Part shown: one piece after another, positions 1 through 64,000 of the stretch
Position numbering within the stretch: the first letter of the stretch is position 1
Layout: each line of letters opens with the position of its first letter
Source: Hyphomicrobiales bacterium
GTDB lineage: Bacteria; Pseudomonadota; Alphaproteobacteria; Rhizobiales; Rhizobiaceae
Assembly: GCA_900471815.1 (NCBI GenBank)
Contig: UICE01000002.1
Location: 260,764-324,763, forward strand
Direction of reading: 5' to 3'
Length of the DNA stretch: 64,000 nt
Translations under genes and position numbers: made by a program
Notes under the pieces: generated by a model
The model's input: the letters and a program-made list of their open reading frames with translations, nothing else
What the model was told of the DNA's origin: nothing
The model's database searches: none

Positions 1-863
1 GCACCGAAACCTGCTTGAAGGTCGATGGTTATGTTCGCGTCGATGTAAAGGGTGGCGATCTCTGGGGGCGCAACACCGACAAGAATCCCGACATTGACAC
101 TTACAAGTTCCGTTCGCGCGGCGTTGTACGTTTTGATGCCCGTTCGGAAACCGAGCTTGGTACACTCAAGTCGTATATCGCAACCGAATTCACAGTAGAT
201 GAAGGCGCCGACAAAGCAGCAGCACTTCCTCACGCCTATATCGAACTTGGTGGCTTCCGCATCGGTGTAACCGATACAACATTTGGTAGCTGGACAGATG
301 GTGGAAACGTCATCAACGACGACATGGTTGATTATGACGGCGATAAGACTAATCAGGTCAGCTACACCTTCGCTGGCGGCAACGGCTTCTCGGCTATCAT
401 CGGTCTGGAACAAGGTGACAAGGATCACCTGATCAACGATTACCTGCCACACGTTGTTGCTGGTGCGAAGTTCGAACAGGCCTGGGGTTCAGTTTCCGGC
501 GTTATTGGCTATGATTCCGTTGTTGAAGAATTCGCTGGCAAGGTTCGTTTGGACATCAAGGCGACTGATCAGCTATCCTTCTTCGTCATGGGCGGCTATC
601 AGTCTGACGTAAAAGCCGATGATTACTACGGTGCGTGGACCGGCGATTATGCAATCTGGGGCGGTGTAACTGCCAAGGTTTCCGACAACGCAAAAGTTAA
701 TGCCCAGGTTGCCTATGATGAAGCAGACATTATCGCAGCATCTTTGAATGTTGCATATGAGCTGGTTCCTGGCTTCGTTGTTACTCCAGAGATCGACTAT
801 AAAGATGCCAAGGGCTCTGATGATGCGTTCGGCGGTGTGATCCGCTTCCAGCGCAACTTCTAA
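1..863 (+). CDS. Porin_2-family outer-membrane porin, 5' truncated by window
   Basis: This is the C-terminal part of a trimeric beta-barrel porin of the Rhizobiales Porin_2 family (Brucella Omp2a/Omp2b relatives), which lets small hydrophilic solutes cross the outer membrane. The reading frame is open from base 3, giving residues TETCLKVDGYVRVDV, the conserved segment after the signal peptide in this family, so the true start lies upstream of the window. The visible 280 or so residues alternate short strands rich in Tyr, Gly and Asp and end in RFQRNF; a terminal Phe is typical of outer-membrane barrels. A hairpin terminator follows. Family assignment is firm; which Omp2 paralogue it is cannot be told. 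Confidence 0.85.
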   Translation, partial: TETCLKVDGYVRVDVKGGDLWGRNTDKNPDIDTYKFRSRGVVRFDARSETELGTLKSYIATEFTVDEGADKAAALPHAYIELGGFRIGVTDTTFGSWTDGGNVINDDMVDYDGDKTNQVSYTFAGGNGFSAIIGLEQGDKDHLINDYLPHVVAGAKFEQAWGSVSGVIGYDSVVEEFAGKVRLDIKATDQLSFFVMGGYQSDVKADDYYGAWTGDYAIWGGVTAKVSDNAKVNAQVAYDEADIIAASLNVAYELVPGFVVTPEIDYKDAKGSDDAFGGVIRFQRNF

Positions 864-1249
864 TCCTTCGATTATCTTCTACCAATGCCGGGTTTTCCCG
901 GCGTTGGCTTTTCCTCTCAAAATATAAACCAACAAGCCATTTTCAGCGCTCGCGATTTTGAATGGTGTAAGAACCCCGCTCAGAACCATTGTGGTTTGGG
1001 GTCTGCACCAGCGACGCACAGACATTAAGCGAAGAAAGGATTCCAGACCGGCCATAGGCCGAGGAGATGAGAAATGGTTGGACAGAGACCTCAAGGGTTG
1101 AAACTTGATACGGCCGGTTATGGCTTTATCAAACGAAAGTCTATTAGCCTAAAGAGGCACGGCTACACGGATTGCGCTTTTCATGAAGACCGCTACAACT
1201 CGGCATATATTTCCCGGTTTAGTGTTTTATTGACCAGAGCGCGATTTTC
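864..1249. other. Intergenic region, porin to recombinase
   Basis: Apart from the porin terminator there is no credible gene here. A 71-codon reverse-strand frame (879-1094) has no recognisable content and lies across the terminator. The stretch just before 1250 is AT-rich and probably holds the recombinase promoter, but no clear -35/-10 pair stands out. Confidence 0.4.
884..912 (+). terminator. Rho-independent terminator after porin
   Basis: A GCCGGG/CCCGGC stem around a TTTT loop, extendable to nine pairs with one G-T wobble, begins 21 bp after the porin stop codon. A short T run (909-912) follows a few bases later. Position and structure fit an intrinsic terminator for the porin, though the T tract is weak. 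Confidence 0.55.
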
Positions 1250-2194
1250 ATGACGATTTCAGCAGCCGCTATTGCCCCGCCTTTTTGTGACTCCGCATTT
1301 GGATCTGCATTTTCCGTCCGCTTTGACTATGATCTCAACTATTCGGCAGCCGATAATGGCACCCGGAAGCTGGTCAGGGAACACTCGTTGAGTGATTTGA
1401 CTGCGCAATATATCAGCATCCTTTGGGATGAAGGCTCGCACAAAACCAATGTGCGTTCGTTCCTCGGGGAGATGAGTGAAATATTGAGTGGCCAGCGTTT
1501 CAGCGTTTTTACGCAAGAAATGCTTGATTCTGTGATCGGAACCCTGCGCGAACGTGGCAACAGCAATGCGACCATCAATCGAAAGATGGCCGCTTTAAGC
1601 AAACTGCTCAGGAAAGCGTCAAAAATGGGCGACATCTATAATCTGCCGGAATTCCGGCGGCAAAAAGAACGGCAGGGCCGAATCCGCTTCCTCGAAACCG
1701 ATGAGGAATCGCGACTATTCTCCGCTGTAAGGTTGCGTTGCGAAGACAGCTACCGGTTGAGCATATTCCTTGTTGATACCGGGTGCCGGCTCGGCGAGGC
1801 TATCGGCCTTTCATGGAACGATTTGCAGGATGCCCGTTCGACATTCTGGCTAACCAAATCAGGGCGCAGCCGCACGGTTCCCCTCACCGCTCGCGCACAA
1901 GAAACCGTCCATATCCCGCATGGCAGACTAAAGGGCCCTTTCGCCATGCTCAATCAAGTGCGGTTTCGGGCAATCTGGAATGAGGCAAAGGCAGAAGTCG
2001 GGCTTGGCAGTGACGATCAGATTGTTCCGCATATTTTACGCCACACCTGCGCATCGCGTCTTGTGCGCGGCGGTATTGACATTCGGCGTGTGCAGATTTG
2101 GCTCGGCCATCAAACCTTGTCGATGACCATGCGCTACGCACATCTGGCAACCAATGATCTGGATTCCTGTGTGGCTGTGCTGGAACGTGGATAG
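1250..2194 (+). CDS. XerC/D-like tyrosine recombinase
   Basis: Tyrosine site-specific recombinase of 314 aa that would cut and rejoin DNA through a 3'-phosphotyrosine. The N-terminal half (about 45-125) is the SAM-like core-binding domain. The catalytic domain holds a full set of residues: Arg180 (TGCRLGEA), Lys203, His261 and Arg264 (HILRHT), His287 (LGHQT) and nucleophile Tyr296. It is intact, so probably active. It does not border the island at 9,996 and I saw no matching att repeats around it, so it may be a resident recombinase or the relic of another element. ATG 1250 is the chosen start; it lacks a strong ribosome site. Confidence 0.85.
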   Translation: MTISAAAIAPPFCDSAFGSAFSVRFDYDLNYSAADNGTRKLVREHSLSDLTAQYISILWDEGSHKTNVRSFLGEMSEILSGQRFSVFTQEMLDSVIGTLRERGNSNATINRKMAALSKLLRKASKMGDIYNLPEFRRQKERQGRIRFLETDEESRLFSAVRLRCEDSYRLSIFLVDTGCRLGEAIGLSWNDLQDARSTFWLTKSGRSRTVPLTARAQETVHIPHGRLKGPFAMLNQVRFRAIWNEAKAEVGLGSDDQIVPHILRHTCASRLVRGGIDIRRVQIWLGHQTLSMTMRYAHLATNDLDSCVAVLERG

Positions 2195-2423
2195 GGATTC
2201 GCTATCCCGTTATCGAATTATGTTGAGGGCTATTCCTAATCATGCGGATTCTATCTTGGGGCCCGGGTTCAATCCGGAAAAATTGTCGAAAGCCTCGGTT
2301 CGATCATCGGATGCAGCGATTGCCATTGATATATGCCGGTCCAGCTGATTTCATCAATGCTGGACCGGGCAGAACCATTTTGGTTGGCGTTTGGAAGACT
2401 TCCCGATGCTGACCCGCTTTTTA

Positions 2424-3173
2424 TCAAACCTGAGTTTGCGGCGCCCCAAGGGGAGATTGGTGAACGACGATTCGCGCGTGATACGGCACACGGTCATATA
2501 GATCGATTACATCCTGATTGATCAGGCGCACACAACCGGACGACGTAGCCTTGCCAATCGAGCGCCATTGCGGTGATCCGTGAAGACGATAAAGCGTGTC
2601 CTGCCCGTTCTGGAATATATAAAGTGCGCGCGCACCGAGTGGATTTTTGACGCCCGGCTCCATTCCGCCATTTTCGACGGAGTATTTTGCGAGCTCCGGC
2701 TGTCTTGCAATCATGTCTGCCGGCGGCTTCCAACGTGGCCAATGCTGCCGCCAATGAACAATCCCCTCACCTTGCCAGGCAAAACCATCGCGGCCGATAC
2801 CAACACCATAGCGCATTGCTGTTCCGCCCGGTTCCACCAGATAAAGGAAGCGCCCGACCGTATCGACAACAACCGTCCCTGCGGGTTCGCCGGTGGGGTC
2901 TGTCACGCGCTGACGATAATACTTCGGATCCATCTGCTGAAAGGGTATCGCAGGAATTGAATGTCCCCCATCTTGAAGTGCGGCATATCGCAGTTCAAGT
3001 TCCGATGGGGAAGCTAATCCTGTCGGCAAGGATTGCTTTACGGGACGCGGCTTGGGCGGCGCGATTTCGGCATGCTGCGTTGTCGCTGTCGTTGTGCATC
3101 CGCCAAGAGCAGCGCTCGCGGCCATGGAACCGAAAACAAAAGTGCGGCGGGATAATTGAATGGATCTGGTCAT
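2424..3173 (-). CDS. L,D-transpeptidase (YkuD) lipoprotein
   Basis: Envelope enzyme that cross-links peptidoglycan stem peptides (3-3 links) or attaches outer-membrane proteins to peptidoglycan. The N-terminus has a twin-arginine-like RRTFVFG followed by a hydrophobic segment and lipobox LGGC, with lipidated Cys26, so it is likely exported through Tat or Sec and anchored. The YkuD domain spans roughly 98-235 and ends with the catalytic signature: His198 in LHGS and Ser212-Gly213-Cys214-Val215-Arg216, Cys214 being the nucleophile. Length 249 aa is normal for rhizobial paralogues, which occur in many copies. It stands alone; no operon partner is visible. Confidence 0.9.
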   Translation of the reverse strand: MTRSIQLSRRTFVFGSMAASAALGGCTTTATTQHAEIAPPKPRPVKQSLPTGLASPSELELRYAALQDGGHSIPAIPFQQMDPKYYRQRVTDPTGEPAGTVVVDTVGRFLYLVEPGGTAMRYGVGIGRDGFAWQGEGIVHWRQHWPRWKPPADMIARQPELAKYSVENGGMEPGVKNPLGARALYIFQNGQDTLYRLHGSPQWRSIGKATSSGCVRLINQDVIDLYDRVPYHARIVVHQSPLGAPQTQV

Positions 3174-3601
3174 GTTCCAACACGTTCACGGGATGAGATT
3201 CGAACGCTAAATAGTTGCGTTGCGGCCATCATGTCTAAACATATAGATGTGATCGGGACCATGCCCCACGTCATGCTAGAGCAAGTTTTGCCCATCGAAT
3301 TGTTCTGCCGGAGAGATTCGCCAGCAAGGTCGAGGGATTTAGTCAGGAACCGACGAAGGAGTGACGGCGTGGTTGCCAGCCCGTTTGGTTGGCAAAAGCT
3401 GCCGCATGGTCAAAGTTACAGCAGCATTTTGAGGACTATACGGTTTCATTCGGAAGCCGAAGTTGCTTTTCAACTTATGGTGGAACTGCGCCAGGTCGCC
3501 GCCGTCCATTATTGCATTCCACCATAGTTGTTTGCGTGTAAAGCGTGTTTGCTTGCGCAATTCCGGACGGAAAACCGCTTCGCACTTTTCCTGGAATTGC
3601 T
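3174..3601. other. Intergenic region without recognisable gene
   Basis: About 430 bp between two leftward genes. Overlapping frames of 70-123 codons exist on both strands but none shows a conserved motif or a good ribosome site. It must hold the L,D-transpeptidase promoter near 3,180-3,230. No repeat or tRNA is visible. Confidence 0.4.
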
Positions 3602-4303
3602 TTAGATCGGCTTGAATTCCGGGTCAATTTCCAATGCCTTTTTGGTCCAGATATCGCCATAGTCGACATTCTGCCAATCTTTGAACCATGGACCGCCATT
3701 AGTAAAATGCACGGCATGCGGATATCCGCTTGCTGGCTTCTCGTTCCAGCCTTCCAACCAGTTCCACTCTGTCGGGATTTCACCGATTTCGTCGTCCTGC
3801 GCCCATTGCATCCTGTGCAAATATGCGCCGCTTTCGCGATTGATCAATTCGGGTGTCAACTGGCGCGTCGAAGGATGTTCGCAATTGAACAGCATGAAGG
3901 ATGACCAGTTTTTGCGTGGGTAGGTCGTCTGCACCTTGCCGTCCATCTTGACCCCGGCCTTCGGTTGGTAGTCATGCTTGACGCAGGCTACAGCCTTGCT
4001 CTCGTCGCGATACTGCAAAAGCTCTGCCACATCGGAGAAGAACAGAAAATCGCAATCGCAAAACAAAGCCCAGCCCTTATAACCGGCGAGATAGGGCGTA
4101 AAAAAGCGCGAATAGGTGAATTCCGTTGAAGCGAGCGGGTCGACATCGCGCGTATAAGCGCCCTTATCAACGAGATCCTGCAACACGATCGGGTGTACAT
4201 TCACCGGGATCGATGCGTTTTTCAGGATGGTGGATTTTGCTACCTCATATGCTATGGGCTCGCGGGAATCCCAGCCTATGTAGATATCAAGTGACCTATC
4301 CAT
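3602..4303 (-). CDS. Glycosyltransferase-like protein with DxD motif
   Basis: Predicted cytoplasmic sugar transferase of 233 aa with a GT-A fold (GT8-like). The start reads DIYIGWDSREPIAYEVAKSTI, the pattern of a nucleotide-sugar binding strand and helix, and Asp83-Cys84-Asp85 is the metal-binding DxD motif inside WALFCDCDFLFF. A later WAQDDEIG and a VHFTNGGPW segment resemble the distal acceptor and metal-binding region of GT8 enzymes. Donor and acceptor sugar are unknown. It is monocistronic, read away from the P-loop gene. The family is fairly sure, the substrate is not. Confidence 0.7.
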   Translation of the reverse strand: MDRSLDIYIGWDSREPIAYEVAKSTILKNASIPVNVHPIVLQDLVDKGAYTRDVDPLASTEFTYSRFFTPYLAGYKGWALFCDCDFLFFSDVAELLQYRDESKAVACVKHDYQPKAGVKMDGKVQTTYPRKNWSSFMLFNCEHPSTRQLTPELINRESGAYLHRMQWAQDDEIGEIPTEWNWLEGWNEKPASGYPHAVHFTNGGPWFKDWQNVDYGDIWTKKALEIDPEFKPI

Positions 4304-4486
4304 GATGCTTCCTTTGCATGTTTGGTTTTAGTGCCATGCTGCGTTTGGCGAGAAAATTGTTTATATGACCGAAATAGTCAAGTCATGGTGTAGTTCGCGC
4401 AACATGCAACTGTGAGTATGTTTTTTTCATGCCATGAACCCAACCGGCGGCTTCCGGGCATGAATGAAACCTGTTTTGAGGAACGC

Positions 4487-5044
4487 ATGAAAAATCTGGC
4501 TGGTCACATTCTGATTCTAACCGGGCCTCCGGGTTCCGGGAAAAGCACGGCCGCAGAGCTGCTTGTTACCGCATCCGGCATTCCGGCCGTTCATCTGCAT
4601 TCGGATGACTTCTGGCACTATATAAAAAGCGGCTTGATACAGCCCTACCTGCCAGAGGCACATGCGCAAAACGAGACTGTCATCAAGGTCCTGGCGGGCG
4701 TGGCTGAGGGTTATGCCGAAGGCGGCTTCTTCGTCGTTGTAGACGGCATCATCGGCCCCTGGTTCCTGCAACCATTTCGCAAGGTCACTGCACCGCTCCA
4801 CTATATTGTTTTGCGGCCTCTTCTGGATGAGGCGATCGAGCGATGCCGGCTGCGGGGCGGCAATACGCTGACCGACCCCGGGCCGATCAGCGCTTTGCAT
4901 CAGCAATTTTCATCGCTGGGTGATCTCGAAAACCACGCTATCGATATGGCCGGGCTGAACCGCGCCCAGACGCTGGAAGCTATCAAAGCAGCGCTTCTCG
5001 ATAGTGGATATTATTTGGAGTCCAGCTTGGTCAAAACTTCATAA
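4487..5044 (+). CDS. P-loop kinase-like ATP-binding protein
   Basis: Small (185 aa) P-loop NTPase of the zeta-toxin/shikimate-kinase-like group. Walker A is GPPGSGKST at about 13-21, followed by HLHSDDFWHYIKSG, the typical acceptor-site segment, and VVVDGIIGPW as the Walker B-like strand. A CRLRGGN stretch could be the lid arginines. I chose ATG 4487 because a GAGGA ribosome site sits just ahead; in-frame starts at 4412 (GTG), 4418 and 4460 would add up to 25 poorly conserved residues. Its 3' end overlaps the end of convergent ampC by 34 bp. The substrate is unknown; no antitoxin partner is seen, so a toxin role is unlikely. Confidence 0.7.
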   Translation: MKNLAGHILILTGPPGSGKSTAAELLVTASGIPAVHLHSDDFWHYIKSGLIQPYLPEAHAQNETVIKVLAGVAEGYAEGGFFVVVDGIIGPWFLQPFRKVTAPLHYIVLRPLLDEAIERCRLRGGNTLTDPGPISALHQQFSSLGDLENHAIDMAGLNRAQTLEAIKAALLDSGYYLESSLVKTS

Positions 5045-6174
5045 GCAGCATTGATACGCTCTTCGTTCGGGTAATATTTGTTCGCCAGAATGACAATGCC
5101 GATCTTCTTTTCGGGCACGAATGCGACATAGGCACCAAAACCATTGGTTGAACCAGTTTTGTTGATCCACACATCAGAACGCGGTTCCGTGGGTGGGTTG
5201 ATCTGTTCAACAGGCACCGGCTTTGAAGAAATTTCTCGCGAATTACCCAGTCGCAAAGCACTTAACGAAACAGGATAGCTATATTGTTCCCATAATAAAT
5301 CCTGGGTCATTGCTCCAACCTTGAAATAGCCCTTATGCGTATCCGCAATCGCCTGCTGCAGCTTGCTCTCCAGCTTGACCATGTTCATATTTGCTTGCAT
5401 GAAACGGACCATGTCTGGCGCAGTCGTCTTCACCCCATAGGCTTCCGAGGACAGAACAGCCTTGTTTACGCGGGCAGGCTTGTCTTTGCTCGTATAGCCT
5501 TGCGCGTAATCTTTCATTTTGCTTTTCGGCACGTCGATATAGGTGCTGGCGAGACCGAGCCCCGGGAATAAAGTGCCTTCCATGAGAGAGGTGAAATCCT
5601 TGTTCATGGCTTTGGCAGTGATCACGCCGAGCATCCCGATGCTTGGATTCGCATAGGTCCGGGTCGTGCCAAGCTTATAGGCAGGCTTCCAGTTCTTCAG
5701 ATAAATCATCATCTGATCGTCATTCTTGACGTTATCCGGCACCTGCAAGGGAAAGCCCCCTGGCGTATGCGTACCCAGATGCAGCAGCGGAATCTTACCA
5801 AATTCGGTGCCCTTAAACGCAGGAAGATAGTTGCTGGCGGGGTCGGACAGCGAAATCTGGCCATTGGCTTGCGCATAGGTTGCGAGGGTCACGACGAATG
5901 TTTTGCTGATTGATCCGATCTCGAAAATCGTCGAAGGCGTGACCGCTGTTCCGGTGTCTTTAGAAGCAACGCCATATTCAAATATATAGGACTTTCCGTC
6001 AGCAATGACGCCGACAGCCATGCCCGGTATAGCGTTCTTATCCATAACGGGACGGATTGCGGCGTCTACGAGAGATTTAATCCTGTTGGCATCATCGGCC
6101 GCATGGCTAAGCGTAGCCGAAACGCCCGTGATCAAGAGAGAGCCCGCCAAAGCTGTGGCAATTTTCCGTTTCAT
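5011..6174 (-). CDS. ampC: Class C beta-lactamase, OCH-type AmpC
   Basis: Periplasmic serine cephalosporinase that hydrolyses penicillins and cephalosporins through an acyl-enzyme. The 387-aa product has a signal peptide ending near SHA-A (about 25), then the three class C motifs: Ser88-Ile-Ser-Lys91 with the nucleophile, Tyr174-Ala-Asn176, and Lys339-Thr-Gly341. In mature numbering these match Ser64, Tyr150 and Lys315. Start ATG 6174 gives a proper signal peptide; the longer frame from 6225 does not. Divergent ampR and the Ochrobactrum-like context point to the chromosomal OCH family. It should be inducible via AmpR and peptidoglycan fragments. The exact OCH allele cannot be named without alignment. 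Confidence 0.93.
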   Translation of the reverse strand: MKRKIATALAGSLLITGVSATLSHAADDANRIKSLVDAAIRPVMDKNAIPGMAVGVIADGKSYIFEYGVASKDTGTAVTPSTIFEIGSISKTFVVTLATYAQANGQISLSDPASNYLPAFKGTEFGKIPLLHLGTHTPGGFPLQVPDNVKNDDQMMIYLKNWKPAYKLGTTRTYANPSIGMLGVITAKAMNKDFTSLMEGTLFPGLGLASTYIDVPKSKMKDYAQGYTSKDKPARVNKAVLSSEAYGVKTTAPDMVRFMQANMNMVKLESKLQQAIADTHKGYFKVGAMTQDLLWEQYSYPVSLSALRLGNSREISSKPVPVEQINPPTEPRSDVWINKTGSTNGFGAYVAFVPEKKIGIVILANKYYPNEERINAAYEVLTKLDSK

Positions 6175-6256
6175 AATGCAAATTCCTTGTGCCGTGATCG
6201 CTACCACGCAAATCTCTATTGGCACTGTAATCTGAAAACAAACGATGATATCTGGT

Positions 6257-6284
6257 ATCTGACATAAGAAAAACTAGGTCAGAT
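6257..6284. promoter_or_regulatory. Candidate AmpR operator between ampC and ampR
   Basis: A perfect 7-bp inverted repeat, ATCTGAC (6257-6263) and GTCAGAT (6278-6284), with a 14-bp spacer ends one base before the ampR start codon, in the 110-bp divergent intergenic region. LysR-type regulators bind such interrupted dyads, and a second ATCTGG half-like copy lies at 6250-6255. Placement suits autorepression of ampR and control of ampC. The call is inferred from symmetry and position. Confidence 0.6.
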
Positions 6285-7154
6285 ATGGTTCGTCCCTTTC
6301 TTCCCCTGAATGGTCTTCGGGCCTTTGAAGCCTCTGCAAGGCATCTGAGCTTCACACGAGCAGCAATCGAACTTTACGTGACGCAGGCTGCTGTCAGCCA
6401 GCAGGTGAAAAGCCTTGAAACGCGGCTTGGCGTACAGCTTTTTCAACGCCTTCCGCGTGGACTAAAAATCACTGCCGAGGGAGAAGCGCTCCTGCCCGTT
6501 GTAACGGGGTCCTTTGACCAGTTGGCCAATACGCTTGAACGCATAGAGGGCGGCCATGTGCGCGAGCTGCTTTTTCTTGGCGCTGTCGGAACATTTGCCG
6601 TGGGGTGGCTGCTGCCTCGATTGCCGGATTTCCAGCGGCAATTTCCCTTTGTCGATGTGCGGATATCAACCAATAATAATCGCGTCGACACCGCCGCAGA
6701 AGGGCTGGATTTTGCCATTAGATTTGGCGACGGCTCCTGGCATGGAACAGAGGCAATTCGCCTTTTTGAGGCGCCGCTATCGCCGCTTTGCATTCCGGAG
6801 CTGGCGGAGAAACTGCAGGAGCCGGGAGATATCGCCAATCAGCCCCTGCTGCGAAGCTACCGCAAGGATGAATGGAGCCGATGGTTTGAGGAGGCTGGGG
6901 TGGCTGCCTCGCCGCAACTCAGCAAAGGGATCGTATTTGATTCCTCGCTCGCCATGATGGAGGCCGCGCTCCAAGGGATCGGCATTGCGTTGGCTCCCCC
7001 GTTAATGTTTTCGCGGCAACTTTCATCCGGCGCAATCAAGCAACCTTTCCAGACTTCGATTTCACTCGGAAGCTATTGGCTGACGCGGCTGCAATCGCGC
7101 CTCCCTACCCCGGCCATGGAAGCATTTTCAGGGTGGATTACGGCGCAGGTTTGA
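6285..7154 (+). CDS. ampR: LysR-type regulator AmpR
   Basis: Transcription factor of 289 aa controlling the divergent ampC. The N-terminal winged helix (about 5-65) has the classic LysR pattern: LNGLRAFEASARHLSFTRAA, then VTQAAVSQQVKSLE and LFQRLPRGLKIT. The periplasmic-binding-protein-like effector domain (90-285) would sense muropeptides, with UDP-MurNAc-pentapeptide as repressing ligand in known AmpR proteins. GVFTVG-like and SFGDGSW-like segments seen in AmpR are present here as GTFAVGWLLPRL and RFGDGSWHG. The divergent arrangement with a class C enzyme makes the name secure. Confidence 0.92.
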   Translation: MVRPFLPLNGLRAFEASARHLSFTRAAIELYVTQAAVSQQVKSLETRLGVQLFQRLPRGLKITAEGEALLPVVTGSFDQLANTLERIEGGHVRELLFLGAVGTFAVGWLLPRLPDFQRQFPFVDVRISTNNNRVDTAAEGLDFAIRFGDGSWHGTEAIRLFEAPLSPLCIPELAEKLQEPGDIANQPLLRSYRKDEWSRWFEEAGVAASPQLSKGIVFDSSLAMMEAALQGIGIALAPPLMFSRQLSSGAIKQPFQTSISLGSYWLTRLQSRLPTPAMEAFSGWITAQV

Positions 7155-7268
7155 GGGCAGCGTCGGGCACTGAATGGCCGGATCTGCGCTATAGCGGGCT
7201 GCTTGAACCATAACCTGCTGAAACGGCCAAAAGCAGGGGCAAACCACCGCCCGCCTTGGTCGCAAGTA

Positions 7269-7793
7269 TCAGATATGGCGAAACATGTAGGTGGTCGCGT
7301 GTTTCGCCTTTCCGTCCGGATTCCACGCAAAGTCCGGGATTACACCTGCAACCTTAAAACCAGTGGAGGCATAAAGGGGTTCAGCAACATCGCCGGTTCG
7401 TGTGTCCAGCGTGACAAGCGTTTTTCCAAGCTCACGAGCCCTGCTCAAGGCATGGTTCATAAGAGTTCGGCCAATACCAAGCCGGCGAGCTTGCGGGTGG
7501 ACGATCATCTTGGCAATCTCACATCGATGGGGCTGATTATCAGGCATGGCGGTGAGAAGTTGCACGGTGCCAAGAAGATTTCCCGCACGTTCTGCACCAA
7601 AGAGGATTCTTCGTCCGGCGACGACTTCGGGTTGGACATTTTTGGACCAGAACAGGCTCGCATCCTCGACGGACAGCGGAGCCATGAAGCTGACCGCTGC
7701 GCCTTGCCCCACGGTCAGGGCGAGAATTAGTGAGAGGTCTTCTAACCTTTCCTCGATCGCGCGAGCATCAAGTTCGATAATCTGGACTTCCAT
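7269..7793 (-). CDS. GNAT-family N-acetyltransferase
   Basis: Cytoplasmic acetyl-CoA-dependent transferase of 174 aa. The acetyl-CoA binding motif is visible as IVHPQARRLGIGRTLMNHA (R/Q-x-x-G-x-G/A), followed by TLDTRTGDVAEPLYASTGFKVAG, the usual motif B and Tyr-containing end of GNAT folds. Start ATG 7793 is preferred: AAGGAG overlaps the stop of the upstream regulator gene 11 bp away, showing a two-gene operon with translational coupling. Operon pairing with an XRE-cupin regulator suggests acetylation of a small amine, amino acid or antibiotic-like compound, but the substrate cannot be read from sequence. Confidence 0.85.
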   Translation of the reverse strand: MEVQIIELDARAIEERLEDLSLILALTVGQGAAVSFMAPLSVEDASLFWSKNVQPEVVAGRRILFGAERAGNLLGTVQLLTAMPDNQPHRCEIAKMIVHPQARRLGIGRTLMNHALSRARELGKTLVTLDTRTGDVAEPLYASTGFKVAGVIPDFAWNPDGKAKHATTYMFRHI

Positions 7794-7804
7794 TCCGAGG
7801 CTCC

Positions 7805-8365
7805 TTAAGCCATAGCGATAATATAATGGGCGGGTTGATCGCCGGTCGCGAAAGACGATCCGCCGCGCAATTGATAGCGAAGACAATCGCCCTTGCTCAG
7901 TTCATACCGAACGTCATCGACGATCAGCGTGAGCGAACCAGCCAAGACGACAAGATGATGTTCATGGCCCGGAAAAGCCGGGCTGTCATAGACAATGTGC
8001 TGATTGGGCGCGATTTCGCACTCGATCATTTCCAGCTTCAGCCGCCCGCTTGGAGGCGAGAGGGTGCGGCGGGAGAACCCGTTTTCGCGGTCCAGCCAAA
8101 TACTTTGATCAGCACGGCGCAGTAGCGGAACGTAATCCGGCTCGAGCGGCGTCAAGAGTTGTGATAGTGGCAGCGCGAAGGCGGAAGCCAAGCGGCCAAG
8201 CGTCTCCGCCGTCGGACTGACCTCGCCCTTCTCGATCCTCGATAGAGTGGCCCGGCTGACACCGCTGCTCAACGCCAGATCCTGCAATGTCAGGCCGCGT
8301 TTCATCCGCAAACTGCGCAGGTGCTCAGCAAGAGCGTGATTTTGGTCGCGTATGATAATTCCCAT
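7805..8365 (-). CDS. XRE-family regulator with C-terminal cupin
   Basis: DNA-binding regulator of 186 aa. Residues 10-65 form the helix-turn-helix (LRSLRMKRGLTLQDLALSSGVSRATLSRIEKGEVSP); residues about 110-180 form a small cupin barrel (HHLVVLAGSLTLIVDDVRYELSKGDCLRY) that would bind a small ligand. Such proteins often repress their own operon and release it when the ligand is present. A perfect 6-3-6 dyad lies four bases upstream of its start codon. It is transcribed with the downstream acetyltransferase, whose reaction product or substrate is a reasonable guess for the ligand. Confidence 0.88.
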   Translation of the reverse strand: MGIIIRDQNHALAEHLRSLRMKRGLTLQDLALSSGVSRATLSRIEKGEVSPTAETLGRLASAFALPLSQLLTPLEPDYVPLLRRADQSIWLDRENGFSRRTLSPPSGRLKLEMIECEIAPNQHIVYDSPAFPGHEHHLVVLAGSLTLIVDDVRYELSKGDCLRYQLRGGSSFATGDQPAHYIIAMA

Positions 8366-8368
8366 ATT

Positions 8369-8383
8369 TGAGATTTAATCTCA
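8369..8383. promoter_or_regulatory. Candidate operator of the XRE-cupin operon
   Basis: TGAGAT-TTA-ATCTCA is a perfect 15-bp dyad (6-3-6) centred 11 bp upstream of the regulator start codon. Size and placement suit autorepression by the XRE dimer. This is inference from symmetry; the core promoter was not resolved. Confidence 0.55.
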
Positions 8384-8545
8384 TTTATGGACAAACGCAA
8401 ATGCAAAAATGTTGTCTCGTCTGGAAGGACAAAGTCGCTCGGGCGAGTAATATCCATGCCCATAGATTTCTATTGGAACATTCCCGTGTTATAATCCTGG
8501 TCCTGGCGTCGTCCGCCGTGGGTTCTGCAGACGGAGACTTGTCTA

Positions 8546-9952
8546 ATGAGCGAAGTGGACGTACTTTTTGCGACCCTGCGACAAGCGGCTGACCCGCAGA
8601 CGGTCAAATGCATCGAGAACGTTGTCAGACACGGCTCAGATCGCGATCTCAATCGCATCAATGCACTCGCCTTCGCCGATACGCACCATCTTGATCAAGA
8701 GAAAACCATTGCAGCGCTTCTCCATGCAGCCCGCATAGGCGCGTTCGAGATGACCTGGAACGTGCTTTGCCCGGGATGCGGCGGCGTCCTTGACAGCGGC
8801 GCATCCCTCAAAGGGGTCGTCCACGAGACTTACCATTGTGCGCTCTGTGCGGCCGGATACGAACCTACCCTCGACGAGATGGTCGAGGTCACGTTCACGG
8901 TCAGCCCGAGAGTACGCAGGATTGCCGCCCACGATCCTGATCGGCTGCCTCCGCTCGAATATTACCGCCAGATATTCTTCAGCTCCGGGGTTGACCTACC
9001 GGAGGACCTCGAAGCGCGGTTCGCACGCATTCAGCTGGAGATGATCGAGCTTGCTCCGGGCGAAAAGGCTTTCGTCTCGCTGCAACTGCCGGCGCAATTC
9101 GTGATCATCTTCGATGCGGTGACGCACTCAGCGCAGTTCATCGACGTGAAGGGCGAGCCGACCGACGAACGTCAAACCCTGTCGATGGTCATCAGTCGGG
9201 CGCATGCGCTGAACGAAACGATCACCCTCCGTCCTGGCTTGCTACGGCTCACGCTCGAGAACCATACCGATCGCCGAGTGGTACCGAATGTCTGCATCGC
9301 AGGCGATGAGCTGCACGATCTTCTGGGCCGCAGGCGACCTTTTCTGACAGCCAAGCGTCTGCTGACAAACCAGAGTTTCCGCGACATATACCGGATCGAC
9401 ACCCTTGATGTCGACCAGCGTCTCAAGATCACCAGCTTGACGTTTCTCTTCACCGACCTGAGGGGTTCGACGGCCCTCTACGAACGCGTTGGAGATCTGG
9501 CAGCCTTCGATCTCGTGCGGGGGCATTTCCGGGTTCTTCACGAGATCGTCGCTACGGAGACCGGGGCGGTCGTCAAGACCATAGGAGATGCCGTGATGGC
9601 GACCTTTCCGAGCCCGGACCGCGCGGTGGCGGCTGCGCTCAGGATGCGAGAGGCGATGCTTCGGTTAAACACCGAACACGGCAGCGACGATCTACTCCTG
9701 AAGATCGGCATCCATGAGGGACCATGCCTCGCAGTCAACCTGAACGACCGGCAGGACTATTTCGGCCAGACCGTCAACATCGCCTCCCGTGTCCAGGGCC
9801 TTGCCGATCCCAATGTGATCATGACGACGGAAGCGATTGTCGGGGATGCCCAGGTTTTAGAGATCCTCCGTGAGAGCGGAATCACATCGGCCTCCAGAAT
9901 GGCGGAGCTTCAGGGTATCGGCAGAGAGGTCAGAATTTTTGCCCTGTCGTGA
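8546..9952 (+). CDS. Class III adenylate/guanylate cyclase with zinc-ribbon and DUF5939-like N-terminus
   Basis: Signalling enzyme of 468 aa predicted to make cAMP or cGMP. The C-terminal catalytic domain (about 295-465) shows LTFLFTDLRGSTALYE with the first metal Asp, TIGDAVMATF with the second, and DYFGQTVNIASRVQ, the transition-state Asn-x-x-x-Arg stretch. The N-terminal 280 residues resemble DUF5939 and include a CPGC...CALC zinc-binding pair (about 75-110), a plausible sensor. No membrane segment is present, so it is cytosolic. A GGAGA ribosome site precedes ATG 8546. Its stop lies 44 bp from the island's left att repeat, so it is the last host gene there. Confidence 0.85.
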   Translation: MSEVDVLFATLRQAADPQTVKCIENVVRHGSDRDLNRINALAFADTHHLDQEKTIAALLHAARIGAFEMTWNVLCPGCGGVLDSGASLKGVVHETYHCALCAAGYEPTLDEMVEVTFTVSPRVRRIAAHDPDRLPPLEYYRQIFFSSGVDLPEDLEARFARIQLEMIELAPGEKAFVSLQLPAQFVIIFDAVTHSAQFIDVKGEPTDERQTLSMVISRAHALNETITLRPGLLRLTLENHTDRRVVPNVCIAGDELHDLLGRRRPFLTAKRLLTNQSFRDIYRIDTLDVDQRLKITSLTFLFTDLRGSTALYERVGDLAAFDLVRGHFRVLHEIVATETGAVVKTIGDAVMATFPSPDRAVAAALRMREAMLRLNTEHGSDDLLLKIGIHEGPCLAVNLNDRQDYFGQTVNIASRVQGLADPNVIMTTEAIVGDAQVLEILRESGITSASRMAELQGIGREVRIFALS

Positions 9953-9995
9953 GCTTCATCCGCTCTTCGGCATCAAATCAATTTGAGCCGTTTAA

Positions 9996-10010
9996 TGGCG
10001 GAGAGGAAGG
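9996..10010. repeat. Left attachment repeat of the island
   Basis: TGGCGGAGAGGAAGG is an exact copy, in the same orientation, of the tRNA-Ser 3' terminus at 37844-37858. Identity stops at both edges (preceding A versus G; following C versus G). It lies between the cyclase stop codon and the integrase, where an att site made by integration would be. Confidence 0.85.
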
Positions 10011-10163
10011 CCGCCATCCAGCAGTATCATCCCATCGCATCCTGTATCTTATGCAATTGTTTTCACTATATTAATTTTCTCTATTGCGTTTTTCCATTGC
10101 ATACTGTGTCATCGTGTTGCATAGATTTTGGTAGGTCTATTGGTGGGCCTATTCGGAGAGCCT

Positions 10164-11360
10164 ATGCCTCGCAAAGCACAAGAACTTGGTCCACTGCATA
10201 TCAAACGACTCGTTGAGCCGGGCATCCATTTTGTTGGAGGCGTCAGCGGATTACAACTCCAGGTAAAAGAGACCGGCGCCCGATCTTGGTTGCTTCGCGT
10301 TCAAATAGGCGGCAAGCGCCGTCATATCGGACTTGGAGGTTATCCGGATGTATCGCTGGCTCAGGCACGCGAAAGGGCACGGGAGGCGCATGACAAGATT
10401 CGCAAAGGCATTGATCCCGTTGAAGAGCGGCGCTCGCTTCGCCTCGCGCTAAACGCTGCGAGTTCCGTCATCACCTTTGAAGAAGCTGCTAACCGCTGGC
10501 ACAAATCGAAGAAGCAAGAATACCGTAACGATAAGCACGCCGATCAAGTGCTTTCGACGCTGGTTACCTATGCCAATCCCATTATCGGACAAATGCGAGT
10601 CAATGAGATCGGTGTAGATCACGTCTATAATGTTCTGGATCCGATCTGGTCCACCAAGACCGAGACAGCCACCCGTTTGCGCGGCCGCATCGAAAACGTG
10701 TTGGCGTGGGCAACGGTCTCAGGGCACCGCAAAGGCGAAAATCCGGCGCGCTGGAAAGGCAATCTGGATGCGTTGATGCCGAAGCCCGGCAAGGTCAGCA
10801 AAGTTATCCATCACAAAGCTTTGCCGATCGACGACATGCCGGATTTCATGAAGGCGTTGCGTGCGACAGAGGGTACGGGATCTCTAGCACTCGAGTTTGG
10901 CATCCTGACGGCCACACGGTCTGGCGAAGTCAGAGGTGCAACCTGGGATGAAATCAATTTTGATGCGAAGCTTTGGACCATTCCGGCCGAGCGGATGAAA
11001 GCTGGCAAGGAGCATCGGGTTCCACTTTCAAAAGCCGCAATCTGCGTGCTTGAGAAGGCGCCACGATTTGAAAACACGAACTTTGTCTTTGCGGCAGCGC
11101 GTGGTGGCAAGCTCTCGGATATGACTATTTCAGCTGTATTGCGGCGAATGAAAGTCGCCGCAGTACCTCACGGCTTTCGCTCGACCTTCCGTGACTGGTG
11201 TTCAGAACGCACCGCCTATCCAAGCGACGTTGCCGAGATGGCATTGGCGCATGCCATCGGCAATAAGGTCGAGGCAGCTTACCGGCGCGGCGATCTATTT
11301 GATAAACGCGTGCAGATGATGGAAGACTGGGCAATGCTCTGCGGGAATGGTATCGCTTAG
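10164..11360 (+). CDS. int: P4-type tyrosine integrase of the island
   Basis: Integrase of 398 aa that would recombine the element with the tRNA-Ser 3' end. The N-terminal DUF4102 arm-binding domain (1-90) has the usual GLQLQVKETGARSWLLRVQIGG and HIGLGGYPDVSLAQAR. The catalytic domain keeps Arg252, Lys282, His336 and Arg339 (HGFRSTFRDW), His363 and Tyr373, so it appears active. ATG 10164 follows CGGAGAG; the longer GTG start at 10128 adds 12 unlikely residues. It reads inward from the left att repeat. The 3' DW...HAIGN...AYRRGDL block is characteristic of the P4/CP4-57 family. Confidence 0.93.
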   Translation: MPRKAQELGPLHIKRLVEPGIHFVGGVSGLQLQVKETGARSWLLRVQIGGKRRHIGLGGYPDVSLAQARERAREAHDKIRKGIDPVEERRSLRLALNAASSVITFEEAANRWHKSKKQEYRNDKHADQVLSTLVTYANPIIGQMRVNEIGVDHVYNVLDPIWSTKTETATRLRGRIENVLAWATVSGHRKGENPARWKGNLDALMPKPGKVSKVIHHKALPIDDMPDFMKALRATEGTGSLALEFGILTATRSGEVRGATWDEINFDAKLWTIPAERMKAGKEHRVPLSKAAICVLEKAPRFENTNFVFAAARGGKLSDMTISAVLRRMKVAAVPHGFRSTFRDWCSERTAYPSDVAEMALAHAIGNKVEAAYRRGDLFDKRVQMMEDWAMLCGNGIA

Positions 11361-11525
11361 GAGCCGATCTTAATGAATGACATCTGAAGGCTTGCGGTGA
11401 AAGATACAATGGCTCTATACAGATGCTGTGATTCGCGTTCCAGCGAGTCACGAACATAGCTCCATCGATCTGGGGCAGCCCGAAGCGCATGACGTGCTTG
11501 AATCCTTATTCAAGAAAGACATGTC

Positions 11526-11741
11526 ATGAGCGCTGAAAATATTCCTACTACAAAAACCGTTTGGCTGCGTCTTGGTGACCTCACCGAACGCTATAGCTGT
11601 AGCCCAAGCACCATCTGGCGCTGGTCGAAGAACCGCGCCGACTTCCCAAAACCAGTTCGGCTTGGCCCCAATACGGTGGCGTGGGAATCGCGTCTGGTGT
11701 TGGAATGGGAAGCCAATCAGCAAGTGGGGCACCAGCGGTGA
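11526..11741 (+). CDS. alpA: AlpA-family DNA-binding protein
   Basis: A 71-aa MerR-like winged-helix protein (WLRLGDLTERYSCSPSTIWRWSKNRADFPKPVRLG...VAWESRLVLEWE) of the AlpA/Phage_AlpA family. Such proteins activate integrase genes or act as excisionases in P4-like elements and satellites. Its stop codon overlaps the next gene's GTG start (GTGA at 11738-11741), so the two are translationally coupled. Position two genes into the island fits a switch controlling excision and replication. Confidence 0.85.
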   Translation: MSAENIPTTKTVWLRLGDLTERYSCSPSTIWRWSKNRADFPKPVRLGPNTVAWESRLVLEWEANQQVGHQR

Positions 11742-12580
11742 GTGGCCCCCGCTTTTCCATAATTCCAGCCGGAGCGGTGTTGGATCAACGCCTGAAAGGG
11801 CGAGACCTACAGGTCCTTTGTGTCTTCGGCCGCCACAGTGACAGACAGGGCTGGTGCCGACGGTCACAAGTTGGGATGGCAAAAGAGATGGATTGCGCTC
11901 GCTCGACCGTCCAGGCGTCAATTAATCGCCTTGTTACCGCAGGATGGTTGCAGAAGAAGGTCGTCTCAACGCCTCATGAGCAGGGGCGACGAGACAGCGC
12001 CCATGAATACCGCGTTGTGATTGACGCGCCTGCAGACCTGTCCGATGGTCCGCCCACCCCTGCCGACAGGTCGGCACCCCTGCCGGTTCTACATCGGCAC
12101 CCCCCTGCCGCCTCTGGGTCGGCACCTATTAACGCCCCCACTTTAACAGTCCCTCTTTTAACGAAGAGCTTTGAGCTGTTCTGGAACGAGTATCCTCACA
12201 AGGTCGGTAAGCGGGACGCCAACAAGGCCTTCACCAGCGCTATCAAACGCGCTTCACTCGATGAAATCATGGTTGGGCTTCGACGATACGCAGCAAAAGC
12301 AGACGATCGACCGTGGTGCAATCCCGCAACGTTCCTAAATCAGGATCGGTGGACGGACGTTCCTGCTGCATCGGTAAGCAGACAATCTCAAACGCACTTT
12401 TCACAACGTCCGCCGATGATGGCGGATTTTTCCAGCGCCGTCCTACGGGAAATGCAAAACAGGAATTTCGAACATGGACCACGTGAGCACTTTGGACCCT
12501 CGTTTGAAATCGGCGACCAAGCTGGAGATGGCGGAACAACTTCACCAGTTGTTTTCATCCCTCCCACAAAGAGCCGGTGA
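11738..12580 (+). CDS. Winged-helix replication-type protein
   Basis: A 280-aa protein resembling phage and satellite replication organisers. Residues 10-110 form a winged helix (LKGRDLQVLCVFGRHSDRQG then MAKEMDCARSTVQASINRLVTAGWL), followed by a Pro/Ala-rich linker and a C-terminal domain with FELFWNEYPHKVGKRDA and CNPATFLNQDRW, a signature shared with DnaD-like or phage replisome-organiser proteins. The GTG at 11738 is chosen because it overlaps the alpA stop in a GTGA junction; in-frame ATG 11681 would lie deep inside alpA. It probably binds the element's origin and loads host helicase. No origin iterons were seen. Confidence 0.7.
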   Translation: MSGPRFSIIPAGAVLDQRLKGRDLQVLCVFGRHSDRQGWCRRSQVGMAKEMDCARSTVQASINRLVTAGWLQKKVVSTPHEQGRRDSAHEYRVVIDAPADLSDGPPTPADRSAPLPVLHRHPPAASGSAPINAPTLTVPLLTKSFELFWNEYPHKVGKRDANKAFTSAIKRASLDEIMVGLRRYAAKADDRPWCNPATFLNQDRWTDVPAASVSRQSQTHFSQRPPMMADFSSAVLREMQNRNFEHGPREHFGPSFEIGDQAGDGGTTSPVVFIPPTKSR

Positions 12581-12989
12581 TGACCCGGTCGCAGTCATGA
12601 ATGGTTACTTGATCGCAGTTCAAGGACTGCCGCTGTGGGCCATCGACAACACTGTGCAATCCTATTTGCGTGGTCTGATAAAGGGCCAGGACAACAGGTT
12701 CTGCCCGAGAGCACCCGAATTTGCTGCAGCTGTACGAGAGCAGCGCGATAACACCATGCACGCCTCAGCAAAGGCCCTGACGAATAAGGGCAGGCCCTAC
12801 AATCTCAACATACCCACGTCAAAAATCATAGGGCACAAAGTTACCCAGGAGCAAACACGGGAGGGGCGCCGATGCGGCATCTATCCGCCAGAGTGCATTT
12901 GGCTACCAGGATACATCGATGACAAAGCACATATTGGCGACGTATATGCCCCCGATGCGGACTGGAAACCCTCAAAACCACTCACCTAG
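12474..12989 (+). CDS. Small unknown protein following the replication gene
   Basis: A 171-aa protein not recognised by motif. It overlaps the replication gene by 107 bp in another frame, and continues well beyond it with phage-like composition, so it is probably real. It contains PLWAIDNTVQSYLRGLIKGQDNRFCPRAPEFAAAVREQ, a pattern seen in small proteins encoded next to replication genes of prophages (possibly a helicase-loader-like helper). No membrane segment or signal peptide is present. Function is inferred only from position. Confidence 0.6.
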   Translation: MDHVSTLDPRLKSATKLEMAEQLHQLFSSLPQRAGDDPVAVMNGYLIAVQGLPLWAIDNTVQSYLRGLIKGQDNRFCPRAPEFAAAVREQRDNTMHASAKALTNKGRPYNLNIPTSKIIGHKVTQEQTREGRRCGIYPPECIWLPGYIDDKAHIGDVYAPDADWKPSKPLT

Positions 12990-13052
12990 TCACTACGGAG
13001 GTGACCATAAGGGATGCGAAGAAAATTTCATCCGATGAGGAGCTGATCTACT

Positions 13053-13631
13053 ATGACCGGAATGCCAATGAAAAACGATAAACAATCACTCACACCTCTG
13101 ATGTCTAGGTTTGTCAGCGAGTATCTCGTCGATCTCAACGCAACGCAGGCAGCCATTCGTGCTGGTTATAGTGTGAAGACCGCGCAGCAGCAGGGCTCAC
13201 GCCTGTTGTTAAATGTTGTTGTCGCCGCCGAAATTGCAAAGAAGAATCAAAGCCGTCTCGACAAGGTGGAATACGATGCGGCAGAGCTTCTGCGTGAGCT
13301 GCTAGAGGAAAACAATGCAAACCTAAAGCAGATTTACAATGCAGACGGCTCTATTAAGCCAATCCACGAATGGCCCGATGTATTCTGCACTGGATTTGTG
13401 ACCCAGATTGACACGGAGCTGATCTATACAGGCACCGGCAAAGAGCGCCGGCTCGTTGGCGAAGTCCAAAGCGTGAAATTCAACTTCGAACGTTTGAAGC
13501 GGCAACAGTTGATCGGTCGGCATACAAACGTGCAGGCGTTCAAAGAAAAGGTTATACTGGAAACCACCAATCCGCTTCAGCAACTAGCGGAACAGATTTC
13601 AGGGCGGAGCATCAGGCCGATTGAGGACTGA
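13053..13631 (+). CDS. Terminase small subunit-like protein (TerS)
   Basis: Protein of 192 aa (or 187-188 from ATG 13065 or 13068) resembling the Terminase_2 small subunit, which recognises the packaging site and directs DNA to the large subunit. The N-terminal helix-turn-helix LTPLMSRFVSEYLVDLNATQAAIRAGYSVKTAQQQGSRLL is typical, followed by a central helical oligomerisation region (YDAAELLRELLEENNANL). No large terminase, portal or capsid genes follow, so alone it could not package DNA. Satellites of the PICI class carry such a lone TerS to redirect helper-phage packaging, which is the favoured reading here. Confidence 0.75.
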   Translation: MTGMPMKNDKQSLTPLMSRFVSEYLVDLNATQAAIRAGYSVKTAQQQGSRLLLNVVVAAEIAKKNQSRLDKVEYDAAELLRELLEENNANLKQIYNADGSIKPIHEWPDVFCTGFVTQIDTELIYTGTGKERRLVGEVQSVKFNFERLKRQQLIGRHTNVQAFKEKVILETTNPLQQLAEQISGRSIRPIED

Positions 13632-14029
13632 CGGCGCACAAATGTTGGCGATAAGACCCGCTACTGGGGTCATATCCCTTTCCCATCTGGACGTTTGAAA
13701 GATTGTACGGACGCATAAGTGAGAGAACGATTTGGGCTAGGTCGGCAGATTGTTCGCACGGTCGAATAGTGCTATATCGCAGGCGCTCGCGGCGGGGATG
13801 GCGCAGCTTTCCGGTCTCCTCAGAAAGTACCAAAACGGCGTGAACTTTTTCGGTGGCCGCGAGTATTATGTCATTGCACTCTCAGCCGGGTGGGCAAATG
13901 AGTGCTCGGAAGATAGGCACTCTGGTTGCGGCCATTCTCCTGTGCCTAAAACTCATCGCGTCCTTATCATGTGAAGAGTCGGTTAAAGTATGCCGCGCTT
14001 TAATAACCTGGCGGCATTGTATCCTGCCT
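13632..14029. other. Intergenic region, satellite module to unknown genes
   Basis: About 400 bp with short frames only (74-90 codons) and no recognised motif. It marks the junction between the satellite-like head and the cargo. No clear terminator, repeat family or iterons are visible, though this would be a natural place for a replication origin or packaging site. Confidence 0.35.
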
Positions 14030-14758
14030 TCAAATTGGGGCGAGCATGTTGTTAGGAACAACCATTGTCCTCATCATCGTACGGCACTGCTCATCAATCG
14101 CTTGCATCGTTTCGGAAAGAGGTAAATCTACCACCATCCGGCGCGCCTCATATTCATCTTTCCCATCAAGATCATCTGCGAAGCGACCATCCGCGACACC
14201 CGCATCCCACTCTCTGCCGGTTCGCTCCAAAATGGCGTCCACTACGGCTTCTTCAAAGCCACCTCCGAAAAACAGGTAGCCGTGGGCCAGATTGTAATGG
14301 TTGCCGATAGCCTGCGAAAGTTCAACCAACTGGCGCAATAGCGTCGAACGAGAGATGAGCGCGCTCAGTTGACTTGGTTGGAACGAGTAACCAGACATGC
14401 CGTGCGTATCAATTGTGAACAAACACATTTCCGGATCCGCCACCTTTTCAATCGACCATGTCGCAGTCCGATATTGCGTAATTGCTGCGCTGGGGAAACC
14501 TCCGGCGTCGATCTCATTGATAAACGTTACTAAGCTAGATAGTCGGTCATCAAAATCATCAAAAGCCGTCGTGATGACTCCATTGTCGACCGTTATTTGC
14601 AACACGATCGAACCCCAATAAATCTGGTCAAGCTCAATGTGCAAAACGCCAGCGCTGTCTATGGTATCAGGAAGAACATTTTTCATATTATGATTCAATA
14701 GGATGAGCGGCATATTGACAAGCCAGTTATGCTCATTTTCGATACCTGTGCTTCGCAA
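14030..14758 (-). CDS. Unrecognised 242-aa protein
   Basis: No family is recognised. The product is soluble-looking and acidic, without a signal peptide or clear membrane helix. The N-terminal part is beta-rich (SAGVLHIELDQIYWGSIVLQITVDNGVITTAFDDFDD), the C-terminal part helical (EYEARRMVVDLPLSETMQAIDEQCRTMM). ATG 14758 is the longest start; methionines at 14713 and 14683 are alternatives. It is read divergently from the next gene, about 85 bp away, so they could share control. Its location among defence genes makes a defence or regulatory role possible but unsupported. Confidence 0.6.
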   Translation of the reverse strand: MRSTGIENEHNWLVNMPLILLNHNMKNVLPDTIDSAGVLHIELDQIYWGSIVLQITVDNGVITTAFDDFDDRLSSLVTFINEIDAGGFPSAAITQYRTATWSIEKVADPEMCLFTIDTHGMSGYSFQPSQLSALISRSTLLRQLVELSQAIGNHYNLAHGYLFFGGGFEEAVVDAILERTGREWDAGVADGRFADDLDGKDEYEARRMVVDLPLSETMQAIDEQCRTMMRTMVVPNNMLAPI

Positions 14759-14844
14759 ACGTCTGCATTGAAGCGGAGGTCACAGGCCCGGCATCCTGGT
14801 CGTTCCCGCCAGGATCTGCATTTGCCTTCAACGAAAGGAGTCGT

Positions 14845-16221
14845 ATGGCTCGACGAGAACTCTCCCGTGAAGAAATATTTGCATTGGTTTGGGAGAAGCC
14901 CACGCTGGAAGTGGCAAAAGAGCTCGGTATATCCGACGTAGCTGTCGGCAAGCTATGCGCACGCCTTCAAGTTCCAAAACCGGCTCGCGGATATTGGGCC
15001 AGAGTGCAGTCTGGCCAGACACCTCGACGTCCGCCACTTGAGGCATTCCGCGAGGAAATTGAACGTCGCCGAAAAGAGGTTGTGAGGAGCAGAGCAGCAG
15101 AGTCGTTGTCGAAACTGCAACAAAAGCTTTACCGGACTGCCGTTTCTGAACTGCGAGAAAAAGGCATTGATGTAAGCACAGCAGCATTGCGGGGGGAACG
15201 GCTGCCAGAACTGGATCCAGATCTTGCCGCCCAAATCCTGCTTCTTATTCAGAGCCGCGGACAGTATTGGGTCAAGGAGGGAAAGGTCGACGCTCACGGT
15301 GGACATTCTTTCCAGACCACTGCGGCCAAACTCGTCGGAAAGTTGCTCCTGGTTGCGCGACCCCAAATGCTTGTGTTTGAAAGCGAGGGTAAAAGACATG
15401 TGTATACAGCGACGGGGCCGGCAGTCTTCGTCCGCTTGACGGCGTATTTGCAGGAACGGATCGCAGCTCTTGTTCGTATCGTGCGAGATCAAAAACTCCA
15501 ACATGTTGTCATGCCGCTGGTGGCTACGGATTTCGCTTGGTCGGCCCGTCATGTCTACACCCCAGAGTCACATATAATTCTCGACAGCACACTGTGCGTT
15601 TCTGCGGTGGAAATCTGGGTCGAGTGGACGCAGAAGACGTGGCGTGACGAGAATCCGCCGGACCGCACAGCAACTGCAAGGTTAAGGCTGCGGGATATCA
15701 TGCCCATAGACTACATGCCCGTGCGAGAAGTTGCTCTTCCACGGCTGAGTAGCTGGACGACAATCTTACCCTATCAAAAACGGCTCCAGGCATTGCTCGA
15801 GTCCGAGCAGGTCTACGAGATGATATCAAATGCGGCCTACACTATAGAGCGAGAGGCGCCTGACGAAACGCTAGCGGTTGCAGACAAAATATGGTTCGGC
15901 GGTGAGCGGCCGTTTCAATCGGCTCGGAACGCTTGGGAGCGTGTTTCCGAAGAGTTGGAGCGCTGGAAGACGGAACTCGAAACCGAGCGCTCGACACTGG
16001 CCCACTCAATTCTGGGGATAGAGGTTGGCGACATTATAACGACCGAGGTTAACGGCCACTTGATGCGTCTTTCGGTTACGGGAACTACGCTCTATGCCAG
16101 CGACGGATCTGTCACCTTTATTGTAAACGGCACACGCTTTCGCAAGGATGGCAGTCTCGGCAAAGTGCAGGACGCGATCACGCTACATTTTGAGGACAGC
16201 ATGAATAGTAGGCTGCGGTAA
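14845..16221 (+). CDS. Unknown protein with N-terminal mobile-element HTH motif
   Basis: A 458-aa protein. Residues 4-52 (LSREEIFALVWEKPTLEVAKELGISDVAVGKLCARL, ending PARGYWAR) match a helix-turn-helix module common at the N-terminus of otherwise unrelated proteins on integrative elements. A charged helical stretch (55-115) follows, then a mixed domain of unknown fold, and a helical region rich in Glu/Arg near 370-400. The C-terminal 70 residues are beta-rich (LMRLSVTGTTLYASDGSVTFIVNGTRF). No nuclease or ATPase motif is apparent. It may bind DNA, but its action is unknown. Confidence 0.7.
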   Translation: MARRELSREEIFALVWEKPTLEVAKELGISDVAVGKLCARLQVPKPARGYWARVQSGQTPRRPPLEAFREEIERRRKEVVRSRAAESLSKLQQKLYRTAVSELREKGIDVSTAALRGERLPELDPDLAAQILLLIQSRGQYWVKEGKVDAHGGHSFQTTAAKLVGKLLLVARPQMLVFESEGKRHVYTATGPAVFVRLTAYLQERIAALVRIVRDQKLQHVVMPLVATDFAWSARHVYTPESHIILDSTLCVSAVEIWVEWTQKTWRDENPPDRTATARLRLRDIMPIDYMPVREVALPRLSSWTTILPYQKRLQALLESEQVYEMISNAAYTIEREAPDETLAVADKIWFGGERPFQSARNAWERVSEELERWKTELETERSTLAHSILGIEVGDIITTEVNGHLMRLSVTGTTLYASDGSVTFIVNGTRFRKDGSLGKVQDAITLHFEDSMNSRLR

Positions 16222-16350
16222 TTGCCACCAATGGCTGCTTTGCGCCCGATTTCGGCCGTTAGAAAGCAGACCAGGAGAGTTTGTAAGGCCGAAGATTGAA
16301 CGCTAGTTACTGTCGCGATTATGGTTCTTCGGTGTGCTCTCGTTGCTCTG

Positions 16351-17793
16351 TCAGACCGAGAATCTCCCGATCAAGAAATTCCGAAGAGCTTCGGCAGACG
16401 CACGCGCCGCAAAGGGCTTGAAACGGTCTGCCTTGTTGGGATCGGCGTGGTCCATCACCCCTTTGATCACAATCCACTCGCGAATACCGCACTGCTTTGC
16501 GACCTCACCGATTGTGGCCGCTTCCATCTCGAGGCCCAACACTGTGCGGACACCCATGCGCTTCAACTTGCCCCAAGTCACACCGTCTTTGACCACAACG
16601 TTGCCGCTGGCGATGGGGCCAATCTTAATCTCAAAGGGCAGGGATTTCGGAGGGTCGACATCCAAGACAAGCGACCGTTCTACGGCACTTCGTCCTGCCT
16701 CAGTGAGTTTTATTGAGGTCCCCTCTATTTTCAGTTCCCCCGACTTCTCAAGACCGACAAGCGTCGAGGACCATTCCCCATCAGCAAAGTAGCGTTTCCG
16801 TGCTGGAAGCAGACGCGGATCGAAGCCTTGATAGAGCTTATGCATAAGCCATAACTGACGCTCCTCATCGTCTGGATGACCGAAACTTGGGAGATCGCGA
16901 GGATCGAGAGCCTGTGCAGCCGCCTGCCATTCCTTAGAAATTCGTGCTTGACGGATATCGCTGAGGAATTCATCTTTTTCGCGCTTGCCCTCATCGTATT
17001 GATAGGCAAGCTCAGAGACAATTAGATCGCCGAGCTCAACATCTCCTGGATTCCCAGCGCAGACCCCACACATCACAAGACATTTAGGTCGGAGATGGTT
17101 AGCGAGGTTTGTAGCGACTGGGCTTGTGCTCACTGACCCCATGCGACTTGGTTTGGCCAGAGCAATACGAAAGAGAACCTCTCCTCCTACGAAGAAAGAC
17201 CCTACAAGATGGTCGTCATTGAGATGCGTCTTTTGCGGCAACCATTCCGTCACGCCATCAGGCGATCCCGTATGCGAACTAAACACGGAACGCGCTTCAG
17301 AGAATTCCTCGGCAAGGGCTGTGATCAACAAAACATCCACCGAGTCGCCTCGCGGACCGTTGAGCAGAGCCTCAGGCTCGCGGACAAGCTTGAAGTAGCC
17401 TTTCGATAATTGGCTGGTCCAGTAGTTCCCGCTTAATTCATCGGTATGTTCGTTAAGTCGAAGAATGGCCGCACCCTTGTATGGGTTGACCGCGTCCGAC
17501 CACATCGCTTTGGGTTCTACCTCATACATGTAATGGATGACGGGGCGTCCTGATAGCTCACGACCAGGCCGCGCAAGGATCGTCCGGGAATCTGAGCCGA
17601 TCGAATAGACTTGCATATCGATACCCCAATCGCTTTGATGAATGATGGCGGTTGCATCAACCTTTCCAACCCGGTCACCCCGTTGCCAATGGATTTCCAT
17701 CTTCCAAGTGCCTCCCACAGTTGGGAACGCGCCGTCTTCCGACGTCATCGGCTCATGCGGCCGGGTCTCCCCGGAACCATCATCATCGCTCAC
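16351..17793 (-). CDS. Putative second CBASS effector: Cap15-like beta-barrel fused to nucleoside phosphorylase domain
   Basis: A 480-aa two-domain protein at the end of the CBASS operon. Residues 25-140 look like the cyclic-nucleotide-binding beta-barrel of Cap15-type effectors: GTWKMEIHW at the start and YKGAAILRLNEHTDELSGNYWTS with KGYFKLVRE at the end. Residues 150-475 are a PNP/MTAN-type phosphorylase or nucleosidase: VDVLLITALAEE, GVCAG (243-247), GPIASGNVVV, GLEMEAA (420-426) and KGVMDHAD (444-451). A winged-helix-like insert sits near 325-372. The inference is that the signal nucleotide binds the barrel and switches on depletion of a nucleotide or nucleoside. Cap15 itself has two membrane helices; none is seen here. 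It overlaps the gene upstream by 11 bp. Confidence 0.75.
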   Translation of the reverse strand: MSDDDGSGETRPHEPMTSEDGAFPTVGGTWKMEIHWQRGDRVGKVDATAIIHQSDWGIDMQVYSIGSDSRTILARPGRELSGRPVIHYMYEVEPKAMWSDAVNPYKGAAILRLNEHTDELSGNYWTSQLSKGYFKLVREPEALLNGPRGDSVDVLLITALAEEFSEARSVFSSHTGSPDGVTEWLPQKTHLNDDHLVGSFFVGGEVLFRIALAKPSRMGSVSTSPVATNLANHLRPKCLVMCGVCAGNPGDVELGDLIVSELAYQYDEGKREKDEFLSDIRQARISKEWQAAAQALDPRDLPSFGHPDDEERQLWLMHKLYQGFDPRLLPARKRYFADGEWSSTLVGLEKSGELKIEGTSIKLTEAGRSAVERSLVLDVDPPKSLPFEIKIGPIASGNVVVKDGVTWGKLKRMGVRTVLGLEMEAATIGEVAKQCGIREWIVIKGVMDHADPNKADRFKPFAARASAEALRNFLIGRFSV

Positions 17794-18313
17794 CTGTGGC
17801 TACCTCCGTACCTTCTTTGAAAATCACCACGCCGTAATGAGAACTCGCCACCCCGGTCACGATCACGCCCGGCAACGCCGATCCGAATAGTGCTGCTAGG
17901 TAGCGCCCCCCACGTCTAGGGGCAAGATGCGGTATCACCACTGACCGTAGGATAGGGGGCGAAAAATATAAAGAGAGCGATCTGATCTCCAAGGTCGAAG
18001 AAAGAAGATGGAATCCGTCGTGCAAATCGCTCGAGTCTTTGGATATCGAACTCAATATCCCACTAGTAGATCCTCCAATGGGCGCGACAGACTTTGGCCG
18101 TAGCGGAAAAGTCGGAAGCGTATCCGGGGTATCGCTGACCAACACCCCGATACCCGAAAAAAGCTCACCGCTTTCGTCGCGGATGCCTCGCAGCAGGTTG
18201 AACAGGCTTCCAATAATGGCGTGGTCCGTGGTCTCCATGACGTGCTTAATAAGGTAATCCACCGAGTGAAACAACGCTGAAGCTTGCATTCTCACGTTGG
18301 CGACATCAAGCAT
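17783..18313 (-). CDS. Unrecognised CBASS-linked 176-aa protein
   Basis: No family recognised. It overlaps cap3 by 8 bp upstream and the barrel-phosphorylase gene by 11 bp downstream, so it is clearly a member of the CBASS operon. The N-terminal 50 residues are helical (ASALFHSVDYLIKHVMETTDHAIIGSLFNLLRGI). A Ser/Pro-rich middle follows, then a hydrophobic stretch at about 138-165 (GGRYLAALFGSALPGVIVTG) that might be a membrane helix or a buried strand-helix. It could be a partner of the second effector, an inhibitor, or a target for conjugation; the sequence does not decide. Confidence 0.65.
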   Translation of the reverse strand: MLDVANVRMQASALFHSVDYLIKHVMETTDHAIIGSLFNLLRGIRDESGELFSGIGVLVSDTPDTLPTFPLRPKSVAPIGGSTSGILSSISKDSSDLHDGFHLLSSTLEIRSLSLYFSPPILRSVVIPHLAPRRGGRYLAALFGSALPGVIVTGVASSHYGVVIFKEGTEVATGER

Positions 18314-18761
18314 GGAAAGATACGTGCACTCCTTCTGGAAACGGTGCGAGACCCACGATGCAAAGTAGCAAACCTGAAGTATATAAGGTCGATTCCCTGA
18401 GTACGTTCATGATACTATAGATGTCGTTCTGGGATGGTGTCGGCACACTCTCTGGATGCGTATGCCAGTCCCCCACGTACTCAAGTCCAGCGGAGAAGTG
18501 CTCATCAATCTCCCTCTGTTCCGCATTGCGGTCTGGCCAAAAGTGGAACCGGCCCCGCCGATCCGCCGACCTGGGGCCAGTCGCTGCTACCACATGCCAA
18601 ACTTCACCTTGGATGTCGGCGAACAGCTGTCCTCCAGCCTCCCTGCTGAACCAACCCGTCTGTCGGTGGGCGTCGAAGACTTTGAGCACTTCCGGTGACA
18701 ACCGGACAGTAACGCGGTGGAACCGGACAACGACTGAACTATCTTCGAGGGTTACGGCCAT
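18306..18761 (-). CDS. cap3: Cap3, JAMM-family deconjugating peptidase
   Basis: A 151-aa metallopeptidase of the JAB/JAMM class that, in type II CBASS, removes the nucleotidyltransferase from conjugates formed by Cap2. All metal and catalytic positions are visible: Glu41 (SREAGGQLF), His100-x-His102 (GDWHTHPE) and Asp113 ten residues later (HxH-x10-D), with Ser110 in between. Its start overlaps the end of cap2 by 10 bp. The length is standard for Cap3. Placement immediately after cap2 confirms type II CBASS. Confidence 0.93.
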   Translation of the reverse strand: MAVTLEDSSVVVRFHRVTVRLSPEVLKVFDAHRQTGWFSREAGGQLFADIQGEVWHVVAATGPRSADRRGRFHFWPDRNAEQREIDEHFSAGLEYVGDWHTHPESVPTPSQNDIYSIMNVLRESTLYTSGLLLCIVGLAPFPEGVHVSFHA

Positions 18762-20437
18762 TGTCGTTCAATCACTCCTGATACCGATGCGAAGGGCTTT
18801 GCCGCCACGAACTCCTCTGTCCATTGTCCATCGGCCCGTGCGAGATTGCGATCTGATGTCCACCATGTTCGCCACGTGTCTGCCAACCCTGGCTCTAGCA
18901 ATCCATCGAGACAGAGGTCGGCGATCATCGCCTGGACCGCGACAACCTCAGCCGCCCCAAACGGGGTTGTGGCGTTTCCACATTCCTTGGGCAACTGACG
19001 ATCATTTCGCGACGCCGGACGCCGAGGCGAGCCATCCTCAAACCCATCCATAAACCCGGCGCCATCTCCCGATAGCAGCAACGCGTGACCTGCCACGCCC
19101 CATGCTTCCATCCAGCCGAATACGACGGCGATCGGTGGAGGTTCCTGCCGCGCGAACTCGGCGATGAAATTGTCGGCTTGCAAAGACCCTGTAGTCGCCA
19201 CGATGAGATCCGCGCCCTTCAAAATGTCATTTCCGGACACGACCAGATCCTGTATGGTTTTCGAGAAAGACCTTACCTCGATCATCTCCGGCAAATCGTG
19301 CAGTAGGTCCGCCGCCAGGGCCTCCGCTTTTGCATGACCCACACTGCGAGCGCCGAGTTCATGACGCCGAATGTTCTCCCAGCCGAGAATCTCGTGATCA
19401 ACAAGATCAAGGCGTCCGACTCCCGCCTTTGCGAGTAGGCGTGCGACGCCCGCGCCGACAGCTCCGCAACCAACCAAGACCACTCTTTTGTCGGCGAGAT
19501 TGTTCAGGGCAATTATGCTGCGAGACGCCGAACTATCAAGCAGTGACGTCCGCAGGCGCTGAATAGTGTAGTGTTTAAGAAGGTCGCGCACGGTGAGTTT
19601 GTCACCGGACCGAAGCTTGAGCCTCGGCCTCCGTCGAAAACCCTTCTTCTGCGGAGGCATGGTTTTCAGCAGGCGAACGCCTGCAAACTGGCGGCGGCCG
19701 GAAGGCGCGGTGCCGACGAGCACCAAGACGATTCCATTTGGCACCTGACTCAGAGCTTTCAACATCACCTCTCCACCATCGACAGCGTGCGTCTGGAGCA
19801 GTTTGAGAAGGCTTATGGGGTCTGTAGGAAACTCCGACGGCAAAGGGAACTTCTTGAGCTCGACAAAGTGGGCGGCATTTCTGTGCTTTGGTGCTGTCCC
19901 GTTCCGATTCTCCCACCAGCGAAGCATCAATTCCTTGCTGGCGAATGCAAAGATCTTGTCGTCAGTCAGGACATATGACCCTATCGATACACATTCCTCG
20001 TAGAGCAAGGACAGCGCCGGACTGCCTACATCGGCGCGTTGGCTCCAGTAGTTGGTGAAATCTTCCTTGAGATCGTCATCTTCGGCCCCAGTCTGATGCG
20101 CATTAAGGAGTCCGAGGGCTTCCGCCAGCACCTGTCGGGCGGCACCCGCGGGATCGATCGAAACCTCAACCTTGTTCAGGCACAGGCGACCATCAAGCTC
20201 GACATGAGGCAGATTTCGCGTGGCATCGTAGTTGATAATATAGGCATTCGGCCGCGAATACGGGAACGCGGCGTCGACTACAATGGACAGGTTGTGGCCC
20301 CAAACCTCGAACAGCCACATGTGACGGCCTGTCGAACGTCCCTTTGCATCGTTACAGGCACGATGTCCCTTATACTCTGGCCGATAAGCCTCGAAGAATT
20401 CGGACACGGCGTCGATGGCTTGGGCGATGGTGAGCAT
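18752..20437 (-). CDS. cap2: Cap2, E2-E1 fusion conjugating enzyme
   Basis: A 561-aa ubiquitin-transferase-like enzyme that joins the C-terminus of the CD-NTase to target molecules and primes signalling. Residues 1-115 are the E2-like domain with catalytic Cys86 (HVELDGRLCL). After a linker, residues 300-555 are the E1-like adenylation domain: VVLVGCGAVGAGVARLLAKAGVGRLDLVDHE (nucleotide-binding Gly loop at 323-328), an NIRRHELG element, and Cys486 (PKECGN) as the probable E1 cysteine. Twelve bases separate it from the nucleotidyltransferase gene and it overlaps cap3, so it is translated as part of one operon. Confidence 0.93.
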   Translation of the reverse strand: MLTIAQAIDAVSEFFEAYRPEYKGHRACNDAKGRSTGRHMWLFEVWGHNLSIVVDAAFPYSRPNAYIINYDATRNLPHVELDGRLCLNKVEVSIDPAGAARQVLAEALGLLNAHQTGAEDDDLKEDFTNYWSQRADVGSPALSLLYEECVSIGSYVLTDDKIFAFASKELMLRWWENRNGTAPKHRNAAHFVELKKFPLPSEFPTDPISLLKLLQTHAVDGGEVMLKALSQVPNGIVLVLVGTAPSGRRQFAGVRLLKTMPPQKKGFRRRPRLKLRSGDKLTVRDLLKHYTIQRLRTSLLDSSASRSIIALNNLADKRVVLVGCGAVGAGVARLLAKAGVGRLDLVDHEILGWENIRRHELGARSVGHAKAEALAADLLHDLPEMIEVRSFSKTIQDLVVSGNDILKGADLIVATTGSLQADNFIAEFARQEPPPIAVVFGWMEAWGVAGHALLLSGDGAGFMDGFEDGSPRRPASRNDRQLPKECGNATTPFGAAEVVAVQAMIADLCLDGLLEPGLADTWRTWWTSDRNLARADGQWTEEFVAAKPFASVSGVIERQWP

Positions 20438-20449
20438 GGACTTGCGCTA

Positions 20450-21472
20450 TCAGGCGTACCGTGTCTCACCCCGCTTGATAGCTGGCCCTACTTTCTCGGC
20501 AAGAGACTTGGCCCCATCCGGATCAGGCTGTTGTGCAAACCAGTTCGTGTCGAAGAACTTATCCCAGGCGCTCATCGCTTTCGAGTGATTGCAATCCCAC
20601 TCGTCGAGAACGTCGAGGTGTTTGAGCTTCTCATCGAGTTTGTCGTGAAGGAACTTGGCCTTCGCGTTCCCGTCGCCGATGATATTCTCGTTGAGAACCG
20701 GATGTTTGACGGCCTGCGTCCATGAAAGCTTATTCCTGATCGCCTTTGCGACATTCCGAAGTGCCTCGTCATCGCGATCGGCGACCTCGGTCCATTGATC
20801 GGCCGCGAGCTTGGAGATTACGAATCCATTGGAAATTCTGCCCTTCCAGCTTAAACGGCTCCGCGCGAAGGCCTTGAGCAGCCTGACAACTTCAACAAAC
20901 TGTCCTTTGTCGCCATCCTTGGTCGCGTTGGCGCAATTCTCCTTGTTGAAGTCTCGGAACCACGACGTTACTGCCAACGCATCCGAGCGTTTCCAACTGG
21001 AGCTTGCCAACTCGTAGTGATCTGATTCCTCTCCGGTCCAGACGTCTTTCACAACGACGTGACGGTAGACGGGTACATCGATGTGGTAGCCTTCGTTATA
21101 ATAGACTCGTACGCAGTTCTTGAGGACTTCTGGGGCGTCGTTGAAACGGTCATCCTGGAGGGCGTCGCAGACCATTTCTCGGGCCGCTAGGGGTGTCTTG
21201 TCGCCTCCATTCGGCCCAACGAGTCCCTCCTTCTTGAAGTAGACCCCGTCGTCGATGTCGTAGTCCTCACCGTCTTCGATGATCATCGTGCGCATCGCGT
21301 AGGAACCCTGCGTCCGCTGTCCGATCGGCGTCGGATCTTCGTTGGCGGCGAGACCGTTCTTTAGCCGCTTCCGGTTGGTCTCAGCCTTTGCAAAGATGTC
21401 TTTGCGGCTGTCGTTCGAAAGCCGAACTTGGTCACGCTGATATTTTGCTACCTGGAGGTGGCAGTCTCTCAT
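20450..21472 (-). CDS. CBASS CD-NTase (DncV-like cyclic oligonucleotide synthase)
   Basis: A 340-aa nucleotidyltransferase predicted to make a cyclic di- or trinucleotide on phage infection. The polymerase-beta motif is GSYAMRT (56-62) followed by Asp72-x-Asp74 in DYDIDDGVYF, and a third acidic residue Asp132 in YHIDVPVYR. The DIDDG form resembles DncV (clade A), so 3',3'-cGAMP is a fair guess, but the product is not proven. The chain ends in a flexible ETRYA tail; in type II CBASS this C-terminus is what Cap2 activates. Its ATG overlaps the capV stop by 4 bp (21469-21472). Confidence 0.92.
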   Translation of the reverse strand: MRDCHLQVAKYQRDQVRLSNDSRKDIFAKAETNRKRLKNGLAANEDPTPIGQRTQGSYAMRTMIIEDGEDYDIDDGVYFKKEGLVGPNGGDKTPLAAREMVCDALQDDRFNDAPEVLKNCVRVYYNEGYHIDVPVYRHVVVKDVWTGEESDHYELASSSWKRSDALAVTSWFRDFNKENCANATKDGDKGQFVEVVRLLKAFARSRLSWKGRISNGFVISKLAADQWTEVADRDDEALRNVAKAIRNKLSWTQAVKHPVLNENIIGDGNAKAKFLHDKLDEKLKHLDVLDEWDCNHSKAMSAWDKFFDTNWFAQQPDPDGAKSLAEKVGPAIKRGETRYA

Positions 21473-22605
21473 TTGAAAAACTCCTTGGGCACGCCTGCCT
21501 CCGGCATCGCAGGCAGGGACATCATGAGATTGTGAATCAGTTGACCCTGTGGATTCCGAGGGTCGTCACATGCGCTCTTAACCATATCGGCGTCTGTTAA
21601 CGCCTGGCTCGTGAGCGCATTCATCGCCTCTGGCCTACTATCGTCAAGACCGAGATACTCCAGTTTCGAGGCCGGAATTTTCTGCTGAGGGAAGCGGACG
21701 TGGTGCACTTCTCTGCCGCAATCGCTCAACACGTTGGCGAACATCCGGGCCATGTTGTCGAACGCAAATTCCTGCGCCGTGATGCTGAGCGGCGCAACGT
21801 CAGCACCCAATTTCCACTCAAGCATTGACCTGTGGATCTTTGTCGGTGAAATTTCCTCTCCCTCAGGGCGTGAGCAAGTGCCCAACGAGAAGATTTCGAT
21901 AGACTGCCCCTTTTCGGCGTTCATAAGCGCATCTAGCATAGCCACCATAACTGGGTTGTTTGCCCATAGTCCACCGTCGGCAAAGACCTCAATTTGCTCG
22001 TGCTTGCTGTCGGGGTTCTCGATCGCTGCCAGGGAGCGATAGATCGGAGCTGCGCTCGAAGCTAGGCAAATATCTACCAACTTATAATTGTCATCCCGGA
22101 CTCCGCTCGTTTTCGTCTTCTTGAAAATCCATGCCCGATGCGTGCTCATGGCCACCGCAGGGATCGATAGCGAAATTCCTCGTTTCTGGTAGACATCGAG
22201 CATGGTAATGTCGCCGAGTTCTACCTTAAGAGCTTCCCGTAGCGCCGCATCGCCGGCTCTGACGATGTTGCCACCTTTGGCAATCCGAGCCACGAGCTTT
22301 GCTTTGCTCTCGGTGATGCGCTCGGGGAAGATCAGTCCGCCCCACTCCCGATAGAGCTTGACGAGATCGCTCATAGGGCGACCGATGGCGGCCGCGCAGG
22401 CGATGATGGCCCCCGTACTCGTTCCTGCGATGAGGTCGAAGCCGCCGCCAAGATCGAGATGTTTCCCTCCGCGAATCCTGCGATATTGGTCGAGCAAGCG
22501 GTCGAGAAATGCTGCGGTGTAGATGCCTCGCATGCCGCCGCCGTCGATACACAAGACCCTAAAGGGCTTTCCTCCGGAGGACGTGGATTCAGCCGCACCT
22601 TCCAT
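21469..22605 (-). CDS. capV: CapV, patatin-like phospholipase effector
   Basis: First gene of the CBASS operon, 378 aa. It is a cyclic-nucleotide-activated phospholipase that degrades the inner membrane and stops growth of the infected cell. The patatin motifs are complete: oxyanion loop DGGGMRGIY (21-29), nucleophile Ser63 in GTSTG, and Asp210 in DGGLWANNP. The C-terminal 100 residues are the extra region found in CapV. No signal peptide, so it acts from the cytosol. The promoter must lie between 22606 and the broken integrase at 22871; the region is AT-rich but no consensus was resolved. Confidence 0.92.
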   Translation of the reverse strand: MEGAAESTSSGGKPFRVLCIDGGGMRGIYTAAFLDRLLDQYRRIRGGKHLDLGGGFDLIAGTSTGAIIACAAAIGRPMSDLVKLYREWGGLIFPERITESKAKLVARIAKGGNIVRAGDAALREALKVELGDITMLDVYQKRGISLSIPAVAMSTHRAWIFKKTKTSGVRDDNYKLVDICLASSAAPIYRSLAAIENPDSKHEQIEVFADGGLWANNPVMVAMLDALMNAEKGQSIEIFSLGTCSRPEGEEISPTKIHRSMLEWKLGADVAPLSITAQEFAFDNMARMFANVLSDCGREVHHVRFPQQKIPASKLEYLGLDDSRPEAMNALTSQALTDADMVKSACDDPRNPQGQLIHNLMMSLPAMPEAGVPKEFFK

Positions 22606-22870
22606 TACGTTGGTTTCTCTCTTTATCTCCCGCCAGATGCGGACTGTACAACGCTAAAAACTTGAAGTTTCACGTCTTCTAACATCGCGGAAACATATCA
22701 TGCTGGAATATAGAATCTAACAGGGTAGCACGCCCAAAGCGACGAAACTTGTTGACAGATCATCTTTATTTCAGTGATTCGACCCGCATCACTTATAAGG
22801 CAGAAATTTCGACCCATGGCCGGTATTAGATTGAAGCTACTCTCGGCAACTAATTCCGTTATCTCGGCCG

Positions 22871-23178
22871 ATGTTTGTTCAACAAAAGATCGGCCGACCA
22901 GTTCAGTTCGAAATCACGGCAGATGTAAGAGCAAGCTTGCTGGCATGGCTTGAGCGTCGCGGTGGAACAGTCGACGACTATTCATTCCCAGCCGGGTCGA
23001 CCATGCCGATCATCTGAGCACTCGCCAATACGCTTGATTGGTGTATGAATGGGTGACTGCCATTGGCTTACGACGCAAAGACTACGGCACGCAAGCGCTT
23101 CGGCGCACCACAGCGGCAATGATCTACAAGGAGACCGGCAATCTTCGCGCGGTCCAAATCCTGTTGGGCCACACTAAA
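22871..23178 (+). pseudogene. Broken tyrosine integrase remnant
   Basis: Degraded C-terminal part of an integrase unlike the two intact ones in the window. Frame 1 reads QQKIGRPVQFEI...SLLAWLERRGGTVDDYSFP, the sequence then continues one base out of register (after 22989) as SRVDHADHLSTRQYA, meets TGA at 23035-23037 where CGA (Arg) is expected, and resumes as YEWVTAIGLR...LRRTTAAMIYKETGNLRAVQILLGHTK. Homology ends abruptly after GHTK, so the tyrosine-bearing end is lost. One deletion, one stop and one truncation show it is dead. It marks an older insertion boundary inside the island. Confidence 0.82.
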
Positions 23179-23421
23179 CGGGGCCGCATCTCTTGGAGCA
23201 AATGTTCCCGACTTGAACAATTCGAGCAAACGGCTGTGCGCCCGCATATTGGTCGTATAAAGTGCCCCATCGTTCCCGGAAGCTGTCGTCTGTTTAAGAT
23301 GGCCGGCCGAGATTTCAAATATCGTTGCAAACAACGCACACGGATGTCTATTAGGTAGCGGCAAACCGGACGGTAGCCGCTATCTTCGCGACGGCGGACT
23401 CCGCCATTGAGGGGTACAGGC

Positions 23422-24651
23422 ATGCGACTCATCCAGAACAAGGCGTCCGATGATCATCGGGCCGCTGTCGCCCATGTTTTAGAGGGAGCTGAGCAGATCA
23501 GCATCGCCGTGGCCTTCTTAAAAGATGGTGGCGCACGGATCGTCGGGCCGCTCTTAGAGGCGCGCCTGAAGCAGGGCGCTAAAATTGAAGCTTTCCTTGG
23601 TACTAATTTCTACATTACCGAGCCAAAGGCGCTCGCGCGGTTGCTCGCGATAAAGAAGCGGTTCAGTGCCTTCGAATTGTTTCTTGCCAACGAGAAGAGG
23701 GGAACCTTTCACCCCAAGTCCTATATTGGGCGAAGCAAAGGCGAGGTTCGGTGTCTGATCGGGTCAGCCAACCTCACGACCGGCGCTTTGACAACAAACG
23801 ATGAAATCTCAATCATGGCGACTGTGAGCCCGGACGAACAAGTGTCCTTGGATCTGGACGTCGCCTTTGCCTGCTTTCGTGAGAGCGGCAGCTTCCTGGA
23901 ACTCGATGATCTTGTGCTTGGACAATATGCCTCGCGACACAAAGATGCCGAGCGATTGCGGCGCAAGCTTGAGAAAGAGCTCGACAATAACATTTCCGCA
24001 CAGTTCGATCTGCGGCGCTTGGATAGCTTCCTCCGCCAGTACCGCGCAGACAAGACGGAAAGTTCCGCGCTCGCGAACCGCCGGACCGATCGAGACAAGG
24101 CGCTCAAGGTCCAGCAATCGATCGCGGAACTCAGCAGAGCGCCGAGGATTTCAAAGGAAATAAGGAGTGTCTTCGCAGAGAATCTAAGCAATCTAATTTC
24201 TTCAAAGGAACCTTATCAACATCTGTGGCATTCCGGCGACATTCATCGACGAGGCTCGGAGGCACTCAATCATCCCAAGCAGACAATCGAATTGTTCGCC
24301 GCAGGCGGGAAGGCAGCCAAACTCGCGCCAGAGCTGGGTTACGAGCAGATGCGGCAGCTTGCACTCGGTATTCCCGGCGTGGGCGTGAATATGATCACGG
24401 AAATTCTCTGCACCTTCGCTCCAAAGCAATATGCTGTCTTCAATGGCAATACCTCCGGGGCGTTAGCGGCGATCGGCGTTAACGCGCCTCGAAATCCAAC
24501 TGTCGCAACCCTGTCAGCACATCGATACACGCAATTGTGCGCTACCATCGACGCGCTGCGGAGGCGCATCGGGGGTACCGATTTCACGGACGCCGACGCG
24601 TTTCTCAACTGGCTGTATTTCACGACGAAGCCTTCTAAACGTGGCTCGTGA
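23422..24651 (+). CDS. Phospholipase-D-like nuclease with helix-hairpin-helix C-terminal region
   Basis: A 409-aa protein. The N-terminal 130 residues form a PLDc_2-type domain with one HKD-like motif: His97-Pro-Lys99 (FHPKSYIG), Ser115-Ala-Asn117 and Glu128; two subunits would form the active site, probably a nuclease. Residues 175-260 are charged and coil-like. The C-terminal part (305-400) includes GIPGVGVNMITEIL, a helix-hairpin-helix, followed by PKQYAVFNGNTSGALAAIG, an arrangement found in several predicted restriction-like proteins. ATG 23422 is chosen over TTG 23407. It converges on the GHKL-DUF3883 gene and may work with it; DISARM DrmC also has a PLD fold, but no other DISARM gene is present. 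Confidence 0.75.
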   Translation: MRLIQNKASDDHRAAVAHVLEGAEQISIAVAFLKDGGARIVGPLLEARLKQGAKIEAFLGTNFYITEPKALARLLAIKKRFSAFELFLANEKRGTFHPKSYIGRSKGEVRCLIGSANLTTGALTTNDEISIMATVSPDEQVSLDLDVAFACFRESGSFLELDDLVLGQYASRHKDAERLRRKLEKELDNNISAQFDLRRLDSFLRQYRADKTESSALANRRTDRDKALKVQQSIAELSRAPRISKEIRSVFAENLSNLISSKEPYQHLWHSGDIHRRGSEALNHPKQTIELFAAGGKAAKLAPELGYEQMRQLALGIPGVGVNMITEILCTFAPKQYAVFNGNTSGALAAIGVNAPRNPTVATLSAHRYTQLCATIDALRRRIGGTDFTDADAFLNWLYFTTKPSKRGS

Positions 24652-25057
24652 CGGAGGCGCAGGGAAAAACGTTCCCGCGATTTAACGCCAGATCTCACCT
24701 TCAATATCGCGACCATGCCAATTGTCCGGCAGCACCGCGCTCTTCTTTCAATCGCTCGACCGCGATTGCCCACTATCTAAAATTAGCCGTAGCTCGTGGC
24801 CCCCCGGCACGTCTAGGATTTGTGCAGCTGGATTCGCGTGCCGGATTGCCGGTTGCACAATCATCACCGCCTAGTGGAACGCTAAACAGCGCGCACGTTA
24901 ATGCCTTCAAGCGGACACGATCGCCATTTCGAATCGTGAGGGCTGTTCCGCTTGTGCGCGCCGTTTCCAGCAGCTATCTCAGCAGGCGTTGCGGATTCTC
25001 GCGCTAGTGCGCTAGGTTTTGCGCCTCTACACGCGTGACGCGGACCGGACAATGTGC
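24652..25057. other. Intergenic region between two convergent genes
   Basis: About 400 bp between the ends of the PLD gene and the GHKL-DUF3883 gene. One forward frame of 119 codons has no recognisable content. The spacing is long for convergent genes and may be leftover from rearrangement; I see no clear terminator or repeat. Confidence 0.35.
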
Positions 25058-28000
25058 TCAGCCGATATCCTCAATCTTGGCGCGTAACAAACCGAGCTCA
25101 AGCAGTATTTGTCGCGTCCCGAGCATCTTCGCAGGATTTGGAAAGCACTTTGCGATCGGCGCTTGATGGGCGACGCGGTAGACCCGCCACAGCTCGTAAC
25201 GATCGCGCTCGCGGAACGCCTTCTCGAATTCCTTGCGCGGCCAATCAAATCGGCCATCGGTTCCAGTGGTGGCCTTGACCTCGAGCCATCGCGGACGCCC
25301 TTCCGCATCGATCGAGCGGATATCATGGTCAGCACCGGGTTCGTCGCGAGATGTCCAGATGACGTATCGCTCCGGCTCGCCGTAGCCGAACTCGCGAACC
25401 TTCTTCAGCTCCATCCGAAAGATCAGTTCCTCGCCGCGCCGGCCGAGCAGCCCGGCGCGCTCAATTTCCGCCAGCGTTGGCGGCAGCCATGTGCCGGAGC
25501 TGCCGCCGCCACCCGAAGATTGCTGCGGCTCGATCCGGCTTCCCTTTGGAGGCGCGACTATCAGGTCGACTTCATCGATGTTGGGGAGCTTGAACGTTGG
25601 CGACGCGCGTGGTGGCGCAGGTGGTGGTGGGGGATTAGGGGGAAGAGGCGGTGCGGGCTCGACTGGTGGCGGCTCGGAGTCCCTCCTGTCCCCATCGGTG
25701 TCGAGATTATCAAAAACCTGGCGGAGCGCGATTTCCTCCGCGTCGTCGTCACCATCCTCCTCCTCAAAATCGCCATCACCGTCGTCTTCGAGTTCCCCTG
25801 CCCGCCCGCGCGGGATCCCCATGCGATCAAGATAGTCGATAAGCTCTTCGAGCGTCCCTGCGAGGACCAATGGAAGGAACGCATTGGCAAGACTTCGCAT
25901 CGTCCCCACGCTGGCCGCGCCGGCGATCTCCGCGAGCGCCTCGGCCAGCAACAGCTGAAAGCCACCCTTTGTTTTTGGCGCCACAAAATCGATACGTTGC
26001 TCGCTGACAGCAACTTGCGCTGGCAACAGCACGCTGGCGCCGCTGACCGAATAGCGACGTCCGATCGACTGAAAGAACGCAATCTCGGTGATCACCGCCA
26101 AGCGCCCGGCGATTTCGCTGCGGCTCGCCGGAACGAACCCCGCATGCCCGTGGCGGTTGCGGAATGCGACTTCATGCAGCGCGCACGCAAATAGCGGTCG
26201 ATGCAACATCGCAAGGAAGCGCTCGCTGTGCTTTGGCTTGTACCAGAGATGCGGGCGTCCGGGTGGCCCAAGCTCAGGCTGGCCGGTTCCGGCGATGGCC
26301 GATAGTGGTTTAATACCGAGCGCGGTAAAGAAAACCCGTGATCTTTCTGAGCGATCGATAATACCGATCTTGCTATGGGTCGCGCGCAATTCCTGTTCAA
26401 GCGCTGCAAAGTCGGGCTCGACCAGCTGCCCTGCCCGAAGCTGGGCAAGCGTGAACAGACGAGAACGGTCGTCGAGCAGGCAGCTGACATTCTCCAAGCC
26501 ACTTGGTAATCCCAATAGACCGCGAAGGTCATATGCTTCGAGCAATGCACGACGTCGGCGCTGGTCGATCGGTCCCCCGCTGTTCCACTCGATATCCACG
26601 AATTCAAAGAAGCGTGTCCAATGCTCGTCCGTTGGCGACGCCGGCGCGCCGAGGGCCTGGTAGGCCTGTCCGACATCGTCGGTGTGCCGAAAGACCGGGA
26701 TTGCTTCGGCCAACAGTGCGGGGATCCGCTGGCCGACCAGGATTTCCGACGGGGCATGATAGTGGTTCTGTACCCAGCAGATACTTTGGTCCGCAATCTC
26801 GGCTTTTGCGCGTTTTTCGCGTCCGATCGCCGTGACAAGGGCCGGATAAACGAGGTCCGGCCGCGGCAGCGGCTCCATCCGGTCGCGATGCGCCTCGATG
26901 ATCTCAAGCAGCGTGTCGCTGTCCGGCGCGGTTTTCAGCTTGAGCTTGTGATGAAGAAGGTCGTTCGTGCTGGCGACAATCAAGTCATCTTTACCGATGC
27001 TGAGCCGGTTGATCGCGGTATCTAGGTGGAGAGTCTCGGGTGCGGCGAGTCGCCCGGACCGGGTCCTGAGCCAGGAGATCTCGCGAAGTTCTTCGACGAT
27101 CGCGGTGCTCAGCAATCGGAGATTCTCGGTGAGCAGCTTCGCGAAGCGCTCCGCGGTCTCCGGCTGATCCTTAACGAGGCCGGCGAAGCGAACGAGATCG
27201 GCACCGCCCAGGTTTTCACGAATCCGCAGGCGCGCCATCAGGTTTGGTGCTGCACGCAATTCCTTGGACGGTCCGTCGATCGCGGGATCAAGGAATCGGG
27301 CGATCGTCTTGCTGAGATTGACCATCTCCACCGGGGCGACCCAGTCGCCACGCTGGTTCTTCACCACGGGATTGCTGCGCAATGCCGACAGGGCAGCTCG
27401 GCTGATCGGCGCCTCGCGTGCGAGCAACTTTTGATAAAGCGTTTCGCGCTCCCGGTCGTCCGAAGGCGCGGTCGCGGCGCGCTTGGAAGCATCGATCAGC
27501 CATTGCTCTTCGTCGAAGACGCGGCTGTGGCCGGAAATCGCCTTGAACGGCGCAAGGTCGGGGTGAAGTCGGTTCGTCTCGGGTTCAGGGCAATCAGCCC
27601 AGAGGTCCGGATCGACGATCATCAGCTCGATGGCAGGTCTAAGGTCGCCTGTTACGCTGAGCGTCGAGGCCGTGTTATCGAGATCAAACCGCATCTGCTT
27701 TGAGAGCCGTCGCGGGAATGCCGAAAGCGCCGATGCTTGGCGCTTTTGCATATCCAGCTCGCGCATCGACTTGTCATAGTTGGTGAAATGATAGTTCGCC
27801 GCCCCATCGATCGTAGTTTTCAGGCTCTTGTCATTTTCACCCGCGCAGCGCAACCGAACGAGGGATGCGAGGGTAAACGGCTTCGCCCCGCATTTTTCCG
27901 CAAGCTTACGCAGATTCTCGTCAGCGCTCAGCGCTGGATCGAGATAGCTCGCGTCGCCGAGGAAGCCGGCATAGAGGTCGTCGCTTGGCAGCACGATCGC

Positions 28001-29326
28001 GGCCGCTTTGGCAAATCGTTTGTCGCCCCTTGCGCGCGTGGGCCAGCATGCATCCTCTCTGAGCCGTTCCGCCAACGCCCTCGCGAACCCATCTGGCGTG
28101 GTGGCACCGACGCCCGCAAGCATTGTAAAGGCGTCGGCGCCATATCTCACGAACCAGTCGGAAACAAGGAGGTCCATCACCAGCTCGACCGCCTGATTGA
28201 TCAACCAGTCGTTCCACTGGAGATCGTTGAGGCCGCTGCGATCTTGGTTGAGTTCGAACGGAGCGCTCACGCTCACCGGGCAACCGGTTCGCGAGGCCGG
28301 AGCCTTTAATGGATAGTAGAAGTGGCCATTATGGCCGATATCGATCTTGCGTCGCACGATCGGCACGGAGACCGCGATCTTCACCCTGCCGCCGGCGACC
28401 CTGTAGTACGATGGGAACCGCCGCGCCGCATATTCCGCCGGCAATTCTACGGTTCGCGAGAACTCCTCTTCCTGGAAAGAGACGACGCGTGCGTCGCTAT
28501 CACTCATCCGGCCGCGCCGGAAGATCATCGATACTCCGGATGTGCGGCAGCGATCTTGTGACGCCTCTTGTCGCCAGCGCAGTATACGCCCGGTTCGAAT
28601 CGAACGAACGTTGACCTCGCGAAGGCCTGACTTCTTCCCGCTATGCGCGAGCTTGAGCAGTGTATCGGGCATGCTCGTCGCCATCAGCTCCAGTGCATGC
28701 GCCTCTCGCTCAACAGTAAACGCCTCCAGGGTTTCGGTCGGTCGCGTCCTATAGGGCACGAACAGGCGGACGCCCTTCACGCCCCGAGATTGTGGATCGG
28801 GGGCGCGACCGGTCTCCTGCGTCTGAAGATCGAGGAGGGCTACCTGCCCGGCAGATCGGACGTGGATTTCGTTCCCGAAGCGGAAGAGCGATCGCAGCCC
28901 GAAATTCTTTGAACCTATACCATTCTCCTTCGGCGCGACGACTTCTGCACCTCGAGTGCCCATGACGTTGCCGGTCCCGACGATCACCGAGAGCCGCTCC
29001 CAGCCGCGGCGCTCGATATTGCGACCTGAACCGGTCACCTCGACCGATTTGCTCCCGAAGGTCAGCGTTAGCTTGTCACCACCGCCGTCATACTCGTTTT
29101 GAACGAGCTCGCGTAGGACGTCGCCGGCATCATGGCCTGCCACGAATTGTTCGATGACGCTCGAACCAATTCGCGTACGCCGGCTGGCACCATAATCGGG
29201 CGGCACATAATCAGGTTCGTCAATCAAGATATGCGGCGAAAATGTGGCCCTTGTTTTGCTCACTGGCCGAGAGGCCCTGGCGGTCGCCGACGCCGAACTC
29301 GCCGAATCTTTCCCTCCGTCAGCCAC
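25058..29326 (-). CDS. Giant GHKL-ATPase (sacsin-like) protein with C-terminal DUF3883 nuclease-like domain
   Basis: A 1,422-aa protein. Residues 50-160 form a GHKL/Hsp90-type ATP-binding site: Glu73 and Asn77 in LRELVQNEYD, VTGSGRN, and the lid KENGIGSKNFGLRS (133-146). About 1,000 residues of unassigned sequence follow. A linker with Glu/Asp runs and then Pro runs lies at about 1160-1260. The last 139 residues are DUF3883, with Asp1335 and Glu1349-Val-Lys1351 in a PD-(D/E)xK-like D...ExK pattern, suggesting DNA cleavage. The start is GTG 29326. An ATP-driven sensor coupled to a nuclease in a defence island is the likely role. I know no named system with this exact architecture. Confidence 0.8.
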   Translation of the reverse strand: MADGGKDSASSASATARASRPVSKTRATFSPHILIDEPDYVPPDYGASRRTRIGSSVIEQFVAGHDAGDVLRELVQNEYDGGGDKLTLTFGSKSVEVTGSGRNIERRGWERLSVIVGTGNVMGTRGAEVVAPKENGIGSKNFGLRSLFRFGNEIHVRSAGQVALLDLQTQETGRAPDPQSRGVKGVRLFVPYRTRPTETLEAFTVEREAHALELMATSMPDTLLKLAHSGKKSGLREVNVRSIRTGRILRWRQEASQDRCRTSGVSMIFRRGRMSDSDARVVSFQEEEFSRTVELPAEYAARRFPSYYRVAGGRVKIAVSVPIVRRKIDIGHNGHFYYPLKAPASRTGCPVSVSAPFELNQDRSGLNDLQWNDWLINQAVELVMDLLVSDWFVRYGADAFTMLAGVGATTPDGFARALAERLREDACWPTRARGDKRFAKAAAIVLPSDDLYAGFLGDASYLDPALSADENLRKLAEKCGAKPFTLASLVRLRCAGENDKSLKTTIDGAANYHFTNYDKSMRELDMQKRQASALSAFPRRLSKQMRFDLDNTASTLSVTGDLRPAIELMIVDPDLWADCPEPETNRLHPDLAPFKAISGHSRVFDEEQWLIDASKRAATAPSDDRERETLYQKLLAREAPISRAALSALRSNPVVKNQRGDWVAPVEMVNLSKTIARFLDPAIDGPSKELRAAPNLMARLRIRENLGGADLVRFAGLVKDQPETAERFAKLLTENLRLLSTAIVEELREISWLRTRSGRLAAPETLHLDTAINRLSIGKDDLIVASTNDLLHHKLKLKTAPDSDTLLEIIEAHRDRMEPLPRPDLVYPALVTAIGREKRAKAEIADQSICWVQNHYHAPSEILVGQRIPALLAEAIPVFRHTDDVGQAYQALGAPASPTDEHWTRFFEFVDIEWNSGGPIDQRRRRALLEAYDLRGLLGLPSGLENVSCLLDDRSRLFTLAQLRAGQLVEPDFAALEQELRATHSKIGIIDRSERSRVFFTALGIKPLSAIAGTGQPELGPPGRPHLWYKPKHSERFLAMLHRPLFACALHEVAFRNRHGHAGFVPASRSEIAGRLAVITEIAFFQSIGRRYSVSGASVLLPAQVAVSEQRIDFVAPKTKGGFQLLLAEALAEIAGAASVGTMRSLANAFLPLVLAGTLEELIDYLDRMGIPRGRAGELEDDGDGDFEEEDGDDDAEEIALRQVFDNLDTDGDRRDSEPPPVEPAPPLPPNPPPPPAPPRASPTFKLPNIDEVDLIVAPPKGSRIEPQQSSGGGGSSGTWLPPTLAEIERAGLLGRRGEELIFRMELKKVREFGYGEPERYVIWTSRDEPGADHDIRSIDAEGRPRWLEVKATTGTDGRFDWPRKEFEKAFRERDRYELWRVYRVAHQAPIAKCFPNPAKMLGTRQILLELGLLRAKIEDIG

Positions 29327-29927
29327 GACTTAGCCCCTTTTGCCCGCCATTCCTCATTCGCTGATCGAACGTAGTTGGTGACTATGGGCAAAGCAATATT
29401 CAATCAAAGCGAAAGCCGCTCGGTTCGCTCGAAACATCGTACGTACAGCTATTGTCACTAGCACTGCACTTGATATCTGCACCAGCGTGCTCAATCCCCA
29501 CCCAATATTCGCTGCAGTTACGCCACTTCAGATGGAAGCGGACGAGCCGCAAGTGACCCAGTCCGAGACATCTCGCTTGTTCAGAGAAGGTCGATAGTTA
29601 GATCGTCCGCATTACAGTTGCGCCTTTTAGGGCCGTCAGGCAGCAATCGGCCCCATCTCAGTCATTCAAATGTACTCGCGCCATGGATTGCTTAGGCTTG
29701 AGAATGCCTAAATTTCCACTCAACTATCGGGGCTCGTTGTTTTAACAAAATATCAAACCTATGCTTGAATGAAGCGCTGATACTCTACCTTTCTTTTTTG
29801 CTTAATTAAGTCGTAGTTCACAGTCGTTCAGCAAGCCCGATTTCGGTGAAAGCGGATATCCCCATCCAGCGATTCTCGATGTTTCACTCGCAGGCCTGGG
29901 CCCAAGAATCGGGTTAGCCCCACGTCA
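29327..29927. other. Intergenic region without recognisable gene
   Basis: About 600 bp between the giant gene's start and the end of hsdM. No frame above 60 codons with recognisable content was found. It has to contain the promoter of the leftward giant gene (probably 29,340-29,450). The AT-rich middle near 29,740-29,820 shows nothing further. Confidence 0.4.
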
Positions 29928-31565
29928 CTAATCAGCTATTGGCAACGGGGATAGACCAAGTTCTTTCAGAAACGTGTTGTGCCTCGCTGTTGACTCGCGA
30001 ACCTGCTTCCCAATTTCGATTAACTCGTCGTGCGTAGCCTTCAGATCGATCGCGATCCCCTGTTCGGCTGTGCTGATGTAGCGGGAGATATTAAGGTTGT
30101 AGCCTTCCTCCTCGATTCGCCCCATGCCGATACGCTTGGAATAACGGTCCTCTTCCTTCCGAAATTGGTAAGTGTCGATGATCTTGGCGATGTGCTTGTC
30201 TGAGAGATTGTTCTGGCGCTTGCCTTTATCAAAATGCTCAGGCCCAGCCGCGTTGATGAAGAGCACGTCGTCGGGCTTCTTGCACTTCTTAAGCACGAGG
30301 ACGCAGACGGGGATGCCGGTGGAGTAGAACAGGTTAGCGGGCAAACCGATGACCGTGTCAATATGTCCGTCTTTAAGCAGCTTGGTGCGAATGCGCTCTT
30401 CGGCTCCACCTCGGAATAGCACGCCGAGGGGGAGGATGATGGCCATCACGCCTTCGTCTTTCAGAAAATGAAAACCGTGCAGCAGGAAGGCAAAATCGGC
30501 GGCGGACTTGGGTGCTAGACCATAGTTCGTGAAGCGCACATCATCGCCCATCGCGTCGGCCGGGTCCCATCGGTAGCTGAAAGGCGGATTGGCGACGATG
30601 GCGTCGAAGGCGGGTTTCCTGGCCGGATTCTGCTCGCGCAGCATGTCCCAGTCGTTGGTTAGCGTATCGCCGTGGTAGATTTCGAATTCCGTGTCCTTCA
30701 TCCCATGCAGCAACATGTTCATGCGGGCAAGATTGTAGGTGGTGATGTTACTTTCCTGCCCATAAATCTTGCCGATACCATGCGGCCCCATGCGCTTGCG
30801 CACGTTCAGCAGAAGCGACCCGGAGCCGCAGGCAAAGTCGAGAACGCTGGTAAGGCGATCTTTCTTGCCGGTAGCGGGTTCTTGGCTGTCAAGGGTGACG
30901 ATGGCGGACAGGATATCGGAAATCTGTTGCGGGGTGTAGAACTCACCCGCCTTCTTGCCAGAGCCGGCCGCAAACTGTCCAATAAGGTATTCGTACGCAT
31001 CGCCCAGAGCATCGATATTTGAGGAGAATTCCGCAAGCCCTTTAGCGATCTCCGCGATGATAGAGCAGAGCTTGGCGTTACGATCTTCATACTTGCGGCC
31101 GAGTTTGTCCGAGCCGAGATTGATCTCGGAGAATAGTCCGCTGAAGGTGCTTTCGAAGGATTCGTTTTCGATATATTTGAAACCCGTTTGAAGCGTGTTG
31201 AGCAGTTCGCGATCCTGGGTGCGGGCCATGTTGGCAATGCTGTTCCACAGGTGCGGCGGTTGGATGACGTAATGCACCTTGCGGCGCATCTGTTTTTCAA
31301 ATTCCGCAACGTCGTCCGGGTTGTCTTGATACCAGGCTTGCAGAGGCGTGCTTGCTCCGGTTTTCAGCAACACGTCGATGGGGAAATCCGGATAGTCCTT
31401 TCCCAACTCCTTCTTCGCAGCCGTCTCATAGTTGTCCGACAGATAGCGCAGGAACAGGAAGGACAGCATGTAGTCGCGGAAATCGTCCGCGTTCATTGCG
31501 CCGCGCAGTCGGTCAGCGATGTTCCAGAGGGTCTTGCCGAGTTGCTTTTGGATTAGGTCATTCAT
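29928..31565 (-). CDS. hsdM: Type I restriction-modification methylase HsdM
   Basis: N6-adenine methyltransferase subunit, 545 aa, that with HsdS protects host sites and with HsdR forms the restriction complex. The N-terminal helical HsdM_N domain (5-140) precedes the catalytic domain: SAM-binding motif I DFACGSGS (243-250) and catalytic motif IV NPPF (326-329). A GEFYTPQQIS stretch (208-217) is typical of the family. Its ATG overlaps the prrC stop by 4 bp. It is unusual that the methylase is the last gene of the operon, since protection is normally made first. Confidence 0.95.
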   Translation of the reverse strand: MNDLIQKQLGKTLWNIADRLRGAMNADDFRDYMLSFLFLRYLSDNYETAAKKELGKDYPDFPIDVLLKTGASTPLQAWYQDNPDDVAEFEKQMRRKVHYVIQPPHLWNSIANMARTQDRELLNTLQTGFKYIENESFESTFSGLFSEINLGSDKLGRKYEDRNAKLCSIIAEIAKGLAEFSSNIDALGDAYEYLIGQFAAGSGKKAGEFYTPQQISDILSAIVTLDSQEPATGKKDRLTSVLDFACGSGSLLLNVRKRMGPHGIGKIYGQESNITTYNLARMNMLLHGMKDTEFEIYHGDTLTNDWDMLREQNPARKPAFDAIVANPPFSYRWDPADAMGDDVRFTNYGLAPKSAADFAFLLHGFHFLKDEGVMAIILPLGVLFRGGAEERIRTKLLKDGHIDTVIGLPANLFYSTGIPVCVLVLKKCKKPDDVLFINAAGPEHFDKGKRQNNLSDKHIAKIIDTYQFRKEEDRYSKRIGMGRIEEEGYNLNISRYISTAEQGIAIDLKATHDELIEIGKQVRESTARHNTFLKELGLSPLPIAD

Positions 31566-32725
31566 GGTGCCGAGACTTTTTCAGGTGCAGGTACAACTGC
31601 TAGGATTGGTGCGGGAGCTGGCGCTGGTGCCGGGACTGATGCGTGCAGTACAAAGTTGTATTTGCTCTTTATTTTGGTGAAGACGCTATTGAACAGGCTC
31701 TTGCTGTCTGCGGTAAGTTCGTCGCCTTCGAAGTAATAGACCTTCTTGTGGGAAAGCATGTTGATAATTTGCGCCACTTCGTCGGGATTGGTGATGCCGA
31801 CTTGTTCAAGCACGTAACTGAATTGACCAACGCCAAGAAATGAAGCGATGTTCTCAAGCACTTGGCGGAGCAGTGCGAAGTGAAAAGACTTCACTCCGTC
31901 ACTGGCATAAGCCTGCTCCAACACCTGCAGTAACCGCAAGTGATATAGGAAAACATCATTGCTTCCGGTCTCTAGCGCGAGGTTACCATCCTTGGCGCTC
32001 AAAATGCAGACTCTTGCCTTCTTATTGAATTTGCTAGCCTTATCCCCCCTCTTCAACCAATCGGCTAAAATTGCAAAAAGACCAAGGTGGTGAGTGGTGA
32101 TGATCACCTTTCGCTTCTCAAAATGTTCTTCGATCAAATCAAAGAGCGTTGAAGCGGTAATAAAGATGTTGTGGTCATCCAAACTCGAAACAGGGTCATC
32201 AATAAAGAAATGAGACGACTGCTTGTCCGCCCAGCCTTCGACTTCGAAGAGTGCGAGAAAGAAGCACCAAATAAAAATCCGCTCTTCGCCGCGCGAAATT
32301 TTGAAGGAGACTTTTGAGATGTTGGTTGGATCGTCCTCTTCAGCTTGCTCGTAGAAGAATGATATCGCTTGAATACCGTCTTCGGGATTCTCGTGAGGGA
32401 TGAATTCAAATCGGTAGCACGGTCGGAACCTGTTCAGTTTCTCGCGAATGTCATCCTCGGAAAGAGAGCTGTGAAACCGGTTCAAGCTACTCTTCCGAAT
32501 ATCCAATCGGATTATTTCGCCGTCGTTCCCAGGATCATTCTGCCAAACGAAAATATCCTCACTATAGGCGTTGTAGTAGACCCCGGCGTGTGATCCATCT
32601 TCATCCTTCGTCGTGTCTTTGTAGGCCACGGAAAGCCTCGTTTTTCCAGTGGCGTTGAACGCATAAATTAAGACGATCTTTTCTTTCGCGTCTCGGATTT
32701 CCTTTGCGACCTCGATGTGGGTCAT
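31562..32725 (-). CDS. prrC: PrrC-type anticodon nuclease
   Basis: A 387-aa homologue of PrrC, the tRNA-Lys anticodon nuclease held silent by a type I restriction complex and released when a phage disables restriction. Residues 1-265 are an ABC-type ATPase: LIYAFNATGKTRLS with Walker A, VYYNAYSEDIF, signature SRGEE (144-148), Walker B FFIDDPVSSLDD (173-184) and the H-loop TTHH (210-213). The nuclease triad Arg287-x3-Glu291 (LLRQVLE) and His326 (MLSHKK) matches Arg320, Glu324 and His356 of E. coli PrrC. A Pro-Ala repeat tail (364-387) is extra. It sits between hsdS and hsdM with 4-bp overlaps on both sides. Confidence 0.85.
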   Translation of the reverse strand: MTHIEVAKEIRDAKEKIVLIYAFNATGKTRLSVAYKDTTKDEDGSHAGVYYNAYSEDIFVWQNDPGNDGEIIRLDIRKSSLNRFHSSLSEDDIREKLNRFRPCYRFEFIPHENPEDGIQAISFFYEQAEEDDPTNISKVSFKISRGEERIFIWCFFLALFEVEGWADKQSSHFFIDDPVSSLDDHNIFITASTLFDLIEEHFEKRKVIITTHHLGLFAILADWLKRGDKASKFNKKARVCILSAKDGNLALETGSNDVFLYHLRLLQVLEQAYASDGVKSFHFALLRQVLENIASFLGVGQFSYVLEQVGITNPDEVAQIINMLSHKKVYYFEGDELTADSKSLFNSVFTKIKSKYNFVLHASVPAPAPAPAPILAVVPAPEKVSAP

Positions 32726-33969
32726 GCCTCCAACTCCTCCTGCGATGGGAAAAGTAGCTGCATCAACCCTTTCTTGTGGGTCTTAATGGTGTCGAGCTTT
32801 TGAGTCTGGGCGGCGATAAGTTCGTCCAGTGAAGTGAGGAAACTCGCGATGCGTTGCTGTTCGGGCCGACATGGAATCACCAACTCATAAGCCAGAAGTG
32901 AATCACGGTTGACCTTTGGGATTTTGCTCCGGTCAGAATGCTTTGCGGTGTATTCAATAAAACTATCCGACCGGAGAAGGTAAACTAGATATTGCCGAAG
33001 CAAATTTTGATTGGATGGACGGATTGGATATATGTCGGCGCTACAAATTCCCTCGAATTCGGGGGTGGCCACTTTATTCAACGTAGGGCGAATCTTTGAA
33101 TAAAGGATATCCCGTCCATCGAAGAGATATTTTCCGCTAATAAGTCCAAGCTCTCTTGCGGTTCTCACGCCCTGAAGGTTTCCTGTCTGTGACTCAATAT
33201 TCTCGCCGCCAATATGCGGCATGTCGCAGTATGGCGGCTCTGTCGGGTCAACTTGGCCGGATGCAACATCCACAATTTCGCCAAGGGTCTTTAACTCCCA
33301 CTGCCCGGTTTTTTGGAATTCGGGGAAGCGGAGGTGGGGTTGGGTTTCGGCGGGGATAGTTACGCCGTTCTCAATTCTCTCTGGTTGGGGGAATAGTTGC
33401 CGCATTAGCCCTTTTTTATGGGTTTTGAGCGCCTCCACTTTGCGGGATTGGGCCGCAATCAGTTCGTCCACAGAGGTCAGGCAGTCGGCTATCTTTTGTT
33501 GTTCGGCAAGAGATGGGACTGCGGTTTTGATTTTCTCAATATTCGCCTTCGAGAGGCTTGGAACACCGCCAGCTTCATTATGCTTCGGCCAATCAATTCT
33601 CTGAAAGATTGCGAAGATGAACCTGGGCACGCATTGATTGAACGAATGGGTGTAGAACAAGGTGTCCACCGTCCAAAACCTTCCAGTAAGGAACATTGGA
33701 TTGTTAATTGTACCTTTTCTGCCGATACAGACGCTCTCGCCATCATGCAAGAATTCGTCGACTGAACGCATGTATCCGCCAGAACCATAGACAGGAACGT
33801 CTCCCGGCGGGAGATGCTTATGGTCTCTCCCGTTTCCAATTGTAAATAACCTTCCAAGTGATTTTTTATCCCACGCCGCTGCATTACGAAACTCCGGAAA
33901 ACGCAGCTGGGGCGTCACCAAGAGTTTGGCGTCTTCTGTCATGGTTGTGGTTTTCGCCTCATTGCTCAT
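32722..33969 (-). CDS. hsdS: Type I restriction specificity subunit HsdS
   Basis: DNA recognition subunit of 415 aa that fixes the bipartite target of the methylase and nuclease. Two target-recognition domains (about 20-165 and 220-365) each end in a conserved helical spacer: IADCLTSVDELIAAQSRKVEALKTHKKGLMRQLFP and IASFLTSLDELIAAQTQKLDTIKTHKKGLMQLLFP-like segments, which set the spacing between half-sites. It overlaps hsdR by 11 bp and prrC by 4 bp. The recognition sequence cannot be predicted by eye. Confidence 0.93.
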   Translation of the reverse strand: MSNEAKTTTMTEDAKLLVTPQLRFPEFRNAAAWDKKSLGRLFTIGNGRDHKHLPPGDVPVYGSGGYMRSVDEFLHDGESVCIGRKGTINNPMFLTGRFWTVDTLFYTHSFNQCVPRFIFAIFQRIDWPKHNEAGGVPSLSKANIEKIKTAVPSLAEQQKIADCLTSVDELIAAQSRKVEALKTHKKGLMRQLFPQPERIENGVTIPAETQPHLRFPEFQKTGQWELKTLGEIVDVASGQVDPTEPPYCDMPHIGGENIESQTGNLQGVRTARELGLISGKYLFDGRDILYSKIRPTLNKVATPEFEGICSADIYPIRPSNQNLLRQYLVYLLRSDSFIEYTAKHSDRSKIPKVNRDSLLAYELVIPCRPEQQRIASFLTSLDELIAAQTQKLDTIKTHKKGLMQLLFPSQEELEA

Positions 33970-36964
33970 ATGCGCTGAGTCCTGAAATGTCGCGGCCTTG
34001 GACGCGTTTGGTTAGGAGGGGCAGCAGGTCGGCCATGAGTTCGAGTTCCGCGATGCGGCGAGCTTTCCAGTTCAGGCCCAGCGGTTCCATCAGGTCGGTA
34101 AGTTGCTCGCCATCGAAGATCATACGTTGCAGAATGCCGTCGACGAAGATTTGCAGGGCAGAGGTAGTGAGGCCATGCTTGTCCGCGATCTCAGCCAGTT
34201 CCGTCTCTTCCTTTTCCGCTTTGAAGCGCGTGTAGCCTTCGCGAATTGCCTTTTCGCTTAGGCCTTCACCCGCTTTCAAAGTGGCGATGTAGGCGGCAAT
34301 GTCTTCGCTTTCGTTCATGAACTTGGCATCGGACTGAATGAGGCCGACGAGTTGCTCGCGGCTCATCTGCTGCTTGCCCGGCGTCGCTTGAGAGAAACGG
34401 GCTATTAGCCCCATGATGTAGTCATAGTCAATAACGGCAGAAGCAAAGAGGACGAACTCGAAATCGAGCTGGTCCACTTCTGGGCCCGGTTTGTCCGTGC
34501 CCTTGCCCTGTTGGGCCCTGAGGCGTTGGGCGGTTTCCAAATAGGCACCGCGGAAGCCGAGCAGATTTTCCTTGGGCAGAATCTGCTCGATGGCGGCGGC
34601 GTTTTCGGCGGTGATGTCAGTGTATTGGTCGAGCTGGGTCTTGAGGCGCTGTATTTCCTTGAAGCGCTCGATGAAAACCGCACGGGCGTCGTCGCCCTTG
34701 AGGTTGGGCACCGCGTCCGGGGCGCAGTCGAGGCCTTGGGATTTCATGAAGGTGTCTAGCTTTTGCACTGCGACTTCCAATCTCTGGATGACGACGGGAG
34801 CCTTGTCCACCAGCCAGATTTCGCGTGCTTTTTCTCCCGCTGATTCGCCAGAGAAAAGGGCGATGGCGGCATCGACGGCGTCCTGCTGCTGGCGGAAGTC
34901 CAGAATGTTGCCGTAGGGTTTCGTGGCGTTGAGTATACGGTTGGTGCGGGAGAAAGCCTGAATCAAGCCGTGGTGCTTGAGCTTCTTGTCCACATAAAGC
35001 GTGTTCAGGTACTTTGAATCAAAACCGGTGAGCAGCATGTCAACCACGATGGTGAGGTCGATTTTCTGCGCATGCGGGTGGTCGGCATTGGGCCACTGCT
35101 GGTCTTTGATGCGCTTCTGCACGTCCTGATAATAGAGGTCGAACTCGCCAATGCTGTGGTTGGTGCCGTAGCGGGCGTTGTAGTCGGCGAGGATAGCCAT
35201 GAGGGCTTCCTTCTTCTTCTCTGGCTCTACAGCGTTGTCCTCTTTTTCTTGCGGCAGATCTTCCTGAATCTGCTTCACATCGGGATCGCCGTCGGCGGGT
35301 GGAGAAAAGACACAAGCGAGGTTCAGCGGCTGGAAGTCGGGGGTGGCCTTTTGCTTCTCTGCCTGCAGCTCGGTGAAGAGGCGGTGGTATTCGATGGCGT
35401 CATTGATGGACGCGGTGGCGAGCAGTGCATTGAACTTGCGCCCGCCGGTGGCGGCGTCGTGCTTAGCGAGGATTGCCTCGATAACGGCCTTCTTCGCGAG
35501 CGGTTCGCCGGGCTTGGGCAGCTTCTTGCCTTCCGGCTTGAAGAAATCGACATGGAAGCGGAGGACGTTTGCGTCCTCGATGGCGTGCGTGATGGTGTAC
35601 GCGTGGAGGCGCTTCTGGAAGAGTTCACTGGTCGTCTGAAACGAGGCTTCTTGATCCTCTATCTTCACGCGGCTGGAGTTTTCTTCAAAGATGGGCGTGC
35701 CGGTAAAGCCGAAGAGTTGAGCCTGAGGGAAGAACTCTTTGATAGCTTTATGGTTCTCGCCGAACTGGGAGCGGTGGCACTCGTCAAAGATGAAGACGAC
35801 ACGTTTGTCTTGAAGCGGTGCGAGTTGCTCCTTGTAGGTCTGTCTGCCGTCCTTTTTTTGCTGCTTGTTGCGCTTACTGTTTTCATCCAGGGCAAGGCCG
35901 AGTTTCTGGATCGTGCAGACAATGACCTTGTCGGCGTAATCATCTGAGAGGAGACGGCGCACGAGGGAGGCGGTGTCGGTGTTTTCCTCTACGCAGCCTT
36001 CCTGGAATTTGTTGAACTCTTCGCGGGTTTGGCGGTCGAGGTCCTTGCGGTCTACGACGAAGAGGCATTTTTCAATATCGGGGTTGTCCTTGAGGAGGGT
36101 TGAGGCCTTGAAGGAGGTAAGCGTCTTGCCGCTGCCGGTGGTGTGCCAGATATAACCGTTGCCGCAGTTCTGGTTAATGCAGTCCACAATCGCCTTCACC
36201 GCATAAATTTGATAAGGCCGCATCATCAGCAGCTTCTGCTCACTGGCAACGAGCACCATGTAACGGCTGATGGTCTGCCCGAGAGTGCATTTAACCAGAA
36301 AGGTATTTGCGAAGCTATCGAGGTGGGTGACCTTCTTGTTGTCTATGTCTGCAAATTCGTAGACCGGTAGAAAGCGCTCTTCGGCATTGAAAGCGAAGTG
36401 CCGGGTGTTGTTGTTAGCGAAATAAAAGGTGCGGTCGCGGTTGCTGACGATGAAAAGCTGGAGGAAGCAAAGAAGCGTCTTGGTGTAGCCGTTGCCGGGA
36501 TCGTTCTTGTAATCGACGATCTGCTCCATGGCCCGGCGGGGGCTGATACCGAGGGTTTTCAGCTCAATTTGAACGGCGGGGACGCCGTTGATCAGAAGTA
36601 TGACGTCGTAGCGATGATGGCTATTATCCGTATTGATGCGCAGCTGATTCACCACCTCGAAGGTGTTTTTGCACCAGTCCTTGATGTTGACGAGGGTGTA
36701 GTTGAGCGGAGTTCCGTCATCGCGGGTGAAGCTGTTGCGCTCGCGCAGGGTGCGGGCGGCAGTGAAGACGTCAGGAGTGACAATCTCGTCAACAAGACGA
36801 GTGAATTCGGCCTCAGTGAGGCTGACGCGGTTTAGCGCTTCGAACTTCTCACGAAAATTCTGCTCCAGCGTGGCGCGGTCCTGGATATCCGGACGATATT
36901 CGTATTTGAGGTCCTGCAGTTTCGTAACAAGTGACGCTTCAAGGCCGCTTTCAAGTGTGTTCAT
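33959..36964 (-). CDS. hsdR: Type I restriction endonuclease and translocase HsdR
   Basis: Motor and nuclease subunit of about 1,001 aa. The N-terminal nuclease domain carries Asp120 and Glu134-Leu-Lys136 (VQIELKTLG). The SF2 helicase motor has Walker A TTGSGKT (275-281) and motif II DECHRSQFG (394 onward), with further motifs near FSRTNRILN. The C-terminal part is helical and binds HsdM. ATG 36964 starts MNTLESGLEASLV, the usual HsdR beginning; an in-frame start at 37027 adds 21 unlikely residues. It is first in the operon, so restriction may be expressed before methylation unless translation is tuned. Confidence 0.93.
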   Translation of the reverse strand: MNTLESGLEASLVTKLQDLKYEYRPDIQDRATLEQNFREKFEALNRVSLTEAEFTRLVDEIVTPDVFTAARTLRERNSFTRDDGTPLNYTLVNIKDWCKNTFEVVNQLRINTDNSHHRYDVILLINGVPAVQIELKTLGISPRRAMEQIVDYKNDPGNGYTKTLLCFLQLFIVSNRDRTFYFANNNTRHFAFNAEERFLPVYEFADIDNKKVTHLDSFANTFLVKCTLGQTISRYMVLVASEQKLLMMRPYQIYAVKAIVDCINQNCGNGYIWHTTGSGKTLTSFKASTLLKDNPDIEKCLFVVDRKDLDRQTREEFNKFQEGCVEENTDTASLVRRLLSDDYADKVIVCTIQKLGLALDENSKRNKQQKKDGRQTYKEQLAPLQDKRVVFIFDECHRSQFGENHKAIKEFFPQAQLFGFTGTPIFEENSSRVKIEDQEASFQTTSELFQKRLHAYTITHAIEDANVLRFHVDFFKPEGKKLPKPGEPLAKKAVIEAILAKHDAATGGRKFNALLATASINDAIEYHRLFTELQAEKQKATPDFQPLNLACVFSPPADGDPDVKQIQEDLPQEKEDNAVEPEKKKEALMAILADYNARYGTNHSIGEFDLYYQDVQKRIKDQQWPNADHPHAQKIDLTIVVDMLLTGFDSKYLNTLYVDKKLKHHGLIQAFSRTNRILNATKPYGNILDFRQQQDAVDAAIALFSGESAGEKAREIWLVDKAPVVIQRLEVAVQKLDTFMKSQGLDCAPDAVPNLKGDDARAVFIERFKEIQRLKTQLDQYTDITAENAAAIEQILPKENLLGFRGAYLETAQRLRAQQGKGTDKPGPEVDQLDFEFVLFASAVIDYDYIMGLIARFSQATPGKQQMSREQLVGLIQSDAKFMNESEDIAAYIATLKAGEGLSEKAIREGYTRFKAEKEETELAEIADKHGLTTSALQIFVDGILQRMIFDGEQLTDLMEPLGLNWKARRIAELELMADLLPLLTKRVQGRDISGLSAYEQ

Positions 36965-37843
36965 ATTGAGAGTGTCACTCCGCAGACTACAAAGGCGTGC
37001 ATGTCCCCTTTCGAGGATTCGATACATATAACCGTTAATTCACAACAAGGGGAGCGTGACGCTGGTGTATTCAAGTCGAAAAAGTGTACTCCAGCCACTT
37101 TTTCAAACAGAACCGTGGGCCCTCAACGGTGCAATTTCACAGGTTGCCAATCCGCCTTTGACCCACCTCGGTGACAGTGGGCATCTAATTCAGTTGCTAC
37201 AGTGACGGGTGCATCATGTATACCCTCATAGGAAATCTTACTTTTTTATCTTAACGAAGAAAATCGCCTTTGTGGTAGTTATCTACGGAGATAATATTGT
37301 CATGATCAGTGACGATGAGCGGGCTAATGGTGCTCCCCGGCGTTGTCCCGCAATAGCAGGCGGATCATGTGGTTGCCGCTGGCCATTCGGTCCCGCCCCT
37401 ACCGATCAAAGCTCGAGAACCGCGTCAACCAAGACGCTGATGGACCACCGGACTGTTCACCAGTAAACCGCGTTCGAGAGTTGCTTTCTTTGAACGCCAG
37501 GAAATTGATCCATCCAACGTCGGCATCGCTACTGCCGTCCATGACGTGGAATGGAACTCGCGTCTGTATCACCCCGTAGAATCGGATGCTCACGGCGACG
37601 TCGACAGTTTGCCCACTCTCAACTGACAGACGCGATCCTGGAAGTAACCAAATTTCCGAAGGAAACTCGAGAATGTATGGCTGGGCGAGTTTTATATGCC
37701 CCCAATTCGACTGGAACGAAGCTGGTATTGCACGCCCATTTGTCGCGACTGCATTGTCAAGCGCAATTAATGGTGGGTCGGAAGGCCCGTCTTACTTTTA
37801 AAAAAACGTAACTAGCTGAATACAAACAATAAACAAAGGTAAG
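36965..37843. other. Right-end non-coding stretch of the island
   Basis: About 880 bp between hsdR and the tRNA. Several short frames (60-86 codons) on both strands have no recognisable family; one reverse frame (37399-37593) is the least random-looking but has no partner or clear ribosome site. The hsdR promoter should lie just right of 36964. The rest looks like decayed sequence next to the att site. Confidence 0.4.
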
Positions 37844-37858
37844 TGGCGGAGAGGAAGG
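37844..37858. repeat. Right attachment repeat of the island, inside tRNA-Ser
   Basis: These 15 bases, TGGCGGAGAGGAAGG, cover the CCA, discriminator, acceptor 3' strand and the next bases of tRNA-Ser. The same bases in the same orientation lie at 9996-10010. This is the classic tRNA 3'-end core of tyrosine-integrase attachment. Confidence 0.88.
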
Positions 37859-37935
37859 GATTCGAACCCTCGAGACCGTTTAACGGGTCTACTCCCTTAG
37901 CAGGGGAGCGCCTTCGACCACTCGGCCACCTCTCC
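37844..37935 (-). tRNA. tRNA-Ser (anticodon GCU)
   Basis: A 92-nt serine tRNA read on the minus strand, including an encoded CCA (37844-37846). The acceptor stem GGAGAGG pairs with CCTCTCC, with discriminator G. The anticodon loop CTGCTAA gives GCU, and GGTTCGAATCC is the T arm. The long variable arm typical of serine tRNAs (GTAGACCCGTTAAACGGTCTC) is present. The gene decodes AGC/AGU codons. Its last 15 bases are the island's attachment site, and the integration leaves it intact. Confidence 0.97.
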
Positions 37936-38102
37936 GAGGACGCTGACTAAAGATGAAACCCATTGTTGGCAAGGGTTTTGTTCAAATGCTCCTCAAAAAT
38001 CGAAATCCTGCGCTGCAACGGGTTTTGAACAGAGCAAATTTGTCTCGTCTCTCGACATCGCCCGATCAGATGAATAGCCTGCACTTCTGGATGGGGGATG
38101 GT

Positions 38103-38477
38103 ATGAGATTTTCAGGCAAGATCGTGATGGTGCTGCTTCTGACGGGCATTTGCGCCTGCACCACAACTGGCGCAAGCAAAGGTCAGGTTACCGCCGACGC
38201 AAAGGCACTGGTCATAACATCCTACCAGTGCCAGGCATCGCTTGGACGTGAACCCCATTATTCAGCCATTGAAAGCAGCGAAACTGTACTCAAAGCCATT
38301 GGCAAGTCGTCTGAAGAGGCTGATCAAACCGTGCGCGGCTGGCTTAGAGATGTCATCGCATCACCAAAGCAGCCTAGCGATCTTGATTCGAAAACATGCA
38401 AGGACAAGTTGCTCACTCTCGCTGAAAAGGTCCGGATTGGCTATGAATCTCTAAATCGGTTGAAAAAACAGCCGTGA
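38103..38477 (+). CDS. Small putative lipoprotein
   Basis: A 124-aa secreted protein of unknown function. It has a signal segment MRFSGKIVMVLLLTGICACTTT; lipobox-like GICAC makes Cys19 the likely lipidated residue. The mature part is helical and charged, with two cysteines (about Cys39 and Cys99) that could form a disulfide. ATG 38103 is chosen because it puts the signal peptide at the N-terminus; the frame extends to 37953 but those residues are not signal-like. First host gene right of the tRNA. Confidence 0.7.
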   Translation: MRFSGKIVMVLLLTGICACTTTGASKGQVTADAKALVITSYQCQASLGREPHYSAIESSETVLKAIGKSSEEADQTVRGWLRDVIASPKQPSDLDSKTCKDKLLTLAEKVRIGYESLNRLKKQP

Positions 38478-38647
38478 TTTTTCGGCCAAAAAATCGGATG
38501 TTTTTTGTAATTTTACTGCGCGGCACAGGCGATTTTCGCAACTATGCGGAGTGTAAATGAAAGTCGCAAATCTTGAATTGAGAATCAGGAACCGGCGTCC
38601 TATCTCCAACATTATAGGGGCTACAGACCTCAATTGGAGAGTGCAGA

Positions 38648-38812
38648 ATGACGACACCTACCGTTCCGCAGGACATCTACCTCCGTCACGAAAGAGAGTG
38701 GCAAATGCTGCGTCAGGCTATCGCCGAAAAGAAGCCTTCCGTTGAAGAGAAGCAGCCGATGGAAAATTTGGCTCCCCGGCGTAAGGTCCCATTGAAAGAG
38801 CAGCATCAGTAA
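38648..38812 (+). CDS. Small basic protein, 54 aa
   Basis: A short gene encoding a protein that begins MTTPTVPQDIYLRHEREW and ends in LKEQHQ. It is rich in Lys, Glu, Arg and Gln and probably helical, with no membrane segment. ATG 38648 follows a GGAGAG ribosome site at 38635-38640, and a strong terminator follows 23 bp after the stop, which supports it as a real transcription unit. Function is unknown. Confidence 0.65.
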   Translation: MTTPTVPQDIYLRHEREWQMLRQAIAEKKPSVEEKQPMENLAPRRKVPLKEQHQ

Positions 38813-38835
38813 AATCTGAATCTCATCAAAGTTTA

Positions 38836-38875
38836 AAAAGCCTCGCGCGGATAACCGTCAGCGGGGCTTTTTGTT
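38836..38875 (+). terminator. Rho-independent terminator
   Basis: AAAAAGCCTCGC (38836-38847) pairs over 12 bp, with one wobble, with GCGGGGCTTTTT (38861-38872) around a 13-base loop. The T run lies on the plus-strand side, ending the 54-aa gene; the A run lets it act for leftward bepR transcripts as well. Confidence 0.85.
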
Positions 38876-38951
38876 GGGCGGGTTTGAGGAACCGGAAATA
38901 CAGGGCTTATTGCAGAGCAAATAGTGCGTGGAGCAATATCGATGCAGCGGC

Positions 38952-39539
38952 TCAATTAGACCCCGGCCAGGACCGCATGGCAATATCGACAAGGCGATGG
39001 ATTTCCTCACGCCCTATGCCACTGGCAGCCTGTACCGCAGTTCCCTGCGACACGGTGAGGATATAGCGGGCCAGATCTTCCGGATTGCTATCGGATGGCA
39101 GGTCGCCCTCGCGCTTGGCGCGCTCGAACCGCCTCGTCAACGCCTTCTGGCCAATCTGCCGCCGTTCAATAATTGTTTTTTGAACCGCCTCGGCGGCCTC
39201 GCTGCATCCCATGGCAGCATTTATTCCAAGGCAACCACTCGGATTGCAATCACAGGTCTGCGCATTGGCGAAGCCAAACAAGACGTCGCGCGCTACCGAG
39301 CGCGCATCAGGTTGCTCCAGCGCTTTCCAGAAGAAGGCCATGTAATTCTGCTCATAGCGCTCAAGCGCCATACGGAAAAGTTCTTCCTTATTGCCAAAGG
39401 TCCCATAAAGGCTGGGTTTGGTTATACCCATGCCGTCAGTCAGATCGGTGATCGACGTACCTTCATAACCTTTGCGCCAGAACAGTTCCAAGGCCGTCTG
39501 CAGAGCATCGTCCGCATCAAATTCCCTCGGGCGTCCCAT
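38952..39539 (-). CDS. bepR: TetR-family repressor BepR
   Basis: A 195-aa repressor of the divergent efflux operon. The N-terminal helix-turn-helix is clear (GRPREFDADDALQTALELFWRKGYEGTSITDLTDGMGITKPSLYGTFGNKEELF). The C-terminal domain (75-195) binds inducing drugs in relatives; a CDCNPSGC cluster near 96-104 stands out. Two matching dyads lie in the intergenic region at 39561 and 39624. Order and orientation equal bepR-bepD-bepE of Brucella, where BepR represses bepDE. ATG 39539 is preferred; 39545 is two codons earlier. Confidence 0.88.
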   Translation of the reverse strand: MGRPREFDADDALQTALELFWRKGYEGTSITDLTDGMGITKPSLYGTFGNKEELFRMALERYEQNYMAFFWKALEQPDARSVARDVLFGFANAQTCDCNPSGCLGINAAMGCSEAAEAVQKTIIERRQIGQKALTRRFERAKREGDLPSDSNPEDLARYILTVSQGTAVQAASGIGREEIHRLVDIAMRSWPGSN

Positions 39540-39560
39540 GGACAATACTCCCTAAAAGAA

Positions 39561-39578
39561 TTATACCGTTCGGTATAA
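39561..39578. promoter_or_regulatory. BepR operator 1
   Basis: TTATACCGTTCGGTATAA is a perfect 18-bp dyad, 22 bp upstream of the bepR start codon and 8 bp before the -35 of the rightward promoter. The same CCG-NN-CGG core recurs at 39624, so both are probable binding sites of the TetR dimer. Confidence 0.8.
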
Positions 39579-39585
39579 AATTCCA

Positions 39586-39614
39586 TTGACAGCTACTGTA
39601 CCGCAGCCTTATAT
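39586..39614 (+). promoter_or_regulatory. bepDE promoter
   Basis: TTGACA (39586-39591), a 17-bp spacer and TTATAT (39609-39614) form a near-consensus sigma70 promoter pointing at bepD. It is flanked by the two BepR dyads, so repressor binding would cover it from both sides. Confidence 0.75.
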
Positions 39615-39623
39615 CGCTGTTCT

Positions 39624-39637
39624 ATACCGATCGGTAT
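39624..39637. promoter_or_regulatory. BepR operator 2
   Basis: ATACCGATCGGTAT is a perfect 14-bp dyad (extending weakly outward) about 10 bp after the predicted -10 box, that is at the transcription start of bepD. It matches operator 1 in its TATACCG half-site. Confidence 0.78.
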
Positions 39638-39719
39638 GGAACGTCAATGAAGAATTCGGTCAACCGGATTCCCGTTCACCATCCTCCCAATGGTGAAAAA
39701 TTCAAGCAGGATGACCACG

Positions 39720-40940
39720 ATGTCAATCAGCACACTCAAAAGAAATCTCGCCATTGGCGGCCTCGTTCTGGCGCTTGGCGTGGCCGGCGGCACCCAGATA
39801 TTCGACTTTAGCAAAAGCCATGCGGAAGGCGAGCAGGCGGCCCCTGCGCAGGCGACCCCCGTTTCCGTTGCGATAGTACAGCCCAAGCTTGTCAGCCAGT
39901 GGAACGAATTTTCAGGCCGTCTCGAAGCGGTTGATCAGGTCGATGTGCGCTCGCGCGTTGCTGGTGCTGTTCAATCCATTCACTTTAAGGAAGGCTCGGT
40001 AGTCCAACAAGGCGATCTGCTCGTCAAGATTGACCCGGCTCCCTATGAGGCAGAAGTTGCACGGGCAAAAGCGCAGGTAAGCGCGGCTGAATCGAGACTG
40101 GCCTTTGCCAAGAACGAGCTGGAACGCGGTAAACGCCTGATCGATTCCCGCACTGTTTCCCAGAGTGATTACGATCAGCGCCGGAATGTCGAAGCTGGCG
40201 CGCTCGCCGACCTTGAAGCTGCGCGGGCAGTGCTCAAGACAGCAACGCTCAATCTCGAATATACGGATATCCGCGCGCCGATCAGCGGCCGTGTTGGACG
40301 CATCGAGATTACGCAAGGCAATCTGATTGCCGCAGGACCTGCTGCGCCATTGCTGACGTCTCTGGTCTCGATCAGTCCCATCTATGCAAGCTTCGAAGCC
40401 GATGAAAACGTTGTGGCCAATGCCCTTGCCGATCTTCCTGAAGGGTTGAACAACCGCGATTTCGTCGACCGCATTCCTGTTCAGATGGATGTGCAGGGCA
40501 AAGCCGATGTTCAAGGCAAGCTCCAGCTCATCAATAACAGTGTCGAAACAAACAGTGGCACGGTCAAAGTGCGCGCCGTTTTCGACAATGCCAATGGTCG
40601 CCTCATGCCCGGTCAATTCGCCAAGGTTCGCATGGGTCAGGCAAATGAACGCCAGGAATTGCTGGTGGATGAGAAAGCTGTCGGCACAGATCAGAACAAG
40701 AAGTTCGTGATGGTGGTCAACCCTCAAAATGTCGTTGAATATCGCGAGATTTCTTTGGGCGGCAAGGCTGACGGCCTTCGGATCGTGACATCCGGCCTGC
40801 AGGCGGAAGACAAGGTGGTCGTCAATGGACTGCAGCGCATACGGCCAGGTTCTCTTGTAGCACCTGAAATGGTGGCCATGGGCGCCAATGCATCCAACCA
40901 GTTGCAGGCGCAGGCCGAGCAGGCCCACGTCAAACAATAA
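39720..40940 (+). CDS. bepD: BepD, periplasmic adaptor of RND efflux pump
   Basis: Membrane-fusion protein of about 406 aa that joins the inner-membrane pump BepE to an outer-membrane channel (BepC in Brucella, not in this window). An N-terminal signal or anchor (NLAIGGLVLALGVAGG) is followed by beta-barrel, lipoyl (SRVAGAVQSIHFKEGSVVQQGDLLVKIDPAPYEAEVARAKAQV) and helical-hairpin segments (to about 170), then IRAPISGRVGRIEITQGNLI closing the lipoyl domain. ATG 39720 follows AGGA at good distance; 39711 and 39690 are in-frame alternatives. bepE follows after 122 bp, in the same direction. Confidence 0.9.
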   Translation: MSISTLKRNLAIGGLVLALGVAGGTQIFDFSKSHAEGEQAAPAQATPVSVAIVQPKLVSQWNEFSGRLEAVDQVDVRSRVAGAVQSIHFKEGSVVQQGDLLVKIDPAPYEAEVARAKAQVSAAESRLAFAKNELERGKRLIDSRTVSQSDYDQRRNVEAGALADLEAARAVLKTATLNLEYTDIRAPISGRVGRIEITQGNLIAAGPAAPLLTSLVSISPIYASFEADENVVANALADLPEGLNNRDFVDRIPVQMDVQGKADVQGKLQLINNSVETNSGTVKVRAVFDNANGRLMPGQFAKVRMGQANERQELLVDEKAVGTDQNKKFVMVVNPQNVVEYREISLGGKADGLRIVTSGLQAEDKVVVNGLQRIRPGSLVAPEMVAMGANASNQLQAQAEQAHVKQ

Positions 40941-41062
40941 GATCTGCTGCGCCGTGTGCTTAAATTGAGGCACGGCATGGCAGTATTTGAAATGCGTGTA
41001 GCACCGGCCAGAAACCGAAAACGGTTTTTGGCCTTACGCGCTCATCGGCAGGCGGAATCGCT

Positions 41063-44000
41063 ATGAACATCTCCAATTTCTTTATTGATCGCCCGGTATT
41101 TGCGGGGGTGCTGTCCTTCATCATTTTCCTCGGCGGCCTTATCGCGCTGACGACGATGCCGGTTTCCGAATATCCGGACGTGGTTCCGCCATCCATCGTG
41201 GTGCGCGCGCAATATCCGGGCGCAAATCCGAAGGTCATCGCAGAAACAGTTGCAACGCCCATGGAAGAATCCATCAACGGCGTTGAAGGCATGCTCTATA
41301 TGGGCAGCCAGGCAACATCTGACGGCCAGTTGACGCTGACAGTGACCTTCGCTCTTGGCACCGATCCGGACAAGGCACAGCAATTGGTCCAAAATCGCGT
41401 TTCACAGGCAGAGCCTCGTCTGCCGGAAGAAGTGCGGGCGCTTGGCATCACCACGGTAAAAAGCTCGCCGGACCTGATGCTGGTGGTCAATCTGATTTCG
41501 CCAAACGATCGCTACGACATCACCTATCTGCGCAATTACGCATTGATCAACATCAAGGATCGCCTAGCCCGTATTGACGGTGTTGGCGATGTGCAGCTGT
41601 TCGGATCAGGCGATTATTCAATGCGCATCTGGCTCGATCCGCAAAAGACCGCGGAACTCGGTCTTTCCGCGACTGATGTTCTGAGCGAGATCAGAGCTCA
41701 GAACGTGCAAGCGGCAGCGGGTACGATTGGTGCTTCTCCAAATGAGAACGACGTCAATCTGCAACTCTCAGTGAATGCACAGGGACGTTTGGCCACTGAA
41801 GAAGAATTTGGCCAGATCATCGTCAAAACCGCGCCGAACGGCGCGATTACGCATTTGCGGGATATTGCGCGTATTGAACTGGGTTCAGCGCAATATTCCT
41901 TGCGTTCCCTGCTTGATAACAAATCGGCAGTGGCCGTCCCTGTATTCCAGGCTCCGGGCTCCAATGCGATCCAGATCGCCGATCAGGTTCGTGCTGCGAT
42001 GGAAGAGGCCAAGCTGACCATGCCGGAAGGCGTGGACTACAAGATCGTTTACGATACGACGCAGTTCGTTCGCGCCTCCATCGAGGCCGTTGTCCATACG
42101 CTGCTTGAAGCCGTTCTGCTGGTCGTTCTCGTGGTCATTCTGTTTTTGCAGACATGGCGCGCTTCGATCATCCCGCTTATTGCGGTGCCTGTATCGATTG
42201 TCGGTACGTTCGCTGTCATGCATCTGTTTGGTTTTTCCATCAACGCACTGAGCCTGTTTGGTCTGGTTCTGGCTATTGGTATCGTCGTCGATGACGCCAT
42301 CGTGGTGGTGGAAAATGTCGAGCGAAACATTGAAAATGGCCTCGCGCCGCGTGCCGCAACCATACAGGCCATGCGCGAAGTTTCCGGACCGATCATCGCG
42401 ATTGCACTCGTGCTGGTTGCCGTGTTCGTTCCGCTGGCTTTTATCACCGGTTTGACAGGGCAGTTTTACCGCCAATTCGCGCTGACAATTGCCATTTCAA
42501 CCGTCATTTCCGCGTTCAACTCGCTTACGCTCTCTCCTGCCCTTGCCGCCTTGCTGCTCAAAGGACATGACCAGCCGAAAGATGCTTTGACGCGGTTCAT
42601 GGACAAAACGCTGGGTTGGCTGTTCCGTGGCTTCAACTCCGTGTTTACGCGTGGTGCAAACGGCTACAGCAAGGGCGTACGCGGCGTGATTTCGCGCAAG
42701 ACTGTTATGATGGGCATTTATATCGTGCTCATTGGTGCAACAGCGCTGATGTTCCGCACTGTACCTGGCGGTTTCGTGCCGCCACAGGACAAGCAATATC
42801 TGGTTGGCTTCACGCAGCTGCCAGATGGCGCAACGCTTGACCGGACAGAATCTGTTGTCCGCCGTATCGGCGACATGGCTCTGTCAATCCCGGGTGTGGA
42901 AAGCACGATTGCCTTTCCGGGCCTATCCATCGCCGGGTTTACAAATAGCTCCAATGCCGGCGTGGTTTTCGTCTCGCTAAAACCATTTGAGGAGCGGAAA
43001 ACACCTGAGCTGAGTGCTGGCGCCATCGCCATGCAGCTCAACCAGAAGCTGGCAGGAATTCAGGAATCGTTCAGTGCGGTGTTCCCGCCTCCCCCGGTTC
43101 AGGGTCTTGGTTCTATCGGCGGCTTCAAGCTGCAGATCGAAGATCGCAATGGTCTCGGCTATGAGGCGCTGGACGGTGCAACCAAGGGATTCCTTGCCAA
43201 GGCTGCAACTGCTCCTGAATTGACCGGGCTGTTCACCAGTTTTCAGATCAACGTGCCACAGCTTTACGCCGATGTTGACCGCGCCAAGGCGCGCCAGCTC
43301 AACGTATCCCTGCCGGAGATTTTCAATACGCTGCAAATCTATCTGGGTTCGGTTTACGTCAATGACTTCAACAAGTTCGGACGCACCTACTCCGTCCGCA
43401 TGCAGGCGGAGTCGAATTTCCGGGCCAAAGCAGAGGATATTGGCGATCTGAAAGTTCGCTCCGGCTCAGGAGAAATGATCCCGCTTTCGGCGCTGATCAA
43501 GGTAACGTCAACAGCCGGACCAGACCGCGCCCAGCGCTATAATGGCTTCCTTGCTGCCGATGTAAACGGCAATGCTGCGCCGGGATTCTCTTCCGGTCAG
43601 GCTCGCGCCGCCGTGGAGAAGATCGCAGCAGAAACATTGCCCGCAGGTATTGGCTTTGAATGGACAGAACTGACCTATCAGGAAATTATTGCGGGTAATT
43701 CTGCCTATCTGATCTTCCCGCTATCGATCCTCCTGGTCTTCCTGGTTCTTGCCGCCCAGTATGAAAGCCTCTCCCTGCCGCTTTCGATCATCATGATCGT
43801 GCCGCTTGGACTGCTTGCCGCTCTTAGCGGTGTCTGGCTGACGGGTGGGGACAATAATGTCTTCACACAGATCGGGTTGATCGTGCTTGTGGGGCTATCG
43901 GCCAAGAACGCCATCCTGATCGTGGAATTTGCACGCGAACTGGAATTTGCCGGATCGACACCGTTCAAGGCGGTGATCGAGGCAAGCAGATTGCGTTTGC

Positions 44001-44281
44001 GCCCCATCCTGATGACCTCGCTGGCATTCATCATGGGTGTCGTCCCTCTGGTCACTTCCACAGGAGCGGGCGCGGAAATGCGCAGCGCGATGGGCGTGGC
44101 CGTGTTTGCCGGGATGATCGGTGTGACGCTGTTCGGCCTTTTCCTCACGCCGGTATTCTATGTTCTTGTTCGTGCGATGACGGGCAACCGTCCGCTCAAG
44201 AGCCATCACGCCAGCACCTTCGAAGGCGACTCCAGCCACGATTCGGGCGCAATTGCGCCTGCAGCAACCCCGGCTGAGTAA
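41063..44281 (+). CDS. bepE: BepE, HAE1-type RND multidrug efflux transporter
   Basis: Proton-driven inner-membrane pump of 1,072 aa, the standard length of AcrB relatives. It opens with NISNFFIDRPVFAGVLSFIIFLGGLIAL (first membrane helix) and shows twelve predicted helices in two sets of six, with large periplasmic loops after helices 1 and 7. The proton relay acids are in GLVLAIGIVVDDAIVVVENVERN. The second half starts again near 545 (SRKTVMMGIYIVLIGATALMF). It exports drugs, detergents or bile-like compounds together with BepD. It is the second gene of the BepR-controlled operon. Confidence 0.93.
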   Translation: MNISNFFIDRPVFAGVLSFIIFLGGLIALTTMPVSEYPDVVPPSIVVRAQYPGANPKVIAETVATPMEESINGVEGMLYMGSQATSDGQLTLTVTFALGTDPDKAQQLVQNRVSQAEPRLPEEVRALGITTVKSSPDLMLVVNLISPNDRYDITYLRNYALINIKDRLARIDGVGDVQLFGSGDYSMRIWLDPQKTAELGLSATDVLSEIRAQNVQAAAGTIGASPNENDVNLQLSVNAQGRLATEEEFGQIIVKTAPNGAITHLRDIARIELGSAQYSLRSLLDNKSAVAVPVFQAPGSNAIQIADQVRAAMEEAKLTMPEGVDYKIVYDTTQFVRASIEAVVHTLLEAVLLVVLVVILFLQTWRASIIPLIAVPVSIVGTFAVMHLFGFSINALSLFGLVLAIGIVVDDAIVVVENVERNIENGLAPRAATIQAMREVSGPIIAIALVLVAVFVPLAFITGLTGQFYRQFALTIAISTVISAFNSLTLSPALAALLLKGHDQPKDALTRFMDKTLGWLFRGFNSVFTRGANGYSKGVRGVISRKTVMMGIYIVLIGATALMFRTVPGGFVPPQDKQYLVGFTQLPDGATLDRTESVVRRIGDMALSIPGVESTIAFPGLSIAGFTNSSNAGVVFVSLKPFEERKTPELSAGAIAMQLNQKLAGIQESFSAVFPPPPVQGLGSIGGFKLQIEDRNGLGYEALDGATKGFLAKAATAPELTGLFTSFQINVPQLYADVDRAKARQLNVSLPEIFNTLQIYLGSVYVNDFNKFGRTYSVRMQAESNFRAKAEDIGDLKVRSGSGEMIPLSALIKVTSTAGPDRAQRYNGFLAADVNGNAAPGFSSGQARAAVEKIAAETLPAGIGFEWTELTYQEIIAGNSAYLIFPLSILLVFLVLAAQYESLSLPLSIIMIVPLGLLAALSGVWLTGGDNNVFTQIGLIVLVGLSAKNAILIVEFARELEFAGSTPFKAVIEASRLRLRPILMTSLAFIMGVVPLVTSTGAGAEMRSAMGVAVFAGMIGVTLFGLFLTPVFYVLVRAMTGNRPLKSHHASTFEGDSSHDSGAIAPAATPAE

Positions 44282-44524
44282 CAAAATATACGGTGGCGCA
44301 GATAAATTTATTTGCTTGCGCCACTTCCTCTAAGCCTTTGGAATGACGGTCTTTATTCAACCGAAGTTTTTATCGAGGCCACGAGACAGCTGCTGGAATT
44401 CGTTTTTGTGCGCTTTTAGGGGTGACAAAAGATTTCAGGATGTTACAGTCTTGTGACCATGCCGATGTTCGGCCCTAACGATCATGACTTCAGTATTTTG
44501 AGGCCATCAAATCGGGAGATGCAC

Positions 44525-44644
44525 ATGACAAGCGCTGCCAATGACAACCGCAAAATCAGTGACGGTTTTATTCCTCTGGTTACATTTCTGGTGGTTACTC
44601 AAGTAGCTGCCACCGTTCTTCTAGCTTTGCCAAATTGGTATTGA
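44525..44644 (+). CDS. Tiny single-pass membrane protein, 39 aa
   Basis: The peptide begins MTSAANDNRKISDGF and continues as one hydrophobic helix (FIPLVTFLVVTQVAATVLLAL) ending PNWY. GGGAG seven bases ahead of ATG 44525 is a good ribosome site; longer in-frame starts at 44453 and 44519 exist. It is followed without gap by another tiny membrane ORF. It lies 243 bp after bepE. Function is unknown; small single-helix proteins often tune large membrane complexes. Confidence 0.5.
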   Translation: MTSAANDNRKISDGFIPLVTFLVVTQVAATVLLALPNWY

Positions 44645-44736
44645 AACCTCAAACCACTGCATCGAGTTTTTCGCTTCTGCCAGTAATGGCAGGGGCGATT
44701 GTCATTTTGATGATTATTGGCCTGCTATTTGTGTAG
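44641..44736 (+). CDS. Tiny single-pass membrane protein, 31 aa, overlapping start
   Basis: A TTG at 44641 overlaps the TGA of the previous ORF (TTGA), a typical coupling junction. The product starts MKPQTTASSFSLLPVMAG and ends in AIVILMIIGLLFV, one membrane helix. It is short and uses TTG, so it may be chance; the coupling and clean hydrophobic profile are the support. Confidence 0.35.
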   Translation: MKPQTTASSFSLLPVMAGAIVILMIIGLLFV

Positions 44737-44852
44737 AGCCCTTACCGCGATTGCTGTTCCAGTCTGGCACGACCTCTGATCGCTATTCGTTTCCCTAACA
44801 CAATGATATAAATCTACTGCAAGAATGACTGCCATTTGCAGTGGAGGATATT

Positions 44853-45116
44853 ATGAGATTGTTGATTGGATCGGCACTGCTCGCCGCATTTGTGATAACC
44901 GGTTGTACCACGATGACACCTGAAGAGCGCCGTGCAATCGATAGCCAAACCTGTTCATCTTATGGATTCAAGCGCGGCGGAGATGGCTTTGCCTCCTGCC
45001 TGCTCAATCTGGAACTGGATCGTCGCGCTGCATCACGCGCTCAGTTTGACGAGATGCGTTTCAATAATCCGCCTATCATCTTCTATGGCAATAGATATCA
45101 TCGTAGGTGGCGATAA
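44853..45116 (+). CDS. Small lipoprotein, 87 aa
   Basis: Signal peptide MRLLIGSALLAAFVITGC with lipobox ITGC makes this an outer- or inner-membrane lipoprotein. The mature part has TMTPEERRAIDSQTCSSYGFKRGGDGFASCLLNLELDRR, a pattern common to many short rhizobial lipoproteins with two conserved cysteines that probably pair. A GGAGG ribosome site precedes ATG 44853. A bidirectional hairpin follows its stop. The function is unknown. Confidence 0.75.
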   Translation: MRLLIGSALLAAFVITGCTTMTPEERRAIDSQTCSSYGFKRGGDGFASCLLNLELDRRAASRAQFDEMRFNNPPIIFYGNRYHRRWR

Positions 45117-45118
45117 AA

Positions 45119-45150
45119 AGCGCCGCCGGAACTAACCGGCGACGCTTCTC
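45119..45150. terminator. Bidirectional terminator between convergent genes
   Basis: AGCG-C-CGCCGG (45119-45129) pairs with CCGGCG-A-CGCT around an AACTAA loop, with A's before and CTTCTCTCT after. It starts 2 bp after the lipoprotein stop and lies between two convergent genes. Confidence 0.65.
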
Positions 45151-45170
45151 TCTCCCACTAAAATCGAGCC

Positions 45171-45689
45171 TTAACGCACCCAGACAACCCGGCGCGTTTC
45201 TCTTTCGACCAATGCCGGACGGTCATCCACATAGATATAAGAGTAACGAGGCTGATCCGGCACTTCAACGAGCGGAACGTCAGCAGGGACAACCACACCT
45301 GTTGTCAGCTCACCTTCGATGACAACCGGATCACTTGGATGTTTTTCGACATAGGTGATTACCTCGTCCGGAAATGCGCTACCAGCGCTTGGGCCGCCTG
45401 CATCAGACAAATATACGACACGGCGGTCGTTCATCGACACGATGACGGGGCGACCTTCCACATAAATATAGCCATAGCCCGGACTTTCAGGAATTTCCCT
45501 GACTACAACATCTTCCGGCACAACATAGCCTTGTGACAGTTCATCATCGATCACGACAGGATCGGACGGGTTGGCAATCACATAGTCCCGTGCACTTTGT
45601 GGAACTTCAACAACCACTGTGTCCTGCGCAAATGTGAGACCGGAAGTGGCAAACAACGCCGCTGCGGTCAGTACAAGAATCTTTTTCAT
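45171..45689 (-). CDS. Secreted DUF1236 protein with two repeats
   Basis: Periplasmic or surface protein of 172 aa. A cleaved signal peptide (ending TFA-QD near 22) precedes two copies of the DUF1236 unit, each with the pattern VPQSARDYV...SDPVVIDDELSQGYVVPEDV and a following Y-x-YIYV-x-x-RPVIV strand. The second copy (about 105-170) is VITYVEKHPSDPVVIEGELTTGVVVP. DUF1236 is frequent in Rhizobiales; its role is not established. It is monocistronic with its own promoter to the right of 45,700. Confidence 0.85.
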   Translation of the reverse strand: MKKILVLTAAALFATSGLTFAQDTVVVEVPQSARDYVIANPSDPVVIDDELSQGYVVPEDVVVREIPESPGYGYIYVEGRPVIVSMNDRRVVYLSDAGGPSAGSAFPDEVITYVEKHPSDPVVIEGELTTGVVVPADVPLVEVPDQPRYSYIYVDDRPALVERETRRVVWVR

Positions 45690-45900
45690 TTCGTGGCCTC
45701 TCTGTTATCTTCATTGTCCCACTGGCTGCAAAACCTTGAAGAGACAGATTTGGTTCCAAATTTGCGGCACACGTCGTGCGACAGGCTGAAACATAAGCAT
45801 GCCAAACAGATGTCGGCACAACGAAAAAATTAGCGGATTTCCTGGGATTTCAGGTTAAGTTTTGCTGGTTTAGCTCAGGAAAACTGCTATCGCTTTGCTT

Positions 45901-47001
45901 ATGAACCCGAAGCTCGTTCCCCTCATAGATTCACTGCCCTCAACAGTGCCCTTTGTTGGGCCGGAAGCGCTTGAGCGCAAACGCAACGGCCTGTTTCGCG
46001 CTCGTCTCGGGGCGAATGAAAATGGCTTTGGCCCTGCCCCATCCGTCATCGCTGCCATACAGAAACATGCCGCCGAGTCCTGGAAATATGCTGATCCGGA
46101 AAACTTCGACCTGAAGCATGCATTGGCAAGTCATCTGCATGTTGCCCCCTCCAATATTGTCGCGGGCGAAGGCGTTGATACTTTGCTCGGGCTGGCTGTT
46201 CGTCAATATGTCAGCGAGGGTACCCCCGTGGTAACGTCGCTGGGTGCCTATCCTACGTTCAATTTCCATGTGGCTGGATTTGGCGGGCGCTTGATAACTG
46301 TTCCCTATCGCGACGATAGAGAAGATTTGAGCGCGCTTCTCGATGCAGTAAAGCGCGAGAATGCGCCGCTCGTCTATTTTTCCAATCCCGACAATCCCAT
46401 GGGGACCTGGTGGGACGCAGAAGACGTTGAACGTTTCATAGATGCACTCCCGCCAACGACAATGCTTATCCTCGACGAAGCCTATGGCGAGACTGCTCCT
46501 GCCAGTTCCAAACCCGCAATTGATATATCGCGGAGCAATGTTTTGCGGATGCGCACCTTTTCCAAGGCCTATGGTCTTGCTGGCATGCGCTGTGGCTATG
46601 CTATCGGCGCGCAACAGCAAATCACTGCTTTTGACAAAATCCGCAATCATTTCGGCATGAACAAGCTGACTCAGATTGCAGCGCTTGCAGCGCTCAAAGA
46701 TCAGGATTATCTGCGACAGGTCGTGGGCAAGATCATAGCGGCAAGAGACCGGATAAGCGCAATAGCCGAAGCGAACGGATTGAAGGCCATCCCGTCAGCC
46801 ACCAATTTCGTTACCATTGATTGCGGAAAAGATGGGGCTTACGCACTTTCCGTATTGAACGGACTGATCGAACGGGATGTCTTCGTGCGCAAACCAATGG
46901 CACCGGGGCTTGACCGTTGCATCAGGGTCAGCGTCGGTCTTGATGCTGAACTCAATATATTCGAGCAGCAATTGCCGCTGGCATTGCAAGCCGCAAGCTA
47001 G
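45901..47001 (+). CDS. PLP-dependent aminotransferase, HisC-like class I/II
   Basis: Cytosolic fold-type I aminotransferase of 366 aa, closest in pattern to histidinol-phosphate aminotransferase-like enzymes. It has ARLGANENGFGPAPSVIAAI at the start, VYFSNPDNPMGTWWD around the cofactor pocket, ILDEAYGE with the PLP-nitrogen Asp, and TFSKAYGLAGMRCGYAIG with the Schiff-base lysine. Substrate could be an aromatic or phosphorylated imidazole amino acid, and this paralogue is not within a his operon. ATG 45901 is preferred over TTG 45895. Confidence 0.88.
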   Translation: MNPKLVPLIDSLPSTVPFVGPEALERKRNGLFRARLGANENGFGPAPSVIAAIQKHAAESWKYADPENFDLKHALASHLHVAPSNIVAGEGVDTLLGLAVRQYVSEGTPVVTSLGAYPTFNFHVAGFGGRLITVPYRDDREDLSALLDAVKRENAPLVYFSNPDNPMGTWWDAEDVERFIDALPPTTMLILDEAYGETAPASSKPAIDISRSNVLRMRTFSKAYGLAGMRCGYAIGAQQQITAFDKIRNHFGMNKLTQIAALAALKDQDYLRQVVGKIIAARDRISAIAEANGLKAIPSATNFVTIDCGKDGAYALSVLNGLIERDVFVRKPMAPGLDRCIRVSVGLDAELNIFEQQLPLALQAAS

Positions 47002-47015
47002 ACAGGGAGAAGAGC

Positions 47016-47381
47016 GTGGAAATAAATCGGGGTTTTGTGGGTTTGGGCGGCCTGTTCGGCGCGGCGGGCATTGCCGCCTATGCAGCGGCGGCCCACAGCA
47101 CCAGCGGCCATATGGCAACTATTGCGCCGATCCTTTTGATCCATGCACCGGCATTTCTGTCGCTCTCTTTGCTCGGAAAGCTCAGCCGCGCTTCTTATTT
47201 AGGTGGACTAATCCTGATTTTGGGGCTGCTTTTCTTCATCGGCGATCTGGTTTCCCGGGATTTGAACGGAGACAGGCTGTTTGCCTTTGCCGCACCGCTT
47301 GGAGGCTCGCTGCTTATCCTTGGCTGGATCGTGGTGGCCGCAACAGTCTTCAAGGCGCTGGATTTCAAGTCACCGCGCTAA
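47016..47381 (+). CDS. DUF423-family membrane protein
   Basis: A 121-aa integral membrane protein with four predicted helices. It has the family pattern GLGGLFGAAGIAAYAAAAH, then HAPAFLSLSLLG, LGGLILILGLLFFIGDLV and APLGGSLLILGWIVVAA. DUF423 (YgdD-like) proteins are widespread and of unknown role. It follows the aminotransferase after 14 bp and is probably in its operon. Confidence 0.8.
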   Translation: MEINRGFVGLGGLFGAAGIAAYAAAAHSTSGHMATIAPILLIHAPAFLSLSLLGKLSRASYLGGLILILGLLFFIGDLVSRDLNGDRLFAFAAPLGGSLLILGWIVVAATVFKALDFKSPR

Positions 47382-47431
47382 CGCTCAAACACGCAACGCC
47401 AGCCCTATCCGCGAATACGTTACGATCTACG

Positions 47432-48028
47432 TCAAAAAATCGCAGCAATAATGGCTGGCCAGTTGTTGATAATCGCGATCGAACCAACTGCTATGGCAAG
47501 CATACTGGCAAGTTTACCAGTGGTAGGGAGGCTTTCAACACGCCCGCGTAATTCTCCCCACTCCTGGGCAGACGGCAGACTATCGACTTTTGCTGAAAGC
47601 TCACCAAAGGCTATTGCCGAGGGGAGCGCATCAACTTTGGCTTTGAGATATGCCATGTCAATTCTGAAACTGGTAAAATCGCCTTTCAGACCACCAACAT
47701 CATCTTTGAGCCCTGAAAAATCGTTTTTCAGACCAGTTACATCACTTTTCAGACCGGTTACATCACTTTTAAGGCTGGAAACATCGATTTTAAGACTGGA
47801 AACATCGCTTTTCAGGCCGGAAACATCGCTTTTCAGTCCAGCCACATCGCTCTTTAAAACGATAACATCGCTCCTCAAATCTGAAACATCCCGGATGACG
47901 GTGTCGAGCTTGCGATCCGTCTTCTCAAATGATTTTTCCAGAAATGCGACACGTGTTTCCATGCCATGGAATGTGCCACCACCATCGCCGGACTTCAAGC
48001 GACCTAAACGTGCAGCAGATTGAGTCAT
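47432..48028 (-). CDS. Tail-anchored coiled-coil protein with heptad repeats
   Basis: A 198-aa protein whose middle (about 44-118) is about ten consecutive seven-residue repeats of the type LKSDVSG, LKIDVSS, LKNDFSG. The DNA is a tandem 21-bp repeat of drifting copies (about 47,690-47,900). The repeats predict a long parallel coiled coil. A C-terminal hydrophobic stretch ASMLAIAVGSIAIINNW suggests a membrane anchor with the coil in the cytosol. The stop of the upstream gene overlaps its ATG (ATGA, 48025-48028), so they are co-translated. The function is unknown. Confidence 0.8.
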   Translation of the reverse strand: MTQSAARLGRLKSGDGGGTFHGMETRVAFLEKSFEKTDRKLDTVIRDVSDLRSDVIVLKSDVAGLKSDVSGLKSDVSSLKIDVSSLKSDVTGLKSDVTGLKNDFSGLKDDVGGLKGDFTSFRIDMAYLKAKVDALPSAIAFGELSAKVDSLPSAQEWGELRGRVESLPTTGKLASMLAIAVGSIAIINNWPAIIAAIF

Positions 48029-48507
48029 GGCTTGGCGATTTTCAATCTGTCATTGCACTGCTTGTAGTAACCACCACCCTTTTCAATCCAGCTTGTTCCG
48101 CCGAGCGTATTGGCGGCTTTGTTTGCACGGTATTGCTCCAGGCATGTATGCATTCGCGCCTTTGCCGGCTTTTCACTGGCAAATTTGGCGGATATGGTGG
48201 CCGGGAAATTTATCTCGCCAGACACTGCTTCGGCTTTCTTTTCAGCTTTTGCTGGCTTTTCTTCCGCAACCCTCTTTGAATTTTTGTCCGTCGTTGCGGC
48301 GGCATCTTCATTCGAAGATTTCAAGCACTGGGCCTTGCGGAATTCGCTCCACGATACGCCCTCCGCCTCGCCAGCGCTTTGCGCCGCCTTATACTTGACG
48401 CTGCATTCTTTCATTGTGATCGCACTTGCAGGCGAAGCGAGAATAAGGGAGGCAAGTGCCGTGGCCGAAATGGCTATGACACCACGAGAAAGGCGCGCAT
48501 TTATCAT
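48025..48507 (-). CDS. Exported PsiF-like small protein
   Basis: A 160-aa secreted protein with signal peptide ending ASPASA near residue 29. The mature chain has two Cys-containing helical segments: ITMKECSVKYKAAQSAGEAEGVSWSEFRKAQC, and RMHTCLEQYRANKAANTLGGTSWIEKGGGYYKQC, the repeated C-x(4-6)-Y-x-A pattern resembling phosphate-starvation PsiF-like proteins. A Lys/Ala/Glu-rich linker joins them. It is first of a two-gene operon with the coiled-coil protein. Confidence 0.7.
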   Translation of the reverse strand: MINARLSRGVIAISATALASLILASPASAITMKECSVKYKAAQSAGEAEGVSWSEFRKAQCLKSSNEDAAATTDKNSKRVAEEKPAKAEKKAEAVSGEINFPATISAKFASEKPAKARMHTCLEQYRANKAANTLGGTSWIEKGGGYYKQCNDRLKIAKP

Positions 48508-48610
48508 TAAAAATCAACTCTCTGGAAATGAGGTTTCGTTCGCAATGAGTCCAATCCTATATGCATCAATGCGCCTTCTCCAATTGGACGAAGGTCTAAC
48601 ATGCCCCTTG

Positions 48611-48638
48611 AATTAATTGAACGTTCGTTTTATTAATT
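48611..48638. promoter_or_regulatory. Candidate TetR operator before the isovalerate cluster
   Basis: An imperfect dyad with outer arms AATTAAT/ATTAATT and a GAACGTTC core (48619-48626) lies 4 bp before the TetR start codon. It is a plausible autoregulatory site and also within the AT-rich promoter. Evidence is symmetry and position only. Confidence 0.5.
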
Positions 48639-48642
48639 CACC

Positions 48643-49299
48643 ATGGCACGCACGACCGGATCAGATGGAGAGAAAACCCGCAACGCTATTGATGCCGCAG
48701 CCAAACGCCTGATAGCACGTATTGGCTATGAGGCCATGTCAATGCGCCAGCTGGCGGAAGAAGTGGGCGTTCAACCTGCCGCCTTCTACCGTTATTATCC
48801 CAACAAGCAGGAATTGCTCTTTTCAGTGATGCGGGATCATATGGAGCGGCTGCTGGGCGCATGGCAGCAGGAAAACGGAAAGGCGCAAGGAGTGCGCGAG
48901 CGTTTTGCCGCCTTTATCCGCTTCCATATCCAGTACCATGTGGAGCGCCGCGACGATGTTCACATCGCCAATATGGAACTGCGCAGCCTTTCCGCCGATA
49001 ATCTTGCAATAATTGTCAAGCTCCGCTCCACCTATGAAGGCAGTCTGCGTGATATTCTGGATGAAGGGATTGAGGCAGGCGCGTTTGACATTGCCGATAT
49101 AGCGCTGACTACACGGGCGATCATCGCCATGACCACGGGTGTCAATGTCTGGTTTCGTGCCGATGACCGGCTGACGGCCAGCGAAGTTGCCGAAAATTAT
49201 GTCGAATTGGGATTGCGCCTTGTTGGTGCCAAGAAGATCGAAACAATCGCAAAGGGAGGACGTGATGTACCAGTCGGGCCTAAAATTCGGAGTTTCTGA
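48643..49299 (+). CDS. TetR-family regulator of the leucine/isovalerate cluster
   Basis: A 218-aa repressor. The N-terminal HTH is evident ([51 protein letters not shown]), and residues 75-205 form a ligand domain of the type found in regulators of acyl-CoA metabolism ([26 protein letters not shown]). It overlaps the ivd start by 35 bp, so it is the leading gene of the ivd-mccB-mccA cluster and probably senses a branched acyl-CoA such as isovaleryl-CoA. Confidence 0.85.
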
Positions 49300-50428
49300 C
49301 GAGATCGAAGCATTGCGCGAGACTGTGCAGCGGTTTGCGCAAGCAAAGGTCGCGCCTTTGGCGGAAGAAACGGATAAGAGCAACCAGTTTCCAATGCATC
49401 TTTGGCAGGAGATGGGTGCGCTTGGTCTGCTTGGGATGACGGCTGACCCGGATTTCGGTGGCTCGGGTCTTGGCTATCTGGCCCATGCCATTGCCATGGA
49501 AGAAATTTCCCGCGCATCAGCTTCAATTGGCCTGTCCTATGGTGCTCATTCCAACCTTTGCGTCAATCAGATCAATCGTTGGGGCACCGCTGAGCAGAAA
49601 GAGCGATATCTGCCAAAGCTGTGCTCCGGCGAGCATGTGGGCGCGCTGGCCATGTCCGAACCCGGTGCTGGCTCGGATGTGGTTTCAATGAAGCTGCGCG
49701 CCGACAAAAAGAATGACCGCTATGTGCTGAACGGCAATAAAATGTGGATCACCAATGGTCCAGACGCAAATACGCTTGTCGTCTATGCCAAGACTGATCC
49801 TTCTGCCGGCTCGCGCGGCATGACCGCCTTTCTGATTGAAAAAGGCTTCAAGGGATTTTCGACGGCACAAAAGCTCGACAAGCTGGGTATGCGCGGCTCC
49901 AATACCTGCGAACTGGTGTTCGAGGATTGCGAAGTGCCGTTTGAAAACGTGCTCGGCGAAGAGGGCAAGGGCGTGAAAATCCTGATGTCCGGCCTTGATT
50001 ACGAGCGCGTTGTTCTGGCTGGTGGCCCAATCGGCATTATGGCTGCCTGTCTCGATGTGGTTGTTCCCTATGTGCATGAACGCAAGCAATTCGGCCAGCC
50101 AATTGGCGAATTCCAATTGATGCAGGGTAAGCTTGCCGACATGTACACGACAATGAACGCATCACGCGCCTATGTTTATGCGGTGGCTTCGGCTTGCGAC
50201 CGCGGCGAAACCACACGCAAGGACGCTGCCGGGTGCATCCTCTATGCAGCCGAAAAAGCAACATGGTGTGCGCTTGAGGCTATCCAGGCTCTTGGCGGCA
50301 ATGGATATATCAATGATTACCCGACCGGACGTCTGCTGCGCGATGCCAAACTCTACGAGATCGGCGCAGGCACCAGCGAAATCCGGCGCATGCTAATCGG
50401 GCGGGAGATGTTTGCCGAAAGTGCTTAA
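49265..50428 (+). CDS. ivd: Isovaleryl-CoA dehydrogenase
   Basis: FAD-dependent acyl-CoA dehydrogenase of 387 aa converting isovaleryl-CoA to 3-methylcrotonyl-CoA in leucine breakdown. The standard signatures are present: [31 protein letters not shown], and C-terminal [41 protein letters not shown]. In the latter the usual fatty-acyl position of the catalytic Glu is Gly, as in IVD, whose Glu (near 242-255) lies in [15 protein letters not shown] 49265 follows GGGAGG. Neighbouring mccB and mccA catalyse the next pathway step. Confidence 0.92.
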
Positions 50429-50622
50429 TCAATTTCGGCAATCATCATTGATCAATCAAGTATTGATATGAGGACCGGCAGAAAGAGATGATCTTATCTC
50501 AGCCATATCAATTGAACCATTCCGGACACCGTCTGGAATATGCTCCGTTCAGCGTTTATTTTGCTGGGCGGAAGACTATATTTTTTCGCTTTTTATTACC
50601 TATTTTCAGATCGGAATTTTTC

Positions 50623-51495
50623 ATGAAAATCTTACTTAACCGAAGAAAGTTACTGGCATTTGTTCCAGCATTCGCCTTCCTCTCATCATCAGGCGCGACT
50701 TTTGCCAAATCGCGAAAATTCTCCAGCATGGAAGAACTCCGCCTCTATGTGATCGAGATATTGAAGAAAATGCCGGGCATGACCGATATCACTGCCGATA
50801 AAACAATGGCTGCGCTTATTACCGGCAAATATAAGGACAAGGAATTCGGCTTTGATCTTGCCAATCTTTATGGGCGGATACAGGCGCAGGGCGACCCGGA
50901 TGTGTTGGAGGCCATAAGACAGCGCGTGCAGATCTTAGATTCCGGCAAATCGACGCCGAATGATATCAACGACCTTGTGATTGTTCTTCGTTCACAGGAA
51001 TATGTAGAAGAAACTGCAAAGCTGGGCGTTAAGATAAAGCACGAGCAAATCGCCGGTAAGCTTCATGCCGTCTATATGGTCGATCTTCCCCAAGCGATGT
51101 CTCCTCTTTCCGTTCAGGATTTACCCGATTATTCCTTGGAGGAATTGCGCGATATTTCGCTTGAGAATGTAACGCAAAAACTATCAGCAATTCAGAAAGA
51201 CAATGTTGCAGGTGTGGTAGACCGCTTTCAGGTGGACAATAATACTTTTCTTTCCACCTCGCTTGTACTGCTCGATAGTTTTTGGGATTCTCTCGACAAT
51301 AAATATCCCGAGGGCGCGATCTTTGTTGTACCGCGCATGGACGAATTATTTGTCATTGACGCAGCAATTCCGGGCGCCGCCAACATAGCCCGTGACGTTA
51401 TCAGGATTACCTTCAAGGAAGGTTTCAGCCTGCTGTCTGACGAAGTCTACATACGTCGCAATAACAGAATTCAGATTTTTAGGCCGTTGAAATAG
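50623..51495 (+). CDS. Exported protein resembling DUF1444
   Basis: A 290-aa protein with an N-terminal signal (NRRKLLAFVPAFAFLSSSGATFA) and a body with MEELRLYVIEILKKMPGM, FDLANLYGRIQAQGDPDVLEAI and a VVPRMDELFVID segment, reminiscent of DUF1444 proteins. It lies between ivd and mccB in the same direction but has no place in the pathway. The ATG at 50488 would add 45 residues without signal character, so 50623 is chosen. Lower GC and many Asn/Lys codons suggest it was inserted in the operon later. Confidence 0.6.
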   Translation: MKILLNRRKLLAFVPAFAFLSSSGATFAKSRKFSSMEELRLYVIEILKKMPGMTDITADKTMAALITGKYKDKEFGFDLANLYGRIQAQGDPDVLEAIRQRVQILDSGKSTPNDINDLVIVLRSQEYVEETAKLGVKIKHEQIAGKLHAVYMVDLPQAMSPLSVQDLPDYSLEELRDISLENVTQKLSAIQKDNVAGVVDRFQVDNNTFLSTSLVLLDSFWDSLDNKYPEGAIFVVPRMDELFVIDAAIPGAANIARDVIRITFKEGFSLLSDEVYIRRNNRIQIFRPLK

Positions 51496-51512
51496 CACCC
51501 TAAAGGAAACGC

Positions 51513-53120
51513 ATGAGCATTCTGACCTCGCAAATCTCTACCGACACCGAAACCTTCAAGGCCAATGTGCTGCGGATGCAGGCTCTGGTCGACGATATTC
51601 GCACCAAGGCGGAAGTGGTCAGCAAAGGCGGCACCGATGAGGCGCGCGCGCGGCATAGTTCGCGCGGCAAGCTTTTGCCGCGTGAACGACTTGCGCAGCT
51701 TCTGGACAGCGGCTCACCATTTCTGGAGATCGGTCAGTTTGCAGCGTGGGATATGTATGGCGACAACATCTCCTCGGCTGGCATGATTGCCGGGATCGGG
51801 CGTGTCTCCGGCAAGGAAGTCATGATCGTCATTAATGATGCGACGGTCAAAGGCGGCACATATTATCCTCTCACAGTAAAGAAGCATTTGCGGGCGCAGG
51901 AAATCGCCATGCAGAATAATCTGCCATGCCTCTATCTGGTCGATAGTGGCGGCGCCAATCTGCCTAATCAGGATGAGGTGTTTCCTGACCGCGAGCATTT
52001 CGGTCGCATCTTCTACAATCAGGCCAATATGTCGGCGGCAGGCATTCCGCAGATCGCTGTGGTGATGGGCTCGTGCACGGCGGGCGGCGCCTATGTGCCG
52101 GCCATGTCGGAAGAAACGATCATGGTGAAGGGACAGGCGACGATTTTTCTGGCCGGTCCTCCCCTCGTCAAAGCAGCCACAGGGGAAGAAGTTTCAGCAG
52201 AAGACCTAGGCGGAGCGGAAGTCCATACGCGCGACTCCGGCGTGGCCGATCACTATGCGATGGATGACGCGCATGCGCTTGCCATTGCCCGCCGCATTGT
52301 CGGAAACCTGAATCGAAAGAAAGAGATAGGGCTCGACCTTCGCAAAGTGATTCCGCCGCTTTATGATCCGCATGAGCTTTACGGCATTGTGCCGACAGAT
52401 CTGCGCCAGCCTTACGATGCGCGTGAACTTATCGCGCGGCTTGTCGATGGCTCGGAGTTTGACGAGTTCAAGCAAAATTACGGGACATCGCTGATTACCG
52501 GCTTTGCCCATCTTTACGGCATGCCGGTCGGGATCATCGCCAATAATGGCGTTTTGTTTTCGGAGAGCGCGCTCAAGGGTACGCATTTCATCGAGCTTTG
52601 CACCCAGCGCGGCATCCCGTTGGTTTTCCTGCAAAACATTACCGGTTTCATGGTCGGGCGCTCTTATGAGGCACGCGGTATCGCCAAGGATGGCGCAAAG
52701 CTTGTGACGGCGGTTGCAACAGCCCGGGTGCCGAAAGTGACGATGATCGTTGGCGGCTCCTTTGGCGCTGGCAATTACGGCATGTGCGGACGCGCCTTCT
52801 CCCCGCGCTTCCTGTGGATGTGGCCGAACGCACGCATTTCCGTTATGGGCGGCGAACAGGCGGCAACGGTTCTGGCACTGGTCAAGCGCGAGGGAATTGA
52901 GCGCAAGGGGGCTGAATGGTCCGCCGCAGAAGAGGCAGCCTTCCGTACGCCTATTCTTGAAAAATATGAGCGCGAAGGCCACCCGCTCTATTCCTCCGCA
53001 CGGCTGTGGGATGACGGCATTATCGATCCGGCAAAGAGCCGCGAAGTGCTGGCGCTATCCCTATCTGCCGCACTGAACGCACCAGTGGAAGAAACGCGCT
53101 TTGGCATGTTCAGGATGTAA
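51513..53120 (+). CDS. mccB: Methylcrotonyl-CoA carboxylase, beta (carboxyltransferase) subunit
   Basis: A 535-aa carboxyltransferase that moves carboxyl from biotin to 3-methylcrotonyl-CoA in leucine degradation. It has paired N- and C-terminal crotonase-like halves with oxyanion motifs [19 protein letters not shown] and [15 protein letters not shown]...[19 protein letters not shown]-like [11 protein letters not shown] and [34 protein letters not shown] are family-typical. AAGGAAACGC precedes ATG 51513. The biotin-carrying alpha subunit gene follows after a 195-bp gap holding a large inverted repeat. Confidence 0.93.
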
Positions 53121-53173
53121 TGGGATGGCAACTCCAATGCTTTATGCAAAGCGCACATTGGCAACCCGGCTCA

Positions 53174-53285
53174 GCGTGGTTCGACAAGCTCACCATGAGG
53201 AAGAACTGAGAATTGCAAAGCCCCAGATACTCCAGCGTGCAGGCAAAGCGGCAACCTCCCTCATGGTGAGCTTGTCGAACCACGC
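53174..53285. repeat. 27-bp perfect inverted repeat between mccB and mccA
   Basis: The sequence 53174-53200 (starting GCGTGGTTCGACAAGCTCAC) is repeated exactly in reverse complement at 53259-53285, separated by 58 bp. In RNA it would fold into a very stable hairpin inside the operon transcript. It holds no gene and no T run follows, so it is not a simple terminator; it looks like a REP-type dispersed palindrome and could stabilise or attenuate the mRNA. Confidence 0.88.
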
Positions 53286-53315
53286 ACAAGGCGCATGCCG
53301 AACAAGCGAGATACA

Positions 53316-55319
53316 ATGCCCATGACAAAGATGTTCTCAAGAATTCTCATTGCCAATCGTGGTGAAATCGCCTGCCGAGTCATTCGCACGGCGCAGCGCA
53401 TGGGGATCGGCACTGTTGCCGTTTATTCCGATGCGGATGCACAGTCCCTGCATGTCGCCATGGCGGACGAGGCGGTCAATATCGGACCCGCTCCGGTCAC
53501 CGACAGCTATCTGCGGGCGGACCACATTATTGAAGCGGCGCTTGCCACGGGAGCCGAGGCCATCCACCCCGGTTATGGGTTTCTTTCGGAAAATCCCGGA
53601 TTTGTCGATGCAGTGGTGAAAGCAGGACTGGTTTTCATCGGCCCAAGCGCCGATTCCATTCGTGCCATGGGGTTGAAGGATGCCGCCAAGCGCCTGATGG
53701 AAAAGGCCGGGGTGCCCGTTGTTCCAGGCTATCACGGCGAAGCGCAGGAACTGGTGGTTTTGGCCTCCAAAGCGCGGGAAATCGGCTATCCAGTGCTGAT
53801 CAAAGCCCGCGCTGGCGGCGGCGGCAAAGGCATGCGCAAGGTCGACAATCCCGACGATTTTGCCGAGGCGCTGGGTAGTGCGCGGCGTGAGGCAAAAAGC
53901 GCTTTCGGCGATGACCGTGTGCTGGTTGAAAAATATGTTGCCAAGCCGCGCCATATTGAAGTTCAGGTTTTCGGCGATAATCACGGCAATGCCGTGCATC
54001 TTTATGAGCGTGATTGCTCGCTACAGCGCCGCCACCAAAAGGTGATTGAAGAGGCCCCTGCTCCGGGCATTACCGCCGAAATGCGCGCAGCAATGACCAG
54101 CGCTGCGGTGAAGGCTGCTTTGGCGATCAATTATTCCGGCGCGGGCACAATCGAATTCATCGTCGATGCCAGTGAAGGTCTAAAAGCCGACCGTTTCTGG
54201 TTCATGGAAATGAACACCCGCCTTCAGGTTGAGCATCCCGTTACGGAAATGATTACCGGACTTGATCTGGTCGAATGGCAATTGCGGGTGGCTGCCGGCG
54301 AAAAACTTCCGCTCACGCAAAAGCAAATCGCACTGAATGGTCATGCCGTTGAGGCGCGGCTTTATGCGGAAGACCCTGCCCGCAGCTTTCTTCCGGCAAT
54401 CGGCACGCTGCACCATCTGGCATTCCCCGACAACGTGACCAATGGTGATATTCGCATCGAGACTGGCGTGCGCGCAGGCGATACGATCTCGCCGTTTTAT
54501 GACCCGATGATTGCAAAGGTTGTTGTCCACGCAGCCGACCGGACAGCAGCATTGGCAGCCATGGAAAGCGCGCTGGTGCAAACCGAGATTGCAGGCACAA
54601 CGACCAACCTCGCCTTTCTCGCAGCCCTGATCCGTCATGAAGGTTTCGGCAGCGGTGATGTGGATACCGGCCTTATTGATCGCGATCTTGCCAGCCTCGT
54701 GGCGCCATCAGCCACAGCTGCCGGTGCAAAAGAACTGGCAATCATTGCGGCAAGCGGATTACTGGAACAGCCAGCCTCGGATGCCCCATGGGCGACCCTG
54801 CGCGGCTACAGCCATCTCAGTTCCCCCGCCTATCCCGTAACACTCATTGAGGAAGAAAAGCCCGTGCGTTATGGCGTGGCTATACTCAACAATGAGCGCT
54901 TCGTGCTTTCCGGGCCAGCAGGAAAAATTGAAGTGAAGGTTCGGCGCGAGGCAGGTGGCTGGCATGTGACCGGCAAAGGCATCAATCTGCGCGCCAAGAC
55001 AGCGGCTATACCCAATGGCATCGCCGTGCTTTCCAAAGGGGCGGTTTCAAGCTTTGCCGTCACGGACCCGTTCCTCCTTGCGGAAGCAGCGGGCAATGCT
55101 GCAGACCGTCTCAGTGCCCCCATGCCCGGCCTGGTAAAGTCAGTGCGCGTTTCAGCAGGCGATATGGTCAAAAAGGGTCAAATATTGCTGGTGCTCGAAG
55201 CGATGAAGATGGAACACACTATCACCGCGCCGCATGACGGCAAAATTGCCGAAATCGTAACGGAAAGCTCGCAAGTCAAAGAAAAATCATCGCTGGTGCG
55301 ATTTGAGACGAATGAATAG
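53316..55319 (+). CDS. mccA: Methylcrotonyl-CoA carboxylase, alpha (biotin) subunit
   Basis: A 667-aa biotin carboxylase and carrier subunit. The N-terminal biotin carboxylase domain starts RILIANRGEIACRVIRTA, with ATP-grasp motif KARAGGGGKGMRKV and active-site region FMEMNTRLQVEHPVTE. The C-terminal biotinyl domain (about 595-667) carries EAMKMEH, in which the middle Lys is biotinylated. The linker between them belongs to the BT domain that touches mccB. ATG 53316 is preferred; 53322 and 53331 are close alternatives. It completes the ivd-mccB-mccA route to 3-methylglutaconyl-CoA. Confidence 0.93.
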   Translation: MPMTKMFSRILIANRGEIACRVIRTAQRMGIGTVAVYSDADAQSLHVAMADEAVNIGPAPVTDSYLRADHIIEAALATGAEAIHPGYGFLSENPGFVDAVVKAGLVFIGPSADSIRAMGLKDAAKRLMEKAGVPVVPGYHGEAQELVVLASKAREIGYPVLIKARAGGGGKGMRKVDNPDDFAEALGSARREAKSAFGDDRVLVEKYVAKPRHIEVQVFGDNHGNAVHLYERDCSLQRRHQKVIEEAPAPGITAEMRAAMTSAAVKAALAINYSGAGTIEFIVDASEGLKADRFWFMEMNTRLQVEHPVTEMITGLDLVEWQLRVAAGEKLPLTQKQIALNGHAVEARLYAEDPARSFLPAIGTLHHLAFPDNVTNGDIRIETGVRAGDTISPFYDPMIAKVVVHAADRTAALAAMESALVQTEIAGTTTNLAFLAALIRHEGFGSGDVDTGLIDRDLASLVAPSATAAGAKELAIIAASGLLEQPASDAPWATLRGYSHLSSPAYPVTLIEEEKPVRYGVAILNNERFVLSGPAGKIEVKVRREAGGWHVTGKGINLRAKTAAIPNGIAVLSKGAVSSFAVTDPFLLAEAAGNAADRLSAPMPGLVKSVRVSAGDMVKKGQILLVLEAMKMEHTITAPHDGKIAEIVTESSQVKEKSSLVRFETNE

Positions 55320-55350
55320 CCGCCTCGTGGAGGCAGCGCCGGAGTCGAAC

Positions 55351-55533
55351 CTATCCGGACTGTTTTGGCAGGTTGGCAATAGCAGTTTCTACAGCCGCAA
55401 TGTTGAGCTCAAGTGTGGCAATCTTCTGCAAAGTATTGTTGTCAGGAAAAGATTTTGATTTGGCACACATCGTTATGAGTTGTGTTTGAGCGTCAATTAA
55501 ACTTGATAACAACCTCTCCAAATCGTCCAGCAT
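55351..55533 (-). CDS. Small helical protein, about 60 aa
   Basis: A short leucine-rich sequence beginning MLDDLERLLSSLIDAQTQL and ending NLPKQSG, predicted as two helices, perhaps a dimerising coiled coil. It has no signal peptide or membrane segment. An upstream in-frame start at 55587 would give 78 aa. It is convergent with mccA after 31 bp. Coding is likely from composition but not proven. Confidence 0.45.
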   Translation of the reverse strand: MLDDLERLLSSLIDAQTQLITMCAKSKSFPDNNTLQKIATLELNIAAVETAIANLPKQSG

Positions 55534-55781
55534 ATGTTTTCCGTCTTCATTATCAATCGCGCACACGCGCAGGTTGTAGCACTTCACCGCATCTTCAATA
55601 CGCGAAAAGCTTGAAAATTGTCAAAGCACTATGTCGGAAATATACCATTTATTTTACCAGTCGAACAAAATATTCGACCGAACCAAGCGCCCGCTAATTA
55701 ATTTTGATTATTTTCCACAAAAATCGCCAATAAACGGCATTTGATTAAAGTTTTATACTTTTATTGCTTTATCAAACGAAG

Positions 55782-56048
55782 TTAATGAGTGGTCATCCAT
55801 TCGCGCGCTTCGCGAAGAGCAACGGCGATATCAGCCTTTGGCATTTTTGCCCCGATCTCAGCGCGCAGCTTGGCGGCACGATCACAACCTTTGATTGCAG
55901 CGATATTGAACCATTTATGGGCAGCCACAAGATCGACGGAACAGTCGCGACCGGTCGCATACATGATGCCCATTTCAAAAAGAATATCTGTCTGAGCTGC
56001 ACCAGCAATGTGGCCATTTTCCAGATTTTGAAGATCAAAGCGTGCCAT
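55782..56048 (-). CDS. Sel1-like repeat protein, 88 aa
   Basis: A short protein with one clear Sel1-like (TPR-related) repeat: FEMGIMYATGRDCSVDLVAAHKWFNIAAIKG, and part of a second (RAAKLRAEIGAKMPKADIAVALREAREW). It has no signal peptide, so it is cytoplasmic. Sel1 repeats mediate protein contacts. Homologues of this length are common in Rhizobiales as stand-alone genes. Its start ATG 56048 is clean; no neighbours belong to an evident operon. Confidence 0.75.
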   Translation of the reverse strand: MARFDLQNLENGHIAGAAQTDILFEMGIMYATGRDCSVDLVAAHKWFNIAAIKGCDRAAKLRAEIGAKMPKADIAVALREAREWMTTH

Positions 56049-56527
56049 TTTACCAAACCCCTGTTGAACCTATTTCGTATGCGTCAAACGAAAGCCCTGT
56101 CAGACTTCTGAGAACCGCCTGTTTGTTTTTGGCGTGCTCTTTTGATGCTTCCGATAATGAAGGAGAGGCTTGAAATTGCTGTTAAAGGGCATGATTAACC
56201 GGGATCAAACAAAACAAAAACAATTGGTAAACTTCGGAATTCGTTAAATATAATGCTCCAGGCAATACGGGCGTTTGTCAAAAATTCGCCTAAAATGCGC
56301 CAGAGCGATTTCAAGCCTTTGCTAACCACATATCCGATTGGAATATTGAGTTCCGATTTTCGGGGCCCGCCGGAGCCCAAGTCAAACCCTCTTATAAAAG
56401 CCATTGCCCCGGAGAAAATTGCCGTTTGGACATACTTCCCTTCCTTCGCATTTTAAATTACCTTTACGTGCGCGTAAGCACTATTGCGAACAGGCGGAGA
56501 GCTGGTTCGCTTCACCGGGAGGATATT
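56049..56527. other. Intergenic region between divergent genes
   Basis: About 480 AT-rich bases between the Sel1-like gene and the DUF2147 gene. Short frames (67-69 codons) have no recognisable content. It should contain both divergent promoters; no clear operator or repeat was found. The ribosome site of the DUF2147 gene (GGAGGA) ends it. Confidence 0.4.
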
Positions 56528-56875
56528 ATGAAGCTCAAAATTTTACTGGCCTGCGCCAGCTTTGCCCTTATGACTGGATCAGCAATGGCTGACGAGCCTA
56601 TCGTTGGTTCCTGGAAGCGCCCTAACGGCACAATTATCCAGTATTCATCCTGCGGCGGGGACAAATATTGCGGTACAGTGATGACCGGCGAATATAAGGG
56701 CAAGTCCATCGGCTCCATGGCAGGCAAGGATGGCTCTTATAAAGGCACCGTCAACAAGCTTGATGAGGGCAAGACTTATAATGGCAAGGCCAGCGCCAAA
56801 GGCGACACGCTTTCGCTGTCCGGATGCGTGATGGGTGGTCTCATCTGCAAAAGCGAGAGCTTGACGCGTCAGTAA
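56528..56875 (+). CDS. Periplasmic DUF2147-like protein
   Basis: A 115-aa exported protein. The signal peptide (MKLKILLACASFALMTGSAMA) is cleaved before DEP. The body matches DUF2147: IVGSWKRPNGTIIQYSSCGGDKYCGTVMTGEYKG, followed by a calycin-like beta-rich end with a conserved second cysteine pair (LSGCVMGGLIC). The GAGGATATT stretch ahead of ATG 56528 is the ribosome site. Function of the family is unknown; a lipid- or ligand-binding fold is suspected. Confidence 0.85.
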   Translation: MKLKILLACASFALMTGSAMADEPIVGSWKRPNGTIIQYSSCGGDKYCGTVMTGEYKGKSIGSMAGKDGSYKGTVNKLDEGKTYNGKASAKGDTLSLSGCVMGGLICKSESLTRQ

Positions 56876-56897
56876 TCTGTGGGCCGGGATTGAAAAG

Positions 56898-56935
56898 GGG
56901 CAGGCAAGGTAAAGAACCTGCCTGCCCATTCTTTT
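56898..56935 (+). terminator. Rho-independent terminator
   Basis: GGGCAGGC (56898-56905) and GCCTGCCC (56920-56927) pair perfectly, extended inside by AGGT/ACCT, and are followed by ATTCTTTT. It ends the DUF2147 gene 23 bp after the stop and can face the convergent binding-protein gene as well. Confidence 0.85.
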
Positions 56936-56967
56936 AAACCCAGTTCATTGAGAGCAAGGTCCCCGCA

Positions 56968-58089
56968 TTATTCCTTTATGGGTGCGTAAGCTCCATCATG
57001 CCAAATATTAATATCGTATTTGGCATCCTTGATATCGCCCTTTTCATCAAAAACGACAGGGCCAATGACGGTATTCACGGGCGTGCCGTCCTTGAGAATT
57101 TCCGCGACCTTTGCCGGATCATCACCGCCTGCACGCTCAATTCCTTGTGCGAAAGTTTCAATAACGGCGTAGGAAAACAGCGTAAAGCCATCAGGTACAA
57201 AACCGCCAGCCTTGATCTTTTCCACTGCTGCTTTGGCTTCAGGCCGAACTTGCGGATTGGCTGGGAAGGTGAAGATAACCCCTTCAGCTGCAGGACCGGA
57301 AACGGCCCAGAAGTCTGGAGATGCGATGGAGTCGCCCATCATCAGCTGAAATTTGAAGTTCTGGTCTGCCGCTTGCCGCAGGATGAGGCCTGCTTCCTGA
57401 TGATAGCCACCGAAATAAACGAAATCGGCCTTCAAATCCTTCAGCTTGGTAATAAGCGCAGAATAATCCTTTTCACCGGCATTGATGCCGTCATAAAGAA
57501 TTTCCTTCAGCCCAGCTTCATTCATCTTGCCCTTGACGGCATCCGCAAGACCCTTGCCATAGGCGCCTTTGTCGTGAAGAACCACGACGTTTTTGCCCTT
57601 GTACTTCTCGGCAATCCAAGGTCCGACAAATTCGCCCTGCGCATCATCGCGCGTGTAGAGGCGCATGATCGTCGGCCAGCCATTCTTTGCAGCGGCGTCG
57701 GTCAGTTCTGGATTTGACGAAGCGGGCGTCATCATCAATACGCCAGCTTCAGCATAGACCGAAGAAGCCGGAATGCTCGAACCCGAGCAAGCATGACCAT
57801 CGACGAACTTGATACCGGCAGCGACAATGCGGTTGGCGATGGAAACGGCCTGCTTTGGATCGCAAACGTCATCCTCCATGACGAGCTTGATCTTGCGGCC
57901 CATAATGCCGCCCTTTTCATTGATCGCGTCGGCAGCGGCCTGAGCACCCTGTTTGAACTGATCGCCAATATTGGCAAGTTGGCCGGTCATCGGGCCGGCC
58001 ACCGCAATCTCGATATCTTCGGCCATAGCCGATGAGGCGCCGAAAGCAGCGGTAATCAGACCCGCATAGAAAATTTTCTTGAAAGGCAT
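56968..58089 (-). CDS. Branched-chain amino-acid ABC transporter substrate-binding protein
   Basis: Periplasmic binding protein of 373 aa (LivJ/LivK family, peripla_BP_6). The signal peptide MPFKKIFYAGLITAAFGASSAMA is followed by the domain start DIEIAVAGPMTGQLANIGDQFKQGAQAAADAINEKGGI, which is diagnostic. Asn/Ser-rich ligand-site residues appear in VDGHACSGSSIPASSVYAEAGVLMMTPASSNPEL. GGGGGAACC precedes ATG 58089. No transporter permease or ATPase lies nearby, so it stands alone. Ligand is probably leucine, isoleucine or valine. Confidence 0.92.
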   Translation of the reverse strand: MPFKKIFYAGLITAAFGASSAMAEDIEIAVAGPMTGQLANIGDQFKQGAQAAADAINEKGGIMGRKIKLVMEDDVCDPKQAVSIANRIVAAGIKFVDGHACSGSSIPASSVYAEAGVLMMTPASSNPELTDAAAKNGWPTIMRLYTRDDAQGEFVGPWIAEKYKGKNVVVLHDKGAYGKGLADAVKGKMNEAGLKEILYDGINAGEKDYSALITKLKDLKADFVYFGGYHQEAGLILRQAADQNFKFQLMMGDSIASPDFWAVSGPAAEGVIFTFPANPQVRPEAKAAVEKIKAGGFVPDGFTLFSYAVIETFAQGIERAGGDDPAKVAEILKDGTPVNTVIGPVVFDEKGDIKDAKYDINIWHDGAYAPIKE

Positions 58090-59001
58090 GGTTCCCCCTT
58101 TTTCTAAAGAAAAGCGGTTGGAGCCTACATGCAATTAGAATGTGCGCCAGCAAAATTTACAGATCATGGTTGAAATGAACCGATGCAGGGCTGGCTGCCG
58201 TTCCGATATCGATCGATCAGCGTCTATAAAGCAACCGCTTTATAAGCATTTGCGCATCAAACGCTTTCATCCAGCATCTGAAATGCCAATTCATTAAAGT
58301 GGCAGTCTTAGACTAAGGTATAATTGCGCGTGAAATCCAAGTGAAGTATAGATTGGCTACATTTTAAATGTTGCTGTTTTAGTATCAATTATAAAGATTA
58401 TTTTATTCTGCGATCGATATCTACGAGGCCATAATTTTTACGCGCATCCTCCCAGCGCGTAATTGTTAAAAGTTTCAGGGTGGCTGTGCAGCGATATTTC
58501 AAACATCGCTAGCGCTGATGGCTTCATCCGGATGTATTTTATTCGGTTGACCGAAGCAGAACCAAGGGTCTGAGCCAGTATTGCTGGTTACGGGCAAAAA
58601 TTATAGGAATGCAAAGCAGTCATGGATACCCTCCATGACTGCTTTTTATTGCCTGGCATTATTGGCCGCGGACTTATTGGCTGCCCGGCCGTATTGGCTC
58701 GGCTACTGCTGCCAGCCTAGCGCAGCCTTACGAATTGATCTCGGACTTACCTGCCAACCAGATTATGGCTAATGCTACCAGTCTGGCACAGCTATCAGCT
58801 TTGCCGCAGACTTATCGGCCCGGCTATAGCCTTATCAGCTCGGCTACGGCCACCCGCTTGGCGTACCCCACCGTCTGACTGCGGGCTCGTTGCATCGGCT
58901 TTACGGTCGGCGCAGAATTAATAGGCTCTCTGCCCAAAAGAGCCTATTTTGTGCCTCCTTGGCCACGGCAAGCTACGGCTATTTTTTGTTATCGTCAGCG
59001 A
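58090..59001. other. Long non-coding stretch with a strong hairpin and repetitive tract
   Basis: About 900 bp without a convincing gene. The left part holds the binding-protein promoter. A strong hairpin sits at 58613-58647. From about 58650 to 58870 the sequence is a repetitive GC-rich tract with many GGCT/CGGC and TTAT-GGC-like units at irregular spacing. Possible uses are an sRNA ended by the hairpin, or a decayed repeat region; neither is certain. Confidence 0.4.
58613..58647. terminator. Strong orphan hairpin with T run
   Basis: AAAGCAGTCATGGA (58613-58626) pairs with TCCATGACTGCTTT (58632-58645) over 14 bp around a TACCC loop, and TTATT follows. It has the form of an intrinsic terminator reading either way. 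No protein gene ends nearby on the plus strand, so the transcript it ends, if any, is non-coding. Confidence 0.75.
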
Positions 59002-59703
59002 TTAGCGGGCTGTTTGACCGAACAGAATCTTTTGAGCTTCCTTATCGTCCGCGAGATTACGGCGCTCTTCCTTACCAACGGCTACGCCACGCTCGACCGC
59101 CGGACGCGCGCGGATCGCTTCAAACCAGCGCTTCAGATTAGGGAAATCATTGAGATCCTGGCCTTGGTTGGCGTGAGAAATCGTCCAGCCATAGGAGGCG
59201 ATATCAGCAATGGAGTATTCGTCTGCAAGAAAATCCCTGCCTTCAAGGCGGCGATTCATCACTCCATAAAGTCGATTGACCTCGTTCGTGTAGCGATTAA
59301 TGCCATATTCGATCTTTTCGGGCGCATAATTACGGAAATGATGTGCCTGACCTGCCATGGGACCGAGTCCGCCGACCTGCCAGAATAGCCACTCTTCAAC
59401 AGCGACCCGCTTACGTTCGTCCTGCGGATAGAGCTTGCCAAACTTCCGGCCAAGATATTGCAGGATCGCTCCAGATTCAAAAATGGAGATCGGCTGACCG
59501 TCAGGCCCTTCCGGATCGACAATGGCGGGCATGCGATTATTGGGAGCGATTTTCAGAAATGACGGCTCGAACTGATCGCCCTTGCCAATATTCACCAGCT
59601 TCACGTCGTAAGGAACACCGAGCTCTTCAAGCATGATGGAAATTTTCCATCCATTGGGTGTGGGCCAGTAGTAAAGCTCGATCGGCTTGGTTTGGCTTGT
59701 CAT
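59002..59703 (-). CDS. Glutathione S-transferase, YfcG/Ure2p-like
   Basis: Cytosolic glutathione-dependent enzyme of 233 aa. The N-terminal thioredoxin-like domain (1-90) includes YYWPTPNGWKISIMLEELGVPYDVKLVNIGKGDQF with the Asn/Thr-rich binding end, KIAPNNRMPAIVD and SIFESGAILQYL, the glutathione-gamma-Glu contact of YfcG/Ure2p-like members. The C-terminal helical domain (100-215) has FLADEYSIADIASYGW. Likely roles are disulfide reduction or detoxification of electrophiles. ATG 59703 gives MTSQTKPIELYYW; 59715 adds four residues. Confidence 0.9.
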   Translation of the reverse strand: MTSQTKPIELYYWPTPNGWKISIMLEELGVPYDVKLVNIGKGDQFEPSFLKIAPNNRMPAIVDPEGPDGQPISIFESGAILQYLGRKFGKLYPQDERKRVAVEEWLFWQVGGLGPMAGQAHHFRNYAPEKIEYGINRYTNEVNRLYGVMNRRLEGRDFLADEYSIADIASYGWTISHANQGQDLNDFPNLKRWFEAIRARPAVERGVAVGKEERRNLADDKEAQKILFGQTAR

Positions 59704-59883
59704 ATCCGTCTCCATGAGTGGGTCGATTGGATTTTAAACATAGGCAGCCATTGTCCTTTCACAAGGGGCTCGCACAGCGCTTGTTGAACAGTTGATGAAC
59801 AACAAGATCAGCACCAGTTCAGCTAATCCGGAGCAAAGTCGTTCTCAGACATTACTAGCCAAGCCGCTTTCGGGGAAACGACC

Positions 59884-60048
59884 ATGTTAAATACAACTGC
59901 CAATTACTCGCTGCTGTTTTTAAGGGCATTGATATTTTCAGCCATTCTTGTCGGTCCTGTCATTGCTTTTGCCGCAAGCTATGAAAGCCGGTCGCCCTCA
60001 AATGGTGGGATAGGTTTGGTTTTGCTGGTCAGCCTGCAAAGAGTTTAA
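59884..60048 (+). CDS. Putative small membrane protein, 54 aa
   Basis: A short frame beginning MLNTTANYSLLFLRALIF with one hydrophobic stretch (LIFSAILVGPVIAFAA), then a second hydrophobic run near the end (GIGLVLLVSL). It may have one or two membrane helices or a signal peptide cleaved at AFA. No strong ribosome site is seen. It precedes the AMP nucleosidase gene. Low confidence that it is translated. Confidence 0.35.
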   Translation: MLNTTANYSLLFLRALIFSAILVGPVIAFAASYESRSPSNGGIGLVLLVSLQRV

Positions 60049-60092
60049 GCTGACCGCTTTTCAAATGTCGCACTGAATCACTATATTGGGTG

Positions 60093-61601
60093 ATGGACAA
60101 ACGAATCGGAACCAGGAAAACAGCCTCCATCAGCATGCCAGCCCATGTTGAGGCAGAGGAATTTACAGATGCCAAGGCCGCCGTTCAGGCACTCAGCGCG
60201 CTTTACGAACGCAATACCCAATTTTTGCGGGATGCTTTCGACAGTGTAGCAAGAGGTGAAGCGGGAGATGCAACGCATTTTCGTGCTTTTTATCCTGAGG
60301 TGAGCCTCTCAACATCAAGCTATGCGCAGATCGACTCGCGGCTTGCCTTTGGCCACGTGTCGGCACCTGGGCAATATTCAGCGACGATAACCCGGCCGGA
60401 TCTTTTCGATAATTATCTCGAAGAACAGATCCGCCTGCTTATCCGCAACCATGGCCGTCCCGTTACCGTGCAGGAATCAACAACGCCGATTCCTATTCAC
60501 TTCGCATTTCTGGAAGGCACACATGTCGACTCCTCGGTCGCCGACGCTTTTCTATTGCCGTTGCGTGATCTGTTCGATGTGCCGGATTTGGCTGCGACCG
60601 ACGACCGGATCGTCAATGGCGAATACGAAACCGATGATCTCGATAGTATCATGCCGCTTTCGCCATTTACCGCGCAGCGCGTAGACTATTCATTACATCG
60701 CTTGTCGCACTATACGGCCACGCGCCCGATGCATTTCCAGAACTATGTCCTGTTCACCAATTACCAGTTTTACATTGATGAGTTCTGCGCCTTGTCGCGG
60801 GGGCTTATGGCGGCTGGCGGCGGCGGATATGAGCGTTTTATCGAGCCGGGCAACCTCATCACAGAAGCGGGCGATGAGGCCCCCACATCCGGCGTACCAG
60901 TCGGCAGGCTACCGCAAATGCCGGCTTATCATCTGGCGCGCAAGGATGGTTCCGGCATTACCATGGTCAATATTGGCGTAGGTCCCTCCAACGCCAAGAC
61001 CATAACCGACCATATTGCTGTGTTGCGGCCGCATGCCTGGCTTATGCTTGGCCATTGCGCCGGTCTGCGCAATACGCAGGCTTTGGGCGATTATGTGCTT
61101 GCCCACGCGTATGTGCGCGAAGATCACGTTCTCGACGATGATCTGCCTGTATGGGTGCCGATCCCTGCTTTGGCTGAGGTGCAGGTTGCGCTGGAACAGG
61201 CAGTGGCGGAAGTTACCGGGCTTGAAGGCTATGATCTGAAGCGGATCATGCGCACCGGCACTGTTGCCACAATCGATAACAGAAACTGGGAACTGCGTGA
61301 CCAGCGCGGCCCGGTAAAGCGGCTTTCGCAATCACGCGCGATAGCGCTCGATATGGAGTCCGCCACAATCGCTGCAAACGGTTTCCGCTTCCGCGTGCCT
61401 TATGGAACGCTCCTTTGTGTTTCGGACAAGCCATTGCATGGCGAGTTGAAGCTTCCGGGCATGGCGACTGAATTTTACAAGCGGCAGGTCGCTCAGCATT
61501 TGCAGATTGGTATTCGCGCACTGGAAAAACTTGCTGAAATGCCGCCAGAGAAGCTGCACTCGCGAAAATTGCGCAGCTTCTTCGAGATGGCTTTCCAATA
61601 G
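60093..61601 (+). CDS. amn: AMP nucleosidase
   Basis: A 502-aa enzyme hydrolysing AMP to adenine and ribose 5-phosphate, regulating purine pools. An N-terminal regulatory domain (20-190) is followed by the PNP-fold catalytic domain: TMVNIGVGPSNAKTITDHIAVLRPHAWLMLGHCAGLR, HAYVREDHVLDDDLPVWVPIP, and ALDMESATIAANGFRFRVPYGTLLCVSDKPLHGE, with catalytic Asp within the last. Length and architecture match bacterial Amn. ATG 60093 is the start; a GTG overlaps one codon before. It is monocistronic, with the VOC gene convergent 3 bp past its stop. Confidence 0.93.
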   Translation: MDKRIGTRKTASISMPAHVEAEEFTDAKAAVQALSALYERNTQFLRDAFDSVARGEAGDATHFRAFYPEVSLSTSSYAQIDSRLAFGHVSAPGQYSATITRPDLFDNYLEEQIRLLIRNHGRPVTVQESTTPIPIHFAFLEGTHVDSSVADAFLLPLRDLFDVPDLAATDDRIVNGEYETDDLDSIMPLSPFTAQRVDYSLHRLSHYTATRPMHFQNYVLFTNYQFYIDEFCALSRGLMAAGGGGYERFIEPGNLITEAGDEAPTSGVPVGRLPQMPAYHLARKDGSGITMVNIGVGPSNAKTITDHIAVLRPHAWLMLGHCAGLRNTQALGDYVLAHAYVREDHVLDDDLPVWVPIPALAEVQVALEQAVAEVTGLEGYDLKRIMRTGTVATIDNRNWELRDQRGPVKRLSQSRAIALDMESATIAANGFRFRVPYGTLLCVSDKPLHGELKLPGMATEFYKRQVAQHLQIGIRALEKLAEMPPEKLHSRKLRSFFEMAFQ

Positions 61602-61604
61602 GGA

Positions 61605-62366
61605 TTATTTACGCGGTCCGGTAAGAGCAAAATATGCGCCCTGCGGATCGCGGCCCTCGATGATCCAGGCATCACCCGGAACAGCCATGGGCTCGGTTGT
61701 CACCTGGCCGCCTTTCTCCTTGATGCGCGCGACCGCTGCGTCGATATTGTCGACGATGAAGTAGAACCGCCAGAGCTTTACATCGGCAGCGTCGGTGCTG
61801 GTCATCATGCCGCCATACATCTGGCCGTCGACATTGAATATCTGATAGGTGCCCATTGGCCCCATATCCATGGCTTCACCCTTGGTCCAGCCAAACAGCG
61901 TGGAGTAGAATGTGAAAGCCTTGTCAGCATCGCCCGACACAAGTTCATGCCAGCCAATGGTGCCAGTTGTAAAAGGCGCAGGATAATTATCGGGGGCCTG
62001 CTTGGATGGCTTGAATAGCTGGAAGGGAGCGCCCAGCGGGTCGGCGACAACCGCGAATGTCCCCACGCCAGGAATCTCCATAATATCGGTGTGAACTTTG
62101 CCGCCGGCCTCCTTCACACGCTCCACATAGTCAGCCACGTCATCAACCATGATGTAACCTGACCACATGGGCGGAACGCCCTCCACCTTCGCATCCTTTG
62201 CCGACATCAGTCCCGCTACGGGAGCCTTGTCGACGGTCAGCAGTGTATATTTCACAGGAGAGTTGGCAGAATCCTCCGCCCCCCACCCTACGACATGGGT
62301 ATAAAAAGCTTCGGCAGCCTGCGTATCGCTCGTCAGCAATTCGTACCAGATAAAATTTCCGCTCAT
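61605..62366 (-). CDS. Two-domain VOC (glyoxalase-like) protein
   Basis: A 253-aa protein with tandem VOC domains (about 1-118 and 130-253). Each begins with FIWYELLTSDTQAAEAFYTHVVGW or GWHELVSGDADKAFTFYSTLFGW, and ends with the strand VVADPLGAPFQLFKP or IEGRDPQGAYFALTGP. The two copies fold into one metal or ligand-binding cradle; homologues are dioxygenase-, isomerase- or resistance-type proteins. It is divergent from the marR gene, with an operator between. The substrate is unknown. ATG 62366 follows GGAGGAC. Confidence 0.88.
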   Translation of the reverse strand: MSGNFIWYELLTSDTQAAEAFYTHVVGWGAEDSANSPVKYTLLTVDKAPVAGLMSAKDAKVEGVPPMWSGYIMVDDVADYVERVKEAGGKVHTDIMEIPGVGTFAVVADPLGAPFQLFKPSKQAPDNYPAPFTTGTIGWHELVSGDADKAFTFYSTLFGWTKGEAMDMGPMGTYQIFNVDGQMYGGMMTSTDAADVKLWRFYFIVDNIDAAVARIKEKGGQVTTEPMAVPGDAWIIEGRDPQGAYFALTGPRK

Positions 62367-62410
62367 GATAAGTCCTCCCACCAAGATCTGTATCTGAATG
62401 TTGACAAATA

Positions 62411-62424
62411 TGTTGATATCAACA
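62411..62424. promoter_or_regulatory. Candidate MarR operator in the VOC/marR divergent region
   Basis: TGTTGATATCAACA is a perfect 14-bp dyad 10 bp upstream of the marR start codon, immediately right of TTGACA (62401-62406). It fits an operator for the MarR protein controlling itself and the divergent VOC gene. Confidence 0.65.
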
Positions 62425-62434
62425 TAAATAAATC

Positions 62435-62881
62435 ATGTCAAAGACGATCTCTGTTACTTTCGAAACCACTATTCACGTTCGTGATCACTGCATGTGCCTG
62501 ACCGTTCAGCGGGCCGCTCGCTCTTTGGCGCGAATGTTCGATGAAGCGCTTCGCCCCCACGAGCTGACCAACGGCCAATTTTCCTTGCTGATGTCATTGA
62601 ACCGGCCAGAGCCGCCAAATCTCAGTTCTGTTGCTTCTTTGCTTGCCATGGACCGCACGACACTTACTGCCGCGCTAAAGCCAATGGAAAGACGTGGTCT
62701 GATCACGACCATGGTCGACCCAAGCGACAAGCGGAGCCGCCTCCTGACTTTGACGGATAAGGGATTGCATCTGCTCGCTGCCGTGATGCCCATATGGGTG
62801 AGTACGCATGACGAACTTGAACAGGTCTTGACGCCCGGCGAACAAGGGCGATTGCTCAACGATCTGAGGAAGTTGCTTTAG
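62435..62881 (+). CDS. MarR-family transcriptional regulator
   Basis: A 148-aa winged-helix regulator that probably represses the divergent VOC gene and itself. The winged helix is in residues 50-110: NGQFSLLMSLNRPEPPNLSSVASLLAMDRTTLTAALKPMERRGLITTMVDPSDKRSRLLTLTDKG, the standard MarR pattern with basic wing. Cys19 and Cys21 (HCMCLTVQRAARSL) near the N-terminus may sense oxidants. ATG 62435 is directly after the operator-containing promoter. Confidence 0.9.
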   Translation: MSKTISVTFETTIHVRDHCMCLTVQRAARSLARMFDEALRPHELTNGQFSLLMSLNRPEPPNLSSVASLLAMDRTTLTAALKPMERRGLITTMVDPSDKRSRLLTLTDKGLHLLAAVMPIWVSTHDELEQVLTPGEQGRLLNDLRKLL

Positions 62882-62895
62882 AGAAGAATGCGGGA

Positions 62896-63246
62896 CTAGC
62901 TCTGCTCCAGCACATTTATGATCGCGCCGGATGGATCGCGAACATAGAAGCGGCGAACACCCCATGGTTCGTCAGTTATCTGGTAAACGATCTCATGACC
63001 GGCAGCTTTGACGAGATCGTAGATCTTGTCCACATTGTCGACTTCTATTGATATCCGGGGGACGATCGTGCCGGAGCCGCCTTGGCTCGCCACGCTCAAT
63101 TGAGGCTTTGTTCCTTCCGGCGAGGCAAAAGTCAAAATCCAACCATGATCCATGACAACTTGCAGATCGAACAAAGCTTCGTAGAACGAGCGCAAGGCCT
63201 GCGGGTCTTCCGCAGGCAGGTTTGCAACAATACGTTTTACAGCCAT
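62896..63246 (-). CDS. VOC family protein
   Basis: A single-domain VOC protein of 116 aa. It opens with KRIVANLPAEDPQALRSFYEALFDLQVVMDHG and ends with RRFYVRDPSGAIINVLEQ, the usual beta-alpha-beta-beta-beta halves with metal-ligand acidic residue near the end. It likely dimerises. It is convergent with marR, 14 bp away. Function may be bleomycin-resistance-like binding or a lyase, not determined. Confidence 0.85.
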   Translation of the reverse strand: MAVKRIVANLPAEDPQALRSFYEALFDLQVVMDHGWILTFASPEGTKPQLSVASQGGSGTIVPRISIEVDNVDKIYDLVKAAGHEIVYQITDEPWGVRRFYVRDPSGAIINVLEQS

Positions 63247-63707
63247 GGCAATTCTCCATCATCGCAAGACCTAATGGATAGGTTTGCTGAGCGAAAGTCC
63301 AACCACAAGTTGCTTGGAAATAGTTCCAATGATGCTATATTTGGAAGCGGAGTGAGGAGCGGATTTCCGCCCACCCCTCTATATCTTACTATTTGAAATG
63401 GACCCGGATGCTGAGCCACCAGCTAGTCCGGGTCTTTTTCACAGTAAGAGTAACGCTAGACGGCATGTACCGCATAGTTTACCTCCAGTTTAGGCTGATG
63501 CCCAGTCGGGAAGCCCATCTTCCCGATGGGCCGGTCCGCTCGGCCCACACTGCTTCTGCCCTCAAAACTACCCGATATTTGGCTGGAAACCCGATGGAGG
63601 ACAACGAACGCACAGTTGTATAATTTGTGCCGTCAGCAGTGCTCAGGTTGTTATTATCCAACGAAAATCGCATCTTGATTGCGTCGCAATTGCCGGGTTA
63701 ATGCGGA
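63247..63707. other. Intergenic region with orphan terminator
   Basis: About 460 bp. No supported protein gene; forward and reverse frames of 60-104 codons look random. It contains the terminator at 63401-63439 and, near 63505-63530, overlapping small dyads (CGGGAAG-CCCAT-CTTCCCG). It also includes the promoter of the VOC gene at its left edge. Confidence 0.4.
63401..63439 (+). terminator. Orphan rho-independent terminator
   Basis: GACCCGGA (63401-63408) pairs with TCCGGGTC (63427-63434), followed at once by TTTTT. It reads on the plus strand. The nearest plus-strand gene upstream ends over 500 bp earlier, so it may end a short RNA. Confidence 0.7.
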
Positions 63708-64000
63708 ATGATGATGACGAAGAACAAGCAATCCTGGATCAAGCTCGCAGCCGTATTAATACCGGTTCTGTTTTCCATACCTCTGGTGCTTGGTTTTTTC
63801 GGTGCTGCACATCCAGCGCTCGATTCTTTTTCGCATTTTCGTATGCATCTTGCCGTGCTCATGGCTCTGTCTGCATTGCCAGCGCTGTTTCTTCGTCTTT
63901 GGCGCGAAGGAATAATGGCAATCGTTTTAAGCATGACTGCCCTGGCTACAATACTGACACCGCCGACCGCCCCCGGCGCAGAGGCTACGCCCACACCCCT
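63708..64000 (+). CDS. Membrane-anchored endonuclease/exonuclease/phosphatase-like protein, 3' truncated
   Basis: The first 97 codons of a gene running off the window. After MTKNKQSWIKLAAV it shows three predicted membrane helices (IPVLFSIPLVLGFFG, LAVLMALSALPALFL, IMAIVLSMTALATIL) before a Pro-rich end. This N-terminal layout is typical of endonuclease/exonuclease/phosphatase family proteins of Rhizobiales, whose catalytic domain would follow. Only the anchor is visible, so the assignment is tentative. Start choice among ATGs 63708, 63711 and 63714 is open. Confidence 0.5.
   Translation, partial: MMMTKNKQSWIKLAAVLIPVLFSIPLVLGFFGAAHPALDSFSHFRMHLAVLMALSALPALFLRLWREGIMAIVLSMTALATILTPPTAPGAEATPTP

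Follow-up and report, generated by a model that had tools for sequence, protein, structure and literature searches.

What is encoded by a gene of 1,422 codons that lies between two antiviral operons in the genome of a Hyphomicrobiales bacterium, and does it belong to a known defence system or to a new one? The window, i.e. the whole stretch of DNA that was analysed (64,000 nucleotides), contains the features listed in Table 1. The most likely answer is a Tiamat-like single-protein, ATP-gated nuclease acting against foreign DNA. Stated in full, the product would be a Tiamat (TmtA)-type factor that defends against MGEs and phages as a single protein, belongs to a divergent clade and works by a proposed clamp-nuclease mechanism, a reading to which we attach a probability of roughly 0.6.

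Table 1. Position of the GHKL-NOV_C gene, its parts and its neighbours in the window
Feature	Position	Strand	Remarks
Tiamat-like GHKL-NOV_C protein	25058..29326	-	1,422 aa, GTG start; ORF list and alignment of relatives
GHKL/Bergerat ATPase domain, residues about 52-250	28577..29173	-	E73, N77, D80; NGIGSKNFG 135-143
Transducer-like domain, residues about 251-430	28037..28576	-	VIA alignments and hhalign
Modules of about 100 residues, residues about 428-974	26405..28045	-	Beta hairpin ends each: 428, 553, 655, about 754, 850, 950
Acidic, then Pro-rich linker, residues 1166-1285	25472..25831	-	Mostly predicted disordered
PD-(D/E)xK nuclease domain (NOV_C, formerly DUF3883), residues 1285-1422	25061..25474	-	E1299/E1300, D1335, E1349, K1351
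Shared cassette	24746..29649	.	blastn, Ensifer LC163 (to 29649) and S. kostiense (to 29416), about 91% DNA identity
Type I R-M operon hsdR-hsdS-prrC-hsdM	29928..37027	-	Neighbour; context, outside the system
CBASS operon: CapV-like lipase, cyclase, E2/E1, JAB, Cap15-PNP gene	16351..22605	-	Neighbour; context only

The open reading frame is intact and under purifying selection. Since it aligns end to end with eight full-length relatives (33-91% identity), it is not a chance frame; a ninth full-length relative, from a viral contig, has 39% identity over its best segment. Compared with the Ensifer and Sinorhizobium copies, dN/dS is 0.22 for the whole gene, with 0.08-0.12 for the nuclease, 0.13-0.15 for the ATPase module, 0.23-0.26 for the middle and 0.25-0.28 for the linker, while the Paraburkholderia/Janthinobacterium pair has a value of 0.19, the lowest part being the ATPase module (0.10), followed by the nuclease (0.14). 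Purifying selection is strongest on both enzymatic domains, and the catalytic residues are invariant in all ten aligned members of the GHKL-NOV_C family. The alignments did not include L011 (broken frame, MAG), L012 (a C-terminal piece), L006 (identical to L003) and the loci of the source genome itself. As for expression signals, three promoter-like sites were found vs. 1.5 expected, none of them on the minus strand upstream of the gene start, and the scan returned no terminator; Rfam models matched nothing beyond tRNA over positions 22600-38000.

The preliminary description had proposed an N-terminal GHKL ATPase and a C-terminal D...ExK nuclease-like domain, joined by an acidic/Pro-rich linker. 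Predicted folds and catalytic residues confirmed both domains, the linker was recovered as well, and the presence of two enzymatic domains with their catalytic residues, in this order, is supported by sequence profiles and structure models. At the N-terminus, the Bergerat fold, the N-box E/N/D and the Gly-rich lid motif are all present; the Asp of the DxGxG motif is absent from the query in the profile alignment, Gly99 standing in its place, and the lid (residues 117-138) is modelled with low confidence. Structure matches of the N-half model are dominated by residues 52-429. Among the matches listed, sacsin SR1 is closest to the ATPase fold, followed by SMCHD1, MORC3 and Hsp90 within about 2 Z units, and model comparison indicates that MutL, MORC and SMCHD1 fit it about equally well as Hsp90. 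The MORC, SMCHD1, MutL and sacsin ATPase modules differ widely from the query in sequence, with 9-17% identity among the 50 matches listed. The VIA alignments extend through model residues 345-386 (residues 388-429 of the query), in the transducer-like domain; a transducer of this type is characteristic of Hsp90, MutL and MORC. A sequence search of the PDB with the GHKL-NOV_C family profile gave no match at E up to 1, and the same search with the Tiamat-like profile matched sacsin SR1 and TRAP1 and no others. The Pfam scan of the query returned no SACS match, the sacsin likeness being one of fold only. The MORC/MutL-like character of the modelled ATPase suggests a putative clamp closure.

Concerning the C-terminus, the PD-(D/E)xK core fold is present with the helix-A Glu, the D and the ExK, and NOV_C was the only Pfam domain recorded in the query at E up to 1, DUF4263 being absent. 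The model fold is closest to SPARDA nucleases and Hjc resolvases, which are tied, and its Hjc-like character suggests branched DNA as a candidate substrate. In the accessible text of one study, DUF3883 is described as a new type of REase domain that occurs in R-M operons as a fusion with SNF2 helicases (PMC3710099).

The middle of the protein is likely built from modules of about 100 residues in its centre, the outer modules being unproven. The models display a hairpin plus helix at five of the six module positions (428, 553, 655, 850 and 950); the position at about 754 was recognised by sequence, the C-half model being weak there and its structure matches being dominated by the nuclease. The hairpin-helix search pattern had one further match in each of the two enzymatic domains. 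In a profile self-comparison, the middle aligns with itself at a shift of about 100, a signal that is clear in the central modules alone. When the profiles of six 101-residue windows were compared, three pairs were strong, r3-r4 (E 8e-4), r4-r5 (E 1.2e-3) and r2-r4 (E 1.5e-3), vs. a best E of 0.025 among 40 pairs including a non-module window. Of the 15 module pairs, these three reach E 0.002, three others are near 0.02 and nine are at 0.19 or worse; the r3-r4 and r2-r4 alignments are in register, r4-r5 not quite. With three strong pairs out of 15, partly in register, a repeat structure is therefore likely centrally.

TmtA is presumably the Tiamat of Millman 2022, where it reportedly gives protection against phages as a single gene. 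The PADLOC TmtA models encountered here (PDLC03964-03972) match the query with a best E of 2.5e-23, and all nine members of the GHKL-NOV_C family alignment (A1) with a best E of 1.5e-33. The match of the query to PDLC03965 (80 bits) is split over two stretches, so that a whole-length match to a TmtA profile is lacking; the plasmid proteins L059, L060 and L061 each align with one TmtA model without a break (1,100-1,804 bits), and the L064 and L063 proteins match piecewise too (260 and 189 bits). Comparing A1 with an alignment of seven Tiamat-like proteins, hhalign returned a probability of 98.1% (E 7.4e-14) over 843 columns at 15% identity, the profile-profile homology running from residue 69 to about 1000. 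By part, E values against this set were 2.5e-4 for the GHKL domain, 1.3e-5 for the transducer, 3e-5 for the whole middle and 0.28 for NOV, and the single modules r2-r6 had no clear match to the Tiamat profile (best E 0.014). Against a second, shorter set of three sacsin-NOV proteins, the whole alignment reached E 8e-8, with 1.4e-3, 2.7e-5, 0.26 and 4.5e-4 for the same four parts.

Tiamat combines an N-terminal GHKL domain of sacsin type with a C-terminal NOV_C in one large protein, as does the query, its SACS part being recognised by fold. The sacsin domain (SACS) was found in all five compared TmtA proteins, over the Pfam cut-off in four and below it in L060, and NOV_C in four of the five, L059 being without it. 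In contrast, the five proteins all pass the NF047352 sacsin ATP-binding model (65-78 bits), a trait of the compared TmtA proteins and no published criterion, whereas the query (12.6 bits) is below its cut-off; the relative on the viral contig (L066) scored 16.6 bits. In a GHKL-region tree rooted at the midpoint, which includes 20 of the 21 rows (L063 was missed by the motif pattern), all ten rows of the family cluster together (100/100); their branch has a length of 2.85 changes per column, and they are separate from the seven Tiamat-like and three sacsin-NOV rows. L064 is a long branch in this tree, and L062, L052 and L053 were placed with TmtA, L052 and L053 having been found via a TmtA model and L062 via tblastn. 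From the profile matches and the separate group it therefore follows that the family is homologous to Tiamat and of its kind, with a clade only partly caught by the profiles; judged from sequence, it looks like a rare, separate and poorly catalogued clade of the Tiamat kind.

The preliminary description knew of no named system with this exact architecture, and held that a known defence profile already covering it would count against the proposal. This novelty claim is too strong: the TmtA models match, and the proteins that match them well share the order N-terminal GHKL, C-terminal NOV_C. The objection holds in part, because the TmtA models match the GHKL-NOV_C architecture, but their coverage of the query is patchy only. 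As far as searches of an open-licence library covered it, the literature comprises surveys that count Tiamat, with no paper on its mechanism and no description of the GHKL-NOV_C clade among the results; the part of a 2026 review at hand gives the Tiamat mechanism as still unknown (PMC12926258).

One-gene mobility, accessory distribution and a defence-island context are all supported. As judged by DNA comparison, the gene moves as a one-gene cassette, which consists of the gene with flanks of 90-320 bp on its upstream and about 310 bp on its downstream side; between window positions 20001-34000 and the Ensifer LC163 and S. kostiense loci, blastn (E 1e-5) gave no further match. Likewise, no other gene of window positions 14000-41000 was matched in the ten relative loci (blastp E 1e-6), bar a 45-residue stretch just downstream, which sits inside the shared cassette. 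The single-gene behaviour anticipated in the preliminary description is thereby upheld, the adjacent window genes recurring in none of the ten relative loci and DNA homology being confined to the gene and short flanks. Farther off, integrase-type genes matched the relative loci, as did two isolated pairs (L004 with window 6285-7154 and L003 with window 10128-11360). The GC content of the gene is 61.0% vs. 53.3% in the remaining window.

Full-length copies are scarce: one in 121 sampled genomes of its own family (the source genome itself), one in 297 of the order and one in 398 of the phylum, with no copy in the sole other genome of the genus searched. Excluding the source genome, 19 of 296 genomes of the order and 21 of 397 of the phylum had matches, all confined to the NOV_C region and to ORFs 157-462 aa long; no more than a few candidates were scored in each genome. 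GTDB contigs carry at least 11 loci (one C-terminal piece, one broken, two identical), a lower bound because the seeds of the scan were short exact peptides taken from a single protein; the two P. elongata loci have the same sequence over 24,164 bases and were counted as one. A family member was found on one viral, prophage-like contig (L066); genes for a ParB-methylase, two integrases and a terminase come after it within about 15 kb. With tblastn, no match was obtained in phages, and a single partial one in plasmids (Aminobacter), spread over several short annotated genes.

The defence island that had been proposed is indeed present, with hsdRSM and prrC on one side and CBASS on the other. 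A DrmC-like PLD gene lies between the GHKL-NOV_C gene and CBASS; it was considered as a partner and rejected, being outside the shared cassette and having no match in the ten relative loci. The neighbours of the relatives were scanned by Pfam (20 proteins) and PADLOC (10 proteins), picked by size from a much larger number and with no background control. Restriction-type neighbours occur in three loci: GmrSD_N/NsnA in L007, a ResIII helicase in L008 and Mrr_N+GmrSD_N in L009. The others include another NOV_C protein (L010), a DUF4145 protein with a weak PD-T7-4 match (L003), a UvrD helicase and IS genes (L002), conjugation and ArdC-like genes (L005), a HATPase_c_3 protein (L011) and ordinary metabolic genes (L004).

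Two other known systems share parts of this make-up. VcSduA (Shedu type I-D, paraMORC3) also has an N-terminal GHKL ATPase and a C-terminal PD-(D/E)xK nuclease in one polypeptide and, by analogy and from the accessible part of its description, is the closest in working and serves as a model for an ATP-gated nuclease; GHKL and nuclease point mutants there each abolish phage protection (PMC12137116). However, the Shedu nuclease is DUF4263 and that of the query NOV_C, no Shedu profile is among the PADLOC matches of the query, and the mutants named in that text, E27A and K557A, suggest a far shorter protein (PMC12137116). The NOV_C domain is common to the query, plant NO VEIN and bacterial DUF3883 R-M proteins, and a protein annotated NO VEIN carries an HSP90-like ATPase domain according to the available text (PMC12289216); NO VEIN itself, set beside the query by description and not by sequence, differs in being a plant nuclear factor in cell-fate decisions.

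In the proposed mechanism, the N-terminal GHKL module would dimerise upon ATP binding and shut like the clamps of MORC, MutL and SMCHD1, while the long modular middle would hold or sense the foreign substrate. Closure would bring into position the Hjc-like PD-(D/E)xK nucleases of two C-termini, held on their flexible linkers, and the pair might then cut DNA, possibly phage DNA that is branched or undergoing replication. ATP hydrolysis, dimerisation, the DNA substrate, the trigger and defence itself are all predicted properties, as is the detection of invading DNA put forward in the preliminary description. A more tentative version, which we consider possible although doubtful, would make this a defence family separate from Tiamat as now profiled, in which the GHKL clamp, with its modular middle, would trap foreign DNA topologically when this is branched or replicating, and the Holliday junction resolvase-like nuclease would cut it on ATP-driven closure; if true, it would be a one-gene immunity sensing DNA structure, not sequence or modification.

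Other readings use the same parts differently. The Hsp90/sacsin-like module could bind a phage protein instead of DNA, the trigger freeing the nuclease to attack host and phage nucleic acid and leading to abortive infection; sacsin SR1 as closest ATPase fold among the matches listed is consistent with this, and the modular middle could serve as a protein-binding scaffold, but the nearest folds to that of the C-terminus are those of DNA nucleases, including Hjc resolvases, and MutL, MORC and SMCHD1 match the ATPase about as well as Hsp90 does, which leaves this reading unlikely. The combination of GHKL clamp and Hjc-like nuclease also recalls the logic of the MutL endonuclease, hence of a repair or mismatch-type factor on accessory DNA without a defence role; to such a factor the very patchy distribution, the one-gene mobility and the defence-island position are ill-suited, and we regard it as quite improbable. 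Least probable is an accessory subunit of the type I R-M/PrrC operon or of the PLD gene, not acting on its own: the gene does lie downstream of hsdM on the same strand and adjoins the PLD gene, but a gap of 601 bp separates it from hsdM, the hsd and PLD genes have no blastp match (E 1e-6) in the ten relative loci, taken up to 10 kb on each side, and the cassette borders exclude both.

As for the Tiamat-like defence reading, the clade has an intact gene that moves on its own and in which the catalytic residues are marked; it would therefore offer a tractable protein with a concrete, testable model, in which clamp closure may gate an Hjc-like nuclease. Present profiles cover proteins of this kind only partly, and the clade would connect bacterial immunity with the domain architecture of plant NO VEIN as well as with the ATPases of sacsin, MORC and SMCHD1.

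The Tiamat-like GHKL-NOV_C gene lies between a CBASS operon and a type I R-M operon. The CBASS operon ends in a gene in which a Cap15-type cyclic dinucleotide receptor domain is followed by a nucleoside phosphorylase domain, and it is a possible second effector alongside the CapV-like phospholipase. As for the type I R-M operon, its hsdM and hsdS genes flank a gene for a PrrC-like anticodon nuclease, PrrC being known as a guard of R-M systems. The PLD-family gene is encoded on the strand opposite to the GHKL-NOV_C gene; besides its DrmC-like product, no DISARM protein was named among the seven other proteins scanned alongside. Concerning the limits of the island, the tRNA-Ser gene is a possible border.

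Features of the window and of the loci carrying relatives of the GHKL-NOV_C gene
Feature	Location	Strand	Remarks
Integrase gene	window 1250-2194		
Cap15-type + nucleoside phosphorylase gene, 480 aa	window 16351-17793	-	PF18153 then PF01048
PLD-family protein, DISARM DrmC-related	window 23407-24651	+	PADLOC E 1.1e-10; NCBIfam below cut-off
PrrC-like anticodon nuclease gene	window 31562-32725	-	PADLOC E 8e-104
tRNA-Ser	window 37844-37935	-	adjoins R-M operon
Diverged direct repeat, 366 bp, two copies	L002 (Ensifer LC163) 6690-7050 and 14603-14943		
Homologue, 39% identity	L066 (IMG/VR UViG_3300003963_000008) 1-4257		very start of contig
Second NOV_C protein, 781 aa	L010 (Actinomadura) 14802-17147		just downstream of the homologue

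Among the relatives, the viral contig L066 is prophage-like, with integrase, ParB-methyltransferase and terminase genes, and its homologue could be either cargo or host flank. In Paraburkholderia elongata, the homologue occurs in two stretches on different contigs (L003 and L006), identical over all 24,164 bases compared, which may represent either a genuine duplication or an assembly artefact. The second NOV_C protein of Actinomadura had no PADLOC match at E 1e-5.

Finally, the Ensifer copy is flanked on both sides by the direct repeat (74% identity between its copies), which is also related to a stretch beside the S. kostiense copy and may have a bearing on the movement of the cassette shared with the window.
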